Assembly: GCF_026210795.1 (NCBI RefSeq)
Contig: NC_089438.1
Coordinates: 2,315,501 to 2,379,500 of the forward strand
Direction of reading: 5' to 3'
Length of the DNA: 64,000 bases
Origin: Rhizophagus irregularis
Lineage: Eukaryota; Glomeromycota; Glomeromycetes; Glomerales; Glomeraceae
Positions 1 through 64,000 of the stretch are shown here, one piece after another; within the stretch, counting starts at the first letter, position 1; each line of letters opens with the position of its first letter. The notes below the pieces were generated by a model, which saw nothing but the letters and a program-made list of their open reading frames with translations, was not told the origin of the DNA and did no database searches. The position numbers and the translations under genes are program-made.

Positions 1-178
1 ATATAAAAATAAAGTCATGCTTTTAGTTTTGGCGAATTAATACTAAATTTGTATGTAATAATTCAATTTTTGGCGAATTCAACTGATTTTAAGGGTAGCG
101 AAATACCCATAATTTTGTGCAGATCATTTATGACCTATATATGTATTTTCCGGGGTCCTGCTGGAAACATGTTCCTAA

Positions 179-1305
179 AGGACCCCGGATAATTATAATA
201 AAGGTCATATACAAAAAAAGTATATTTTATTGTATTTTTAATGAAAAGGTCATATGCAAAAGCGGGTATTTTAAGTAAAAGTCACATGCAAAAATAGAAT
301 ACTTCTAATATAATTTTATGTAAAATTTTAAGGTCACATGTAATTTTTCTAATAAAGCATATATTTTAGGGGGAATATAGTGGAAATATAATATGCAGTA
401 GTGTTACATCAAATTTAATATAAATAGCAAATTTTGCTTGAGATAATTTTATCATAATGATAACGTAATAAATTTATATTCAAAAAGTTCATTTTTTTAT
501 CACAATGTAATATAATTATTTAAATTTATTAAATTTATTTGCTTTTCATATCAGATAAATTTACCAGAGATTCAATATAATTTACCATTAATTATTTTTA
601 AAATGTTAAGACTTAAGACACGTGTTTTCGTATTTTAATTTTTGTCTTTAATGTCATTATATATCAATACAAAATGAAATATCTCGAGAAACTTTTAAAC
701 ATTAATACTTTCTACAATTCCACCTCCTAATATTCATTCTGTTCATGTTTCAAATATTAATATATCTGATATCTTTTCTATTACTTTTGATACTCCTTAT
801 GAGACTCTTCTACCGTTAGCCAGAATTAATAATACTGCTGAAAAGATCCTTCATTTGCAATATTCACATTTAACTTCTGCAGCTGTCTTTTCTAATGGGG
901 GTTGTTTATTAAACCTTAGCATTACAATTTAGACTAGCTATTTAAAATTAATGAAATTTTCAGAAAATTGCAAAAATTTCACTGAAAATATGGGATTTTT
1001 GATTGTAGGAAAAAAAAAAATGATAATCTATAATTTTTTAATTCAGCTATAAATAAATTACAGTTAATTATTTCTACAGAATCAATTGATGATAATGCTG
1101 TATAATTTTAATATAAAATAAAATTTTGACCTATTTTTTAGTAAAAAAATTATATTGATGTCATATGATAAAAAAGGCGTATTTATCAGCTAAAATAAGG
1201 TCATATGATAAAAATGTATATCAAAACGGCAAAATTTACTTATATTTCATTAGATTTTTAATTAGTACTGCGGATGTAACCTCTATTATAATTATCCGGG
1301 GTCCT
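179..1305. mobile_element. 1.1 kb TIR element, hAT-like
   Basis: Terminal inverted repeats of about 29 bp: 179-207 starts AGGACCCCGGATAATTATAA, and its reverse complement lies at 1277-1305. The flanks carry GTTCCTAA (171-178) and GTTCCTAG (1306-1313), a 7/8 match that would be an 8-bp target duplication as made by hAT transposases. Subterminal copies of GGTCATATG-like words occur at both ends. No transposase is visible, so it would be non-autonomous. The bases just outside the left end (150-160) look like a further copy of the right end. Confidence 0.6.
719..932 (+). pseudogene. Short coding-like remnant inside the TIR element
   Basis: This is the only stretch of the 1.1 kb element with coding character. 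One frame reads about 60 codons with balanced composition (IPPPNIHSVHVSNINISDIF, later DTPYETLLPLARINNTAEKI) before a stop near 932. It has no start codon or recognisable domain. It may be captured exon sequence or a remnant of a longer mobile-element ORF. The rest of the element is AT-rich with no gene. Confidence 0.3.
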
Positions 1306-1313
1306 GTTCCTAG

Positions 1314-2500
1314 TCCTATCATAATGTCACATAACAGACGCGCTTACCGCTCACCAGAAATATCTTGAAAAATACACTTTTATAAAGAAACCTAAAACTA
1401 CACCTGCTTCTTTATCTTTCTCCAAGTCTTTTCATGCAAAACACCTCGTAAAGTTAAACAAATTCATTCAAAATGTCAAGGTATCTCTTATACAGTGGAA
1501 TATTAGACAAACTCAGGGGAAAAAACAATACCTAAGGCGTAACAATTACATGTATCAGAAACGATATGAGAATTTTCTCCAATATCATGATAAAACAACC
1601 AAAATCAGCCGGAATCAGAAGGCTCAATTCTAGCATAATTGTAAAAGAGTTTTCAACTGGATAAAAGATGACCCTGCTCTTACCTTAGATGATCAAATTT
1701 CTTGTGCATGTCAACATCGATTCTTGTTAAAACATTGACAAGCCCATTCAACATTTGAAATATAAAGATAGAACATTTAACCAGAATGAAAAATGATTAT
1801 AATTTTCAAACTCTCAGGTTTCCAGGGAAATCACAAAGAAAACCAAAAATCAGTAAGAACGCTGAAACCTCAAGGACTGTAATTTCTATTCAACCTCTTT
1901 CTAAAGAAATCAAATCAGATGTAGGTTTAGAAGTGGCTTATGACTTTAATATTCCAGCGGATCTCCTCCCTTTCGTACTTGATGGGCCAATATACACATC
2001 AAAAAAACAAAAAAAAAATAATAATCTGATGGTTCCTGGTAGCCAAACTTGGCTGACTGAATTAAAATCTAGAAAGAAACTCCATATCTTGAATGAAAAA
2101 CAACATTTAGAACATCTAGCCAATGTCCGGAAAGTGGCATTTCTTGGTATATGCATAAATAGACTACGCATATGGTCTTTTTACGAAGATGTCTTCATGT
2201 GGCACTTAAACTCTATTTACAATGATCTTATCTCTATTTTCGACCGCTGTAAGGAATGTACAATGGCTGAGGAAATTGCCGACCTCAATCAAGAATTTAA
2301 TAACCTTAATTGTATTTTGTCAATTATGACTACATGGAAATTCATCACATAAACTTTCCTATGAAGATACTTTGGATAGATTTACGCCTAAAGAATTATG
2401 ACCTAACAGACGTAACACTAATCACAAATTTTACTTTGGCTCTTCTGAGTCAAAACATATAGATAAAAAACTTATAAGGATTGTGACACTTTACCACTCA
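1314..2500 (+). pseudogene. Decayed coding remnant, probably of a retroelement
   Basis: Coding-like sequence begins directly after the TIR element. About 100 codons read LTAHQKYLEKYTFIKKPKTT onward. After stops and frame changes, an open stretch of 188 codons follows (1786-2352), and a third frame continues to about 2500. The composition is unlike the AT-rich spacer and rich in K, Q, R and N, with motifs such as WIKDDPALTLDDQ and HRFLLKH. I read it as the linker region of a LINE-type polyprotein, but no catalytic motif survives. It could instead be an unknown host gene. At least two stops and two frame changes make it non-functional. Confidence 0.4.
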
Positions 2501-2639
2501 TTTAAATTTTGACGTCAATGTATAATATCTTAAAGGAAATATTTTAATATTTAACCTTCAATTTTTTTTTTTCTACTAGACTCCCGATTTTTTGAATTTA
2601 ACTAATTTTTATATAGTCTTCTTTTTATAATGAGTCTAG

Positions 2640-2926
2640 CACTGGTAAAAAAATGATTTATCCTATACATATCTTACACATATTGGGTGCTCAAAATGTA
2701 GAAAATCATACACAAATAATACACATATCATATACATATCGGGTACTAATCTATATATCATATATATATTAGGTACCTGATAGGTATACTACTATACTAT
2801 ATATATAAGTACCCGATATGTGTATGATATGTGTATTATTTGTGTATGATTTTCTACATTTTGAGTACCCGATATATGTAAGATATGTGTAGGATATGTG
2901 TAGGATAGACCATTTTTTTACCAGTG
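2640..2926. mobile_element. Fold-back MITE with CACTG ends
   Basis: The element starts CACTGGTAAAAAAATG and ends with the complement CATTTTTTTACCAGTG. It is flanked by TAG on both sides (2637-2639, 2927-2929), a 3-bp duplication typical of the CMC (CACTA/Plavaka) superfamily. The arms are over 100 bp and nearly perfect inverted repeats rich in ATATGTGTA and CGGGTAC words. A related palindrome lies at 12445-12739. It has no coding capacity. Confidence 0.75.
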
Positions 2927-2929
2927 TAG

Positions 2930-3570
2930 ATATTTTTAATTGTAGCTATTTATGAAATCCTTTTATAATCTACAATAATTATTCACCATTTTTAACAAAC
3001 AATATTGAAACTCCACCTATGACAGTATTTATAAGTGGCGGCCATTTGGTCGAAAGAAAAATACGGATCATTTAAATTTCTAGTTTTTTTACTTGGTTAT
3101 TCTTCCCAGGTTGGCAGATGAGTTCTGGGAGTGGTTTTGGATCCTTCCCATTTCTCGCTCTTTTTCAAGATCAGAGGTCATCATCTACCTGACTCGCTGG
3201 GTTTGTGGTTTGGTTATAGTAATAGAATTATTTTTGACTCAATATATTTGTTGTCTGTATAATTTGTACTATAACTTGGTTCCATCTGAAACATAAAAAT
3301 AAAAATAAAAATTGATAATTCATAAAAAAAAAATGATTTTTTATTAATATTATTAATATGTAAAATAATGTAATAATTTCAAAAAATTGATTTCCTATTA
3401 GATAATACATCGTCTCTTCCATTATAGAAAGAGATTCTATCATAGATGTGGGAGAATAACTGAGAATAACTCATTGTATCTGAAGCATAATAAGAGTATA
3501 ACTTGTAGGAATCATTATTTGTGATATTGAGCTTATACGACTAAGTGCAAGCATTGAACAAGCCTCTGAT
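2930..3570. other. Spacer; possible 3' tail of a LINE
   Basis: No supported gene. Positions 3090-3300 are less AT-rich than the surroundings and end in an A-rich tail with AAATAAAAATAAAAATT, as LINE 3' ends do. This could be the tail of the decayed remnant upstream (inference). The rest is AT-rich spacer. Confidence 0.25.
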
Positions 3571-3814
3571 TAAGGTTGCTTGCCAAAACCTAGGGGTTTA
3601 GGCAAGATGGCGTTTCGCCGAAAAGCGAAATTCTGCCGAAACTATATTAAAGTTATATTAAAAAACTGGTGAAACTTTGGAGAAAGGCGAAACTGCTGAA
3701 ACTTATTATAAATGCCGAAACTGCCAAAACTCTGCCAAAACTATAATAAATCTATAGTAAAATTTTGACGAAACTAATCGTAGGATTTTGAAGAGGTTTA
3801 GACAAGCAACCTTA
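3571..3814. mobile_element. hAT-type MITE, copy 1 (244 bp)
   Basis: The ends are TAAGGTTGCTTGCC and the complement of TAAGGTTGCTTGTC. The flanks are CCTCTGAT and CCCCTGAT, a 7/8 match to an 8-bp duplication. The inside carries repeated CGAAACT/GCCGAAACT words. Copies of the same family are at 33851-34094 (also 244 bp, opposite orientation) and 59822-60043, with a larger relative at 38510-39810. Confidence 0.85.
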
Positions 3815-3829
3815 CCCCTGATGTTGATG

Positions 3830-4250
3830 TTTTTGCTGTTTCATTGTAAAAATTAAGTAATGATTAAATATTTTTATTAATATGTACAAAATTTTAGAAT
3901 ATTTCGCAAAAATTTTTTTTATTAATAATTTTAATATATGCAATTGCTTAATCCTTCACTCAGCGGTACAAAATGATCATTAATTTTGTCAGGATTTTTA
4001 TATGTTAACTAGAATTTTTAATGGTATTCTTGATAAAAAAGCTTAATTTTGCAATAGATAACGCTGAAAAGGTTTTATATCCTACCCTATAAAAAATATG
4101 GATACGGTTAACATACGGTATTACCGTATTTTGCGAACAGTATCATTACAGTATCATTAAAGTATTTTAACAGTATTTTCACATACGATATACATTTGGT
4201 ATTTTGCACACCGTATTATATACACGGTATTTTTAAATAGTGAAGATTTG
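3830..4250. other. AT-rich spacer without a gene
   Basis: No open frame or RNA gene is supported. From 4095 a run of GTATTACCGTATTT-like palindromic words begins and leads into the tandem repeat that follows. Confidence 0.5.
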
Positions 4251-4289
4251 TATACTTTATACTTATATGCAGTATTATATTTCAGTTTA

Positions 4290-4530
4290 TAACGTATGTG
4301 ATTATTTGCGTATTCCAGTTTATAACGTATGTTTTATACTGGTGGTTATTTGCGAACAGTATTATACCTCAGCTTATAACGTATGTTTTATACTGATGGT
4401 TATTTGCAAATAGCATGATGCCTCAGTTTATAACGTATGTTTTATACTGGTAGTTATTTGCGAACAGTATTATGTTTCAATGTACAATGTATGTTTTATA
4501 CTGGTGGTTATTTGCTAACAGCATAATATA
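4290..4530. repeat. Tandem repeat, ~65-70 bp unit
   Basis: Four to five imperfect units share CAGTTTATAACGTATG, TTTTATACTGGTGG and TTATTTGCGAACAGTA. No coding frame. The word TTATTTGCGAACA also occurs near 38010, so a related element may lie there. Confidence 0.7.
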
Positions 4531-4679
4531 TGTATATTTTATCATATTTGCAAGTATTATTACTACGGTATTTTTATATATAATATAAATTTATATATTT
4601 ATATATTTAACATGAAAATTTGTCCTTATAATTATTAAATTTTATTATTAAATTAAAAATACTACAATCAAATATAGAA

Positions 4680-5060
4680 AGTTAGAAGGTACAATTTTAA
4701 TAGTGATAAAAAAATAAAATTAGTAGTAATAAAAAAATAAAAAATTAATAAAAGATGAAATTAGTAGTAATAAAAAATTAATAAAAGATGAAATTAGTAG
4801 TGATAAAAAATTAATAAAAGATGAAATTAGTAGTAATAAAAAGATAAAGTTAGTAGTAATAAAAAGATGAAGTTAGTAGTAATTAAAGATGAATTAATAG
4901 TAACAAAAGAATGAAATTATTAAAGATTAGATTAGTAGCGATAAAATTAGTAGCAATAAAAAGGAGATACAATTAGTAGTAATAAAAAGATAAAATTAGT
5001 AAAATAAAATTAGTAATGATTAAAAGAAGTCAAAACTAGTAGTAATAAAAGAAAAGGCTA
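4680..5060. repeat. Low-complexity A/T/G tandem repeat
   Basis: Irregular 20-25 bp units of AAATTAGTAGTAATAAAAAG. No frame survives. Confidence 0.7.
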
Positions 5061-5320
5061 AATAAAGACAAAAAAAGGAAAAGAAAATCAATGACTGTAC
5101 CTTTTTTATTAAGTATATAAATATATTTATATTAGAAAAGTTCAAGAAATCAAAATAAATAATTAGTAATAACTGAAAGTTAACCATCATACTTAAATAT
5201 AAAAAACTATTATAATTTCACAAACATTAAATATTTTCACAAACGTATAAATGTTTTTGTAAAAGTTTTTCTTTTAACTTTTTATTTGGAATCAGTTTAA
5301 TAAAATTTTCTTCTTAAATA

Positions 5321-5440
5321 ATAAAAATAAACAAATAAATGTAATATCTGAAATAATAATAACTTGAGTAAAAAAACAATGATAAAAATAAACAAATAAA
5401 TGTAATATCTGAAATAATAATAACTTGAGTAAAAAAGTAA
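5321..5440. repeat. Direct duplication of ~57 bp
   Basis: The block AATAAACAAATAAATGTAAT...CTTGAGTAAAAAA occurs twice back to back, the second copy starting about 57 bp after the first. Otherwise 5060-5770 is AT-rich spacer without a gene. Confidence 0.7.
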
Positions 5441-5936
5441 AAACAAAATAAAAGAAAGAGTTTGTATTTTTCCAAATTTATATTATTCACGTTACAAAAA
5501 CAAATAATCTGCAATCATCTATTGGCTAATTTTCACGTGGTAATCCACTGATCAGCCAATAATTTTGTTCTTATATAATTAACCCAGAAAAAATATTTTT
5601 AAGACAGTAAATAGCCTATAGTCCTATACAATACAAATGTGCATAATTTGATCAGAAATATGATTAAAAAGTTCTAAGTCCGATAATTACGATTGTTAAG
5701 ATACCGCTCAACTTTAACAGTTTAACTTTTTAACTGTATAGTTGAAAGCATGATCGATAAATTAAATAATAATAAGAAAAATTCGTGAGAATTTTCCTTG
5801 GTACTGCTTAATTTTTTTAATTTTTAAATTAAAACCTTAATACTAAATTAGAATAAGCAGTATCAAGAAAATTCGCGGACTTTTCTTGTCATTGTTTAAT
5901 CGATTGCTTTAAAAAAAACAATGGCATACTTTGAAC

Positions 5937-8900
5937 TAGTGTTCTAAATGGATCGAATCAGATCGGATTTGAGATGAATCCGATTTGATCCAAATTCGGA
6001 TCAAAAAAAGTTGGATTTGATCTGATCCAAATTCGGATCAAAAATAATTGGATCTGATCTGATCTGAATCCGAAATGAGCTTGATTCGATTCGGTCTGAA
6101 TCCAATAATTAATAAACCGTTGCGAAACGGTTTTTTTTAGTTAAATAAACCGTTTTGCAATGGTTTATATTAAAATAATTAATAAACCGTTGCAAAATGG
6201 TTCTTTTTAGTTAAATAAACCATTTCGCAACGGTTTATACTAAAACAATTTAAAAAAACTGTTGTGAAACGGTTCTTTTTAGTTAAATAAACCGTTTCGC
6301 AACGGTCTATATTAAAATGATTTAAAAAACTGTTGCGAAACAGTTTTTTTTAGTTAAATAAACCATTTCGCAACGGTTTTTATTAAAATATTTTAAAAAA
6401 CCGTTGCGAAATGGTTTTTTTAGTTAAATAAACCATTTCGCAACGGTTTTTATTAAATTCGTTAAAAAACTATTTCGCAACAGTTTTTTTCGTTTAAATT
6501 GAAATAAAAAATGTTTCGCAACATTTTTTATTAAATAAATTTTTAAAAAAACGTTGCGAACCATTTTTTTAACTTCTGATTCAGATCGGATTCAGACCGG
6601 ATCGGTTTTATCTGAACACGGTTTATTTAATTAAAAAAAACCATTTCGCAATGGTTTTTTTAACGATTTTAATATAAACCGTTGCGAAATGGTTTATTTA
6701 ACTAAAAAGAACCATTTCGCAATAGTTCTTTTAATTGTTTCAATATAAACCGTTACGAAACGGTTTATTTAATTAAAAAGAACCGTTACGAAACGGTTTA
6801 TTTAATTAAAAAGAACCGTTTCGCAACGGTTTTTTTAATTGTTTTAATATAAACTGTTGCGAAATGGTTTATTTAACTAAAAAAACCATTTCGCAACGGT
6901 TTATTTAACTAAAAAACCATTTCGCAACGGTTTATGTAACTAAAAAAACCATTTCGCAACGGTTTATTTAACTAAAAAAACCATTTCGCAACGGTTTATT
7001 TAACTAAAAAAACCATTTCGCAACGGTTTATTTAACTAAAAAAACCATTTCGCAACGGTTTATTTAACTAAAAAAACCATTTCGCAACGGTTTATTTAAC
7101 TAAAAAAACCATTTCGCAACGGTTTATTTAACTAAAAAAACCATTTCGCAACGGTTTATTTAACTAAAAAAACCATTTCGCAACGGTTTATTTAACTAAA
7201 AAAACCATTTCGCAACGGTTTATTTAACTAAAAAAACCATTTCGCAACGGTTTATTTAACTAAAAAAACCATTTCGCAACGGTTTATTTAACTAAAAAAA
7301 CCATTTCGCAACGGTTTATTTAACTAAAAAAACCATTTCGCAACGGTTTATTTAACTAAAAAAACCATTTCGCAACGGTTTATTTAACTAAAAAAACCAT
7401 TTCGCAACAGTTTTTTTAACGATTTTAATATAAACTGTTGCAAAACGGTTTATTTAACTAAAAAGAACCATTTCGTAACGGCTCTTTTAATTTTTTTAAT
7501 ATAAACCATTGCGAAACGGTTTATTTAATTAAAAAGAACCGTTTCGCAACAGTTTATTTAATTAAAAAGAACCGTTTCGCAATGGTTTATTTAATTAAAA
7601 AGAACCATTTCGCAACGGTTTATTTAATTAAAAAGAACCGTTTCACAACAGTTTATTTAATTAAAAAGAACCGTTTCGCAACGGTTTATTTAATTAAAAA
7701 GAACCGTTTCGCAACGGTTTATTTAATTAAAAAGAACCGTTTCGCAACGGTTTATTTAATTAAAAAGAACCGTTTCAACGGTTTATTTAATTAAAAAGAA
7801 CCGTTTCGCAACGGTTTATTTAATTAAAAAGAACCGTTTCGCAACGGTTTATTTAATTAAAAAGAACCGTTTCGCAACGGTTTATTTAATTAAAAAGAAT
7901 CCGCTTTCGCAACGGTTTATTTAATTAAAAAGAACCGTTTCGCGAACGGTTTATTTAATTAAAAAGAACCGTTTCGCAACGGTTTATTTAATTAAAAAGA
8001 ACCGTTTCGCAACGGTTTATTTAATTAAAAAGAACCGTTTCGCAACGGTTTATTTAATTAAAAAGAACCGTTTCGCAACGGTTTATTTAATTAAAAAGAA
8101 CCGTTTCGCAACAGTTTATTTAATTAAAAAGAACCGTTTCGCAACGGTTTATTTAATTAAAAAAGAACCGTTTCGCAACGGTTTATTTAATTAAAAAGAA
8201 CCGTTTCGCAACGGTTTATTTAATTAAAAAGAACCGTTTCGAACGGTTTATTTAATTAAAAAGAACCGTTTCGCTTAACGGTTATTTAATTAAAAAGAAC
8301 GCTGCAACGGTTTATTTAATTAAAAAGAACCGTTTCAGAACGGTTTATTTAATTAAAAAGAACCGTTTCTTTCAACGGTTTATTTAATTAAAAAGAACCG
8401 TTTCGCAACGGTTTATTTAATTAAAAAGAACCGTTTCGCAACGGTTTATTTAATTAAAAAGAACCGTTTCGCAACGGTTTATTTAATTAAAAAGAACTGT
8501 TTCGCAACAGTTTATTTAATTAAAAAGAACCGTTTCGCAACGGTTTTTTAACAATTTTAATATAAACCGTTGTGAAACAGTTTATTTAACTAAAAGGAAC
8601 CATTTCGCAACGGTTCTTTTAATTGTTTTAATATAAACCATTGTGAAACAGTTTATTTAATTAAAAAGAACTGTTTCGCAACGGTTTTTTAAAATATTTT
8701 AATATAAACCATTGCGAAATGGTTTATTTAACTAAAAAGAACCATTTTGCAACAGTTTTTTTAATAATTTTAATGTAAACCATTGCGAAACAGTTTATTT
8801 AACTAAAAAAACTATTTCGCAACAGTTTTTTTAAATTGTTTTAGTATAAACCGTTGCGAAACGGTTTATTTAACTAAAAAGAACCGTTGCGCAACAGTTT

Positions 8901-9421
8901 TTAAATTGTTTTAATATAAACCGTTGCGAAACGGTTTATTTAATTAAAAAGAACTATTGCGAAATGGTTTATTTAATTAAAAAGAACCGTTTTGCAACGG
9001 TTTTTTAAAATATTTTAATATAAACCGTTGCGAAATGATTTATTTAACTAAAAAAAACCATTGCACAATGGTTTTTTAAATTGTTTTAATATAAACTGTT
9101 GCGAAACGGTTTATTTAACTAAAAATAACCGTTTCGCAACGGTTTTTTATTGTCTTAATAAAAAACGTTGCGCAAAACATTTTTTATTTTCCAAGATTTG
9201 GATTTGATTCAGATCTGATCCGAATCTGATCCGAATCCATTTGAATCTGATTCAATCTGATCTGATTTGAATGAATAACTGATCTGATCTGATTCGATCT
9301 GAAATGGATCAAATTATTTTGATTCAGATCAGATCACAGATCATAAAAAAGCTGATCTGATCCGATCTGTTTCAGATCAGATCTGCGGATACGAATCAGA
9401 TTGGATTTTTTTGGAACACTA
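5937..9421. mobile_element. 3.5 kb hAT-type element filled with hairpin satellite
   Basis: The left end is TAGTGTTCTAAATGGATC and the right end complements TAGTGTTCCAAAAAAATC. The ends fit the hAT pattern and are flanked by a perfect 8-bp duplication, CTTTGAAC, at 5929-5936 and 9422-9429. Subterminal zones (to ~6110 and from ~9190) are packed with GATCTGATC and GAATCNGATC words on both strands, as expected of transposase binding sites. No transposase is encoded. The interior is one long satellite. The insertion target is a unit of the ~80 bp satellite that flanks it on both sides. Confidence 0.85.
6110..9170. repeat. Hairpin satellite, 31-33 bp unit, roughly 70 or more copies
   Basis: The core is AACCGTTTCGCAACGGTT, a 7-bp stem with a short TCGC loop, joined by TTTATTTAATTAAAAAG (itself holding the palindrome TTTAATTAAA). 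Units at 6880-7400 use ACTAAAAAAACCATTTCGC. Units at 7550-8540 use ATTAAAAAGAACCGTTTCGC and are nearly identical, which points to recent amplification. The outer parts (6110-6880, 8540-9170) are more diverged. The repeat-encoded open frame near 7582-7794 is a by-product. Confidence 0.9.
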
Positions 9422-10130
9422 CTTTGAACAATAGCAAGAAAAGTTTGAATGAATTTTTCTTACCATTGTTTAATCAATTGCTTTAAATAAACAATGATAT
9501 ACTTTGAACAATAGCAAGAAGAATTTTCTTGCCATTGTTTAATCAATTGCTTTAAAAAAAACAATGATATACTTGAACAATGGTAAGAAAAGTTCGCACG
9601 AATTTTTCTTGTCATTGTTTAATCGATTGCTTCAAATAAATGATATACTTCGAACAATAGCAAGAAAAGTTCGAGCGAATTTTTCTTGCCATTGTTTAAT
9701 TAATTGCTTTAAAAAAAACAATAATAGACTTGAGTTAAACAATAGCAAGAAATATTCGAACTAATTTTTCTTGCCATTGTTTAATCAATTACTTTGAAAA
9801 AAAAACAATGGTATACTTTGAACAATAGCAAGAAAAGTTTGAACGAATTTTTCTTGCCATTGTTTAATCAATTGCTTTAAAATAAACAATGCTATACTTC
9901 GAACAATAGCAAGAAAAGTTTGAGCTGCGAACTTTTCTTGCCATTGTTTAATCAATTGCTTTAAAAAAAAATGCTACTTTGAAAAATGGCAAGAAAAGTT
10001 TGAGCGAATTTTTCTTGCCATTGTTTAATCAATTACTTTGAAAAAAAAACAATGGTATACTTTGAACAATGGCAAGAAAAGTTCGAGCGAATTTTTCTTA
10101 ATACCGCTTAATCTTTAAATTAAAACCTTA
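9422..10130. repeat. ~80 bp palindromic satellite S1, block 1
   Basis: Units read CAATGGCAAGAAAAGTTCG, a short centre, then CGAATTTTTCTTGCCATTG, followed by TTTAATCAATTGCTTTAAAA and ACAATGATATACTTTGAA. Each unit can fold into a hairpin through the GGCAAGAAAA/TTTTCTTGCC arms. About eight units. The block also covers 5880-5936 on the other side of the hAT element, so it was one array before the insertion. Blocks 2 and 3 are at 36725-37600 and 60980-62175. A related unit with GCTTAATTTTTAAATTAAAA adjoins at 5780-5880. Confidence 0.9.
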
Positions 10131-10512
10131 GTAAATTACTTTACAGAAAGATTCGAAATCGAATAATAATATTGCACTTACATTGTTTCAATATTAAGTT
10201 AATGTCAAAAATCTTTATTTTTCCCGCCTTGTGTACATTAAGTAAACATCGAAATGACATCGAACAGATGTCTATCTGGCATCATACAAACATTATGCGA
10301 ATCGAGATAACATCGGACGAGCGTTGATTCGACGTCAATCAAACATTCGACATCAGGACATGATGGCTTAGTGTATTTTATTCTAAAAGAAATAAAATGA
10401 AAAAAAAAACCTAAAAGGAAGTTTATTGAGACTTTTTTACTCATTTCATATATACCAGCATTGTATGTAATGTGATTTTGGTAAAATTATATTTATTAAT
10501 TAAGGTTTAATA
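10131..10512. other. Spacer without a recognised gene
   Basis: Somewhat less AT-rich than the surroundings at 10230-10380, but neither strand shows a convincing frame or splice pattern. It lies downstream of the disrupted minus-strand exon. Confidence 0.4.
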
Positions 10513-10851
10513 CTAGTTTTTATTATAACTATTATAATACATGGAATTATCTGGGGGTGTACTGACAGTAGAACTTTGACTAGTATTACGAGGTGGTTTT
10601 TCATTTAATGCCTGCGTTATTAAACTTTTATTTACAATTATAACGTTCCTTAGGTTCAATAAAACACGTATAAGGGATTTAGTGTTTGTTAAATGTGGTG
10701 ATATTGGGATTTCAGCATGATCAACATGGAAATATCACGGTATACCACCTAGATCCTTTACCAAAACATTTAATCGCATATCTAAACCAGCAATTTGAAT
10801 ACCAACAACTCCAAATTCATTACTGGCCAGTCTACATAATGCGTTTATAGC
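10513..10851 (-). pseudogene. Last exon of a host-like gene, split by an hAT insertion (3' part)
   Basis: On the minus strand one frame runs from the insertion site to a TAG at 10513-10515. It is interrupted only by a TGA at 10735-10737. The protein reads AINALCRLASNEFGVVGIQI and ends in a polar tail rich in S, P and N. The upstream 20 codons-worth of sequence continues on the far side of the 17 kb element at 28031-28050, directly after a good splice acceptor (TTAATTCCAG). Joined across the single copy of TTTATAGC the frame is continuous (QQIRRY then AINAL). The TGA is one C-to-T change from CGA. The family is not recognised. This is either a former host gene or an older mobile-element gene. 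Confidence 0.6.
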
Positions 10852-11099
10852 TAGTGCTCTACATGAGCCGGCTCGAGCCGAGCTACAGTCTGGCTTGGCT
10901 CGGCTTGAAGATCTGTGCCAAGCCAAGTCTGAAATGAACTGAGCCACAAAAAATCTTGGCTCAGCTCAGTTCGAGCCAAGCTGAGCCATGAAAATCCTGG
11001 CTTGAGCCAAGCTGGGCTCGAGCTGGCTCGAGCTTTATCATAAAAACGTTTTCGCAACATTTTTACTTTAAATTATTAAAAAAAATGTTGCGAAACGTT

Positions 11100-11735
11100 T
11101 TTTACTTTTATATTTATATAAAATGCTGAAACTATTTGTTTCGGCGTTTTTCCTTTTGATTTTACATGTAAAAACGCTAAAACTGATAGTTTTGGCATTT
11201 TTTTTTCGATTTTACATGTAAAAGCGCCAGAATAATTGGTTCTGGCGTATTTCCTTTTGGTTTTACATGTAAAAACGCTGAAACTGATAGTTTCGGCATT
11301 TTTTTTTTGATTTTACATGTAAAAATGCCGAAACTGATAGTTTTGGCATTTTTTTTGATTTTACATGTAAAAGCGCCAGAATAATTGGTTCTGGCGTATT
11401 TCCTTTGGTTTTACATGTAAAAACGCCAGAATCATTAGTTCTGGCGTTTTTTTTTTGATTTTACATGTAAAAACGCCAAAACTATTAGTTCCAGCATTTT
11501 TTTTTCAATTTTACATGTAAAAACGCCAGAATCATTAGTTCTGGCGTTTTTTTTTCAATTTTACATGTAAAAACGCCGGAATCATTAGTTCCAGCGTTTT
11601 TTTTTTCAATTTTACATGTAAAAATGCCAGAATCATTAGTTCTGGCGTTTTTTTCAATTTTACATGTAAAAACGCCAGAATCATTAGTTCCAGCGTTTTT
11701 TTTTTCAATTTTACATGTAAAAACTTAAATAAACG
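11100..11735. repeat. ~50 bp tandem hairpin repeat
   Basis: About twelve units of TTTTACATGTAAAAACGCC, AGAATCATTAGTTCTGGCG and a T-run. The arms AACGCCAGAA and TTCTGGCGTT pair within each unit, and TTTTACATGTAAAA is itself a palindrome. It lies inside the left part of the hAT element. Confidence 0.85.
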
Positions 11736-11774
11736 TTTTCGCAACCACTGGTCAAAAACCATGCAAACATAGCT

Positions 11775-12866
11775 TGAGCTTGAATTTTATTAATTAATGC
11801 CGAAGTGACTTTAGAGAAACACAGAGTGATCTAAAAAGCACCGCAACAAGTGCAGAACTAATAGAAAAACAAAGAACAAATAATCTTCCAAAATTACATA
11901 TAAAGAAAAGCTAAGATTATAAACCCCACCCTCTCTATATAAATAACTACGGCTACTCCCCCCAAATCTATTTCAAAATGGGTAAAGTCGACTATGCTAT
12001 ACGTAACCCATCCAGCGTCGTACCCACTCCTACAGAATCGGTAAAAGAACCTCCGAGCTACCATTAGCACTATCAGAAATACCTAAAATTCAATTTCCCC
12101 TATTTGACTACATACTATGGATAACAAACCTATTTCACAAAGACCTCAGGGAACTTTTTAGTGTCGTGCAGTCCAGCCGATGGGGAACTTTTTAGTGTCG
12201 TGCAATCCCCGAAGGGACACCCACCTCATTTCGAACAATCCCAAACGGAGGACACCCACCTCATTGCGAACAATCCATCGACCTAAGATCTACCTAGATA
12301 AGTCAATCCAATGATAGTCCAACATGTGACCACCTTGATCGGCATACTACAAAAACTGCGGTACCCAACCTGTCACCCCCCTTATCACCCAGATGATCAT
12401 CGATTTTCAAAATAGTAACACCAAGCCACCATGACGATCAAATTTACTGGTCAAAAACCAATATATCGGGTAGCAGATATGTATCAGATATGTACCCGAT
12501 ATGTGTAGTATTAATGCAGAAAATCGGGTACCCGATATGTGTAAGATATGTGTAAATATATATATCGTCTACATATCATTTACATATCATATACATATCG
12601 GTACCCGATATGTATATGATATATATATTTACATATATCTTACACATATCGGGTACCCGATTTTCTGCATTAATACTACACATATCGGGTACATATCTGA
12701 TACATATCTGCTACCTGATATATTGGTTTTTGACCAGTAACTCTCTCCTAAATTTTTCAAAAACGAAAATTTTTGACGAAAATAATTTTTTATTACTTTT
12801 AAAAAATAATACAAGCTACTAATAAAATTTTATATTTTATATATTCCCAACTCAAAGCCCTCTACT
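11775..12866 (+). promoter_or_regulatory. LINE 5' region
   Basis: About 1.1 kb in front of LINE ORF1, clearly less AT-rich than the spacer. It holds CTCTCTATATAAATAA near 11931, a possible TATA element. A 29-codon reading frame lies at 11978-12067 (MGKVDYAIRNPSSV...). Two tandem pairs of direct repeats follow: GGGAACTTTTTAGTGTCGTG (12148-12215) and GGACACCCACCTCATT (12215-12270). A hairpin MITE sits at 12445-12739. Assignment to the LINE is by position and orientation. Confidence 0.45.
12445..12739. mobile_element. Fold-back MITE with ACTGGTCAAAAACC ends
   Basis: The arms are nearly perfect inverted repeats: TACTGGTCAAAAACCAATAT on the left, its complement on the right, about 120 bp each. 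The inside has the same GATATGTGTA and CGGGTACCCGATA words as the MITE at 2640-2926. The ends also match the 16 kb unit that contains it. No clear target duplication was seen. Confidence 0.7.
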
Positions 12867-13309
12867 ATGTCTGGTAACTATGCCAAGAGAGGCTGTGGAA
12901 GTCATAACCCTAACAGTAGGAAAGCTTCCCGTTAAGAACGAAAAAATAATAATAACTCTGATAACTCAAGCTCCGATGGTGAAAACACTGTCCAGCAGAA
13001 ACATAATCGTACGATTCATTGGGAAATTTTTTGGGGAGCAGATCTGCGCAGATTTTCAGAAATTATATCTGCGCAGATCTTATACCCTGGCGCAAAACAT
13101 TAGAGGAAAATTTTAATAAAAAACTGCGCAGATTTTATAAATAGCAATGTTCTGCGCGGATTTTTAAATAAAAAACCTTTGAAATAAATCGAAATATAAA
13201 ATACAATTAATATATGATAATTTATAGTCCATTTATATTAATTAATCATAATCAATTCTTTATTTCTACCAAAAAAAGCAACGTAAAATTTCGCGCAAAA
13301 ATACGAATT

Positions 13310-13800
13310 ATAAAAATTAAAGTATTTCAAAGAAATACATACAATTAAAGAATATAAAATTACGAATTATAAAAAAAAATTAAAGTATTTCAAAGAAATA
13401 CAATTAAAGAATATAAAATTACGAATTATAAAAATTAAAGTATTTCAAAGAAATACAATTAAAAAATATAAAATTACGAATTATAAAAAAAATTAAAGTA
13501 TTTCAAAGAAATACAATTAAAAAATATAAAAAAAATGATATAAAAAAATTAAAGTATTTCAAAAAAATACGATTAAAAAATATAAAAAAATGATATAAAA
13601 AATTTAAAGTATTTCAAAAAAATACGATTAAAAAATATAAAAAAATGATATAAAAAAAATTAAAGTATTTCAAAGAAATACAATTAAAAAATATAAAATT
13701 ACGAATTATAAAAAAAATTAGTATTTCAAAGAAATACGATTAAAAAAAATAAAAAATATGAATTATAAAAAAATTAAAGTATTTCAAAGAAATACAATTA
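13310..13800. repeat. ~57 bp AT-rich tandem repeat
   Basis: Eight or so units of AAATTACGAATTATAAAAA, TTAAAGTATTTCAAAGAAAT and ACAATTAAAAAATATA. It lies between the subterminal repeats and the 3' end of the second gene, so it is part of the transposon. Confidence 0.8.
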
Positions 13801-13903
13801 ATCCTGAGGAAATTGCGAATCTAGATTATTAATCTAAAAAAAATGATGATTTAGCTTAGTAAAATAATTCAATTAAGTGTATAATCGAACATAAATAATA
13901 ACT

Positions 13904-15606
13904 TTAACTTACAAAATCATCATAATTTTCATTTTCAACTGAATCGCTGCTCTCTTCTGCGACTGCTGACTCGTATTGATCGGTTCTTTGACTAACTTCT
14001 TTCGCTTCTTTTTCAGCTAATTCCTCCATTATTCGAGGAGTTATTTGCGTTTTATTTCTAAACGCTTGCTGTTAATTAATTATAGATTAATATCTGTAAA
14101 ATATTAAAAGATTAAAAGAACTGCGAAAATTTGCGAAAATTATTTACTAGAAAAAATTCGACTCTTTTCGTAACAGACTTGTCATTACACTTAATACTAT
14201 AGCTATTGGGATTTAACAAGATGTCACATATTGATAAAATATACGCACAATGCGTAAAAGGAAGTTCTTTATCCCTATACTGTTTGAAAACCGAATGGCC
14301 AATTTTCGTTAGAATATCGTGATTTTTGAAAAGTTCATAAAACGCATTACGCGTTTTTTGATTCTGTTTCCATTCAGCGATCTTCATAGAAGGAGAATTG
14401 TTATCTATGCGTTCCAATCGCTGTTCTCCAAAGACGGAAAACATGGCACTCCTGATACTTGCGGCAAAATCATTTCTCCTGCTTCTGCATTTAGTTTTTA
14501 TCTAAAAAAAAGTTAAATAAATATAAAAAAATACCTTTTTTTAACGATTATTAATATTTCACATACCTCTGCCAATAACTTATCTGAAAATAAAGAAATC
14601 CACGCGTTTTGCCCAATATTTTTAATGTAATGTTCTGCATGTTTAGATAAATATGTTTCTAAAGCCTTTCGGTACTCTATATCCGAAGGATATAAAGACG
14701 TTGGAATAAGTTCTTTAGCTACATTTTTATAAACGCGCTGTGAAGATATTTGGTTATTATAAGTATCTTTAGATTAAAATCAAGTTGATAATTTTTAATT
14801 AACTTACATTCCAGAAATCATCGCTTAATACATCACTTTTTGCAACATTTTGCGTATCTTGAATACTTTTTTGTTACTGATCTCCAATATATCGACAAAG
14901 TTTGTAGATGGCGTTTACCTTTCCATCTAATGCATTCATGGCATAATTAAACTCTTTCACAGTTAGGTAACGTTCACCCTCTACATTATGTGGTTTTGGT
15001 AAAGGCTCACGGGTATCACTTTTATCGCGGTTATCATTATGTTCTTCGTTATCATCGTCATCGACGTTATAATAATCAATTTCTTTATCAAGGTCAATTT
15101 GCATTGGACTAAGTATGGGAGTTGGCGTCCTCGAAGTTCTTTCATAACTCATAGGAGTTACAGATGGCGTCAATGTAGTTGAAACGGAAGTTTCAGTATG
15201 CGCAGTCCTGACTAAAGAATTCTCGCGATTTGTTGAGGATTTCTCACGATTTGCTGGAGTAAAAGAAACAGATTTAACTAAAGATCTTCCACGATCTACA
15301 TCAAATGGAGTAACGAGTACGAAAGGACCAGTAGGTGATTTTTCACGATCTGTGCGCTGATCTTTAGGAATTTCTGAAGATTCTACTGTTGGCGTTCAGC
15401 AAAAGTTAATTATAATGTTAAATTGCAAAATATCAGCATCTTGACGACTAACTACCTGATAACATTTGTGCAAATATATTTTGTTGGCTTTCATTCTGTC
15501 CTTCAGGAACGTCAAGTGCTTATTTTCTTCTTTGTCCTTCAGGAACGTCAAATGCTTGCTTTCTTTTTTTTGAGTTTTTTGCATTTTTTGACCTTTTAGA
15601 CGCCAT
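13904..15606 (-). pseudogene. Second gene of Plavaka-like element, copy 1 (two stops)
   Basis: Five exons on the minus strand: 15606-15456, 15385-14808, 14737-14567, 14501-14148, 14068-13904. All have GT-AG borders and consistent phase, 473 codons in total. The start is basic (MASKRSKNAKNSKKRKQ). Exon 2 is polar, with an acidic patch and a possible coiled coil near its end. Exons 3-4 match the partner gene at 51104-52521: exon 3 is exactly 57 codons in both, and exon 4 shares MFSVF, SPS-I-EWK and AY-LSIC-LNPN. Two in-frame TAA stops (15522-15520, 14876-14874) disable it. The first lies in a duplicated segment: KRKQAFDVPEG is followed by RRK-stop-ALDVPEG, so the original codon was CAA. The function is unknown. 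A role in binding element ends is inference. Confidence 0.7.
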
Positions 15607-16152
15607 AATCACTTAAATTCTAAATTCGTAAAATTTGTATAGGAAAAATATTGCGGAGAAAAATTCAAACAACAATTAATTCGAAAAATTGAAAAAAAAA
15701 TTGTTAAGATTCATATAAATGTAAAAATATGCGACGATTCAGCCAACTGAAAAAAAATAAAAAAATTCTTACATTATAAATAATTGAAAAATTGTGTAAG
15801 GTTAAAAGTTTTGCCGGAATTTTTTTAAAAAATCAGTTACTCCTGAATTAAAATATATTTAAGGATCAGTAAATTAAATAAATTAATTGTTAATGAATTG
15901 GTAAAAAAAATCAGTTACTCCTGAATTAAAAATATCAGTAAATGAAAAAAAATTAATTACTAATCAGTAAATAAATTAATTATCTTTCAGTAAACAAAAA
16001 TAATCAATTATCAGTAAAATTTATATTCGCTTGATAATCAGTAAAATAAAAAATATACCAAAAGTAAATCTTCATAAATATTTCTCGCGTGAAACTAATC
16101 GAAAAAATTTTCCTGCGTTAATTTCTAAACTCGCATTGATTTCTAAAGAAAA
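15607..16152. promoter_or_regulatory. Divergent intergenic region of copy 1
   Basis: 546 bp separate the two start codons. The region is AT-rich with repeated ATCAGTTACTCCTGAATTAA and ATCAGTAAA words (15833-16040). It must hold both promoters; no single element stands out. Confidence 0.5.
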
Positions 16153-19100
16153 ATGGTCAGATATAAATGTCAAATTTGCAAGAGATATTTTTCAACTCCC
16201 AGCGGTTTGAGACAGCACGCTAATGCCAAACACCATGGAAGAACAATAACTTCTCGACCAAGTGAACCAAGTGAACACGTTCAAAGATTCTCGCGACAAC
16301 CATCAAGAACAGCGGTTATGCCAGAACATGATGTTCAGTTATGGAACACACCCATTACAATGCCAGATACATTTACTTCGCATGAAAAATCCACATACCA
16401 AGATGATAATATTGGTGAGATGGAGGATATAATAATCAACGAAATTCCAACTCAAGATGCAGACAATTTAGAATCTGAACCACATTATAATCTGCGAAAA
16501 AGATCAAAATCAGAAAATATAGAAGAGAGAGCTGAAGAAATTTTTGAAGAAAATTTTGAGGAGTTGGGAACAGAAATACCAGTAAATCTTGACAATATTG
16601 ATCTAGATCCTGAAGATCTTCAAGGAGCATCGTTAGATGATGCTTTAGATGCTATTGAAGGAAAAAATCTACCAGAACGCGTAGCAAAGTGGCCAAACGA
16701 TGCATACAGAGATTTCATGAGATTAATTGTAGAGGGTAATATATCTAACAAAATTGGAGATCAAATAATTAAATTCTTTAATAAATATAGCAATCTGGAA
16801 GAATCTCCATTACCGAAATCAACCAAAAATGGCAAAGACCATCTCAATCAAATAACTTCACCTTCATTAGACTTCAAAGAAAAAGTTGTTTCAACCTACA
16901 GCGGTATTGACATTACACTCTACTATCGTCCCATATTTCGCGCTATTCAAGCTCTTCTGCAACGACCAGAAGTAGCTAATAATTTTGTCTATAAGGGAAT
17001 TCTAAAGAAAAAAAGGGTAAATTTAATAATTATGAATAACTAAAAAGAAACTGAAGATCATCACTCATATTTTTGGTTGTTTATATTCTTAGGATGATGG
17101 AAGCGAAACAAGAGTGTTTGGTGAGCCATATGAAGGCGACTGGTGGCTGGAAACGGAGAAGACTCTTCCGCCATTAAATCACCTATTGTCTATCATCTTA
17201 TATTCGGATGGGACCACTTTCGATGGACTGGGCAAGACATCAGGCCATCCAGTATTTTTAACGCTTGGAAATGTTCCAAATTGGGTTCGAAACCTACCAG
17301 AATCTAAAATACTTTTAGGTTTTTTGCCTAAAGTTCAAGATTCAGGCATTAAAACTACCGAAGTCTTTCGAAGTTTGCAGCGTGAAATATTTCACAAATG
17401 CTTTAATATCATGCTTTGGCCTTTACTGGAGAAACCTGATACGTTATGTTTTGGGATTAATGGACAAGCGAAAACATTTGCTGCACGAATTTCTTTTTTT
17501 CTCGCGGATATGCTCGAAGCAGATGATGTGACCGCTACATATAAAGGAGCGCGATGTAAAATGCTATGCCATACTTGTATGGTTCTGCAAAATAACTTAA
17601 ACGATATGAAACTTACACGAGAAGATATACTTTCCAGAACTCATGAAAATATGAAGGAAATGGTTAGCGCTGGACAAGGAAAGGAGTATTCTGTACATTA
17701 CGTCAAAAATGCCTTCTGGGAATTTCCGTAAATATCACTAAATTTTATAAGTAATGACGACGTTGTAAAAATTTTTTTACATATATAAATTTTTTTACAG
17801 AAATCTGAATATATACGAAGCGTGCGTTCCCGACCGTATGCATCATATCGACCTTGGACTTTTTAAATATCAACTGGAGTTTACGCAGGAAATCTTAAAA
17901 AAGGTCGGAGGGTTGGAATTACAGAAGATTTTCGATGAACGTCTTCGACAAATTCCACGTTTTCCAGGCCTTAAATTGTTAAGTAAAGTAGGTCAACTAA
18001 AAGTAATGACAGCATCAGACTATCGTCATATTATGAAGATAGCGATTTTTGCTTTGGATGAAATTTTCAGCGAAGAAAATGAAATAACTTGTAAAGAACT
18101 TTGTGAACTTTACACGAAGTTTAATAAAATGTATACTATGAGCAGACAAGAATCATATACCGAAAATGAACTGAATATCTTTGAAGTAAGAAGAAAAATT
18201 TAAAAAAAATTAACTTTCTTTAAAAGTTAATAGATGATCTAACTACTAACTAAAATAGGAAGCAATCATTGATTGGTGCATAGAGTTTAAAAGAATATTC
18301 TCCCCATTATCTACTACGGATTGCAGTTTTCCAAAGCTGCATAGTTGGCGTTATCATGCAGGTAATATAATTTGAAGATGGCTATTAATTTATACAAATT
18401 TTAATTTAATTTAATTATTTTCAGTACCTGCCATTGTCAAATATGGTGCACTGAATGGCCTATCAACGGAGACTTACGAAACGCTCCATAAATTATATAT
18501 TAAAATTCCATATCGAGCAACAAATAGAAAACACGTGATGCAACAACTGGTGAACGCTGTTAGTAAAAGTTTTATAAGATTTTTTTAACTTTTCTCCAAC
18601 CATAAATACTAAACTATTAATATTTTTGCAGGTAAAGCGTAAAGAATTAACTCCAACTACCAGCGGCATGAAAGTCATTCGTCGTAAAACTGAAGGGTTT
18701 GGAAAAATTCTTTGGGAATTAAATCTAGACTCCATTGATGAAAAAATAAAATCTTTAAAAAAATCTGAAAATCCGCCACATCCAAATTATATTGAAGGAT
18801 TGGCACAAATAATTACAGCGTTGGATACTTTTTTAGACACATCCTCGCAAGATTCAGAAAATGATTTTTTTATCAAAATTTATGATTCAGTTCATCTAGA
18901 AAGTGGAGAAATTCTAAGATCAACGGGTGAATTCCAAGGAAAAGAATGGTTTAGCAATGTCGCAGTAACTCATGCGGAGGATCAAGGACAAGACGAAGGT
19001 GCTTGGTACGGAAAAGTAAGTGAACTTTAAAAATTCGTAAGTACGATTTTACTTCGTAGTTCTTTACAAATTATTTCTTTTCAAGGTATTGCTATTTTTA

Positions 19101-19316
19101 AAATTCTTTCGAGGATCATATAAAGAGCCATACGAACTTGCTCTTGTTCGTTGGTTTGACATTCATCCAATAGAGCTTATAGTCTATGGTTACTCCCAAT
19201 TATACTATACTGAAGAATATAACATTATTCCAGTTGAATCTATCAATCAGGAGGTTCATATAATTCCGAGGTTTAACAAAGAAAATTGCTTTCTGTTAAA
19301 TAAATATATGTTCTAA
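16153..19316 (+). CDS. Plavaka-type transposase, copy 1, apparently intact
   Basis: Seven exons give an uninterrupted 911-residue protein: 16153-17016, 17093-17727, 17801-18185, 18259-18361, 18425-18558, 18632-19015, 19086-19316. All introns are GT-AG and phases agree. The N terminus is a C2H2 zinc finger (CQICKRYFSTPSGLRQHANA, then KHH). A conserved WPNDAYRDFMRLI block follows near residue 178. The core has SIILYSDGTTFDGLGKTSGH, PVFLTLGNVPNW, a CHTC pair, and PDRMHHIDLGLFKY at the start of exon 3. These are hallmarks of Plavaka transposases of the CMC superfamily, which cut and paste DNA with a DDE-type nuclease. It is more complete than its partner gene, which has two stops. The start ATG is the first in frame and directly precedes the finger. 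Confidence 0.85.
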
Positions 19317-19584
19317 ATCTTCAAAATAAAATTGTATTAAATAAAGAAAAATGACGTTTCGTCATCCATACAGTATATCTAAAACGCCACTTTAGCTTTT
19401 TTCGCTAGTTTTATGAAAAGCCTTTCAGATCGACAAAAAGAGGGAGTCTTTAATAGTATGATATCTTACGGGTTGCTAGTAAATTAAAGCAATTAAACAA
19501 ACTGTAAAAAATAGCAATTTATCTCATGATTTCTGTCAGTTAGTATTAGTACAGAGTTTTCTTCAGTTAGTAATATAGTGGTTA
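19317..19584. other. 3' flank of transposase; shared short motif
   Basis: No gene. It holds GACAAAAAGAGGGAGTCTT (19432-19450), identical to 58033-58051, where it follows a structured GC-rich stretch. It may be a common terminal or RNA motif, or the remains of a small element. Confidence 0.4.
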
Positions 19585-21824
19585 TAAAAGCGGAAATCTG
19601 CAAAATCGCAGATTACCGCAGAAATACATACATAAAAAATCGGAAACTTGCAAAATTGCAGATTATTGCATAATTTTGTAAAAAATAAAAAGCAGAAATC
19701 TGCAAAATCGCAGACTTCCGCATAAATTCACAAAAAAAATGCGGAGATCTGCTAATTTTACAGATCTCCGCAGTTCTGCATCTTAAAAAATTTCCCGATG
19801 TTACCGAAAATTCTATGGAAGAAGATTACGTTGCCGATGACCAGACGGCTGACGTTGGAGTAGATGGACCTTCCTCTTCTCCTCAACAAAATATCTCTGG
19901 CAAAAATACTTTGACCTCCTCCCCGAACAAATCTGCTGCGCCAACTGCACCCAGTCACGTCGCGTCTTCTGGAAATGTAGACGCGTCCATGCATGCACCT
20001 TCAAACAAAGACTTGCAACAACCCCCTAACGCGTCGCCTAATTTGGATACCAATGGTGCTCCAGATGGCGATCATACTCCAGATCCAGTGGTGACCCTCG
20101 CCATAACTAGAGATGATTTTCAGGCTGCGGCTGCGCCGAATGCTGCCCCTGAGTCTCTCAAGAAATTCCCTACCAATAAAGCCCTTATTGAGGCTGTGAA
20201 TAACCTTTTTTTAGAAACATACGAGTCATTCACTGGAAAAGCTCGTATGACTGGTTCTGGTGAGGCTAAACGCCTCATTATCCACTTCCATACCGCTGAA
20301 GCACGCGACTTGTGCGTTGGTTCCTCTCATCCTGAGTTCCCTGACTTGATCTTTTATGCCCATGACCCTCGCCAGCTCCGATCCAATAAAGATCTCCGGG
20401 CTATCCAAGTTACCGATATCCCCTTTTTTATCAAAAAGGATAACCTCATAGCCTATTTCAAAAAATTTGGTAACATTACCTCTTGCCGCCTCTTTTCCAG
20501 GCCTAATGCCAAAGTCCAGCAAGCCCGTATTGTGTATGATCACGCCGATTCAATTGCTCGTTTTACCGATCAATGGGCTGTATACTGTTTCTCCACCTGT
20601 CTCAGAATTACTCCATGTTTCTATACTGTGGATCAAAAGGCTGCGCGCCGTCAATACGTTGCTACCCTCACTCAACTTCCCCCCAATGTTAAGGATATCA
20701 ATTTGGCTCCTCTTACACGTGACCTTGGCGCGAAGGCTGTCAATGTTCCTCTTTCTTTAAATTCCTACAAACCCAAAAGATGGGCCTATGTCACCTTCAA
20801 CTCCCAAGAGACCATGGATGCTGCTATGGAACAGACTGTCAGCTTCCAAGGCAAAGTGCTTTTCTGGTCCTCCCCAGATAATACTAATAAACTTTGTCAC
20901 AGATGTGGCAAATTGGGTTGTGCTCCCAATTTTTGCCCACTCAAACAAACCAGAAATAGAAGTCGCACTTGCGACCCTGTTGCAAAACTCAAAGAATGAT
21001 TTAACGTTAATCAACCTCGTCGTTCCAATCCTAATACTGTCAATACACGTTCTCGCTCTCGATCTCATTCCAAATCTAAAGATCGATCTGCTTCTAATTC
21101 TGGACGTGTCAATAACATTTCCCACGACCGCACTAATAATGATAATAATCATAACAAACCCCTCCCAATACCTCCCAACGTGCCCGCCATAATAGCAAAG
21201 AATGATCAGTCTCCTTTTCTTCCTCCTCTCGTTCTACAGCACGTCCCTTACCCCGACAAACTCCTAACTCTGCATTATCTCCTGATGATGCTAATAACAT
21301 TTTAAACCTTTTGCGAGAATTACAATGTGAAGTTGCTAACTTTCACAAACGCATCTCCGCTCTTAAACTTGCTTACCAACGGATGACTCGTATTGAATTA
21401 CACCTTGGCCTTGATCCACTCCCTCTGCCCAATGAACCTGAACCAGACCTCATACAAGAAGATGCCCCTATAACTCACGTTCCGCTTAATATCCAATCTT
21501 CCACTCAATCTACACTGGCTCCCAAAAGCATTTTAGCGTGACCCTCGCCTACCTTCACTATTATTCCTGACACTTCTCTTCCTTCTTCTCACCTTTCTCC
21601 AAATGCTCCTCCTTTTACCCCTATCTCCTCCACGCAAGAAGAAATTAATGATCTCAAAAATAGTAGAGTCGCCATTGAAAGCAAATTAGACCAACTTACT
21701 GGTCATATCAAACAATTCATTAGCTCCCTTGGTGGTGCTCCCCCGGAACAAGCTGATTCAGCTTCTTCTGTTTAAATTTCTTCTTTAACTTTTACTCCCC
21801 GTTTGTTTTTATCATTGTGTTTTA

Positions 21825-24800
21825 ATGTCGGACAATAATTTTAATCATGATACCTTTGTACGAAACCCTCCCAACCCTGATAATGTTACTGAAATGTTTT
21901 CCCATGAATCATTATTTTCTTCCTCCAGTAACACTTCCCCTATCCCCAATTCATTTAATATTTCTTCTTTTAATGTTAATGGCCTTAAAATGTATGGTCA
22001 GACTAAATTAGAAGAAATTTCTACTTTCTTTTTGTTAAAACATATTTCCTTTGGTGGTATTGTTGATACCTATCTTCACCCTAAACAAATGAAGTTTTTA
22101 TCCAAACGTCTTTCTAATTATACTGTGTTCTCTTCCAATTTGGATACTTCTAAACAAATTCTTTCTTCCAGTGGTGTTTCTCTTTTTATAGAAAATTCTC
22201 TTGCCTCACATGTTCAAGATTTTAAATCCCATTCTTCACGATTACTCTCTGTTGATTTATATTTCAAAGGCAATGTTAAATTGCGTATATTTGTTATTTA
22301 TATCCCTCCCCCTGCTGAAAGTGTTTTGCGCACTGATACTATTGATTTGCTTATACAACAACTTATCCTTACTAAACAAGCTGGTTTCTACCATGCTGTT
22401 TGTGGCGATTTTAATATGCATTTAGATAAATATTACCCTATTTATTTTAATCAACCCCAAATTGCTTCAAAACATATTCACTGATTATTTTTTCATCTCC
22501 TTTCTCATGGATATGAAGACTATACTCCTGTTAACCTTTCCGATTCTTTAGGCACCTTTCATCGCAATGATCAAATTACTCGCGTTGATTATGTATGGTC
22601 CTGTCCTCTTCTCAAAAGATTTGCCCTTACTGCTTGCATTTTTGATGCTCAAGACATCTGCACATCTGATCATAACCCTGTCATCACATACTATGATATG
22701 TCTTTACTTTTTGCCTCTACTAAATTGGCTCGCGCTCGTCAACTCAAGCGCCAAACCCGTCGCGTCTTCAAATTTGATACTGTAACTGATATTCAATGGA
22801 CAGAATTCGCTGACAAAGCTGATGCTTTATGTGCTGTCTTACCTTCAACCTTTTCCTCCTGGCATATCAATCAAATGTGCGAATATCTTCAATCACGCAT
22901 CCTTAAAGCCGCTAATGTTACTTTACCTTCTTCTACTGTTGGCAACAATTATACTCCTAAGGTTCCTAAAGATCTGGAAATCTTAACTCAACACTATCGG
23001 TTTTTAAATCGCCTATTGCATTCGATACGTTTATTGCGCAAATATCCTTCATCTTATTCTGCTGCTCATGAACATAAGTGGTCTACTCATTTAATTAGAC
23101 TTCAAAACATTTTGCTATTATATAAGAAAGTATTTACTTTCATTCCTATCTTGCCCTCTTCTCTTTCATCATGTCGACAAGATAATTTCAAGTCACTTCT
23201 TGATGATTTATCCAATATTTCAAAATCCTTACGGGGATTTCATTTGCTTCAAGAGAAAGATTTTCAAGACTCTTCCATTCGCGCTCACTTGGACGATAGA
23301 AATAATAATTATGAAACGGACCTTTCTTCTTTTATTGAGTCAGCGCTTTCTCGTACCTGCCGCCATATCATTTTGGATCATGTCTTTATTGATCATCCCA
23401 CTCACCCTCAATTGTTAACTGGTCATAAGGATATTGATGATGCTGTTGTTAACCATTTCCAAAATTTTGTACCTATAAAGTCCACTCCTCCTGTATCTAT
23501 AGATACATTACCTGATAGATGGTCTTCTGCCTACCAACCCATGGATGATGTGTCCTCCTCCATCTATGATGCTTTAATGAATCCCCCTACCCTCGACGAA
23601 TGGTTATCCACCATTTCTTCTACTCCTAACGGTAAAACCCCAGGTCCTTCCATGATTACGTATGAAATGCTCAAACATCTTGAATCCCGTACCTCGGCTC
23701 TACTTCTTATTTTAATTCACACATGTCTTTCCAAAGCTGATATTCCTGATTTATGGCGTCAAGCAATGGTTTTTCCCATTCCTAAACCTCACGAATGGAA
23801 ATGTCAATTGAAAAATACTCGTCCTATTACTTTACTTGAAGTGATCAGAAAATCTCTTGTCAAACTTTTTTATAATCGCCTTTCTTCTATTATGGCTTCA
23901 CATGATGTCCTCAAAGGTGGTAACTTCGCTGGTCTTCCAGGTGGTTCTTGCCGTGACCCTATTATTACTTTAGAATCTATTATCCATGATGCTGATATCA
24001 ACAAAAACCCACTTTGGATTCTTTCCCAAGATATTTCTAAAGCTTTCGACTCAGTTGATCTGACAATGTTACGTTTTGCTCTAGAACGTATACGTCTTCC
24101 AGCTTCTGCTGTCAAGTTTATTCTTTCTCTCTTCACAAAACGTATTAATAGCGTTTTCACTGCTCATGGATCTACGCCTGCTTATAGGGTTCGCATTGGT
24201 ATTGACCAAGGCGAAGTTATCTCTTCTCTTTTATGGGTTATTTATATTGATCCTTTACTGACTGTCTTGAAGAATGAAATAATGGATCCTTATGTTCTCT
24301 CTACACCATCCTTAATTGATTCCCCTAATTCTTCTTCTAATTTGAAGATTAATAATTTAGTATTTATGGATGACTCTACTCTTATTTTCTCGTCGAAAGC
24401 TGGCATGGAATCTATGTTATCCATTACAGAAGAATTTTATCAAATCAATAACACTTCTGCCAATTATAACAAATATGTGTTAATTACTAATTCGTTACCT
24501 TTGACTTCGAATTCCACATTACTTCCTATTACTTTTAATCTGGATTTATCCTCTTTAAATAGTATTCCCTCCATTACTATTACCCCAATCTCCATGACAA
24601 CTTCTTTTCGTTTTTTAGGTGTTTGGTTTAACATTAAAAGCTCCCGGGATTTTGTCAAAAAACAACTCAAACGCGAATGTTGCTCGTTCGCCGTGACCAT
24701 CCGCCCTGCAAAGCTCTTTGCCAAACAAGTTGTATACTTACATAATACTGTCCTTATACCGAAACTTGAATACCGGATGCAAGTCACTCACTTGTCTGAA

Positions 24801-27452
24801 TCTGACTGCCACCTAATAACGAGAAGTATACGATCTGTTGTAAAGCACAAAGCAAATTTCTCCCGTTCTTTACCCAATCCCATTTTATTTTTATCACACG
24901 CCTTGGGTTTGATTAATTTGTTTGCTCACCAATGACAATGTCATATTACTAATTTATTTTTAATGGCTAATTCTTCTTCTTTTTTTATTCAATCTCTTTT
25001 TATTTATAGATTGAGTTTGATTCAATATAATTTTTTAATTCCTATTTCTCCCCTTTTAATTAAGTATTGGTCTATATGGTCTTCTTTTTTTTCTTTTAAG
25101 AAAGATTATATCGCATGCACTATTGCTCTCTTATCTTCTACTTCTTTTTGTTTGCTTCATACTCAACTTTTGAAACTTCCGAACCTAACTTTGTTGAATG
25201 GACATGTTCCTTTATTTGAATGCATGACACCTAAGGCCTTTAAAGCCTACTTCCCTATTTTACGGAAACGACAATTGTTTTACCTATCTCAACTTGTTAC
25301 TCCCCAAGGAACTCATTTAATTTCCTGGAAAGCCTACTATGATAATTTGGTTGGACGACGTGGCCCTGGCCGCATCCCTTATTGGTATAAAGATATCCAA
25401 CAAGTTACCACTATTCCTGACACCAACAATCGTTTGCTGGCTCAGTTTGTTACTACGCCTATGATCGATTCCTCCTTTTATGAATTGGAACCTTGTTTTT
25501 CCTCTCCTCCCACTACAAAAAATTGGATTGTCACGTTAGATGACTATGGCTCTCCCTTCTTTGGCAAACAACTTTTGGTCCAAGCAAGTCGTGGTACTTG
25601 CTCTATTGTTCACTGGGTTTCTCCTGATTGTGAATTTTCGCCTGGTGATCTCATTAGACTTTCTCCTTGCCCTGGTTGTGTTGCTCACACTCCCTTGGCT
25701 CCTTCCAAAAAATGGAATGTTGATTTAACCCTTTGTACGCCTACGGTTTCTCTTCAACATTCACTTATTCTGCCCACTACCAATGAGCGAATTAGATGTA
25801 ACACTTCTGAAGTGACTTCTTCCTTTACTTGGGCTGATATAGAAGATGGTGTCCGTCTCTATTATAGTCGATTGGATTTTGATTTTGACTCTCCTTCTGA
25901 TGACATTGTTGAAGCTCTTGTTCCTCCTATCACTATTGAATCTTCAGCTGCTGCTGTTTTTGCTGCTTCCCCGTTGGTCGTGTCTTCAGACTCACGTTAT
26001 ACCTTTTTCACTGATGGGTCTCTTATTAATCTAGGCACTCCTGATGTTTCTATGGGCTGGTCCTGGATGCAAATTGTTCCAGATGCTGGTTTTCCTAACT
26101 CTATTGCCACTTATGCTCACGGCCTTATTAAAGATAATCCTTCTTCTTCTCGAGCTGAAGCTGCCGCTCTTTACGCAGTTCTAACCATTTCCCTTCGCGA
26201 CTCAGAAGTCACTATTTATACTGACTCGCAAACTGCCATCGATGGCCTTAGAAAGTGCTCTACTCATACTTACTCAAATAGCCGTCTTTACTACAAAACA
26301 ACTAATTTCAAGCTTTGGGCTATTATTGAACGAACCATCCTTTCCAAGAACTTAACAGTTCTTCCTGTTAAAGTCAAAGCTCACTCTGGCAATTATTTAA
26401 ATGATTTCGTTGACTCCTTGGCCAACACTGCTCACACTGCGTCATCCAGTATTTTGATCTCTGGAATGGACCTAGCCTCTGCCCATGATTTTGTTCTAAC
26501 TTATGACAATGATATTGTTTGTGAATCTAATCCGCGACACCTCCTCAAATAATATTATCAAACGCAGTTAATGCGTGATTTGTTAAATTTAACGCGATTC
26601 CATTTTATTTCTTTATTATCATCTAATATAGATTATATTGTCGACTGGAAGCTTACTTGGTTTACTTTGAATTTCAGGCCTTCTCACGATGCATATTTTA
26701 CTTTTGAACATGCTTCAAGACACCTAACCTTTAAATTCAAACTTTTCTTGGATGATTTACCCACATTGGAAAAGCTTAAGCGGGTTCGACCAGACCTATA
26801 CATGGACGAATTAACTTGCCGTTCTTGTATCAACCGCATGGAAAATCTGATGCACCTTTTTATGTGCAAAAGACGTCGTCTACCTATGCAACAAATTCTC
26901 CAATCTTATCAAAATCATTTGATTTCCAAAATTCTGGAAGCCGGAAAACTGGCCGACATTGATCCTTCTCCATTTATTGCTAAACTCACTGCTCTTCCAT
27001 GCTGGTCCTTTTCTTCTACAAATTGGTCCTCATACGCTCTTGTTCGTGGTTGTTTGCCCAAACTTTTTATCGACTTATTTGTCGATTTATCTATTCCAAG
27101 AATCTTTGCGATTAAGGTTATCGCTGCTATTCATAACAATTTTGTTCAAAAATTCAGAAAACGAATTTGGAATCCGCGTTCCTTTGAGAAAAGTCGATGG
27201 GAAAACGTGATGAACATTACCTATAAGATGAAAATTACTCCGAAGCCATTTAATTTGCCATTGTCAACGTACATACCTTACTCCTCATTACCACCTCCGA
27301 CCCTACACGATTCACGTGACTCTGGAACCGATTGGTTGAAGAACTCGATGAAATATGGTTTGCCTTGGTTTAATCACTTTTCGGGTTTTATGGGTCATCT
27401 AACGGTGTTACTTAATAACAGCTTTTGCAGGATAGAGTGTCGATTTTTATAG
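21825..27452 (+). pseudogene. LINE ORF2: APE endonuclease, reverse transcriptase, RNase H
   Basis: A single frame of 1,875 codons is broken only by TGA 22482, TGA 24933 and TAA 26550; no frameshift occurs. Domains in order: APE-type endonuclease (SFNVNGLKMYG at ~48, CGDFNMHLD at ~194, SDHNPVITYYD at ~284); reverse transcriptase (NGKTPGPSMITYEML, NTRPITLL, SQDISKAFDSVDL, catalytic VFMDDS with Met in place of the usual Ala at ~847-851); RNase H (FFTDGS ~1397, SRAEAAALY, IYTDSQTAIDGL, NDFVDSLAN, giving the D-E-D-D set). The C-terminal zinc motif is CX2CX8HX3C (CRSCINRMENLMHLFMC). The order and presence of RNase H fit the Tad/I group of LINEs. Each stop is one C-to-T change from CGA or CAA, so the copy is recently dead. 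It follows ORF1 by 49 bp. Confidence 0.85.
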
Positions 27453-27690
27453 TGGGCGCGCTATTCGTTATTTTGTTAGCATAGTTGCTTCTACTTTGGT
27501 TGGAATATATCAAGGGGGAAGATCTGGGGAAATTTAGTGTAATGCGATTTTTCTTTTTTAGATTAATTTTTTACTTTATTTTTTCTTAGGAGACTATATA
27601 GCTTTGTTTTTAGTTAGTTTTATTTTTATATTTTTCTTTTTATTTTTTGTAAATTGTAAAGTTCGAATAAATTTAATAAAGATAAAGGCT
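27453..27690 (+). other. LINE 3' untranslated region
   Basis: After the TAG closing ORF2 come T-rich stretches and an end with GAATAAATTTAATAAAGATA just before the right CACTG end. I take this as the LINE tail; the exact end is not visible because no clear target duplication was found. Confidence 0.5.
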
Positions 27691-27723
27691 ACTATGCCAC
27701 GTTTGCCTGGTTTTTGACCAGTG

Positions 27724-28022
27724 AACGTTCTTTAATAAATAATGAAAAAAAGTTGCGAAAATGTTTCGTTTATGCATGCATTATTATATAAAACGTTTCG
27801 CAATGTTTTTTGTATAATAGCTCGTTTGGCTCATGAGCCAGCTCGAGCTTTTTGAGCCAAGTCTGTTACAGGCTCGAGCTTTTTGAGCTGAGCCTAATAA
27901 CTGGCTCGAGCTCTTCCAAGCTGGCTCGTGAGCCACCAAGCCAATTTAATCATGGCTTGGCTTGGCTTAGCTTGAAAAGCTTGAGCCAGCTCATAAGCCA
28001 GCTTGGCTCGTGTAGAGCACTA
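27724..28022. repeat. Right subterminal zone of the hAT element
   Basis: It contains the inverted pair GTTGCGAAAATGTTTCG / AACGTTTCGCAATG, then about 200 bp of GCTCGAGC, GAGCCAAG and GGCTCATGAGCC words. They mirror 10860-11100 on the left. No gene. Confidence 0.75.
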
Positions 28023-28050
28023 TTTATAGCATATCGGCGGATTTGTTGAT
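28023..28050 (-). pseudogene. Same disrupted exon, 5' part
   Basis: This short piece holds the second copy of the duplication (28023-28030) and the exon start. The acceptor TTAATTCCAG lies just beyond 28050 on the minus strand, and the frame reads QQIRRY into the 10.5 kb part. No further upstream exon could be assigned in 28051-28480. Confidence 0.55.
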
Positions 28051-28480
28051 CTGGAATTAATAAGTTTAAAGTAGAAAATTTCCAAAATAAATCGTACTTG
28101 AAATTATGCTGTAGCACAGAAAATCATCTGATGATTTATTATCTGACTAATGATCATCTAAAATTTATATCTTGAAACCAAAATTATCAGAGAAAACATA
28201 GTCGCTTAAAACCCATTTCTCCTATTAAAAACCCATATCTCACCCTTCGTTAGATAGTTAACTGTCTGTATTTAACAAGTAAGTTTTTTTTTTAAATATA
28301 TATTAATAAAAAGAAAGAAATTAATATAATTTAAATATATAACTCTTTAAAATTATGTTTATTATATCTGGCATGTGCATTTGCTATGATATTATGAAGA
28401 ATTTTAAAAATTTTATCAAAAAGCTTAATCTCCAGATAAATGATTGAAGAGAAAACAATAACTTAGAAATACAAGGAATA
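28051..28480. other. AT-rich spacer, no gene identified
   Basis: Upstream of the disrupted minus-strand exon, so further exons of that gene might be expected here. I could not support one: no frame longer than about 30 codons with flanking splice sites. Confidence 0.4.
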
Positions 28481-28494
28481 AAATAGTTCAGAGC

Positions 28495-28875
28495 TTATTT
28501 TTTAGGTTTTGGTTTTGGTTCCTTGGCCTTTGGATGTGTGAGTTTATATTCTTTTTTTTAAATTATATTTTCTTTATTTTGTAGGTATCGGGTCTTGGGC
28601 ATTGGATAATTGAATTTCGAAAGCTTTGCTTCAAACCTTTTTTCTAAAAAAAATATTTTTATTTTTATTTGTTCTTATTCGTTTATCTTATGTAGGTATC
28701 GGTTCGGTTCACTCCCTAGGTTTTGGATCGGTAAGTTTTGAATCGAAAGCTTTGAAACTTTTTTTATTTAAAGGTTTTTTTATTTAACTAACTTATTTTC
28801 GTTTATTTTGTAGCGGTTCCTTGGACTTTGGTCTTTGGATTAGTAAGTTGCTTCGAAACTTTTTTATTCAACATA
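28495..28875 (+). repeat. Array of four intron-like units (array I)
   Basis: Acceptor-like ends ...TTTTAG/TTTTGTAG close at 28504, 28584, 28695 and 28813. Each is followed by a 25-36 nt mini-exon (for example GTATCGGTTCGGTTCACTCC...) and then a donor such as GTAAGTTTTG or GTAAGTTGC. After the donor the sequence folds back, as in AAGTTTTGAATCG...GCTTTGAAACTT. ATTTAACTAACTT before the last acceptor matches the branch-point consensus. The same plan is seen in the larger arrays at 31.8-33.6 and 54.7-56.4 kb. Confidence 0.55.
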
Positions 28876-28879
28876 GGTC

Positions 28880-29369
28880 AGCAGAATCCTTAGATCCTTG
28901 GATGGAATTTCAATCGATGATAGATATTAACCTGATATTAAGAGATATAATACAAATACAATGTTAATAATAAATAGTATAAACATTTACATGATCCTTA
29001 ATGTAATTTAATTCATGTACTGTATATTGTCTTTAAATCTTAAAAAAAAAAATAATAGATTAGACCTAAAATTATTTTGTGATACTAAAAAATCAGCTGA
29101 TCGATGATCAGCTGAAGTAAAAAATTTATGTCGCGAAAACTAGACAAAACACACAAAAAGACCCATTTTCCTTATAAAAATTAAATCAGAATACATTAAA
29201 TCAGAATAATAACTGATAATGTTGCTTTAAAATACTTACATAACTGAATACATAGAAATTACTAATGACATTTGAGGATTTTATTTAAATTTAACTTTAT
29301 TTACATTTGCATGTTTTAACGTATTTGAACATTGTAAACTCTTTATTCAGAATAATATTTCTACAAATA
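28880..29369. other. AT-rich spacer, no gene identified
   Basis: No supported frame. The palindrome ATCAGCTGATCGATGATCAGCTGA is at about 29092-29115 and a similar pair, AATCATCTGATGATTTATTATCTGA, occurs near 28120, so two small related hairpins may be present. Confidence 0.4.
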
Positions 29370-30543
29370 TTATCTTTTTACTTTTAATCTTTTGATTTTA
29401 TTTTGCGATACTTTTAATTCAATTCTTACAATTCCTTGTCCACAATTGACGGTAATTTCCTCTTCCGTGTCTATACTATTTTTTTTTTTAATTAAAAAAA
29501 AATTTTTTAAAAAAATTATTAGTTTTTAAATTATAAATTAAATTACAATTTTACTAATTTAATATATAAACTTGCCTTTTGGGTAATTCCAGATTTAGAA
29601 TAACTTCCTTGTCTGGAAAAACTGCTTCTCTTAATAGGCAATGAGATCCCTCTAAATCTTTGGGTAAATCATACTCAAATTTGACAAATATGAGTTTCGT
29701 ATTATTAATATTTACATCAACAGAGAGATTTTTCACATTAAAAATAAAAATATCTACAATTAAACAGCTTTACCAAAAAAAAAGTAAATAAAATATTAAT
29801 AAAAACAATTAATATTAATATAAATAAACTAATAATACCTATTACTTTCAACTTCAAAAATATTGTAAGCTGGTAATTGTGATTGTGATGGTTGTGGTGA
29901 TTGTGGTGGTGGGAGTTGTACCGGTGATGATTGTTGTAATAGTAGTTGCAACGGTGATGATTGTGGTAATTGTTGTTGTAACGGTAGTTCTAGTGATGGT
30001 TGTGATAGGGGCGGCTGTACCGGGGATTGTAGTGATTGGTTTCGTGTATTCTAATTTTTTATAAAAAATTTTAATAAGTAATAATTCCTTCATTAATTTA
30101 TATTTCATTAATGTAATAATAGTGCTTACAGATCATCCATTTCATCATCATCATCATATTCATCATAATCATCATAATCTTCACTTTTTGGACAGGCTTC
30201 TGCGAACATGATTGTTTTACTTAGAGGTCCGATAAATTTTTGGTTTCTCACAAAATTGTAAAATCTAGTTTTATTATCATCATTTTCAAAGTGCACAACT
30301 CCATACCTAAATATAACAAATGTTCATTTAATTAAATTATTAATTAAAAATTGTATATATTAATTATTTTATTTCATTACCTCCAATCAGGATCCTTTCT
30401 GACATGTACAAAATTGTAAGAAAATCTATTCTTCAACCATCCCTTAACGTCTTTCGATTTTATTCCTTTTAACTCTTTCGTGTTCTTACCACCGAAGAAA
30501 ACTGATAATTTATGATCACAACAACATTCATGTCTTTTCTTAC
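29370..30543 (-). CDS. Spliced host-like gene, 5' partial; C terminus resembles an Hsp20 fold
   Basis: Exons on the minus strand: 30543-30381, 30306-30130, 30050-29846, 29753-29576, 29475-29370. Exon 1 reads CCCDHKLSVFFGGKNTKELK and on to FVHVRKDPDWR. Exon 2 ends in an acidic run (DYDDYDEYDDDDEMDD). Exon 3 is Q/P/S-rich (LQQQLPQSSPLQLLLQQSSP), a flexible linker. The last two exons (NLELPK, SIDTEEEITV, GQGIVRIELKV) follow the strand pattern LP-x2-ID-x4-I...G-IV-I-L seen in alpha-crystallin/Hsp20 domains; this is weak. The last intron has a GC donor (AG|GCAAGT), and using it keeps the frame open. The exon 2-3 junction does not keep phase, so one base may be missing or a small exon overlooked. 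The 5' end is not found. Confidence 0.5.
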
Positions 30544-30689
30544 CTATATTATTATTAAATAAAATTTAAAATAATAAATTAATACTTTATATTAAAAAAA
30601 AGAAAAATGATTCATTCTTGGTATATACTTTTTCATATAATATATTTGATTTCAATAAAGGGATATTAAATATTATATTTTAACAAAGG

Positions 30690-30950
30690 AATGGGAATGT
30701 TAAAGATGAAAGGAAACATATTTAGCCTTTCGTGACGAAAGGAATCTTATTTTAGCCTTTCGTGACAAAAGGAATCTTATTTTAGCCTTTCGTGATGAAA
30801 GGAATCTTATTTTAGCCTTTCGTAACAAAAGGAATCTTATTTTAGCCTTTCGTGACAAAAGGAATATCGATTATTTTAACCAAGGATTTAGCCTTTCATA
30901 ACAAAAGGAATATTTTAATTCAGCCTTTGTGACAAAGGAATAGCAAGCAA
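30690..30950. repeat. ~30 bp hairpin tandem repeat
   Basis: Seven units of ATTTTAGCCTTTCGTGACGA and AAGGAATCTT. CCTTTCGT and ACGAAAGG pair within each unit. Confidence 0.85.
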
Positions 30951-31208
30951 ATTTACTTACCCATTTTTCTTTGTTTACTAAAATCTTACGAAACCCACAT
31001 TCTTATTGTAATTCGAATGCAAAATTCGATGAATTTTATTGGTCAGTTAATGTTAATCATCATGTGAAATTAAATATTTTTTTTTTAGTCATACTCAAGT
31101 TTCACAAACCCAATTATATTGCACTATACGTCATATTTACACATCTTAATTACAAAAAAACTTTTTGTGTTACTTATCAGCCCAATTAAAAAATAAATAA
31201 ACCGGATT

Positions 31209-31533
31209 TTGAATAGGCGTAGCACAAGATTATATTTAAACGGTACGGCAACACTAATGATGCTAAAGGTTTTTTGCTGTTCATTTCTAAATGATATTTA
31301 TAAATATGATACTGAATCTTTCATCAAATTTTTAAAAAAGAATACCCAAATTAAAGATAAATATCTTGATTTTCTTCGTGAACAAGAAATAACCGGTAGT
31401 ATCTTTTTCAAAATAACAGAAGAAACATTTCGAAGTTATGGGTTGAAAGGAGGACCAGTGAAGATCAGTTCTCGTAGAGTTTGCTAAAGAATGTATGGAA
31501 AATATAAAAAGGCAGTTTGCCGGTAGGCATTGA
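31209..31533 (+). pseudogene. SAM-like domain fragment
   Basis: One frame reads YDTESFIKFLKKNTQIKDKY, then FLREQEITGSIFFKITEETF and YGLKGGPVK. A frame change near 31463 leads into LVEFAKECMENIKRQFAGRH and a TGA. The helix pattern with G-FLK-TEE-YG-G-A sites matches SAM-like domains that are very numerous in arbuscular mycorrhizal fungi (family knowledge). No catalytic or other partner domain is attached, and the break makes it a likely fragment. Confidence 0.5.
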
Positions 31534-31779
31534 TTCACACGTTGATCAACATCAACAAGTATTTTTGTTGCACAATATTGTGTACTGGTATATATCAACA
31601 CTTAGTATTAATATACATGTTGTTCAATTCTAATGCTCAACACATTATACTGTTATTCAACACTATAAGTAAAACTTGAAAAATTTTGGATTTCAAGATT
31701 TACTTGAGAAAAACGAAATTTGGATTTTGTTAGACGATCTGCAGATTGCAGTTTAATTAAGCTTTTTTAAGCTTAAATT

Positions 31780-33640
31780 TCTTCACTGTTCCATTTCCTT
31801 TCTCTTCCCCATTTTCATTCTTTCCCTTTCACTTTTACACGTTCTTTTCCTTTCTCTTTCACCTGTTCTTTCGATTTCACTTTTATTCTCACTCACTCTT
31901 TCAGTTTCCTTTATTCATTAAACGCTTTAACGAAACGTCTTCGGTAGGTTTAAGACTTTAATTTTCTTTTTTGTTTTTTTTTAACGAATTGTTTCTAACA
32001 GTTTGATTTTTTCTTTTTGTAGAAGGGCTTGGTTATTGGATATGAGTTTGGCGAGGGTATTAAAGTTTCGAAGTTAAAATTTGAATACTTCAACAAAAAA
32101 AAGTTATACTAACGTTTTTTATTTCTATTTTGTAGTCGTCCGATTTTTGACTGAGACGAACGAGAGGTTACGCTGGTACGTTTTCGAAAAAAAAAATTGA
32201 AAACTTTCTTTTTAAAAAAAATGGTAGCTAACATTTTATTTTATTTCTCTTTTGTAGGAACTTGGCCAAATATCGATTTCGGACTCACACATGGGTAGTT
32301 TTCGAAATAATTCGAAAATTTTGTCTTAAAAAAATTAAAAAAATGTTTTTATTTCTATTATGTAGGAATCCGTTTTTGGTATATTTGGACGTGTGAAAAT
32401 TCGGTAAAGGTTACTTATATTAATTCTTTTAACGAAACGATTATTAACATTTTGTTTATTCTTTTATTTTTTTGCTTAATTTATTTATTTAACGAAACTT
32501 TTTACTAACGTATTGATATATCTTTTATTTTTTAGGGCGGTCAGGTTTCCCTTATCGTCCTTCCCTTTCCTTTTCGTCCTTCCTTTCCTTTTCATTCTCC
32601 CCTTTTTCTCACACCTTCTTCCACCTCTTTTTCTTGGAAGTAATGTAAGTTTCGTTTTGAAACTTACATATTTTTTTTAATTTTCTTTTATTTTATCCTT
32701 TTTTTTTTAAATTTAAGAAATGAATTAACGTTTCTTTATCATTATTTTTTTTGTAGGATGCCGGCTTGGTCATGAAACCAGACTTTAAGGTAAAAAACGA
32801 GAAAGAGAAGAAGGGATAAAGTAAAGAAACGAACTAACGTTTCTTTTTGTTATTTTTTTTTGTAGAACGCGTAGGAGGATGCCGGCTTGTTCACGAAACT
32901 GGACTTTAAAGTAAAAAATGTGAAAAGAGAATGGGATTTAGAACCAAGATTCTTAAGAATCTTGGTTTTTATTTTTTTTTAATATTTCGGAACAGTTACT
33001 AACCGTTCCTTTCTTTTTTTTATAGGTTCAGTGGATTTCTGATGAATGGATGAACCAAGATACGAATCTTAGTTTATTTATTTATTTTTTTTTATTATTA
33101 TGGAACGATTACTAATAACCATTCCTTTTTTTTTTAAGTTTCGGGTAGGCTTCCTGGTTCCGAAGAACGAAAAAAAACCAAGATTCGTAAGTATATTTAC
33201 GAATCTTGAATTTGTTTTTTTATTTTTTTTTAAACAATATATTATGAACGGTTACTAATAACTGTTCTTTTCATTTTTTTATAGGTTCGGCCGTTCGGGT
33301 GAGTTACCAAAGAACGGAAAAAACTAAGATTCTGTACTATAAATCTTAGATTTTTTTTCTTTTTTTTCAATATTTTAGAACGGTTATTACTAACTGTTCT
33401 TTTCTTTTTTTTTATAGGTTCGGTGTCTCAGGTGGGCTTTCGAAGAATGGAAAACCAAAAGATTCGTAAGGTACGGTACGAATCTTTACTTTTTTTTTTA
33501 TTTTTTATTATTACAAACGGTTTACTAACCGTTCTTGTATTTTTTTTTTATAGGTTCAGGTGGGCTTCAGACAAATGAAGGAACCAAGATTCGTACTTTG
33601 TGATTTGTTCTTTTTTTGTTTTTAACAAATTTAACAACTT
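31780..33640 (+). repeat. Array of 12 or more intron-like units (array II)
   Basis: A pyrimidine-rich leader (31785-31920) is followed by units of ~110-150 bp. Acceptor-like TTTTGTAG/TTTATAG sites end at 32022, 32135, 32257, 32365, 32535, 32756, 32865, 33025, 33138, 33284, 33418 and 33553. Mini-exons of 30-50 nt follow, several sharing GGTTCGG and ending AAGATTC. Donors such as GTAAGTA, GTAAGG and GTACGT follow. In the last units the donor lies in a hairpin (AAGATTCGTAAG...ACGAATCTT) and the branch motif in another (AACGGTTTACTAACCGTT). Mini-exon lengths are not multiples of three, so a protein is unlikely. It may be a spliced non-coding transcript or a satellite that mimics introns. Confidence 0.6.
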
Positions 33641-33850
33641 AAAATAACGTAAACCACCCCATCTCTTACAATATTCACAGGTGGCAACCTTATCTTATGG
33701 GTTGAAATTACCTATTCTACTTCAGTTGGGTTTTAGAATAGTTTTTATATAATTCTAGTCAGGGCTCGATTTATTGGGCGACGATTCTACATTGTGTGTT
33801 TTTATAATTTATTAGCTTAAAATTATCAATGTATTTTCCTGGCTTACCTT

Positions 33851-34094
33851 TAAGGTTGCTTGTCTAAACCTCTTTAAAATCCTACGATTAATTTCGTCAA
33901 AATTTTACTATAGATTTATTATAGTTTCGGCAGAGTTTCAGCAGTTTTGGCATTTATAATAAGTTTCGGCAGTTTCACTTTTCTCCAAAGTTTCGCCAGT
34001 TTTTTAATATAACTTTAATATAGTTTCAGCAGAATTTCGCTTTTCGGCGAAATGCCATCTTGCCTAAACCCCTAGGTTTCGGCAAGCAACTTTA
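33851..34094. mobile_element. hAT-type MITE, copy 2 (244 bp)
   Basis: The ends TAAGGTTGCTTGTC and the complement of TAAAGTTGCTTGCC are flanked by a perfect 8-bp duplication, CTTACCTT (33843-33850, 34095-34102). The sequence is the inverted counterpart of 3571-3814 with the same length. Confidence 0.95.
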
Positions 34095-34102
34095 CTTACC
34101 TT

Positions 34103-34553
34103 AAAATCCTTAAAATAAAATAAAATAAAATAAAATAAACAAATTCTATATCACGTCATTTATATAAATTACCATTTATCACCATAATCAGATGGTGATA
34201 AATAACTATTTGTCACTATAAAATTTCAACTATAGCAATGTATTTTATTATATATTAATAAAGAAATTATCTAACTGTTAAAATGCAATGATTTTATTAC
34301 ATAATCCCATAAACCAAACATCTTGACCCTAATCCTAACGTAATAATAATTCAACGTACTGTCCCTAAACGCAATTATAATGCCAACGCACACTGACCTT
34401 AATTATAACACAATAGATTTTTCCAAAAAAAAAAATCACCCGACAAAACCCAGTTGAAATTATTAGAATTATAAAAAAAAAAGTATTTCTAATAAATAGA
34501 GATATTCAAAAAACCAAAAAAAAACAAAAATAGAAGAAAAAAAAATGAAATCA
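34103..34553. other. AT-rich spacer, no gene
   Basis: Only A-rich runs (AATAAAATAAAATAAA at 34117-34138) and no frame. It lies downstream of the minus-strand gene that follows. Confidence 0.5.
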
Positions 34554-35685
34554 CTAGTCAATTATCATTTCATCATTATCACCATCATCATTTTCGTTGA
34601 AGTAGTATTTCGGAGAACCAGTATCATCATGATCGCTCGCTTGAATCGATTTATATATTCTCTGAAGCTTATATTCCCTTAAATAATTCTCTTCAATTTT
34701 TTTATAATTATAAATTGTTTGTCCCTCTTCTTTGGTCATAATGAGTCCAGTCTCAATGAGTTTGAGCCAAACTTCATACGCGGCATTACTTATTGTAGAT
34801 TTGAAAAAATTTATGTCTAAATTTGGAAAAGCGTCAATAATTCCTCATTCACGATTTGAAAGACTAATTAACTTTTCAATTCTCTTTCCTGTTTTTATAA
34901 AAATTGATATATCTTGAGTTTTAAATTTGCTAGATAGAACTGCTATATTCAATTATTTTTTTATTCGTTTGATTTTTAATCATTTCTCCCCTAGCTTTAG
35001 TCTTATATAAATTACAATAAACCTCTATTTTTTGATATATCATAAGAAAATTTACATATCCCCTAAACTTTCTTCTTCTTCTTATTTCTGTTTCGATATG
35101 CTCTTCAAGAATCTTGTCATAAACTTTTATTAAATGATTAACTAACGTTTTTATAGTATTTTCTTTTATAATATCAAAATCTGAATCAAGCTTTAAGAGG
35201 TTTGTTTCTGAAATGATTTCAGGAAAATTTAGTTCATTCTGAAAATCAATTACTACTTTCTCTTCTTCCTCCTCTGAATAATAAACTTTTAAAAAATCCT
35301 TGTTATTTTGATTTTCAATTTCAGCTTCAAACTCCTCCTTTGTTGAAGTACTTAACTTTTCTAACAACTTTTTAATATACAATTTAATGTCAATATTGTT
35401 TGGATTTATTGTAGGAGGAATAGTTGGTAGATTATCAAAATATAATAGGAGTTTGTGTAGATTTTTTGCTATTTCGATTGCCGGCGCGGTTAAGAATGAT
35501 CTTAAAACAGTGGTTCTTGCTGTTGATAAACTTACTGAACTAGATCTCGGGGCTACATTTGCTGCTTGTAAAATTGTATTTTCTTCTTTATTGAAAAGTA
35601 TTTTAAAAATTCCAAATTCTTTACTATCTAAAATTGCTTCTTGGTTTGATGATATATTAAGAGAATTTATACCAAGGCTTTCCAT
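34554..35685 (-). pseudogene. Hypothetical minus-strand gene with one frame change and one stop
   Basis: A 251-codon frame (35685-34930; MESLGINSLNISSNQEAILD) is followed, after a shift of one base near 34930, by DISIFIKTGKRIEKLISLSN. A TGA follows at 34847-34845. The frame then stays open through AAYEVWLKLIETGLIMTKEE to a stop at 34554. The protein is mostly predicted helical, with a long charged segment (EEFEAEIENQNNKDF, YYSEEEEEK, EIRRRRKFRGY). I do not recognise the family. The TGA is one C-to-T change from CGA. The first 250 codons may still be expressed. Confidence 0.55.
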
Positions 35686-35929
35686 ATTTTTATTTATATC
35701 TACAACAAATTTTACAATGTTTGATTCTAGAATTGAAACAGAAATAAATGTTTATTCTTAATAAAAATTTTATTTAATAATTATAAAAATTATATATATG
35801 ATTCTACATACTATTTTGGCTTGATGTTACTTTTTGAACATTCACCTCTTGATGTTGACTTGTTGCTACTTCTTGATCAACTTCTTGATTAACATTCATC
35901 ATTTGTAAGTAAGAATGTTCAGAAGAAAA

Positions 35930-36195
35930 TTTATGTTCGGAAGAAAATTTATGAAAAAGGAAAATTTATTTATGAAAGAGGAAAATTTATGAAAGGGGAA
36001 AATTTATGATAGAGGAAAATTTATATTTATGATAGAGGAAAATTTATGATTATGATAGAGGAAAATTTATGATTATGATGGAGGAAAATTTATGAACGAG
36101 GGAAATTTATGATTATGATAGAGGAAAATTTATGATTATGATGGAGGAAAATTTTATGATAGAGGAAAATTTATGAAAAATTATGAAAAAAGAAA
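35930..36195. repeat. GA/T-rich tandem repeat
   Basis: Units of GATAGAGGAAAATTTATGAT with variants, about ten copies. No frame is maintained. Confidence 0.75.
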
Positions 36196-36724
36196 ATTAT
36201 TTAATTATTTCCAGAAAGACAGTTTAAATAGCAAAAGAATGTATTGTATTGAGCGTATGTATTGTTCGAAAGTTGTTATTAATTTTTAATGGCACAAAGA
36301 ATATATATATACATAATTTGTTTAAATCATGATGTAATAGGTTTCCTTTTAAGCAACTTCATTTCTGGGGCAGTTTTTAAGCAGCCCCAAATTAATGGTA
36401 CAAAAGAAGTAGCCCCGTTTTCTGGGCGCAGTTTTTAAGCAGCCCCATTTTCTGGGCACGATTTCTAATTTCCTGATCCTACTGTAAACTGTATAAATAA
36501 ATTTCAAAAATAAATTTCACGTGATCATATAGAACCGCGGTATCTTTGGCTTACAGTAATTGGCATAACATTTGTTCTGGGTATTGATTGCAGATATTAC
36601 GGAGTTTAAAGTTCATATATCAGATATTCGCAATTCCGCAATAATGCAATTAATTGTGGTATCACAGTACTGCGGATTAATTGCGCTTTGGCTATATTTC
36701 GTTTTAAAGGGCTTCAGTTTTTGC
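36196..36724. other. Spacer with a short GC-rich duplication
   Basis: GGGCAGTTTTTAAGCAGCCCC and the variant GGGCGCAGTTTTTAAGCAGC (36369-36445) form a direct repeat that can also pair. 36540-36720 is less AT-rich but without a convincing gene. Confidence 0.4.
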
Positions 36725-37600
36725 AAAAAATATACTTTGAACAATGGCAAGAAAAGTTCGACCGAATTTTTCTTGTTATTGTTAATCGATTGCTTTAAAA
36801 AAAACAATTATATACTTTGAACAATGGCAAGAAAAATTGGAGCGAATTTTTCTTGCCATTGTTTAATCAATTGCTTTAAAAAAAACAATAATAGACTTGA
36901 GTTAAACAATGGCAAGAAATGTTCGAGCGAATTTTTCTTGCCATTGTTTAATCAATTACTTTAAAAAAAAACAATGGTATACTTTGAACAATAGCAAGAA
37001 AAGTTCAAGCAAATTTTTCTTACCATGGTTTAATCAATTGCTTTAAATAAACAATGATATACTTTGAACAATAGCAAGAAAAGTTCGCGTAAATTTTTCT
37101 TGCCATTATTTAATCAATTGCTTTAAAAAAAAACAATGATATACTTTGAACAATAGCAAGAAAGTTCGAGCGAATTTTTCTTGCCATTATTTAATCAATT
37201 GCTTTAAAAAAAAACAATGATATACTTTGAACAATAGCAAGAAAGTTCGAGCAAATTTTTCTTGCCATTGTTTAATCAATTGCTTTAAAAAAAAACAATG
37301 ATATACTTTGAACAATAGCAAGAAAGTTCGAGCAAATTTTTCTTGCCATTATTTAATCAATTGCTTTAAAAAAAAACAATGATATACTTTGAACAATAGC
37401 AAGAAAGTTCGAGCAAATTTTTCTTGCCATTGTTTAATCAATTGCTTTAAAAAAAAACAATGATATACTTCAAACAATGGCAAGAAAAGTTTGAGCGAAT
37501 TTTTCTTGCCATTGTTTAATCAATTACTTTAAATAAATGATATACTTCGAACAATAGCAAGAAAAGTTTGAGCGAATTTTTCTTGATACTGCTTAATTTT
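36725..37600. repeat. ~80 bp palindromic satellite S1, block 2
   Basis: About eleven units with the same GGCAAGAAAA...TTTTCTTGCC arms and CAATTGCTTTAAAAAA spacer as block 1. It continues into the related TACTGCTTAATTTTTAAATT palindromic unit to about 37830. Confidence 0.9.
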
Positions 37601-38070
37601 TAAATTAAAACATTAGTATTAAATTAGCTAATTAGAATTAAGCAGTATCAAGAAAAATTCACGAGAATATTCCTTGATACTGCTTAATCTTTAAATTAAA
37701 ATCTTAATACTAATTTATTAAATTTAATTTATAATTGAGCTTTAAAAATTAAACAGTATAACAGTATTATCAATCGGACTTTGAACTTAAAAATTAAACA
37801 GTATTAATGAAATTCTTGTGAATTTTTCTTTACATCAGTAAATTTTTGGGTAGTGCATACTAGTGTCGAAGTATACATTATAAATATATGGGTTTAAAAT
37901 GTATAAAGTTCATAAAGTTGTAAAATTTATAATAAAAATAATATAAAAAAATATCGTATCTATAGAAAATACGCTATAACATATGAAATTTTTATAAAGG
38001 CTGGTGATTATTTGCGAACATTACAAATTTAAAACATTTTTTATTTTGGTTTATAAAAAAAAGTAAATGA

Positions 38071-41000
38071 TTATTTTTTCTTGGTTTTCTTTTTATTGTT
38101 CTTATTACTGGTACTAACAACCCCACTGGCACTACGATTGACCTCTTCTTTATTAATGGCCATAGGTCTTCTACGCAGGCTTCGTCCGTCTAATGTAATA
38201 AATAAGAAAAAATATTAGAAGTTATTTTATTTAAATTAATTAATTATAAAAAATTTTTTTACTTGTAATTTTACTTGTAACTTTCAATCGTTTGTTGTTT
38301 AAATCCTCTATTAATAGAAAAAAAAAATACATTTAATTATTTTTATTTAAATTAAAATATAATCATTTTATAAAAAAAAAATTTTACTTTTCATAGGTTC
38401 TCCGGTTCATTTTTTTGCTAAATAATAAAAAAAATGAATCACAAACATTAATCACAAACATTAAATTAAGTCATTTCCTATGGTTGATTTGTTACAATAT
38501 AATTATACCTAAAGTTGCCTGCCGAAATTAGGGAGTTTCGGCATGTCGAAATTGTTGAAACTATTTCGACATTTTGACATTGGCTCTCTGATTTGCCGAA
38601 ATGCCGAAATAGTTTCGACATGTTGAAATTGTCGAAACCTAAAAATATTACGTTTCACGTAATAACTTGGCATCCAATGATCGTAGAAAGATGCACCATA
38701 GCTCGTTGGAATCGTCTCATAACGACGAGTCGAATGGTGGTTAGATCGTCTTTCTACGATCACTGGATGCCGAGATATTTAACAAAACGTCAAAAATCGG
38801 CATTTTGTATTTTGCGATACTGCGCCGTTTTACGTTTCACATAATAACTCGGCATCCAATGATCGTAGAAAGATGCACCATAGCTCGTTAGAATAGTCTC
38901 ATAACGACGAGTCGAATGGTGGTTAGATCGTCTTTCTACGATCACTAGATGCCGAGATATTGAGCAAAACGTCAAAAATCGGCATTTTGTATTTTGCGAT
39001 ACTGCGCCGTTTGATTGCTCACATAATAACTCGGCATCCAATGATCGTAGAAAGATGCACCATAGCTCGTTGGAATCGTCTCATAACGACGAGTCGAATG
39101 GTGGTTAGATCGTCTTTCTACGATCACTAGATGCCGAGATATTAAGCGAAACGTCAAAAATCGGCATTTTGTATTTTGCGATACTGCGCCGTTTGACGTT
39201 TCACATAATAACTCGGCATCCAATAAGATGCACCATAGCTCGTTGGAATCGTCTCATAACGACGAGTCGAATGGTGGTTAAATCATCTTTCTACGTTCAC
39301 TAGATGCCGAGATATTTAACGAAACGTCAAAAATCGGCATTTTGTATTTTGCGATACTGCGCCGTTTGACGTTTCGCCTATTATCTCGGCATCCAGTGAT
39401 CATAAAAAGATGATTTAATTACCATTCGACTCGTCGTTATGAGACGATTCCAACGAGCTATGGTGCATCTTTCTACGATCATTGGATGCCGAGTTATTAT
39501 GTGAAACGTCAAACGGCGCAGTATCGCAAAATACAAAATGCCGATTTTTGACGTTTCGTTAAATATCTCGGCATCTAGTAATCGTAGAAAGACGATCTAA
39601 CCACCATTCGACTCGTCGTTATGAGACGATTCCAACGAGCTATGGCGCATCTTTCTACGATCATTGGATGCCGAGTTATTACGTGAAACGTAATATTTTT
39701 AGGTTTCGACAATTTCGACATGTTGAAACTATTTCAGCATTTCGGCATTTCGACAGGTTTTAGTTTCGACATTTCGACAATGGCCTGTAGAGTTTCGGCA
39801 GGCAACTTTAATTATACCTTGATCTTCGTCTTCAACATCATTTTCTTCATTTCTATTTCGGATTTCTTCGTTTCCTTCAATTCTGATTATTACAGTTCTA
39901 ATCTTCTCTTCTTGTTCTTCATTCCTAACTTCCTCTTCTTCTTCTTTTTGTTCTTCATTTCTAATTTCTTCCTCTTCCTCTTCTTCTTGTTCTTTATTTC
40001 TAATTTCTTCCTTTTTTTCTTCTTCTTGTTCTTTATTTCTAACTTCTTCCTTTTCCTCTTCTTCTTGTTCCTTATTTCTAACTTCTTCCTCTTCCTCTAT
40101 TTCTTGTTCCTTATTTCTAACTTCTTCCTTTTCTTCTTGTTCCTCATTTCTAACTTCTTCTTCTTCCTCGTCTTGATTCCTTTTCTTAAAATATCCGTTT
40201 CTATTCTTGGCTTTATGATCGTCTTTCATTAATATAAATTAAATATAAATTAGATTTTTGATCTTTTTTTTTTTAAAAAAAAAAAAGAAAAAAAACAAAT
40301 ATACTCACGAACATGTTGGACAAGTTTTTTTAACAATTCATACGCAAACCAATCATTAAAGCCGAACGGTATATGTAAGTCTTTCGTTCTTAATTTTAAC
40401 TAAGAAAAGGTTATTATTTCATTATATTTATAAAAAAAAATTTATAAAACAAATAAAAATTACCTTTTCGATTATTTTGAATAAAATGTTTTTAGGAATG
40501 TCTTTATAGGCATAATTGTATTCAAGCTGATAATCAGCGCATATGCGCATTGCAGCCTAGTTTTATTGATTATTAAAGTCTTGTTTTGTATAACCAAATT
40601 ATTTATGTATATACGCATTACACATGTCGTATTTACTTCATTCGAAATATTTAACACATTTAACATATCAGCTTTTGAAATATACTTCTTTTTTGGCTTT
40701 TGTATAAAACTATGTGTCTTTTAATGATATATTTAAAAAATAAATAAATAACTTAAATAATTAAATACAGTAATAATAATAAGGGCTTACAATAACAGAA
40801 GTTATGGACGACGACGTGGAGGGTGGCGTCTTTCGCTGTGAATGATGTGGAAGGGCTTACAGCAACAGAAGTTATAGACGACGACGTGGAGGTTCTTCGC
40901 GTACTCGCTGTGAATGACGTGGAGGGTCTTCACGTACTCGCTGTGGAGGAAGGTCTTTGGAAACTTAACGCTGTGGAAGGTCTATTATAACTTGTTATTG

Positions 41001-41180
41001 TTGTGGGAAACGAAAAAGTACTATCCAGAGAACTGAAAATAAATTTTTTTTTAATAAAATTTATGAAGAGTTGCATAAAAATCCTTATTTTTTATACACA
41101 TACTTTATTTTTTCCAATAAAGCTTCATTTTGTTTCTTGATAAGGTCCAATTGTTCTTGGAGATCATTATTATTGCTCAT
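38071..41180 (-). pseudogene. Nine-exon host-like gene with a MITE at a splice donor
   Basis: Exons: 41180-41104, 41032-40861, 40717-40622, 40556-40464, 40399-40309, 40222-39818, 38417-38388, 38307-38275, 38189-38071. All have GT-AG borders and consistent phase, 372 codons. Exon 1 is a short coiled coil (NNDLQEQLDLIKKQNEALLE). Exon 2 is S/T-rich with a tandem duplication. Exons 3-5 form the best conserved-looking part (ADYQLEYNYAYKDIPKNILF, KDLHIPFGFNDWFAYELLKK). Exon 6 is a Glu-rich repeat (EEVRNKEQEEEE, six or more copies). The end is very basic. TGA at 40932-40930 and 38409-38407 interrupt it; the first has CGA in the adjacent duplicate copy. A 1.3 kb hAT element sits at the donor of the exon 6 intron. 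The family is not recognised; the charge pattern suggests a nuclear protein (inference). Confidence 0.55.
38510..39810. mobile_element. 1.3 kb hAT-type element with nested palindromes
   Basis: The ends TAAAGTTGCCTGCCGAAA and its complement are flanked by a perfect 8-bp duplication, ATTATACC (38502-38509, 39811-39818). The ends relate it to the 244 bp MITE family. The interior is four direct ~182 bp units (38650-39372) followed by two inverted ones (39373-39700). Each unit holds GGCATCCAATGATCGTAGAA and its own inverted copy. No transposase. The target is the exon/intron border of the nine-exon gene. Confidence 0.9.
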
Positions 41181-41907
41181 ACAGTAGTCATGTAAAAGTA
41201 TCGAATGTATCGTAAATGTATAAATGTTAAAGAGAAAAAAGTAGGAAAAATACGTGGATTTTTATGATGACTGGGGTTTATTAACATCAGGTGATAAATT
41301 AAAATCATGTACATTTCCCGTGTAAACAGATACGTGAAACAATGTGAAACATGACCTGCCTATATATAGCGATTATAGGTGCACAAACACTTTAAAAGGA
41401 CGGATCTCAGCCCATCATTTATTATCAGGATTGTCGGGTACTCGGGTTACTCAGCTAGTCAGGTTATTGTAGAAAAGATATATAACACGAGACATATATA
41501 CACATATATATGATGGCGTAGTATAAAGTATAATTGTATATACTATATAATATAATTATGTTATACGTTAATTTTAGAGTTTATTTTGAGCTTTACCGAA
41601 TATTACCGAATATTTTCGAGTTCTTTAAAATTTGCTAAGTCCCGTACATTATGAAATCAGTTATAATAAATTTCAAGATTTTTCATTTCGATATTTGTAT
41701 TTCGAGCTTATTAAGTGTCAGGCTTATGAAATGTCAGGATTTAGAGTGTCGGGATAATATACCAAACTCTCGAATATATATATAAAGAAAGCGAATTCAA
41801 AGAAAGTACTAACAAATTATATGTGATAAAACTCTCCAAATACATATAATAAACTTTATTAAATTAAAAAACCATTAAATAAATATATTTTTTTCCTAAT
41901 TGAAATT
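41181..41907. promoter_or_regulatory. Divergent upstream region
   Basis: It separates the start of the minus-strand nine-exon gene from the start of the tnp2 gene. AT-rich, with a run of ATATATA-type sequence (41485-41570) and no gene. Promoters for both sides are expected here, but none is distinct. Confidence 0.35.
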
Positions 41908-44171
41908 ATGCCTAAGTGTGAATGTAAACATTGTTTAAATTTATCAAATGGTAAGGGAAGAGTACTTCATAGGACAACAGTAGCTCGACATTTATTAAAA
42001 GAAAAAGAGGCACAAGCTCTAGAAGATGAATACCAAAGACTTCATCCTGAAGAAAATTTTTATCATTCTGAAGAGGAAAATTTATACAAAGAAAACTTAC
42101 GTGAAGAAGACTTGTATGAAGAAAATGAACGATCATTTATGGTGACAAGTGATAATGAAGAAGAAAATGAACGATCATATATGGAAATGTGTGATATTGA
42201 AGAAATTCCAAAAGAAACTAATGATGATTTTAGTTTCCAAAATGAAGAAAATGAGAAAACTAATAATTATGAAAATGATCATTATTATTATTATGAAAAT
42301 GATGATTCAATTTCTGATTCTCAAAATGAATCAGAATCTGATAACATAAATTCTAATGCTGATAATGAAGAAGGTGAATTCCAAAATAAATTATTAATAG
42401 TATTTAAATACATTAACTATTTATTAACAATAATGATAAATTTTTTAGATAATACAATTATTTCTGATGAATTGCTTGAAGGATTAAAGCTTTTATATGT
42501 GAAATCAAATTTTAATTTTTCTGAAGCTGCATTTAATAATATATATAAAGCTTTCAATAGAAATAAAATGAGCTTAAATAAAATAAAAAAATACTTGGTT
42601 TGATAGTAGGAATTGAACCAAAAATATACGATATGTGTGTCAATTCATGTTGTGCGTTCGTAGGAGTTTTAGAAAATGAAAGAAAGTGTAAATTTTGTAA
42701 AGAGAACTGATATTATAGTAATGGTAAATCAAGAAAAAATTTACCTTTTATCTCTATAATTGAGCGTTTAAAGCTTCAATTTAAAAACTCTAAAAGATCC
42801 AAAGAATTATTATATAGGCATAACTATACTAATAATATAGGAGATCTTGTTCATAGGGACATAGGTGATATTTTTGATGGGCTGATTTATAAAGAGTTAT
42901 TAAATGATGCATATTTTCCTGATCCTAGAGATGTTGCATTTACTGCATCTTGTGACGGTTATCAAATATTTCGACAAAAAACTGATGACTGTTGGGTATT
43001 TCTTTTTATAAATAATAATTTGCCTCAAGAATTAAGGGTAAAAAAAGAAAATTTAATGGTAACATTAATAATCCCAAGGCCAAAACAACCTCAAGATTTT
43101 AATTCATTTCTCTATCCATTAATTCAAGAGATGAAAATGTTACAAGGTATATTAAAAAATATGAAAAATAATAATTAATATAATATTTATTAATCATATT
43201 TTTGTATTTACAGATGGAATATTATGTTATGATGGAAACAAAAAAGAATATTTTACTTTACGTGTTCACATATTAGCTTGGACTGGAGATCTTCCTGCTC
43301 TTTCAAAAATTTTATATTTAATGGGATATAATTTATATTCAGGTTGCAGATTCTGTAATCTTCGAGGAACTTTAAATGAAATGAATAGACATGTATATTA
43401 TCCATTACAACAAAATATTGATCCTATACGATTACCAATTCGAACACATGATGAGATGCTGACTAGCATAAATCAAATAGAACATCTGAAAGGAGATTGT
43501 AGAGAAACTTATATACGTAATTGCAGTTAGTTCAATATTTTAAATAAACTCATAGTAAAATTGATTAATATATTTTCTGAATTTTTAAAATTCTTGTTTA
43601 ATAAAAAAAAATTAGGAATTAAAGGAAAGAGTATATTATTTGAGTTATCTTCTATAAAATTTCCGCGTTCATTTCCAGTAGATATAATGCACCTTTTTTT
43701 CGAAAACATTGCACCTCACATGTTTTGACATTGGATAGGAAAATTCTATCCAAAAAATGATGAATGGAATTCAAATAATTATACAATAAGTTCTAAAACA
43801 TGGATTGAAATTGGTGAAATCATGGAAAAAAATAGATCTAATATGCCATCTGATATTGGACGTCCTTTACGCAATATCATTAAACATTCGGCTGGGTTTA
43901 AAGCTATGGAATGGGCAAATTGGATTATTTTATTTTCTTTACCATTATTAAAAGGAAGGCTGCCACAAAGGTAATAATAAATAAAAAGAGTTAATTGTTA
44001 AAAAATTGATAATATAGGAAAGCTTATTTAAATAATTTAAAATAATAGTTACTTCTTAAGATGGTCAAATTTTGTTGAAGCTGTTCAGTTATGTATTCAA
44101 CCTCGAATAAATTTTGAAGATCTAGATAAAATCTGAAATTTATTGATACAATTTTATAATCATTATGCAAG
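41908..44171 (+). pseudogene. tnp2-family (Transposase_21) transposase, 5' part
   Basis: The start reads MPKCECKHCLNLSNGKGRVL, RTTVARHL, then an acidic, repeat-rich region to 42600. A frame change there leads to GIEPKIYDMCVNSCCAFVGV and the zinc pair CKFC. Then come RLKLQFKNSKRSKELLYRHN, DIFDGLIYKEL, FTASCDGYQIFRQKTDDCWV, a long intron, and FTLRVHILAWTGDLPALSKI. VDIMHLFFENIAPHMF and GRPLRNIIKHSAGFKAMEWA close this part. These blocks are characteristic of tnp2/Transposase_21, with the catalytic Asp-containing segment around ASCDGYQ. Damage: the frame change at ~42600, TGA at about 42707, further stops at 43505-43530, 43727 and 44133. The gene continues at 59297 after a 15 kb insertion in an intron (donor AG|GTATCATC at 44171). 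Confidence 0.8.
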
Positions 44172-44399
44172 GTATCATCTTTATGGAATTATATAATAAC
44201 ACAGGTCGAACAGATGTCATTGTCGCAAAATTTGCCTGGAATTTTTCTGGCAAATTGAGAATTATCCCAGTAAATTGGGGTAAATTGTATTACAATTTTG
44301 GGATAATGGAGGACTTACAATTTGGCAAATTTTGTCAAAATGGCGGAATTCCTACAGAATTTCTAATTCAAATGTTGAGAAATTTTTCAGTAAATTATC

Positions 44400-44770
44400 A
44401 TTAATTGTGGGAAATTTTAGGTAAATTTTTAGTAATTTTATGTAAATTGTAGTGAATTTAGTCAAATTTTTAGTAATTTTATGTAAACGTAATGTGAATT
44501 TAGTCAAATTTTTAGTAATTTTATGTAAACGTAATGCAAATTGTGGTGAATTTAGTCAAATTTTTAGTAATTTTATGTAAACGTATTGTAAATTGTGTAA
44601 ATTTTAGGCAAATTTTTAGTAATTTTATGTAAACGTAATGCAAATTGTAGTGAATTTAGTCAAATTTTTAGTAATTTTATGTAAACGTAATGCAAATTGT
44701 GGTGAATTTAGTCAAATTTTTAGTAATTTTATGCAAACGTAATGCAAATTGTGGTAAATTGTAGTGTATT
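44400..44770. repeat. ~52 bp subterminal tandem repeat
   Basis: Six or seven units of GTGAATTTAGTCAAATTTTT, AGTAATTTTATGTAAACGTA and ATGCAAATT. Related words (GTGCAAACGTAATACAAATT) recur at 54205-54240. Confidence 0.8.
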
Positions 44771-44779
44771 TTTAGTAAT

Positions 44780-45215
44780 CATCAGGAAATTTTATAGCGC
44801 GAAAAATTGCGTAAGTTTACGATTTTGTAAGTTTACGAAAGTTTATGGCATAATATTTCGAAAAATTTCAAAATATTACGTAAGTTTACAATTTCGTAAG
44901 ATTTATGTGATATTACGGTTAAAATATTACGTAAGTTTTCAATATCGTAAGATTTACGCAATATTACGGTCAAAATATTCTGCAAATTTACGAAACTGTA
45001 AACCTGCGTAATATTACGGTTGAAATATTTTGAAAATTTACGAAACTGTAAACCTGCGTAATATAACGGTTGAAATATTTCAAAAATTTACGAAACTGTA
45101 AACCTGCGTAATATTACGGTTAAAATATTTCGAAAATTTACGAAACTGTAAACCTGCGTAATATTACGGTTGAAATATTTCGAAAATTTACGAGATTGTA
45201 AACTGCATATGCAGT
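44780..45215. repeat. ~60 bp ATTACG-rich tandem repeat
   Basis: Units carry GTAATATTACGGTTGAAATA, TTTCGAAAATTTACGAAACT and GTAAACCTGC. The partner block of similar words is at 53680-54130 near the other side of the Plavaka-like transposon. Confidence 0.75.
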
Positions 45216-45574
45216 AGAACGTATACAAGGGGCATGTGATACTATTGAATAATCAAAAATAATATAAACACCTTTTCTTTTATATAAACACCTTTTTTTT
45301 TAAGTTTGGGAAAGCAAATTTATTTTTATTTACGAATTTTTTATTATTTACAATTTTTATGTTAAAAATTAAAGTAAATTCTAATTTTTATTATAACTTA
45401 ATAAAAAAATACACATTTGATACTTGTTCGCTACTATTTTATAAAATAGTACCCAGGCTGTACGGCGTGAACGTCAGTATCAGTCACAGCCCAAAAAACG
45501 TGAGTCTCCAGCCGATATTTGGTACGGACTGGGCCTAGCTACTCACTTAATAAATAATAAAAAAATAAAAATAA

Positions 45575-46200
45575 TTATCTTCTTCTACGATACGTAGGTA
45601 AGTTTCTCCTTGCCCTACGATCATCACGCGTGACTAAAATTGATCAAATTTATCAAATTTAAAACATGAACGTAAATATTAATTATAAATTTTATTATAG
45701 TATAATTACCCAGCCTCTCCCAAAATCTCGTTCTAAATTCGCGATAATATCTTGCGCCGGTACGCGTCCACAGCCACCGCCCAGAGTTACCATTACGATA
45801 AAGGACATAGTTCTAAATATCAAAATCAGTTTGAATATTCGGTAAATACATTTAATTTATATGAATGTAATGTTATTTATTTACTTACATGGTAATCCCT
45901 GACGAGGTTCCTCCACTTTTGGCTGCACTGTTGCCCGGAAACCCTCGTTCGAAATATTCTATTTATTCTGATTCAATTAAATGGATTGGTTAATTTGAAT
46001 TTAAATTCTTTCTTAAAGAAATTATAGATATTAGTCATATGAACCTATTGGCAACAAAGTCCCAAAAATCTTGGCAGCTTCTACCATTAATATTGTGGTA
46101 GGCGTGGTTTCTGTCTCGGCGTATGTCAACAAGTTCGTCCATCATAGCCCAGTTCCAATGGACGTTATAGTGGGAATGACGACATGTGTGGCGAGGCATT
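45575..46200 (-). pseudogene. Myb/SANT-like DNA-binding protein, four exons, one break
   Basis: Exons on the minus strand: 46200-46045, 45967-45889, 45812-45710, 45633-45575, all GT-AG with matching phase from exon 1's end onward. The product reads DELVDIRRDRNHAYHNINGR, SCQDFWDFVANR, INRIFRTRVSGQQCSQKWRN, LVRDYH, a tryptophan/arginine-rich exon (GRWLWTRTGARYYREFRTRF) and a basic tail. The spacing of W and L residues fits the three-helix Myb/SANT-like fold found in trihelix proteins and in the partner protein of PIF/Harbinger transposons. The segment is GC-rich compared with its neighbours. Within exon 1 the frame from ATG 46200 (MPRHTCRHSHYNVHWNW) loses phase by one base at GGG near 46139. 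Read in the later frame instead, a TGA precedes WDELVD. No Harbinger nuclease lies nearby. Confidence 0.55.
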
Positions 46201-46209
46201 ATTAGTAAT

Positions 46210-46717
46210 TTGATTTTGGGATGAGTAAAAATTTGAAAGAAAGTCGTAAAATGTCACTTTAAATAAAATTTGAACAATACCTCTTTGGTTTGATTTTATT
46301 TCTCGTTTCAATTAAAATTTAATTTATTAGACTTTTCATCATTAAACATATTAATTAAATCTCATGCGGATATGGATTATCTAAATATAAATATCATGAT
46401 TCTAAATATAAATATAAATCACTTAATTTATTTTAATTTTTTTTTAAAAAAAAAATCTTAGTTTGATTTCAATTAAAAATAATTAAAAATCATGTACATG
46501 TTTTGGTTATTTAAATATAAATATCAATATATTATATTTAAAAATAAACCAATTTATTATTAGCACATTCTATTGAATTTTAAAAAAATCAATTTTTTTT
46601 TTAAAAAAAAATCATCAATATATCATATTTAAAAATAAAACAATTATATTCTGATTAAATATTTTGCGTACATTTCTTAAAAAAATCATAAAAAAAAAAT
46701 CTTGTACGTCGTACATG
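46210..46717. other. AT-rich spacer, no gene
   Basis: Homopolymer runs and AAATATAAATAT words; nothing coding. It ends at the left border of the second Plavaka-like transposon. Confidence 0.5.
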
Positions 46718-46918
46718 CAATTACTAAATATCATCCCCTTGTGATAAATAAAAAATTACGCAACACAAATTCAACACAAACTCAACACAAATTTAACAAA
46801 TTTAACGAAATTTGGCCAAAATTAATAATTTTTTACCAAAATTATCAACACAAATTGAACACAAATTGAACACAAATTTCAGTCACGATTTATTTATGTC
46901 ACACCCATGTTGTTAATA
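46718..46918. repeat. Left terminal inverted repeat of copy 2
   Basis: It pairs with 52611-52795. Shared blocks in order: ATTACTAAATATCATCCCCT, TGTGATAAAT, AACACAAATT repeats, CGAAATTTGGCCAAAATTA, CACGATTTATTTATGTCACA. The repeated AACACAAATT words are candidate binding sites. Confidence 0.85.
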
Positions 46919-47024
46919 ATTAAATAAATAAATCTGCATTTTATTTATGATATGGGAAACGTGACCATAAATTCTTTAAGGATATAATTTTATTAAAATA
47001 AATTAAAACTCCTATATCAAGTGA

Positions 47025-49993
47025 CTAAAAAATATATTTATTTACAAAATATTCATTTTGTTTATCAAATCGGGGTACTATGTGAACGACACCATGTATA
47101 GACTCTATAGCTACAAAGTTATATAATTCTATCAATTTTAAGTGAGGACATCCATATAAATATGGGTTCCTTTTAGATTTAAAATCGTACCATTGAATTA
47201 ATGCGAGATTTAGCGGTGGGTCTGTTAATACTTCTGCTAACAATAAGGCCTATAAATAATAAATATTTATTAATACTTTATAATAAATTATTACATAAAT
47301 TGAAAAAATACCTGTCCATAACAAAGTCCTTTGTCTGATATATAATCATTTGATTCTTCAGAATCCATTGAAATAGCTATGTCGCTAAACCATACTTTAT
47401 TATGATACCTGTTTGTGGCACGCATTATGGCACCATTTTCCAGTGTTACCGATCCGTATATGTTTATTCGGGTTTCACCAATAATTGTGAACCCATCAAG
47501 TAAATCTAGATATGAATCCAGACAACTTATAAATCTAGCAAAACCGGTCTGCATTTTATTGTCTACGGAATCTTTTTTTTCATTAAAAAATGTATTTGCA
47601 TCTTGTAAAGAGAAATCAAAGAGTCTTGCAGAAAATTTACAAGTGCGAGGTGTTTTTGCCAGATTCACTGAATGTTGAGACATTCTAATAGATATTGCTT
47701 GACGTTTTATCTATTAATTTAATTTCCATCTTAAGTTATATAATAAATATATACAATAAATAAATTTCCAAATACTTACAGTTCGTAAAAGCTGAAGTTC
47801 GACATCTTTTTTATTGCTAATTCGGTAGGGTATTTTAACGAAATATTTGTGGAGACTTTCGTAAGTTTCTGTGGTATAGCCATTTATTGCGCCATAAGAT
47901 TGTATTGAGTCAATAATGTGATAAACCCATGAATGCAATTTAGGCAACTTCAAATTGGAAGGAGAAACAAATTTAAAAGCCTTGACAAACATCCGCGCCC
48001 ATCTATGTATTGCATCCTAAAATTTAAATGTTAATTTAATTTATTTAATTTAAATTTTCGATTTTACTAAAATTTTAATACATACATTAAATTTCTCCAA
48101 GTCACTTTCACTAAATTCTTCATATTTACTTAAAATATACATTTCATTCCAATATTCGTACAATTTCACAAGATTATCATTATTTACAAAATTATCTACT
48201 TCGTTATTATTTTCATCATATAAATTATCAATAACAAATATCATGACTTTCATCAAACTTCGATATTCATTAGCAGTTAATCTTGCAATTGACTGCAGTT
48301 TATTGGAAAAAATTTTAATGGCGGGAAAACGTGGAATTGCTGCTAGACGGCGATCTACTTCTTCAACTAATTTATTACCATTAACATGTTGCAATTTTAA
48401 GATATCGCACGTGAAGATAATTTGATAACGAAATAAACCCAAATCTAAATGATGCATTCTGTCAGGAACAGTAGCCAAGTAGATATTTATATTCCTTGAT
48501 AATATAAATATTTATAATTAATATATATATATGTTATTATAATTATTTCTACTTTTGCATACTTACGGCAAATTCCAAAAAAAATTAGGTACAGATTCTA
48601 TGCAAACAGATTTTTGTGTATCATTTTCAAAATATTTACGCATTTCATCATGAGTTCTTAGTATTACATCATTAACTGATAAGTTTATATTTGCAAGATT
48701 GTCCCTTTTAATTAAACAGGAGTGACATGGAAGGCTTGAATTGGAGGATTTATAAACTAAACAAAAACTTGCGGCTTCTGGCCAATCTGCAATAATAGTT
48801 GAAACTCTAGGATAAAACCAGGTATTTTCATTATTTATAAAAAGGTCTATACCATCTTTTAATAAAATAATAGGTTCTAGTAAATGACGTAAAGATTTAT
48901 GAAAGGTATCACGAACCAGATCTTTATTTGCAGCTTCTAAAATTGGTAAATATCCCAAAAGTTGCTTTGCATCCTGTTTATTACGACGCCATATTGGGAT
49001 ATTGCCTAATGAAATATATATTGGATGCAATTGACTTTTTCCTAATGTATCTGTAGTTGTTGCATCTGAATATAAAATAATTGATAATAATTTGGAACCA
49101 GTAGGTAAGGATTCTTGCGTAGTTTTCCACCATTTTCCAGTGTTTTGTTCACTGTAAATACTTTCTCTATTATACTATAAAATAATATAAATAAATTAAA
49201 ATAAATATTATTTAAATTATTGAATTAACTAATATTTACTATTTACCTCATAGTTTTCGTAAGATAGCGCAAAATTTTGTGTTATGTCAGAAACAGTTAA
49301 GATATTTTTGATGCACTGTATTAAGTTTTGATAATAAAGAAAATAATCTTTATCCTTATGTTTTGTTATAAGAACTTTACTAAATTCTAAATTAGAAAAC
49401 TTCATATTATTCATAAATGCTCGTCCCTGTTCAATATTTTTTGGTAATGGTGATTCTGTAAAATTTGAATGTTTATTAAAAAAATGTATTATTTCATTAC
49501 CACCTTTATTGTTTATTTTATATTTCGTTACTAATAACATTAGATCTTTATAAGCATCATTAGGAAATTCTGTGCAAGTTTTGGTATTGAGATTTTTGGG
49601 TTCTTCAAAAATTTCAGGCTTTTCAGATGAATCTAATATATTTTCAAAGTTACTATCTTCAAGGCTCATCTCTGATATTGCACTTCCAATACTGTCAAAT
49701 GACATATTTTGTACATTATTATCATCATCCACCTAAAATTATAAACCAAAATGAGTTAGTATAATTTGAGCTTTTTCTTTAAAAAGAATAATCTGGAATA
49801 ACATAATTACTTCAACTTTATCATTTTCATATTCACTACTTAGATTACTTCTTGTATCCATTTCACTGCTATATTTTTTACTATTATTATTATTATCATT
49901 ATCTTCTACTTCTACTTCTACATTTTTTAAGCATTTTTGGGCGTGTTGAGTATATGCAAAGCGTTGACTGAATATTCGCATACAAAGGGGCAT
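47025..49993 (-). CDS. Plavaka-type transposase, copy 2, intact
   Basis: Seven exons on the minus strand give an uninterrupted 848-residue protein: 49993-49811, 49732-49247, 49174-48567, 48494-48086, 48016-47780, 47710-47312, 47249-47025. Exon borders fall at the same protein positions as in copy 1, except that copy 2 has one extra intron near the start and lacks one before YGAINGYTTETYESLHKY. The core has LLSIILYSDATTTDTLGKSQ, HPIYISLGNIPIWRR, LLGYLP, CHSC and PDRMHHLDLGLFRYQ. FPNDAYKDLMLLV matches the N-terminal block. The N-terminal finger is C-x12-H-x3-C from the start (LCMRIFSQRFAYTQHAQKC), with Met-Pro where a first Cys would be. So either the finger lacks a ligand or translation starts further upstream. 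Copies 1 and 2 are clearly different families. Confidence 0.88.
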
Positions 49994-51103
49994 TTGAAAC
50001 TCATGTTACTAAATTAACGCGTCAAATTTGATGAAAAGTATCAATTCACTATTTAATTTATATGAGATTATGTGTGCTAATAAAATTATATTGCAAATTC
50101 ATTGTAAAAATTTAATGAATTAATTGAATGGATTACAATTGATTGAGTTATTTGAATAGACACGACTACGCAAATTTACGCATTAATGAATGGAACTGGC
50201 TGTAAGAATCTGGTGGCTAATATCGCGGAATCATTCGCAATTTTACGCATTATAGCAAAATTAAAATATGCGAAACACTCAGCAATTTTGCTGTCGGGAA
50301 CTTGCCGAGTTTGTGGGTTGGCAAATCTAAAAATAAATGTAACAAGTCTATGATGTACCATATAAATATTGTTTATTATTTTATTTACTATTTCAATTTG
50401 CCGGCAACCTGCCAAGTGAATCTGACAGCAAAAGTGCTGAGTGTTTCGCATATTTTGAATTTGCTGTAACGGGCTGTAAGAATTCGGATGGCTTATTCAA
50501 TCGGCTAATCATCTGATAATCAGCCGCAAATTTATTGGCTTAACACGGCAAATCACTTTTACAATAATGGACGGATGATCAGCCACAAATTTATGCGATA
50601 ATCAGGTTATAAGCGCTCAAGATCACTATCAATCTGATCAGCCAAATGAGTTCACTGGCTGCAACTTTTTTTTTCCATGCATAAAAGCCCCAACATGTGT
50701 AACATGTTATTTTTTTATAAATTAGATTTGATTAATATTTCGATTGTACTATGTGCTTTTACGAGAGTTTTTTTTTAAAGTTCTCTTATGAAAGTGTTAC
50801 AATATTTTTTCGTAATATCACGATGCAAAATTTTTGCATTAGTACATTCATTTTTCGTAATATTTCGCATTAGTTCATCCATTTTTCGCAATATTTCGCA
50901 AGTTTTTTTCTTTTTTAGTATCGAATGGCGGAAATTACCTTATGACAGCTTGCCTCCTTTTTCTGAATTTCTGATTCATGTATTTCCCCCTTTTTCCTCA
51001 TCCTTTTCGAATTTTCTAGTTCACCTTTTTCTCATATATTTCCTCTTTTTTCTCATATATTTCCTCCTTTTTCTCATATTTTCGTTTCAAATTTATTATC
51101 ATA
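49994..51103. promoter_or_regulatory. Divergent intergenic region of copy 2
   Basis: 1.1 kb between the two start codons, holding a fold-back MITE (50251-50468) and CTGGCTGTAAGAAT / CGGGCTGTAAGAATTCGG repeats on either side of it. 50880-51080 is pyrimidine-rich with CCTTTTTCTCATATATTTCC repeats just before the partner gene. No CDS. Confidence 0.5.
50251..50468. mobile_element. Fold-back MITE (218 bp)
   Basis: The inverted arms TATAGCAAAATTAAAATATG and CGAAACACTCAGCAATTTTG on the left have their complement at 50424-50468. No clear duplication was seen. It lies between the promoters of the two transposon genes. Confidence 0.65.
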
Positions 51104-52521
51104 ATGGCTACAAAGCGTGGCGAGAAACGAAGAATTGATGATAATGAAAGATTTTCAAAACGTAGTACTGAGGGTAGCGAAGCTGAGAAGCGAGTGAGAA
51201 TATCCGATGATAGTGTTGATGGTATATATGACATAATATGTATCATATTCTTTATAAAAGAAATTATATAATATATAGTTAAATTATATTTTATTGTTAA
51301 AGTTAATAAAAAAACAATAGAAAAACTATTAAGAACCAATTCACAGATAATTTCTAAGCTTGAAGTTCTTATCACCGGACAAAAAAATCTCGAAACCCGT
51401 CTCTCGAGCATAGAAAAAAAGCTCAACGATAATAACAAAAATAATAATAATACAATAGATCCGGAGTATGTAAAGGTAATAAAGATGAATATTATTTAAT
51501 GTAAACCTGAAATGCTAACCTCGTTTGATTAGGAGCTCGTTAAGAAGGTGTCGAAAATTTTATTTGAAAATTTTGTTTATCCTTCGCAAGACGAGTACAA
51601 ACTCGCTACCGAAAAATATTTAAAAGACGAAAATCCGGAATTTATGCGCCAGTTCAAAAAAAATCAATGGATTATTTTTTTCGAAAAAAAAATTGCCCTG
51701 ACTGTAAGTTAAAGCAATTATGAATTTTATTAAATTTCATACTAACATTTTTTTTTAATAGTTAGTACAACAACATAGAAGCATACGAGGGACGTTTACG
51801 TCTAGAGTTAAAGACGTTATGTATTCTGTTTTCGAAGCGACTGGGCATAAATTACCGTCTATTAACACTCAGGCTAGTCCGTCAAAGATTCAGGAATGGA
51901 AGAGTAAGGCGGAGGTGAAAAGATGTTACAACAACCTATTTAAAAAGGTTAAAGATGGGCAACCTACGACATATATGTCGCTGATAATTGATAAGTTGCG
52001 AAAAGAAAATAAAAATCCCTCAAAAACACAAATAGCGTATGCGATTAGCATATGTGAAATGTACTTAAATCCTAATAATCAAAACATTCAAATGAGCGAA
52101 AGTATAATGAAGTTGAAGATAATCAACAACTTAGTAAGTTTTTAATTTACAATTTGCAAAATGTGAATTATTTGAATTACAGTTTATTTATTTATTTATT
52201 GATTTTTAGCAAAAGTTGGAAAATAGGGATAAATTTACACATTCGGACGATGATTCTCATGATGGTAATGATGTAGATGATGGTGGTGATAGAGCAGCTG
52301 ACGATAGAGCAGGTGCGGCTGATGATGGTGTGACTAACGATGGTAGGCCTAACGATGGTGTGGCTAACGATGATGCGGCCAACAATGGTGCGGCCAACGA
52401 TGGTGCGGCCAATGATGGCATAGCTAACGATGATATACTTTCTATTGACTCTTATAACACGGAGGAGGAAGGTCGGTATGTAAATAGTTTATTAGAAAAT
52501 TATGGGTTGCATAGGAAATAA
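51104..52521 (+). CDS. Second gene of Plavaka-like element, copy 2, intact
   Basis: Five exons (51104-51221, 51303-51475, 51533-51703, 51762-52133, 52210-52521), all GT-AG with consistent phase, encode 381 residues. The N terminus is basic (MATKRGEKRRIDDNERFSKR). Residues ~40-90 form a coiled coil (IEKLLRTNSQIISKLEVLIT, LETRLSSIEKKL). Exons 3-4 hold the part conserved with copy 1: VYPSQDEYKLATEKYLKD, then MYSVFEATGHKLPSI, SPSKIQEWK and YAISICEMYLNPN. The C terminus is an acidic D/N/A-rich repeat (GAANDGAANDG). I recognise no named domain. Basic, coiled-coil and acidic regions with conservation beside a transposase suggest an accessory DNA-binding or regulatory protein, comparable in role to TNPA of En/Spm (inference). 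Confidence 0.8.
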
Positions 52522-52610
52522 ATATTATTTTTTATATATATCACACGTAATAGCATTTTTTTTTACCATAATTAATATAGTTTTAATAAATAAAATGGTT
52601 ATTAATTCTT

Positions 52611-52795
52611 AACAACACGGGTGTGACATAAATAAATCGTGGCTGAAATTTGTGTTCAATTTGTGTTCAATTTGTGTTGATAATTCTGGTAAAAATTTGT
52701 TAATTTTGGCCAAATTTCGTTAAATTTGTTAAATTTGTGTTGAATTTGTGTTGATAATTTTTAATTTATCACGAGGGGATAATATTTAGTAATTG
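52611..52795. repeat. Right terminal inverted repeat of copy 2
   Basis: Inverted counterpart of 46718-46918 with few differences. It carries TTTGTGTTCAATTTGTGTTG repeats and ends GGGGATAATATTTAGTAATTG. Confidence 0.85.
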
Positions 52796-52799
52796 TGCA

Positions 52800-53640
52800 T
52801 ATACAATTTCTGTGATTTTTTAAAATGCGGATTTCCGTAATTTTACGATATCGTATTTTCTGGCCAATCAAAATTAGGCTGATCCTTGCATGTGATTTAA
52901 TCATTTAATCATTTAATCATGCACGCGTTTTTGTCTTATTTATTTTTGTTTCTTATTTCTTTATTCTTTTGTTCAATATTTTTAATTTTTTTGTCTCTTC
53001 TTTCTATTATTTCTTTAATTATATACAATATATTTACATATATTTCATAATTTATTGCTTTGCAGGTATAGAAATATTTGTTTATTAATACTAATTATTT
53101 TCATTTTTTTACCTCTTTGTTATTTTGTATCGTAATACTAACAATAATATCCATGTTTCCTTTATTCCTTTTTACTTGTACTTTAATACTAACAATACTA
53201 ACAATACTAACAATATGTTTATTTTTTCCTTTCTCTTTATTTCTTTATTCTTTTGTTCAATTACTTTGCAGGTATAGAAATATTTATTTATTAATACTAA
53301 TTATTTTAATATTAACGCATTTTTTTACCTCTTTGTTACTTTATGTCGTAATACTAACAATACTATCTACGTTTCCTTTATTTCTTTTTACTTGTACTTT
53401 AATACTAACGATAATATCCATGTTTCTTTTACTCCTTTTACTGTTTCTTTAACTCTTTTTACCTTAATACTAACAATAATAACAATATTTCTTTTATCTT
53501 TATATCTAATACTAACGTTACTATAGCTGTTTCTCTTCTTTTTACGTCTAATAATATTGTTACTCTACTCTTTCTTTTTTTACTTTTATGTATTCTGTAT
53601 ATATTAATAAATACTTGTAATTTTTTATGATTATATCTAA
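52800..53640. other. AT-rich, T-rich spacer with repeated ACTAACAATA words
   Basis: 52980-53580 has many TTTCTTTATTCTTTTGTTCA and AATACTAACAATACTAAC words and a duplicated TTTGCAGGTATAGAAATATT (53062, 53268). One hydrophobic open frame of 124 codons exists here (53078-53452), but its composition follows the repeat, so I do not call it a gene. Confidence 0.5.
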
Positions 53641-53679
53641 TAAAACATACATTATATAAACTTATAGTACAGAAAATGA

Positions 53680-54500
53680 AGTATTATTTATCGAAATATT
53701 TTGAAATATTACGAAATATTAAGTTGTGTAAAATCACAGAATATTACGAATCATCAAATTATGGAACATTACGCATCATAGAATTTCAAAATATTTTAAA
53801 AAGTTGCGAAGTATTACGCAGTAAAATTACGGAATATTACGAATCGTAAAATTATGAAGCCTTGCATACAGTAATATTTCGAAATATTTTAAAAAGTTAC
53901 AAAATATTACGCTTACGCAAACTTGCGGTGGGTCTGAAAACTTACGAAATATTATGTAAAATTACGAAATATTGCGAACCGCAAAATTACGGAATATTAC
54001 AAATCGTAAAATTACGAAGCTTTGCATATCGTAATATTTCGAAATATTTTAAAAAGTTACAAAATATTACGCTTACGCAAACTTGCGGCGGGTCTGGAAG
54101 CTTACGAAATATTATGATGTGTAAACTTGCGCAACTTTTCGCACTATATAATTTCCTGATGATGTTATATAAATTGTTGAAAATTTAGGTGAATTTTTCA
54201 GCAATGTTGTGCAAACGTAATACAAATTGTGGAAAATTGTGGTGAATTTTGCATTTTTTCGGTAAATGTTAGCTAAACTTTTGATAATTTAGTGAAATTT
54301 AGGATAATTTTGGACAATTGAGTGAAAAATGTTTTACTGATTTTGTACAATTGAGTGTAAACAGTATAAACGCAACATTTTCGGAGACAATTTAGTGAAA
54401 TTTTGCAATAATTTCGGACAATTGAGTGAAATTTTGCAATAATTTCGGACAATTGAGTGAAATTTAGTAATAATTTTAAACAATTTAGTGCAAATACCAT
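53680..54500. repeat. Subterminal-type AT-rich repeats
   Basis: 53680-54130 has GAAATATTACGAAATATT and a duplicated TACGCTTACGCAAACTTGCG. 54200-54500 has ATTTCGGACAATTGAGTGAA units. They resemble 44400-45215 and may be the matching inner zone of the 15 kb unit. Confidence 0.6.
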
Positions 54501-54689
54501 GACAATTTAAAACACTGGTTTAATAATTTTACATAATTTATTACAATATTATTTATTAACAAATGCACAATTATTATTTAACGATAAGAATCTATATTAA
54601 TCTATATTCATCAGATATCCAATGATCCATGGGTAATCCGCACATCTAATTCATTCATATATCTCCGATGCCAAAGTAGAAGCTGGTGA

Positions 54690-56400
54690 AAACCTACAAA
54701 AAAGAAAGTAAAGAAACGTTAGTTAACGTTTCTTAAAAAAAAATTAATAAAAATTAAGTTTCACAACCAATGTTGCGAAACTCACCGGTTCGTTTTGATT
54801 TCCATTATCCAAACGTCCGAAACCTACAAAAAGTAAAAAAAAAACGTTAGGTAATAATGTTTCTTTTAAAAAAAAAGAACAAAAATTAAGTTTCGCAATG
54901 TAACATTGCGAAACTTACCGGTCATTTCATTCATTCTAACGTCCGGAACCTACAAAGTAAAAAGAACGTTAGTTAACGTTTCTTTTAATAAAAAAAAAAC
55001 AAAAATTAAGTTTCGCAATGTAACATTGCAAAACTTACCGGTCATCTCATTCATTCTAACGTCCAGAACCTACAAAAAGTAAAAAAGAAACGTTAATATA
55101 AACGTTTCTTTTAATAAAAAAAAAACAAAAATTAAGTTTCGCAATGTAACATTGCGAAACTTACCGGTCATCTCATTCATTCTAACGTCCAGAACCTACA
55201 AAAGTAAAAAAGAAACGTTAATATAAACGTTTCTTTTAATAAAAACAAAATTAAGTTTCGCAATGTAACATTGCGAAACTTACCGGTCGTTTCATTCATT
55301 CTAACGTCCGGAACCTACAAAAAGTAAAAAAGAAATGTTAGTTAACGTTTCTTTTAATAAAAAAAAAACAAAAATTAAGTTTCGCAATGTAACATTGCGA
55401 AACTTACCAGTCGTTTCATTCATTCTAACATCTGGAACCTACAAAAAGTAAAAAAAAACGTTAATATAAACGTTTCTTTTAAAAAAAAAGAGTAAAAATT
55501 AAGTTTCGCAACACAATGTTACGAAACTTACCAGTTCGTTTTGATTTCCATTATCTAAACGTCCGGAACCTACAAAAATTAAAAGAAAGAAACGTTTAGT
55601 ATCGTTTCTTTAAAAAAAATTAATAAAAATTGTTTCGCAACATAATGTTGCGAAACTTACCAGTTTGTTTCGAAGTTCATTATTCAAACGTCCGGAATCT
55701 ACAAAAATTAAAAGAAAGAAACGTTTAGTATCGTTTCTTTAAAAAAAAATAATTAAAAAAATAAGTTTCGCAATACAATATTGCAAAACTCACCGGTTCG
55801 TTTCGATTTCCATTATCCAAACGTCCGGAACCTACAAAAAGTAAAAGAAACGTACATTAGTATCGTTTCTTTAAAAAAAAATATAATTAAAATTAAGTTT
55901 CGCAACAATTGTTGCGAAACTTACCGGTTCATTTCGAGTTTCAAACGTCCGAACCTACAAAAAAAGAAAGAAACGTTAGTTAACGTTTCTTTTAATAAAA
56001 AAATTAATAAATTAAGTTTCGCAACGATTCATTGCGAAACTCACCGGTTCGTTTCATCCAAACGTCTGGAACCTACAAAAGAAGGAAAGAAACGTTAGTT
56101 AACGTTTCTTTTAATAAAAAAAAAATTTTTAAAAAAAGAAAATATTACCTTCCTCGCAAAGTCCGGGTCGTAATTTCGTCCGGCGTTCCTACAAAAAGAA
56201 GAAAGGAAACGTTAGAAACGTTTCCTAAAAGAAATTAAAAAAAGTAAGTTTCGAACACGAAACTTACCATTTCACTTTCCGAAGTCAAGACCTACACAAA
56301 AGAAAAATAGGAAACGTTAGAAACGTTTCCTTACAAAAAAGAATTAAAAAAAATTTTTTTTAAAAAAAAGTTTCGAAGCAAACGCTTCGAAACTTACCAT
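54690..56400 (-). repeat. Array of 14 intron-like units (array III)
   Basis: Read on the minus strand, each ~120 bp unit has a mini-exon of 28-38 nt (GTTCCGGACGTTTGGATAAT... or GTTCTGGACGTTAGAATGAA...). Next comes a donor GTAAGTTTC or GTGAGTTTC, then a hairpin that starts inside the donor (AAGTTTCGCAATG / CATTGCGAAACTT). A second hairpin holds CTAAC (GAAACGTTAACTAACGTTTC), followed by a T-rich tract and TTTTTGTAG. Fourteen acceptors lie from about 56290 down to 54693. Stem sequences differ between units but stay complementary (AAGTTTCGAAGC/GCTTCGAAACTT in the first). Mini-exon lengths (28, 30, 31, 38) do not keep a frame. A pyrimidine-rich leader precedes the array, as in array II. Confidence 0.7.
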
Positions 56401-56404
56401 TGTT

Positions 56405-56745
56405 TTTCTGAAAGATGGTTCCGGGAAAGGGAAAGGGAATGGGGAAGGAGTGGGGATCAAAAAGAGAAGGGAAAGGACGGAGGGGAGAAAGGGAGAAAAA
56501 GAAGCGAAGGTGAAGGTGAGAGAAAGAGGGAAGGAGAAAAAAGAGGGAAGGGGAAGGTGAGAGAAAGAGGAAAGGTGAAGGTGAAAGAAAGAGGGAAGGG
56601 AAGAAAAAAGAGGGAAGGGGAAGGTGAGAGAAAGAGGAAAGGTGAAGGTGAAAGAAAGAGGGAAGGGAAGATGAGAGAAAGGGGAAGGAGAAGGGCGAAA
56701 GAAAGGAGAGGTAAAGGCCGTGAGAAAAAAAAAAATTAAGCTTTT
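56405..56745 (-). repeat. Pyrimidine-rich leader of array III
   Basis: On the minus strand CTCACCTTCCCCTTCCCTCT-type sequence runs for over 300 bp, with a ~75 bp duplication. It precedes the first intron-like unit, as the CTTTCCCTTTCAC tract does in array II. The open frames on both strands here arise from low complexity. Confidence 0.7.
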
Positions 56746-56756
56746 GCTAAAAAAGC

Positions 56757-57073
56757 TTACCGTATATAGCGGGCCACAGTACTCCGGGTATCTTGCAAAA
56801 ATTAGGGGTTTGACCCTGTACCCCCGGGTACTAAACAAAGCCTAAAAATTCCATTTTTTGCGAATATCTCACGATCTACCGGTCCAATTTGAACGATCTT
56901 TTTTTATTTTGAAGAGCTCAATGAGAGCTATCAAACAAAAAAATGATGGCTCAAATCTGATCACTAGATCACGAGATAATTGTAAAATATCCCCCCGGGT
57001 ACTATACAATTCTATGAAATTTTTCAAGGAGGTACTATGCATAGGGGGGTACTATGGCCCGCGATATATGGTA
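56757..57073. mobile_element. TIR element of 317 bp
   Basis: The ends TTACCGTATATAGCGGGCCA and the complement TGGCCCGCGATATATGGTAA pair over about 30 bp with few differences. CCGGGTACTA words lie inside both ends. The target duplication is not clear. Confidence 0.65.
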
Positions 57074-57243
57074 ATTTTTTTTTTTTTCGTTATACCGCAG
57101 CTGAAGCTGCGGTAATTATAAAGTAATATCACGTGACGCACGTGATATATAATTTTATATAAATAGAGGCTTTCCCCGCCCTGGAATTTTTTTTTTATTT
57201 TAATAATTTTAAATAGATGTATATATATGCTTATATATACATA

Positions 57244-57916
57244 CAGTGGCGGTCAAAAGTATTGCATCGCCTTTTATACTATAAATTACAAATGATAGTT
57301 ATAATAAATTTATATTTATTTTATACCTTGAATCTCAGAGGATATGTTACAATTATTTTTTTGTTCAATTCATAGTAAAATCTTATATAAATTACATAAT
57401 TTACAACAATTTAAATTTTCGACTTTTTATTGGGAATATTTATGATAAAATAAATGCCTGTATATGATTCTTTAAGTAATTTATAATTCGTATTTCAAAA
57501 ATTGTAACAATTGAATCAGTAGTTGTGGAGAAATCGGCCTTTAAAAATCATGAAAAATACTGAAAATCGCCATTTTACATATGTGTAACCTTAATTTTTA
57601 CCGATTTTTAAAGCTAATTTCTCCATAACTACTGGCTCAACCATTACAATTTTTGGAATATGAACTATATATCACTTAAGGAATCAAATTCTGGCATTTA
57701 TTTTGTCGTAGCTATTCTCAATAAAAAGTCAAAAATTCACATTTTTGTAAATTATGTAATTTATATAAGATTTCACTATGAATTGGACGAAAAAATAATT
57801 GCAATATATTCTTTAAGATTCAAGCTTTAAAATAAATATAAATTTATTATAATCATCATTGTAATTCATGTTGTAAATTTAGGTCAAAAGTGATGCAATA
57901 CTTTTGACCGCCACTG
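57244..57916. mobile_element. Tc1/mariner-type fold-back MITE (673 bp)
   Basis: The ends CAGTGGCGGTCAAAAGTATT and its complement are flanked by TA on both sides (57242-57243, 57917-57918). CAGTG...TA is the Tc1/mariner signature, and this end matches Tc1-like consensus words. The two halves are inverted repeats of one another along nearly the whole length. No transposase. Confidence 0.9.
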
Positions 57917-57934
57917 TATATATATATCTATTAA

Positions 57935-58090
57935 CTAATACTTTACGAAAAGCCCCTCCTCTGTAAACAGGTAGAGGCCATAAAGTACCTATAGGGGGAG
58001 AGCCATTGCTGCTCCCTCCGCCTGTTTATAGTGACAAAAAGAGGGAGTCTTCAGTAGTAAGGTTTAGTACTAAATTAAACATCACAACAC
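57935..58090. other. Structured GC-rich stretch, possible small RNA or SINE remnant
   Basis: CTGTAAACAGG and CCTGTTTATAG can pair, as can GGGGGAG and CTCCCTC, and ACTTTA...TAAAGT. It is followed by GACAAAAAGAGGGAGTCTTC, shared with 19432-19450. No A/B box pair or tRNA fold was found. Confidence 0.35.
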
Positions 58091-58229
58091 ATCGTGTTGA
58101 TACATTGTTTATATTAACAATGTGATTTAATGTTAAATAATTCATTTAGAATATAAATATTATAAATTTAATAATGTTCGTAATTTACAAATAAATAAAA
58201 ATAAAAATTAACAATTTTAATGTAATTAA

Positions 58230-59254
58230 GTGTAATGCTACGTTATCCAGTGTAATTGTAGTATTTTTTTTGTGTTTTTTAGCACAATTCCACGTTTTTT
58301 AGTGCAATTCCGCATTTTTTAGTGCAATTCCACATTTTCTAGCATAATGTTACATTTTCCAGTATAACGCGAAATTTTCTAAAAAATATAATAATTGTGG
58401 TACTTTTTAGTGTAATGCTACATTGTCTAGTGTAATTGTGGTATTTTTTAGTGCAATGCCGCATAATTTAGTATAGTGCTACATTTTTTAGTATAATTTA
58501 ATGTAATGTGGAATTTTCCAAAAAATGTGATAATTGTGATGCTTTTTAGTGTAATTTGGTGAAATGCTACATTTTCCAGTGTAATGCCATATTATTGAGC
58601 ATTTTCAAAAAAAAAAATGTAACATTTTAACATTCTGACGAAAGTGAAACATTTGACCAAAAAAACATAAAATTTGCTGAAAATATGCAACATTTGACAA
58701 AAAAATATAGAATTTTCATAAAAAAATGCACAATTTGCTAGAAAATTGGAATATTTGACAAAATTTGATTTTAATTGACAATGTTATAACAATTTTATGA
58801 AATGTTGTTACAATGATATCACATTGGAGATAAAATGTGGCATTTTCATAAAAATGCACCATTTGCAAGAAAATCGGAATATTTGACAAAAAAAAAGCAA
58901 AATTAGATTTTAATTGACAATGTTATAACAATGTTATGAAATGTTGTTACAATGATATTACATTGGTGACAAAATGCAGAATTTTCATAAAAATGCACCA
59001 TTTGACAAAAAAAAAGCAAAATTTGATTTAATTGACAATGTTATAACAATGTTACGAAATGTTACATTTGAGGTGTAATGTAGCATTTTCCCAAAATTTC
59101 ATAAGATTTGTTAAATCGGACAATGTTGTAACAATGCTATTCCAAAAAATTGCTCAGCGTAATGTAGCATTTTCCACAATTTCCCACCATTTTCCAGGAA
59201 AATGGGGAATTTGCATTTTTTGAATTTTGGACAATGGTGCCCCTTCGACCTGTG
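58230..59254. repeat. Right inner repeats of the 15 kb unit
   Basis: Irregular units of AGTGTAATGCTACATTTTCC, TTTTTTAGTGCAATTCC, and later GACAATGTTATAACAATGTT (three copies, 58776-59060). AT-rich and without a gene. It leads directly into the CCTGTG end. Confidence 0.6.
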
Positions 59255-59296
59255 TAATATTTTATACATTAATTAACATGTCTTTTATAATAATAG

Positions 59297-60505
59297 TTCA
59301 TACGGGTTAGAAGGAGAAAGATTGCCGGTGTATTTAATTTCTTTTCATTACTCTCTGCATATAGGAGATTGTATTGAAGATCTTGGTCCTTGTCGTGGAT
59401 TTTGGCAATTTCTGATGAAAGGTATTGTGGAATGTTAATTCCACTTATTAGCTCTCGAAAACTTCCATATGTGAATTTAATTAATAATGTGTTGCTGCAA
59501 GTAAGGTTTAAGTATCTACAATTTTTACCAACGTATGATGAAAAAGTTTTTTCCAATTTCAAAGAAAAGGAAAAAACATGGCCATCGCATAGGGTAAAGT
59601 CTAGTATTGTATATGATAATCAGTATGAATTTTATTCTCCGTGTGTTAATTGTAAACTAACAAAAAATGAACCTATAAAATTAAAGCAATGCTATGCAGC
59701 TATATTCCAAAAAAACGCCAGGGATATTAAAGTAATTTTTAATTATAACTACTTTGCATTGTATATTTATTTATTTTTGAATACTTTTACAGATGTAATA
59801 TCATTATTTATTATTTAGGACTAAGGTTGCTTGCCAAAACCTCTCCAAAATCCTGCGATAAATTTTGGCAAGATTTTACTATATATTTACTATAGTTTCG
59901 GCAGGGTTTCGGCAGTTTCAGCAAATGGGGGTTTTGGCATTTTGGCAAAGTTTCGGCAGGATTTTTAATATGATTTAATATAGTTTCGGCATTTTCTGTA
60001 TAGGTTTCAGCAGTTATTAAGAAGGTTTTGGCAAGCAACCTTATTTAGGACATTGGAGAAAGTTATATGAAGTATGGGAAACTTCGTACAAAAGATGGCA
60101 ATATTGTATCTTCTAAATGGTGGAAAAAAGAAAATGATAGTAGTCGAAATGATTATTGTGTCGCTATAAGAAATTGATAATTAGATTTTATAATTATTAT
60201 AAATATCATTCAAATATTAAACAGAAAATTTATTATAGATTAACTTAACTATTGATGAACAAGAAGAGGAGACTTTTGGACAAGTTGAATATTTCATGCT
60301 CCATAATATGCAAAATCAAGAACGAATGTTTGCATATATTTGAAAAATCAAAAAATTGGAGAAAAATATTGGAAATTTAAAATTTTTTGATTGCTTCGGT
60401 CCTCTACAATATGTGAAAGTAATTGGTATTGATAGAACTGTTGGATTTTTTGAAATGTATGATAAAAAAAATTATTATATAATAGACAAATATGCAAACT
60501 GGTAA
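59297..60505 (+). pseudogene. tnp2-family transposase, 3' part
   Basis: After the acceptor AATAATAG the frame reads SYGLEGERLPVYLISFHYSL, HIGDCIEDLGP, then shifts near 59410 into RYCGMLIPLISSRKLPYVNL, the conserved C-terminal block of tnp2 proteins. It continues to NARDIKV at about 59730. An intron follows, with an hAT MITE at 59822-60043. After it come IGESYMKYGKLRTKDGNIVS, an intron, LTIDEQEEETFGQVEYFMLH, a TGA in place of a codon near 60341, and a stop at 60503-60505. Joined with 41908-44171 it makes one long decayed transposase gene. The host element's own ends were not found. Confidence 0.75.
59822..60043. mobile_element. hAT-type MITE, copy 3 (222 bp)
   Basis: The ends TAAGGTTGCTTGCCAAAACC and its complement are flanked by a perfect 8-bp duplication, TTTAGGAC (59814-59821, 60044-60051). 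It is inserted beside an exon border of the tnp2 pseudogene. Confidence 0.95.
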
Positions 60506-60975
60506 TAACTGCAAGCTGATAATAAAATAACATTTTTTCATCTTTATAAGAATAAAGTTTTCATAAATTTTTATTTATTTTGATGATCGGGAATGTCAAT
60601 TTACTTTTAACTTTATAAAGGCCTAAATTTAAGGAAAATTAAGTTTCAATCGCTAATATTTTTGAGTTCAATAAATCTTTATATTGGTTTCATAATAAAT
60701 AAACGAGAATTTCAAATTTTTTTTTGTTGTAAAATAATAATTTTTTTGACGTAATTGAACCAGTTGCGATAAACATACACGTGATCGGTACTACGGTTAA
60801 ATGTTATCGATTTTATACATATAGGTATACGTTACGGCAGGTATACAGATATAAATATGTAATCATTAAATTTGCGTGTCTAATAATAGTAAAAATTTTG
60901 GTTTTTGGCCAAATTTCGTTAAATTAATTGAGATAATGAATATCTTGTTAACAAATTTATGTTTTATTTATTCAA
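60506..60975. other. AT-rich spacer, no gene
   Basis: No frame or structure. The word GGCCAAATTTCGTTAAATT (60906-60925) also occurs in the terminal repeats of the copy 2 transposon, so a fragment of a related end may be present. Confidence 0.4.
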
Positions 60976-60979
60976 TAAA

Positions 60980-62175
60980 TATTTCTTTGCCATTGTTTAA
61001 TCAATTGCTTTAAAAATAAACAATGGTATACTTTGAACAATGGCAAAAAAAGTTCGCGCGAACTTTTCTTGCCATTGTTTAATCAATTGCTTTAAAAAAA
61101 ACAATGATATACTTTGAACAATAGTAAGAAGAAAAGTTCAAGCGAATTTTTCTTACCATTGTTTAATCAATTGCTTTAAAAAAAAACAATGGTATATTTT
61201 GAACAATAGCAAGAAAAGTTTGCGCAAATTTTTCTTGTCATTGTTTAATCGATTGCTTTAAAAAAAACAATGGTATGCTTCGAACAATAGCAAGAAAAGT
61301 TCGCGTGAATTTTTCTTGCTATTGTTTAATCAATTGCTTTAAAAAAAACAATAATAGACTTGAGTTAAACAATGGCAAGAAATGTTCGAGCGAATTTTTC
61401 TTGCCATTGTTTAATCAATTACTTTGAAAAAAAAACAATGGTATACTTTGAACAATGGCAAGAAAAGTTCAAGGAAAATTTTCTTGCCATTGTTTAATCA
61501 ATTGCTTTAAAAATAAATAATGATATACTTCGAACAATGGCAAGAAAAATTCGTGCGAATTTTTCTTGCCATTGTTTAATCGATTGCTTTAAAAAAAAAA
61601 CAATAGACTTGAGTTAAACAATAGCAAGAAATGTTTGAGCGAATTTTTCTTGCCATTGTTTAATCAATTACTTTGAAAAAAAAACAATTGTATACTTTGA
61701 ACAATAGCAAGAAAATTTTGAGTGAACTTTTCTTGCCATTGTTTAATCAATTGCTTTAAAAATAAACAATTGTATACTTTGAACAATGGCAAGAAAAATT
61801 CGCTCGAAATTTTCTTACCATTGTTTAATCAATTGCTTTAAAAAAAAACAATGATATACTTCGAACAATAGCAAGAAAAATTCACGCGAATTTTTCTTGC
61901 CATTGTTTAATCGATTGCTTTAAAAAAAACAATAGACTTGAGTTAAACAATGGCAAGAAATGTTTGAGCGAATTTTTCTTGCCATTGTTTAATCAATTAC
62001 TTTGAAAAAAAAACAATTGTATACTTTGAACAATGGCAAGAAAAGTTCGCGCGAATTTTTCTTGTTATTGTTTAATCGATTGCTTTAAAAAAAAACAATG
62101 GTATGCTTCGAACAATAGCAAAAAAAGTTTGAGCGAATTTTTCTTGCCATTATTTAATCAATTGCTTTAAATAAA
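60980..62175. repeat. ~80 bp palindromic satellite S1, block 3
   Basis: About fifteen units, same core as blocks 1 and 2, with alternating spacer forms (CAATGATATACTTTGAA and CAATAGACTTGAGTTAAA). The alternation suggests a higher-order repeat of two or three units. Confidence 0.9.
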
Positions 62176-62179
62176 CATT

Positions 62180-62345
62180 GTGACACGCTGCCCATAGGAT
62201 ATTAAAATAAAATATCGTATGTTGCTACCAACGTGTTGAGTTCGAATAATATCTATGCTTGGTTTAAAATAAATATTATTCGAACTCAACACGTCGGTGG
62301 CAACATACAATATTTTATTTTAATATCCTATAGGCGGCGTGTCAC
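62180..62345. mobile_element. Fold-back MITE (166 bp)
   Basis: The arm GTGACACGCTGCCCATAGGA runs about 77 bp, with its complement ending GTGTCAC at 62345. ATT flanks both sides (62177-62179, 62346-62348). It sits at the edge of satellite block 3. Confidence 0.8.
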
Positions 62346-62454
62346 ATTTTTGGTGCATGCTCACGAGAAAATAAAAGATTGTTGTCTTCATACAAGATCT
62401 AAATGAGAAATAAAAGAAAAGTATATAAAAAAAAAAATGAAATGAAAGAAAAAT

Positions 62455-62640
62455 TTGTGAAATATGAGAAAAGGAAGGATGATATGAGAAATCATCAAAG
62501 AAATATGAGAAAAGGAAGGATGATATGAGAAATCATCAAAGAAATATGAGAAAAGGAAGGATGATATGAGAAATCATCAAAGAAATATGAGAAAAGGAAG
62601 GATGATATGAGAAATCATCAAAGAAATGATAAGATAAGGA
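62455..62640. repeat. 41 bp tandem repeat, ~4.5 copies
   Basis: Units AAATATGAGAAAAGGAAGGA and TGATATGAGAAATCATCAAAG are almost identical. Confidence 0.85.
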
Positions 62641-62889
62641 AGACTTATCTGAAATATGAGAAAAATATTACTATATATGAAAAAGGATATAGTAAAAGTA
62701 ATATTATGAAAAAGGAATATTACGGAATATATGAGAAATGAAATATACGATATATTGAAAAAGTATATATCGAAAGGATAAATGAAATATTCAAAATAAT
62801 AATAAAAAGATTTAAAAAAATTGAATGAAAATAAAAATTTATAAGGAGTTAATATAAGAAAAAGATTAAAAGTTATTAAAAAATTTAAT

Positions 62890-63050
62890 TTTGTGTATAG
62901 AACTGGGAGAACCCCAGTATAAATAAGAGCACACTGGAAGGACCCAGTATAAATAAGCCTTTGTTGGTGATCATATTAGTCTGACGCTGGGTGGCCCCAG
63001 TTATAAATAATCCCTAACCTTGATCACAGTTTATTTGCGCAAGATATAGA
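62890..63050 (+). promoter_or_regulatory. Repeated CCCAGT-TATAAATA block upstream of an ORF
   Basis: Three copies of CCCAGTATAAATAA or CCCAGTTATAAATAA at 62914-63010, each with an upstream GGGNGNCCCCAG-like or CTGG word that can pair. TATAAATA spaced about 40-60 bp apart could be promoter elements for the gene at 63334; this is inference. Confidence 0.35.
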
Positions 63051-63333
63051 AAGTTTATAAATAAAATCACGATTATAGATTATAAATTATATTATAGAAT
63101 GTATAAAGAAATTATAGAATCAAAGCTGGAACTTTGAAAATATTAGAATTTAAATTATATGATATTTTAAAGAGTAAAGAATTTAGTGAAGTATTGAGAA
63201 TGATTAATGGAACAATAGGAATGAATGATCGATAGGAAAATATGAAAATATCAAATTAAAAATATATATATAGCTGCCCTTGGGCAGGGGCGACTGATTA
63301 ATGAAATAATAAATAAATAAGAAATAATAAATT

Positions 63334-64000
63334 ATGAAATTAAAGGTTAAAATACCGAAAGAAGAATTAAGAAAAGTTGAAGAAAAACTAAATGATGGTA
63401 TTGAAATAGAATTCTATGATGAAAATAATATGAGATTAAAGAATTGGGTTATCACATGTGAAATAATTACTGAGAAATTATTTAATGAAGAGAAAATTGA
63501 ACTTGATGAAGTTATAATTAGAGAAAGTGATGATAGTTCAGAGAATAGAAGTGTTAATGATGATTCAGAATTTAATACAGAAAAAGATGAGAATGACGAA
63601 AATAATGATAACGACAATATAGTAATAAATGAAAATAATGAAAATAATGAAATAAATGATGAAATACAAAAGAATGAGACTGATAATAATGAAGAAAATG
63701 AAGAAATAGTTAAATCAGAAAATTATCAAATCTTAATAAATAGATTAAAACATAAAAGAGAAGATATTGATGAAGAAATGTTAGAAAAGGGAAATGAAGG
63801 ATTATCATTATTACAATTATGTCATAAAATAAGAAGGAATAATCTGATGTTATTGGAAATACATTATTATTTAGGAAAAAGGTTTGAAGAGAGATTAGAA
63901 CGAGAAATTAATAAACGGAAAAGGAAAAGTAGAAAAAGGAAAACAGATAAAGAGGAACGAGAAAAGATATATAAGGAAATGATAGAAACAGGTGTAAAGA
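63334..64000 (+). CDS. Hypothetical protein, 3' end outside the window
   Basis: An open frame of at least 222 codons starts at ATG 63334 and runs off the window without a stop. It begins MKLKVKIPKEELRKVEEKLN, then WVITCEIITEKLFNEEKIEL. A D/N/E-rich spacer follows (residues ~75-130). Then a helical, conserved-looking part (YQILINRLKHKREDIDEEML, LLQLCHKIRRNNLMLLEIHY, YLGKRFEERLE) and a strongly basic stretch (KRKRKSRKRK). I do not recognise a family. The acidic-then-basic layout suggests nucleic-acid contact. It could be host or mobile-element encoded. The A-rich codon bias matches the window. Confidence 0.6.
   Translation, partial: MKLKVKIPKEELRKVEEKLNDGIEIEFYDENNMRLKNWVITCEIITEKLFNEEKIELDEVIIRESDDSSENRSVNDDSEFNTEKDENDENNDNDNIVINENNENNEINDEIQKNETDNNEENEEIVKSENYQILINRLKHKREDIDEEMLEKGNEGLSLLQLCHKIRRNNLMLLEIHYYLGKRFEERLEREINKRKRKSRKRKTDKEEREKIYKEMIETGVK

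Follow-up and report, generated by a model that had tools for sequence, protein, structure and literature searches.

A tandem array of hairpin-bearing intron-like units carried by a CACTA-type element in Rhizophagus irregularis

The array, its flanks and its hairpins

The DNA analysed here, referred to as the window, is a stretch of 64,000 nt of Rhizophagus irregularis (contig NC_089438.1, positions 2,315,501 to 2,379,500). At 54694–56397, read on the minus strand, it holds a tandem array of 14 intron-like units with splice signals, in agreement with a preliminary description of this DNA. The array consists of 14 GT-AG introns of 76–106 nt and 13 mini-exons of 24–40 nt. The introns lie at 56397–56292, 56267–56189, 56148–56073, 56044–55955 and 55924–55832 (introns 1–5), 55793–55699, 55660–55570, 55531–55439, 55407–55315 and 55283–55196 (introns 6–10), and 55164–55070, 55038–54950, 54918–54824 and 54785–54694 (introns 11–14). 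The mini-exons measure 24, 40, 28, 30, 38, 38, 38, 31, 31, 31, 31, 31 and 38 nt. The donor is GTRAGT in 13 of the 14 introns, the exception being intron 3 with a weak GTAATA, and all 14 have the U2-type features of GT-AG ends, a branch motif and a pyrimidine tract. A typical unit starts with the mini-exon GTTCCGGACGTTAGAATGAATGAAACGACCG, followed by the donor GTAAGTTTCGCAATG, which pairs with CATTGCGAAACTTA. After this donor stem come a T-rich spacer and AAAGAAACGTTAACTAACGTTTCTTT, which forms a second hairpin tipped by CTAAC, and the unit ends with a T tract and TTTTTGTAG. Rfam covariance models gave no match at gathering score in the window, and a tRNA search of the window found no matches.

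Upstream of the array lies a putative first exon that is rich in C and T (56398–56724, minus strand). It ends ...AAAAACAATG directly before GTAAGT and is also seen in the loci L001–L003 and other copies. A promoter-like module of CACGTG repeats and a ACCGCAGCTTCAGCTGCGG hairpin, common to many array elements, is located at 57078–57135 on the minus strand, with its final part at 56724–56759 on the far side of a MITE-like insertion; we traced the module by blastn using a hand-made string of 95 nt. This insertion (56760–57071) is one of two upstream of the array. Its edge gives a false donor, GGTAAGC at 56760, which we rejected. The other insertion (57244–57916) has the inverted ends CAGTGGCGGTCAAAAGTATTGCATC. 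In a comparison with L001–L003, both insertions, which separate the promoter-like part from the array, are present in the window copy only, and they may have disabled it. On the downstream side, a putative terminal exon and tail occupy 54490–54693 (minus strand); this segment was used as the query for counting copies.

In predicted folds, the donor is part of a hairpin in 13 of the 14 introns of the window array, the exception being 56148–56073 with its GTAATA donor, and a second hairpin is present upstream of the acceptor in all 14. A CTAAC, TTAAC, CTAAT or CTAAA motif is located within or adjoining the loop of the second hairpin. The earlier statement that the splice signals lie within hairpins thus holds for this array. 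Its stems are ∼9–15 bp long. A stem of at least nine Watson–Crick pairs begun by GTRAGT was found in 12 of 13 cases in the array versus 3 of 49 in the remaining window, both strands included; this comparison needs no gene parser and is cleaner than a count of parsed donors. We also folded 99 introns from the two arrays of the window (the second is described below) and eight related loci, that is, 108 parsed entries minus 9 that were mis-parsed. The mean RNAfold z-score was −5.2, with 90 of the 99 below −2. For chaperonin introns of the same genome, the boundaries of which were picked by a script and are approximate and in some cases doubtful, with one of the 18 in the wrong orientation, the mean was −0.14 and 0/18 were below −2; these introns lack the hairpins.

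A larger set of 281 introns was parsed from L001–L008, L017–L032 and both window arrays. The parser favoured hairpins and the donor counts are therefore biased towards them: the donor was found at the base of a hairpin arm in 170 introns, at the tip in 36, inside an arm in 25 and in no hairpin in 28. Among control GTs from the same loci only 9/281 were at a hairpin base, as against 170/281 parsed donors. A branch-side hairpin was present in 230 of the 281 introns, and a branch-type motif was at most 6 nt from the loop centre in 175 of these 230.

The host transposon and related elements in the genome

On sequence evidence, the array is carried by a non-autonomous DNA transposon of the CACTA type on the minus strand. 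The 5′ and main part of this element, which includes the array, spans 54163–59254 with the 5′ terminal inverted repeat (TIR) CACAGGTCGAAGGGGCACCATTGTCC at 59254. Its 3′ end, composed of tandem repeats and the TIR (CACAGGTCGAACAGATGTCATTGTC on the plus strand at 44200), is found at 44200–44779. The two parts are split by a nested element with matching ends (TATAGTGCGAAAAGTTGCGC) at 44780–54162, also on the minus strand. The outer flanks of both ends of the array element carry TAA as a target site duplication (TSD) of 3 bp, and this element, like L043 and L044, is bounded on either side by the TIR CACAGGTCGAA. A Plavaka transposase match at 48563–49174 (minus strand, PF18759, E = 9.4e-25) was rejected as the array element's own transposase, as it belongs to the nested element. 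A Helitron was considered on the basis of one sharp end and dropped after both TIRs and the 3-bp TSDs had been found.

The window element shares a sharp 5′ end, CACAGGTCGAAGGGGCACCATTGTCC or near, with L043, L044 and L046, all in unrelated flanks. In L043 and L044 the 3′ end is TTCGACCTGTG, the inverse of the start, and the TSDs are TTA and AAT, respectively. Both ends are present in L046, the right one as a variant, and no matching TSD was found. Two further families have other ends. L048 and L049, which share 98% identity over 3.5 kb, have the ends CACTGGTC...GACCAGTG and the TSDs TGA (L048) and GCA (L049). L052 and L053 have the ends CACAGGTAAAACG...CGTTCGACTAGTG, with TIRs starting CACAGGT and CACTAGTC, and a TSD, TAT, is seen in L052 and none in L053. 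Judged from these ends, elements with CACTA-like termini carry three unrelated array families, among them that of the window. In the family of L022, L052 and L053 the introns are shorter, and the mini-exon, GGGAATCGGTTATAACGAATCCCATAG, is close to a palindrome in its own right.

Transposons of the CACTA or CMC-EnSpm type have TIRs beginning with CACTA/CACWR and TSDs of 2–3 bp, and their non-autonomous members are moved by the tnp2-type transposase of an autonomous relative. The array elements resemble them in TIRs that begin CACAGG or CACTGG, in subterminal tandem repeats, in dispersed copies, and in a 3-bp TSD in six of the eight elements with both ends examined (present in the window element, L043, L044, L048, L049 and L052; absent in L046 and L053). 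They differ in that the undisrupted L043 and L044 have no visible transposase and in that the cargo consists of structured introns and non-coding mini-exons. L054 has the TIR, the subterminal part and the promoter-like module of the window element and, beyond these, a fragment of a tnp2-type transposase (PF02992, scoring 33.9 bits against a cut-off of 28.6); nested insertions at this locus make it uncertain whether the two belong together. In L055 a match to PF02992 (tnp2-type) on the other strand scored 21.3 bits, below the same cut-off. Two more arrays, oppositely oriented and built from other exon families, lie at positions 1–2230 of L054 (plus-strand coordinates of the locus), no more than 10 kb from an element with the same TIR.

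We searched 146.7 Mb of the genome on 32 contigs. With up to 3 mismatches allowed, there are 77 occurrences of the 5′ TIR and 0 of the reversed control. The query from the terminal exon and tail gave at least 47 matches at no fewer than 40 places, both numbers being lower bounds. The donor-hairpin pattern was found 223 times (reversed control 0) and the pattern of branch hairpin plus acceptor 393 times (control 0). Among the matches listed on contigs C1–C6, 16 of 22 TIR ends are followed downstream, on their own strand, by an array match at a distance below 6 kb. Conversely, on these contigs 15 of 43 branch-hairpin clusters have a TIR end upstream, as against 0.07 by random placement with a maximum of 2 in 2000 draws, and for the remaining 28 of the 43 no such TIR lies within 6 kb.

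Short exons alternate in runs with short introns in L001–L008 (L004 in part), L017, L019, L022, L024, L025, L026 and L028, and at these loci the array families are very unlike one another in the sequences of their exons and stems. Introns with GTRAGTTT donors number 8–16 per copy, as far as copies were fetched. Two of five arbitrary 8-kb pieces hold an array (L058 and, with few hairpins, L057), and the window itself has two. As a rough guess, several percent of the genome consists of such arrays, and they could contain more introns than the protein genes.

The second array of the window (31945–33560, plus strand) has the same layout and an unrelated sequence. In several of its introns a hairpin extends across the exon–intron boundary with the donor at its tip (CCAAGATTC followed by GTAAGTATATTTACGAATCTTG), and a C/T-rich stretch with a AATTAAGCTTTTTTAAGCTTAAATT hairpin is located upstream. 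No TIR with a TSD was found around this array. Both the transposon setting and this second array add to what the preliminary description had found.

Hairpin-rich repeats seem to be common in this region. The window has tandem arrays of palindromic units that lack splice signals at 6104–9149, 9451–10099, 11120–11724, 36730–37585 and 60977–62175. An inverted repeat with 383-nt arms of 94% complementarity is located at 38594–39747, where it overlaps a tandem array of 182 nt.

Stem pairing, divergence and coding capacity

The preliminary description held that the stems vary between units and still keep their pairing, and our alignments bear this out. In an alignment of 19 introns we counted 34 double-change cells versus 10.0 after shuffling, a number reached in 0 of 500 shuffles, and 13 of 25 pairs had changed on both sides. 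A larger alignment gave 344 double-change cells versus 97.9, with 22 of 25 pairs changed on both sides; its 148 distinct rows, from the best 150 of 327 model matches, had been fitted to the structure beforehand. Between ten copies of the window element, 83 two-sided stem changes were found, compared with 7.9 expected under independence, and 83/83 are Watson–Crick pairs; these were counted over ordered pairs of related copies, so the events are not independent. Covariation beyond shared ancestry, the check proposed earlier, is thus only half upheld: the excess and its consistent pairing speak for it, whereas the counts are dependent, whole-unit exchange could produce them, and one-sided changes have little preference for G-U (see below).

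This bears on the possibility that the arrays are a satellite resembling introns, that is, DNA repeats inside transposons whose palindromes would be made and kept by foldback replication or by conversion between arms or units, with no splicing now. We regard this as unlikely. In its favour, the window has many tandem arrays of palindromes that lack splice signals, and the two-sided changes described above fit copying as well as selection. The one-sided changes are near symmetric, with 204 to G-U and 166 to A-C between copies, or 52 and 38 when distinct hairpins are counted. RNA folding tolerates G-U and rejects A-C, and the near-equal counts therefore make DNA-level palindrome copying or exchange of whole units possible; as proof of selection at the RNA level, the asymmetry is too weak. 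With CpG included, stem divergence in the ten copies (0.034–0.067) is close to that of the spacer (0.041). Stem mismatches amount to 4.0–4.4% in the intron hairpins versus 9–16% in the five splice-free hairpin arrays of the window, which may be of other ages, and this difference is in favour of a constraint on pairing. A satellite is further at odds with the donor, branch-type motif, T tract and acceptor, which keep their order and orientation across families with unrelated stems, and with splice signals that diverge less than the remainder.

The latter is seen when non-CpG sites of the ten copies are compared: divergence is 0.8% at the acceptor, 1.4% at the donor, 3.0% in the remaining intron and 4.8% in the exons. 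Counting G only, donor and acceptor are at 1.9% each, the remaining intron at 8.0% and the exons at 7.1%. The splice-site rates are underestimated by up to twofold, as units were counted only where the reference copy is intact, and they are still the lowest when corrected. When CpG is included, the divergence of the exons ranks second, below the loop of the branch hairpin only. This pattern is the reverse of that of a protein gene and is the trace that selection for splicing, as opposed to selection for a product, would leave.

The mini-exons keep no reading frame, as had been noted before: their lengths, 24–40 nt, are irregular, and when they are joined all three frames contain stop codons. 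A gene with micro-exons, e.g., for an effector with one repeat per exon, must nevertheless be weighed, because repeated short exons are found here in a fungus with repeat effectors (PMC11333574). In a test of 20 loci, whose exon chains contain some parsing errors (in L002 and L003, for example, exons were fused or left out), the longest open frame was better than in shuffled letters at p < 0.05 in four loci (L002, L003, L008, L027) and better than in permuted exon orders at p < 0.05 in none. Exon lengths fall over all remainders, and only 18 of the 167 exon indels among the ten copies are multiples of three, 149 being frame-shifting. Exons diverge more than introns, and a Pfam search with four spliced frames gave no match. 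With the frame, indel and permutation tests all pointing away from it, we consider a coding gene highly improbable.

Among the three interpretations offered in the preliminary description, a multi-intron non-coding transcript is thus the best supported, as judged from splice signals that diverge slowest, exons that are among the fastest and indels that are blind to frame. A retro-copied version of such a spliced RNA was sought with one exon–exon junction as the query (29 nt from two joined mini-exons, with up to 3 mismatches allowed), which is absent genome-wide; a single pair makes this a weak test.

Relation to known systems and proposed mechanism

The second interpretation offered earlier, an element that generates introns, is not supported. 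Introners are repetitive, near-identical introns of the spliceosomal type, some families of which have TSDs and TIRs (PMC9860276), and introner-like elements of fungi have inverted repeats (PMC8469720). If the array introns were of this kind, each would be a mobile element inserting into transcribed DNA. They do resemble introners in being near-identical, of spliceosomal type, present in many copies and provided with inverted repeats. An introner, however, is a single intron inserted in a gene and is itself the element (PMC9860276), whereas here a transposon holds many introns in tandem, duplicated together with their exons. We picked ten matches to the branch-hairpin pattern for standing alone among the listed matches; seven of them turned out to be arrays, six by at least 4 model matches and L036 by eye, and two (L038 and L042) had no model match at E 0.001. 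A covariance model built from 19 introns found no match in eight chaperonin loci (29,145 bases, E up to 0.1). In L034, at 374–794, a lone hairpin intron lies directly 5′ of a mitochondrial-carrier exon (PF00153, E = 7.3e-12), possibly a unit in, or a capture of, an ordinary gene. The check for isolated units inside genes, suggested earlier, thus yields one candidate among the ten, and an introner-like origin of the arrays as a whole appears very improbable to us.

Internally symmetrical stwintrons of the Hypoxylaceae are likewise symmetrical, hairpin-forming fungal introns that proliferate. They are nested twins with terminal inverted repeats of 45–55 nt that occupy new gene positions without flanking duplications (PMC8469720); the array introns, in contrast, have two separate short hairpins each and stand in tandem. 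The arrays share inverted repeats with introner-like elements and stwintrons but not the defining habit of inserting singly into genes. Among the effector genes of R. irregularis, those of the SP7-like family are similar in their tandem short repeats and their location in repeat-rich parts of the genome. They encode proteins with a signal peptide and 6–11 repeats (PMC11333574), whereas the arrays keep no frame. Membership in the SP7-like family was rejected, as no open reading frame with hydrophilic repeats is present in the arrays.

The many hairpins per unit could also supply the RNA-silencing machinery, making the array a precursor of small RNAs. Stems of ∼9–15 bp, as in the window array, are short for Dicer, and the lowest divergence is found at the splice signals and not in the stems. 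Hairpin loci for small RNAs are reported from fungi (PMC9757828). We consider such a precursor improbable here.

Taken together, with its transposon setting, its anatomy, its pairing kept through change, its slowly diverging splice signals and its lack of a frame, the array is probably a non-coding transcription unit with many introns, borne by a transposon, multiplied by tandem duplication and selected for splicing. That it is transcribed and spliced is what we infer from these features. The array would be the internal transcription unit of the non-autonomous CACTA-type element, in which the promoter-like module and the C/T-rich first exon would lead to the 14 intron units. The units would have been born by tandem duplication of one exon–intron unit, in numbers that vary between copies as the array grows and shrinks. 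The introns, resembling ordinary U2-type spliceosomal introns, would keep their splice signals while the joined mini-exons code for nothing. Each intron would be folded into two compact stems, a local hairpin containing the donor and a second one tipped by the branch site, and the hairpins probably compact the intron and fix the places of donor and branch site.

Why continual splicing would profit the element is a guess to which we give little credence: the transcript might, for example, be held by the spliceosome and be poorly reachable by small-RNA silencing. A parallel comes from nuclear RNAi in Caenorhabditis elegans, where the helicase Aquarius is needed for spliced and not for intron-less targets (PMC5554785), and by analogy an intron-dense transcript might resist silencing. 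This intron barrier offers a possible gain from dense introns; it concerns spliced targets in a nematode and is an analogy here. More tentatively than the transcription unit itself, we suggest that the arrays may represent a new class, a selfish, non-coding, many-intron unit borne by CACTA elements, whose hairpins present the donor and the branch site and whose perpetual splicing is its function, e.g., as a shield against small RNAs. Our searches of the open-licence literature of PubMed Central turned up no account of such arrays.

If the arrays are spliced, they would provide hundreds of natural introns with hairpins at their splice sites, a ready experiment on RNA structure in splicing. They would also represent a transposon that has introns as its cargo and is not itself an intron, and would be informative about the ways in which transposons face or evade silencing by small RNAs. 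In R. irregularis, transposon expression is higher in colonised roots (PMC11075540), and about one third of the genome was counted as unclassified repeats (PMC8647823). Arrays of the kind described here may account for part of these unclassified repeats.
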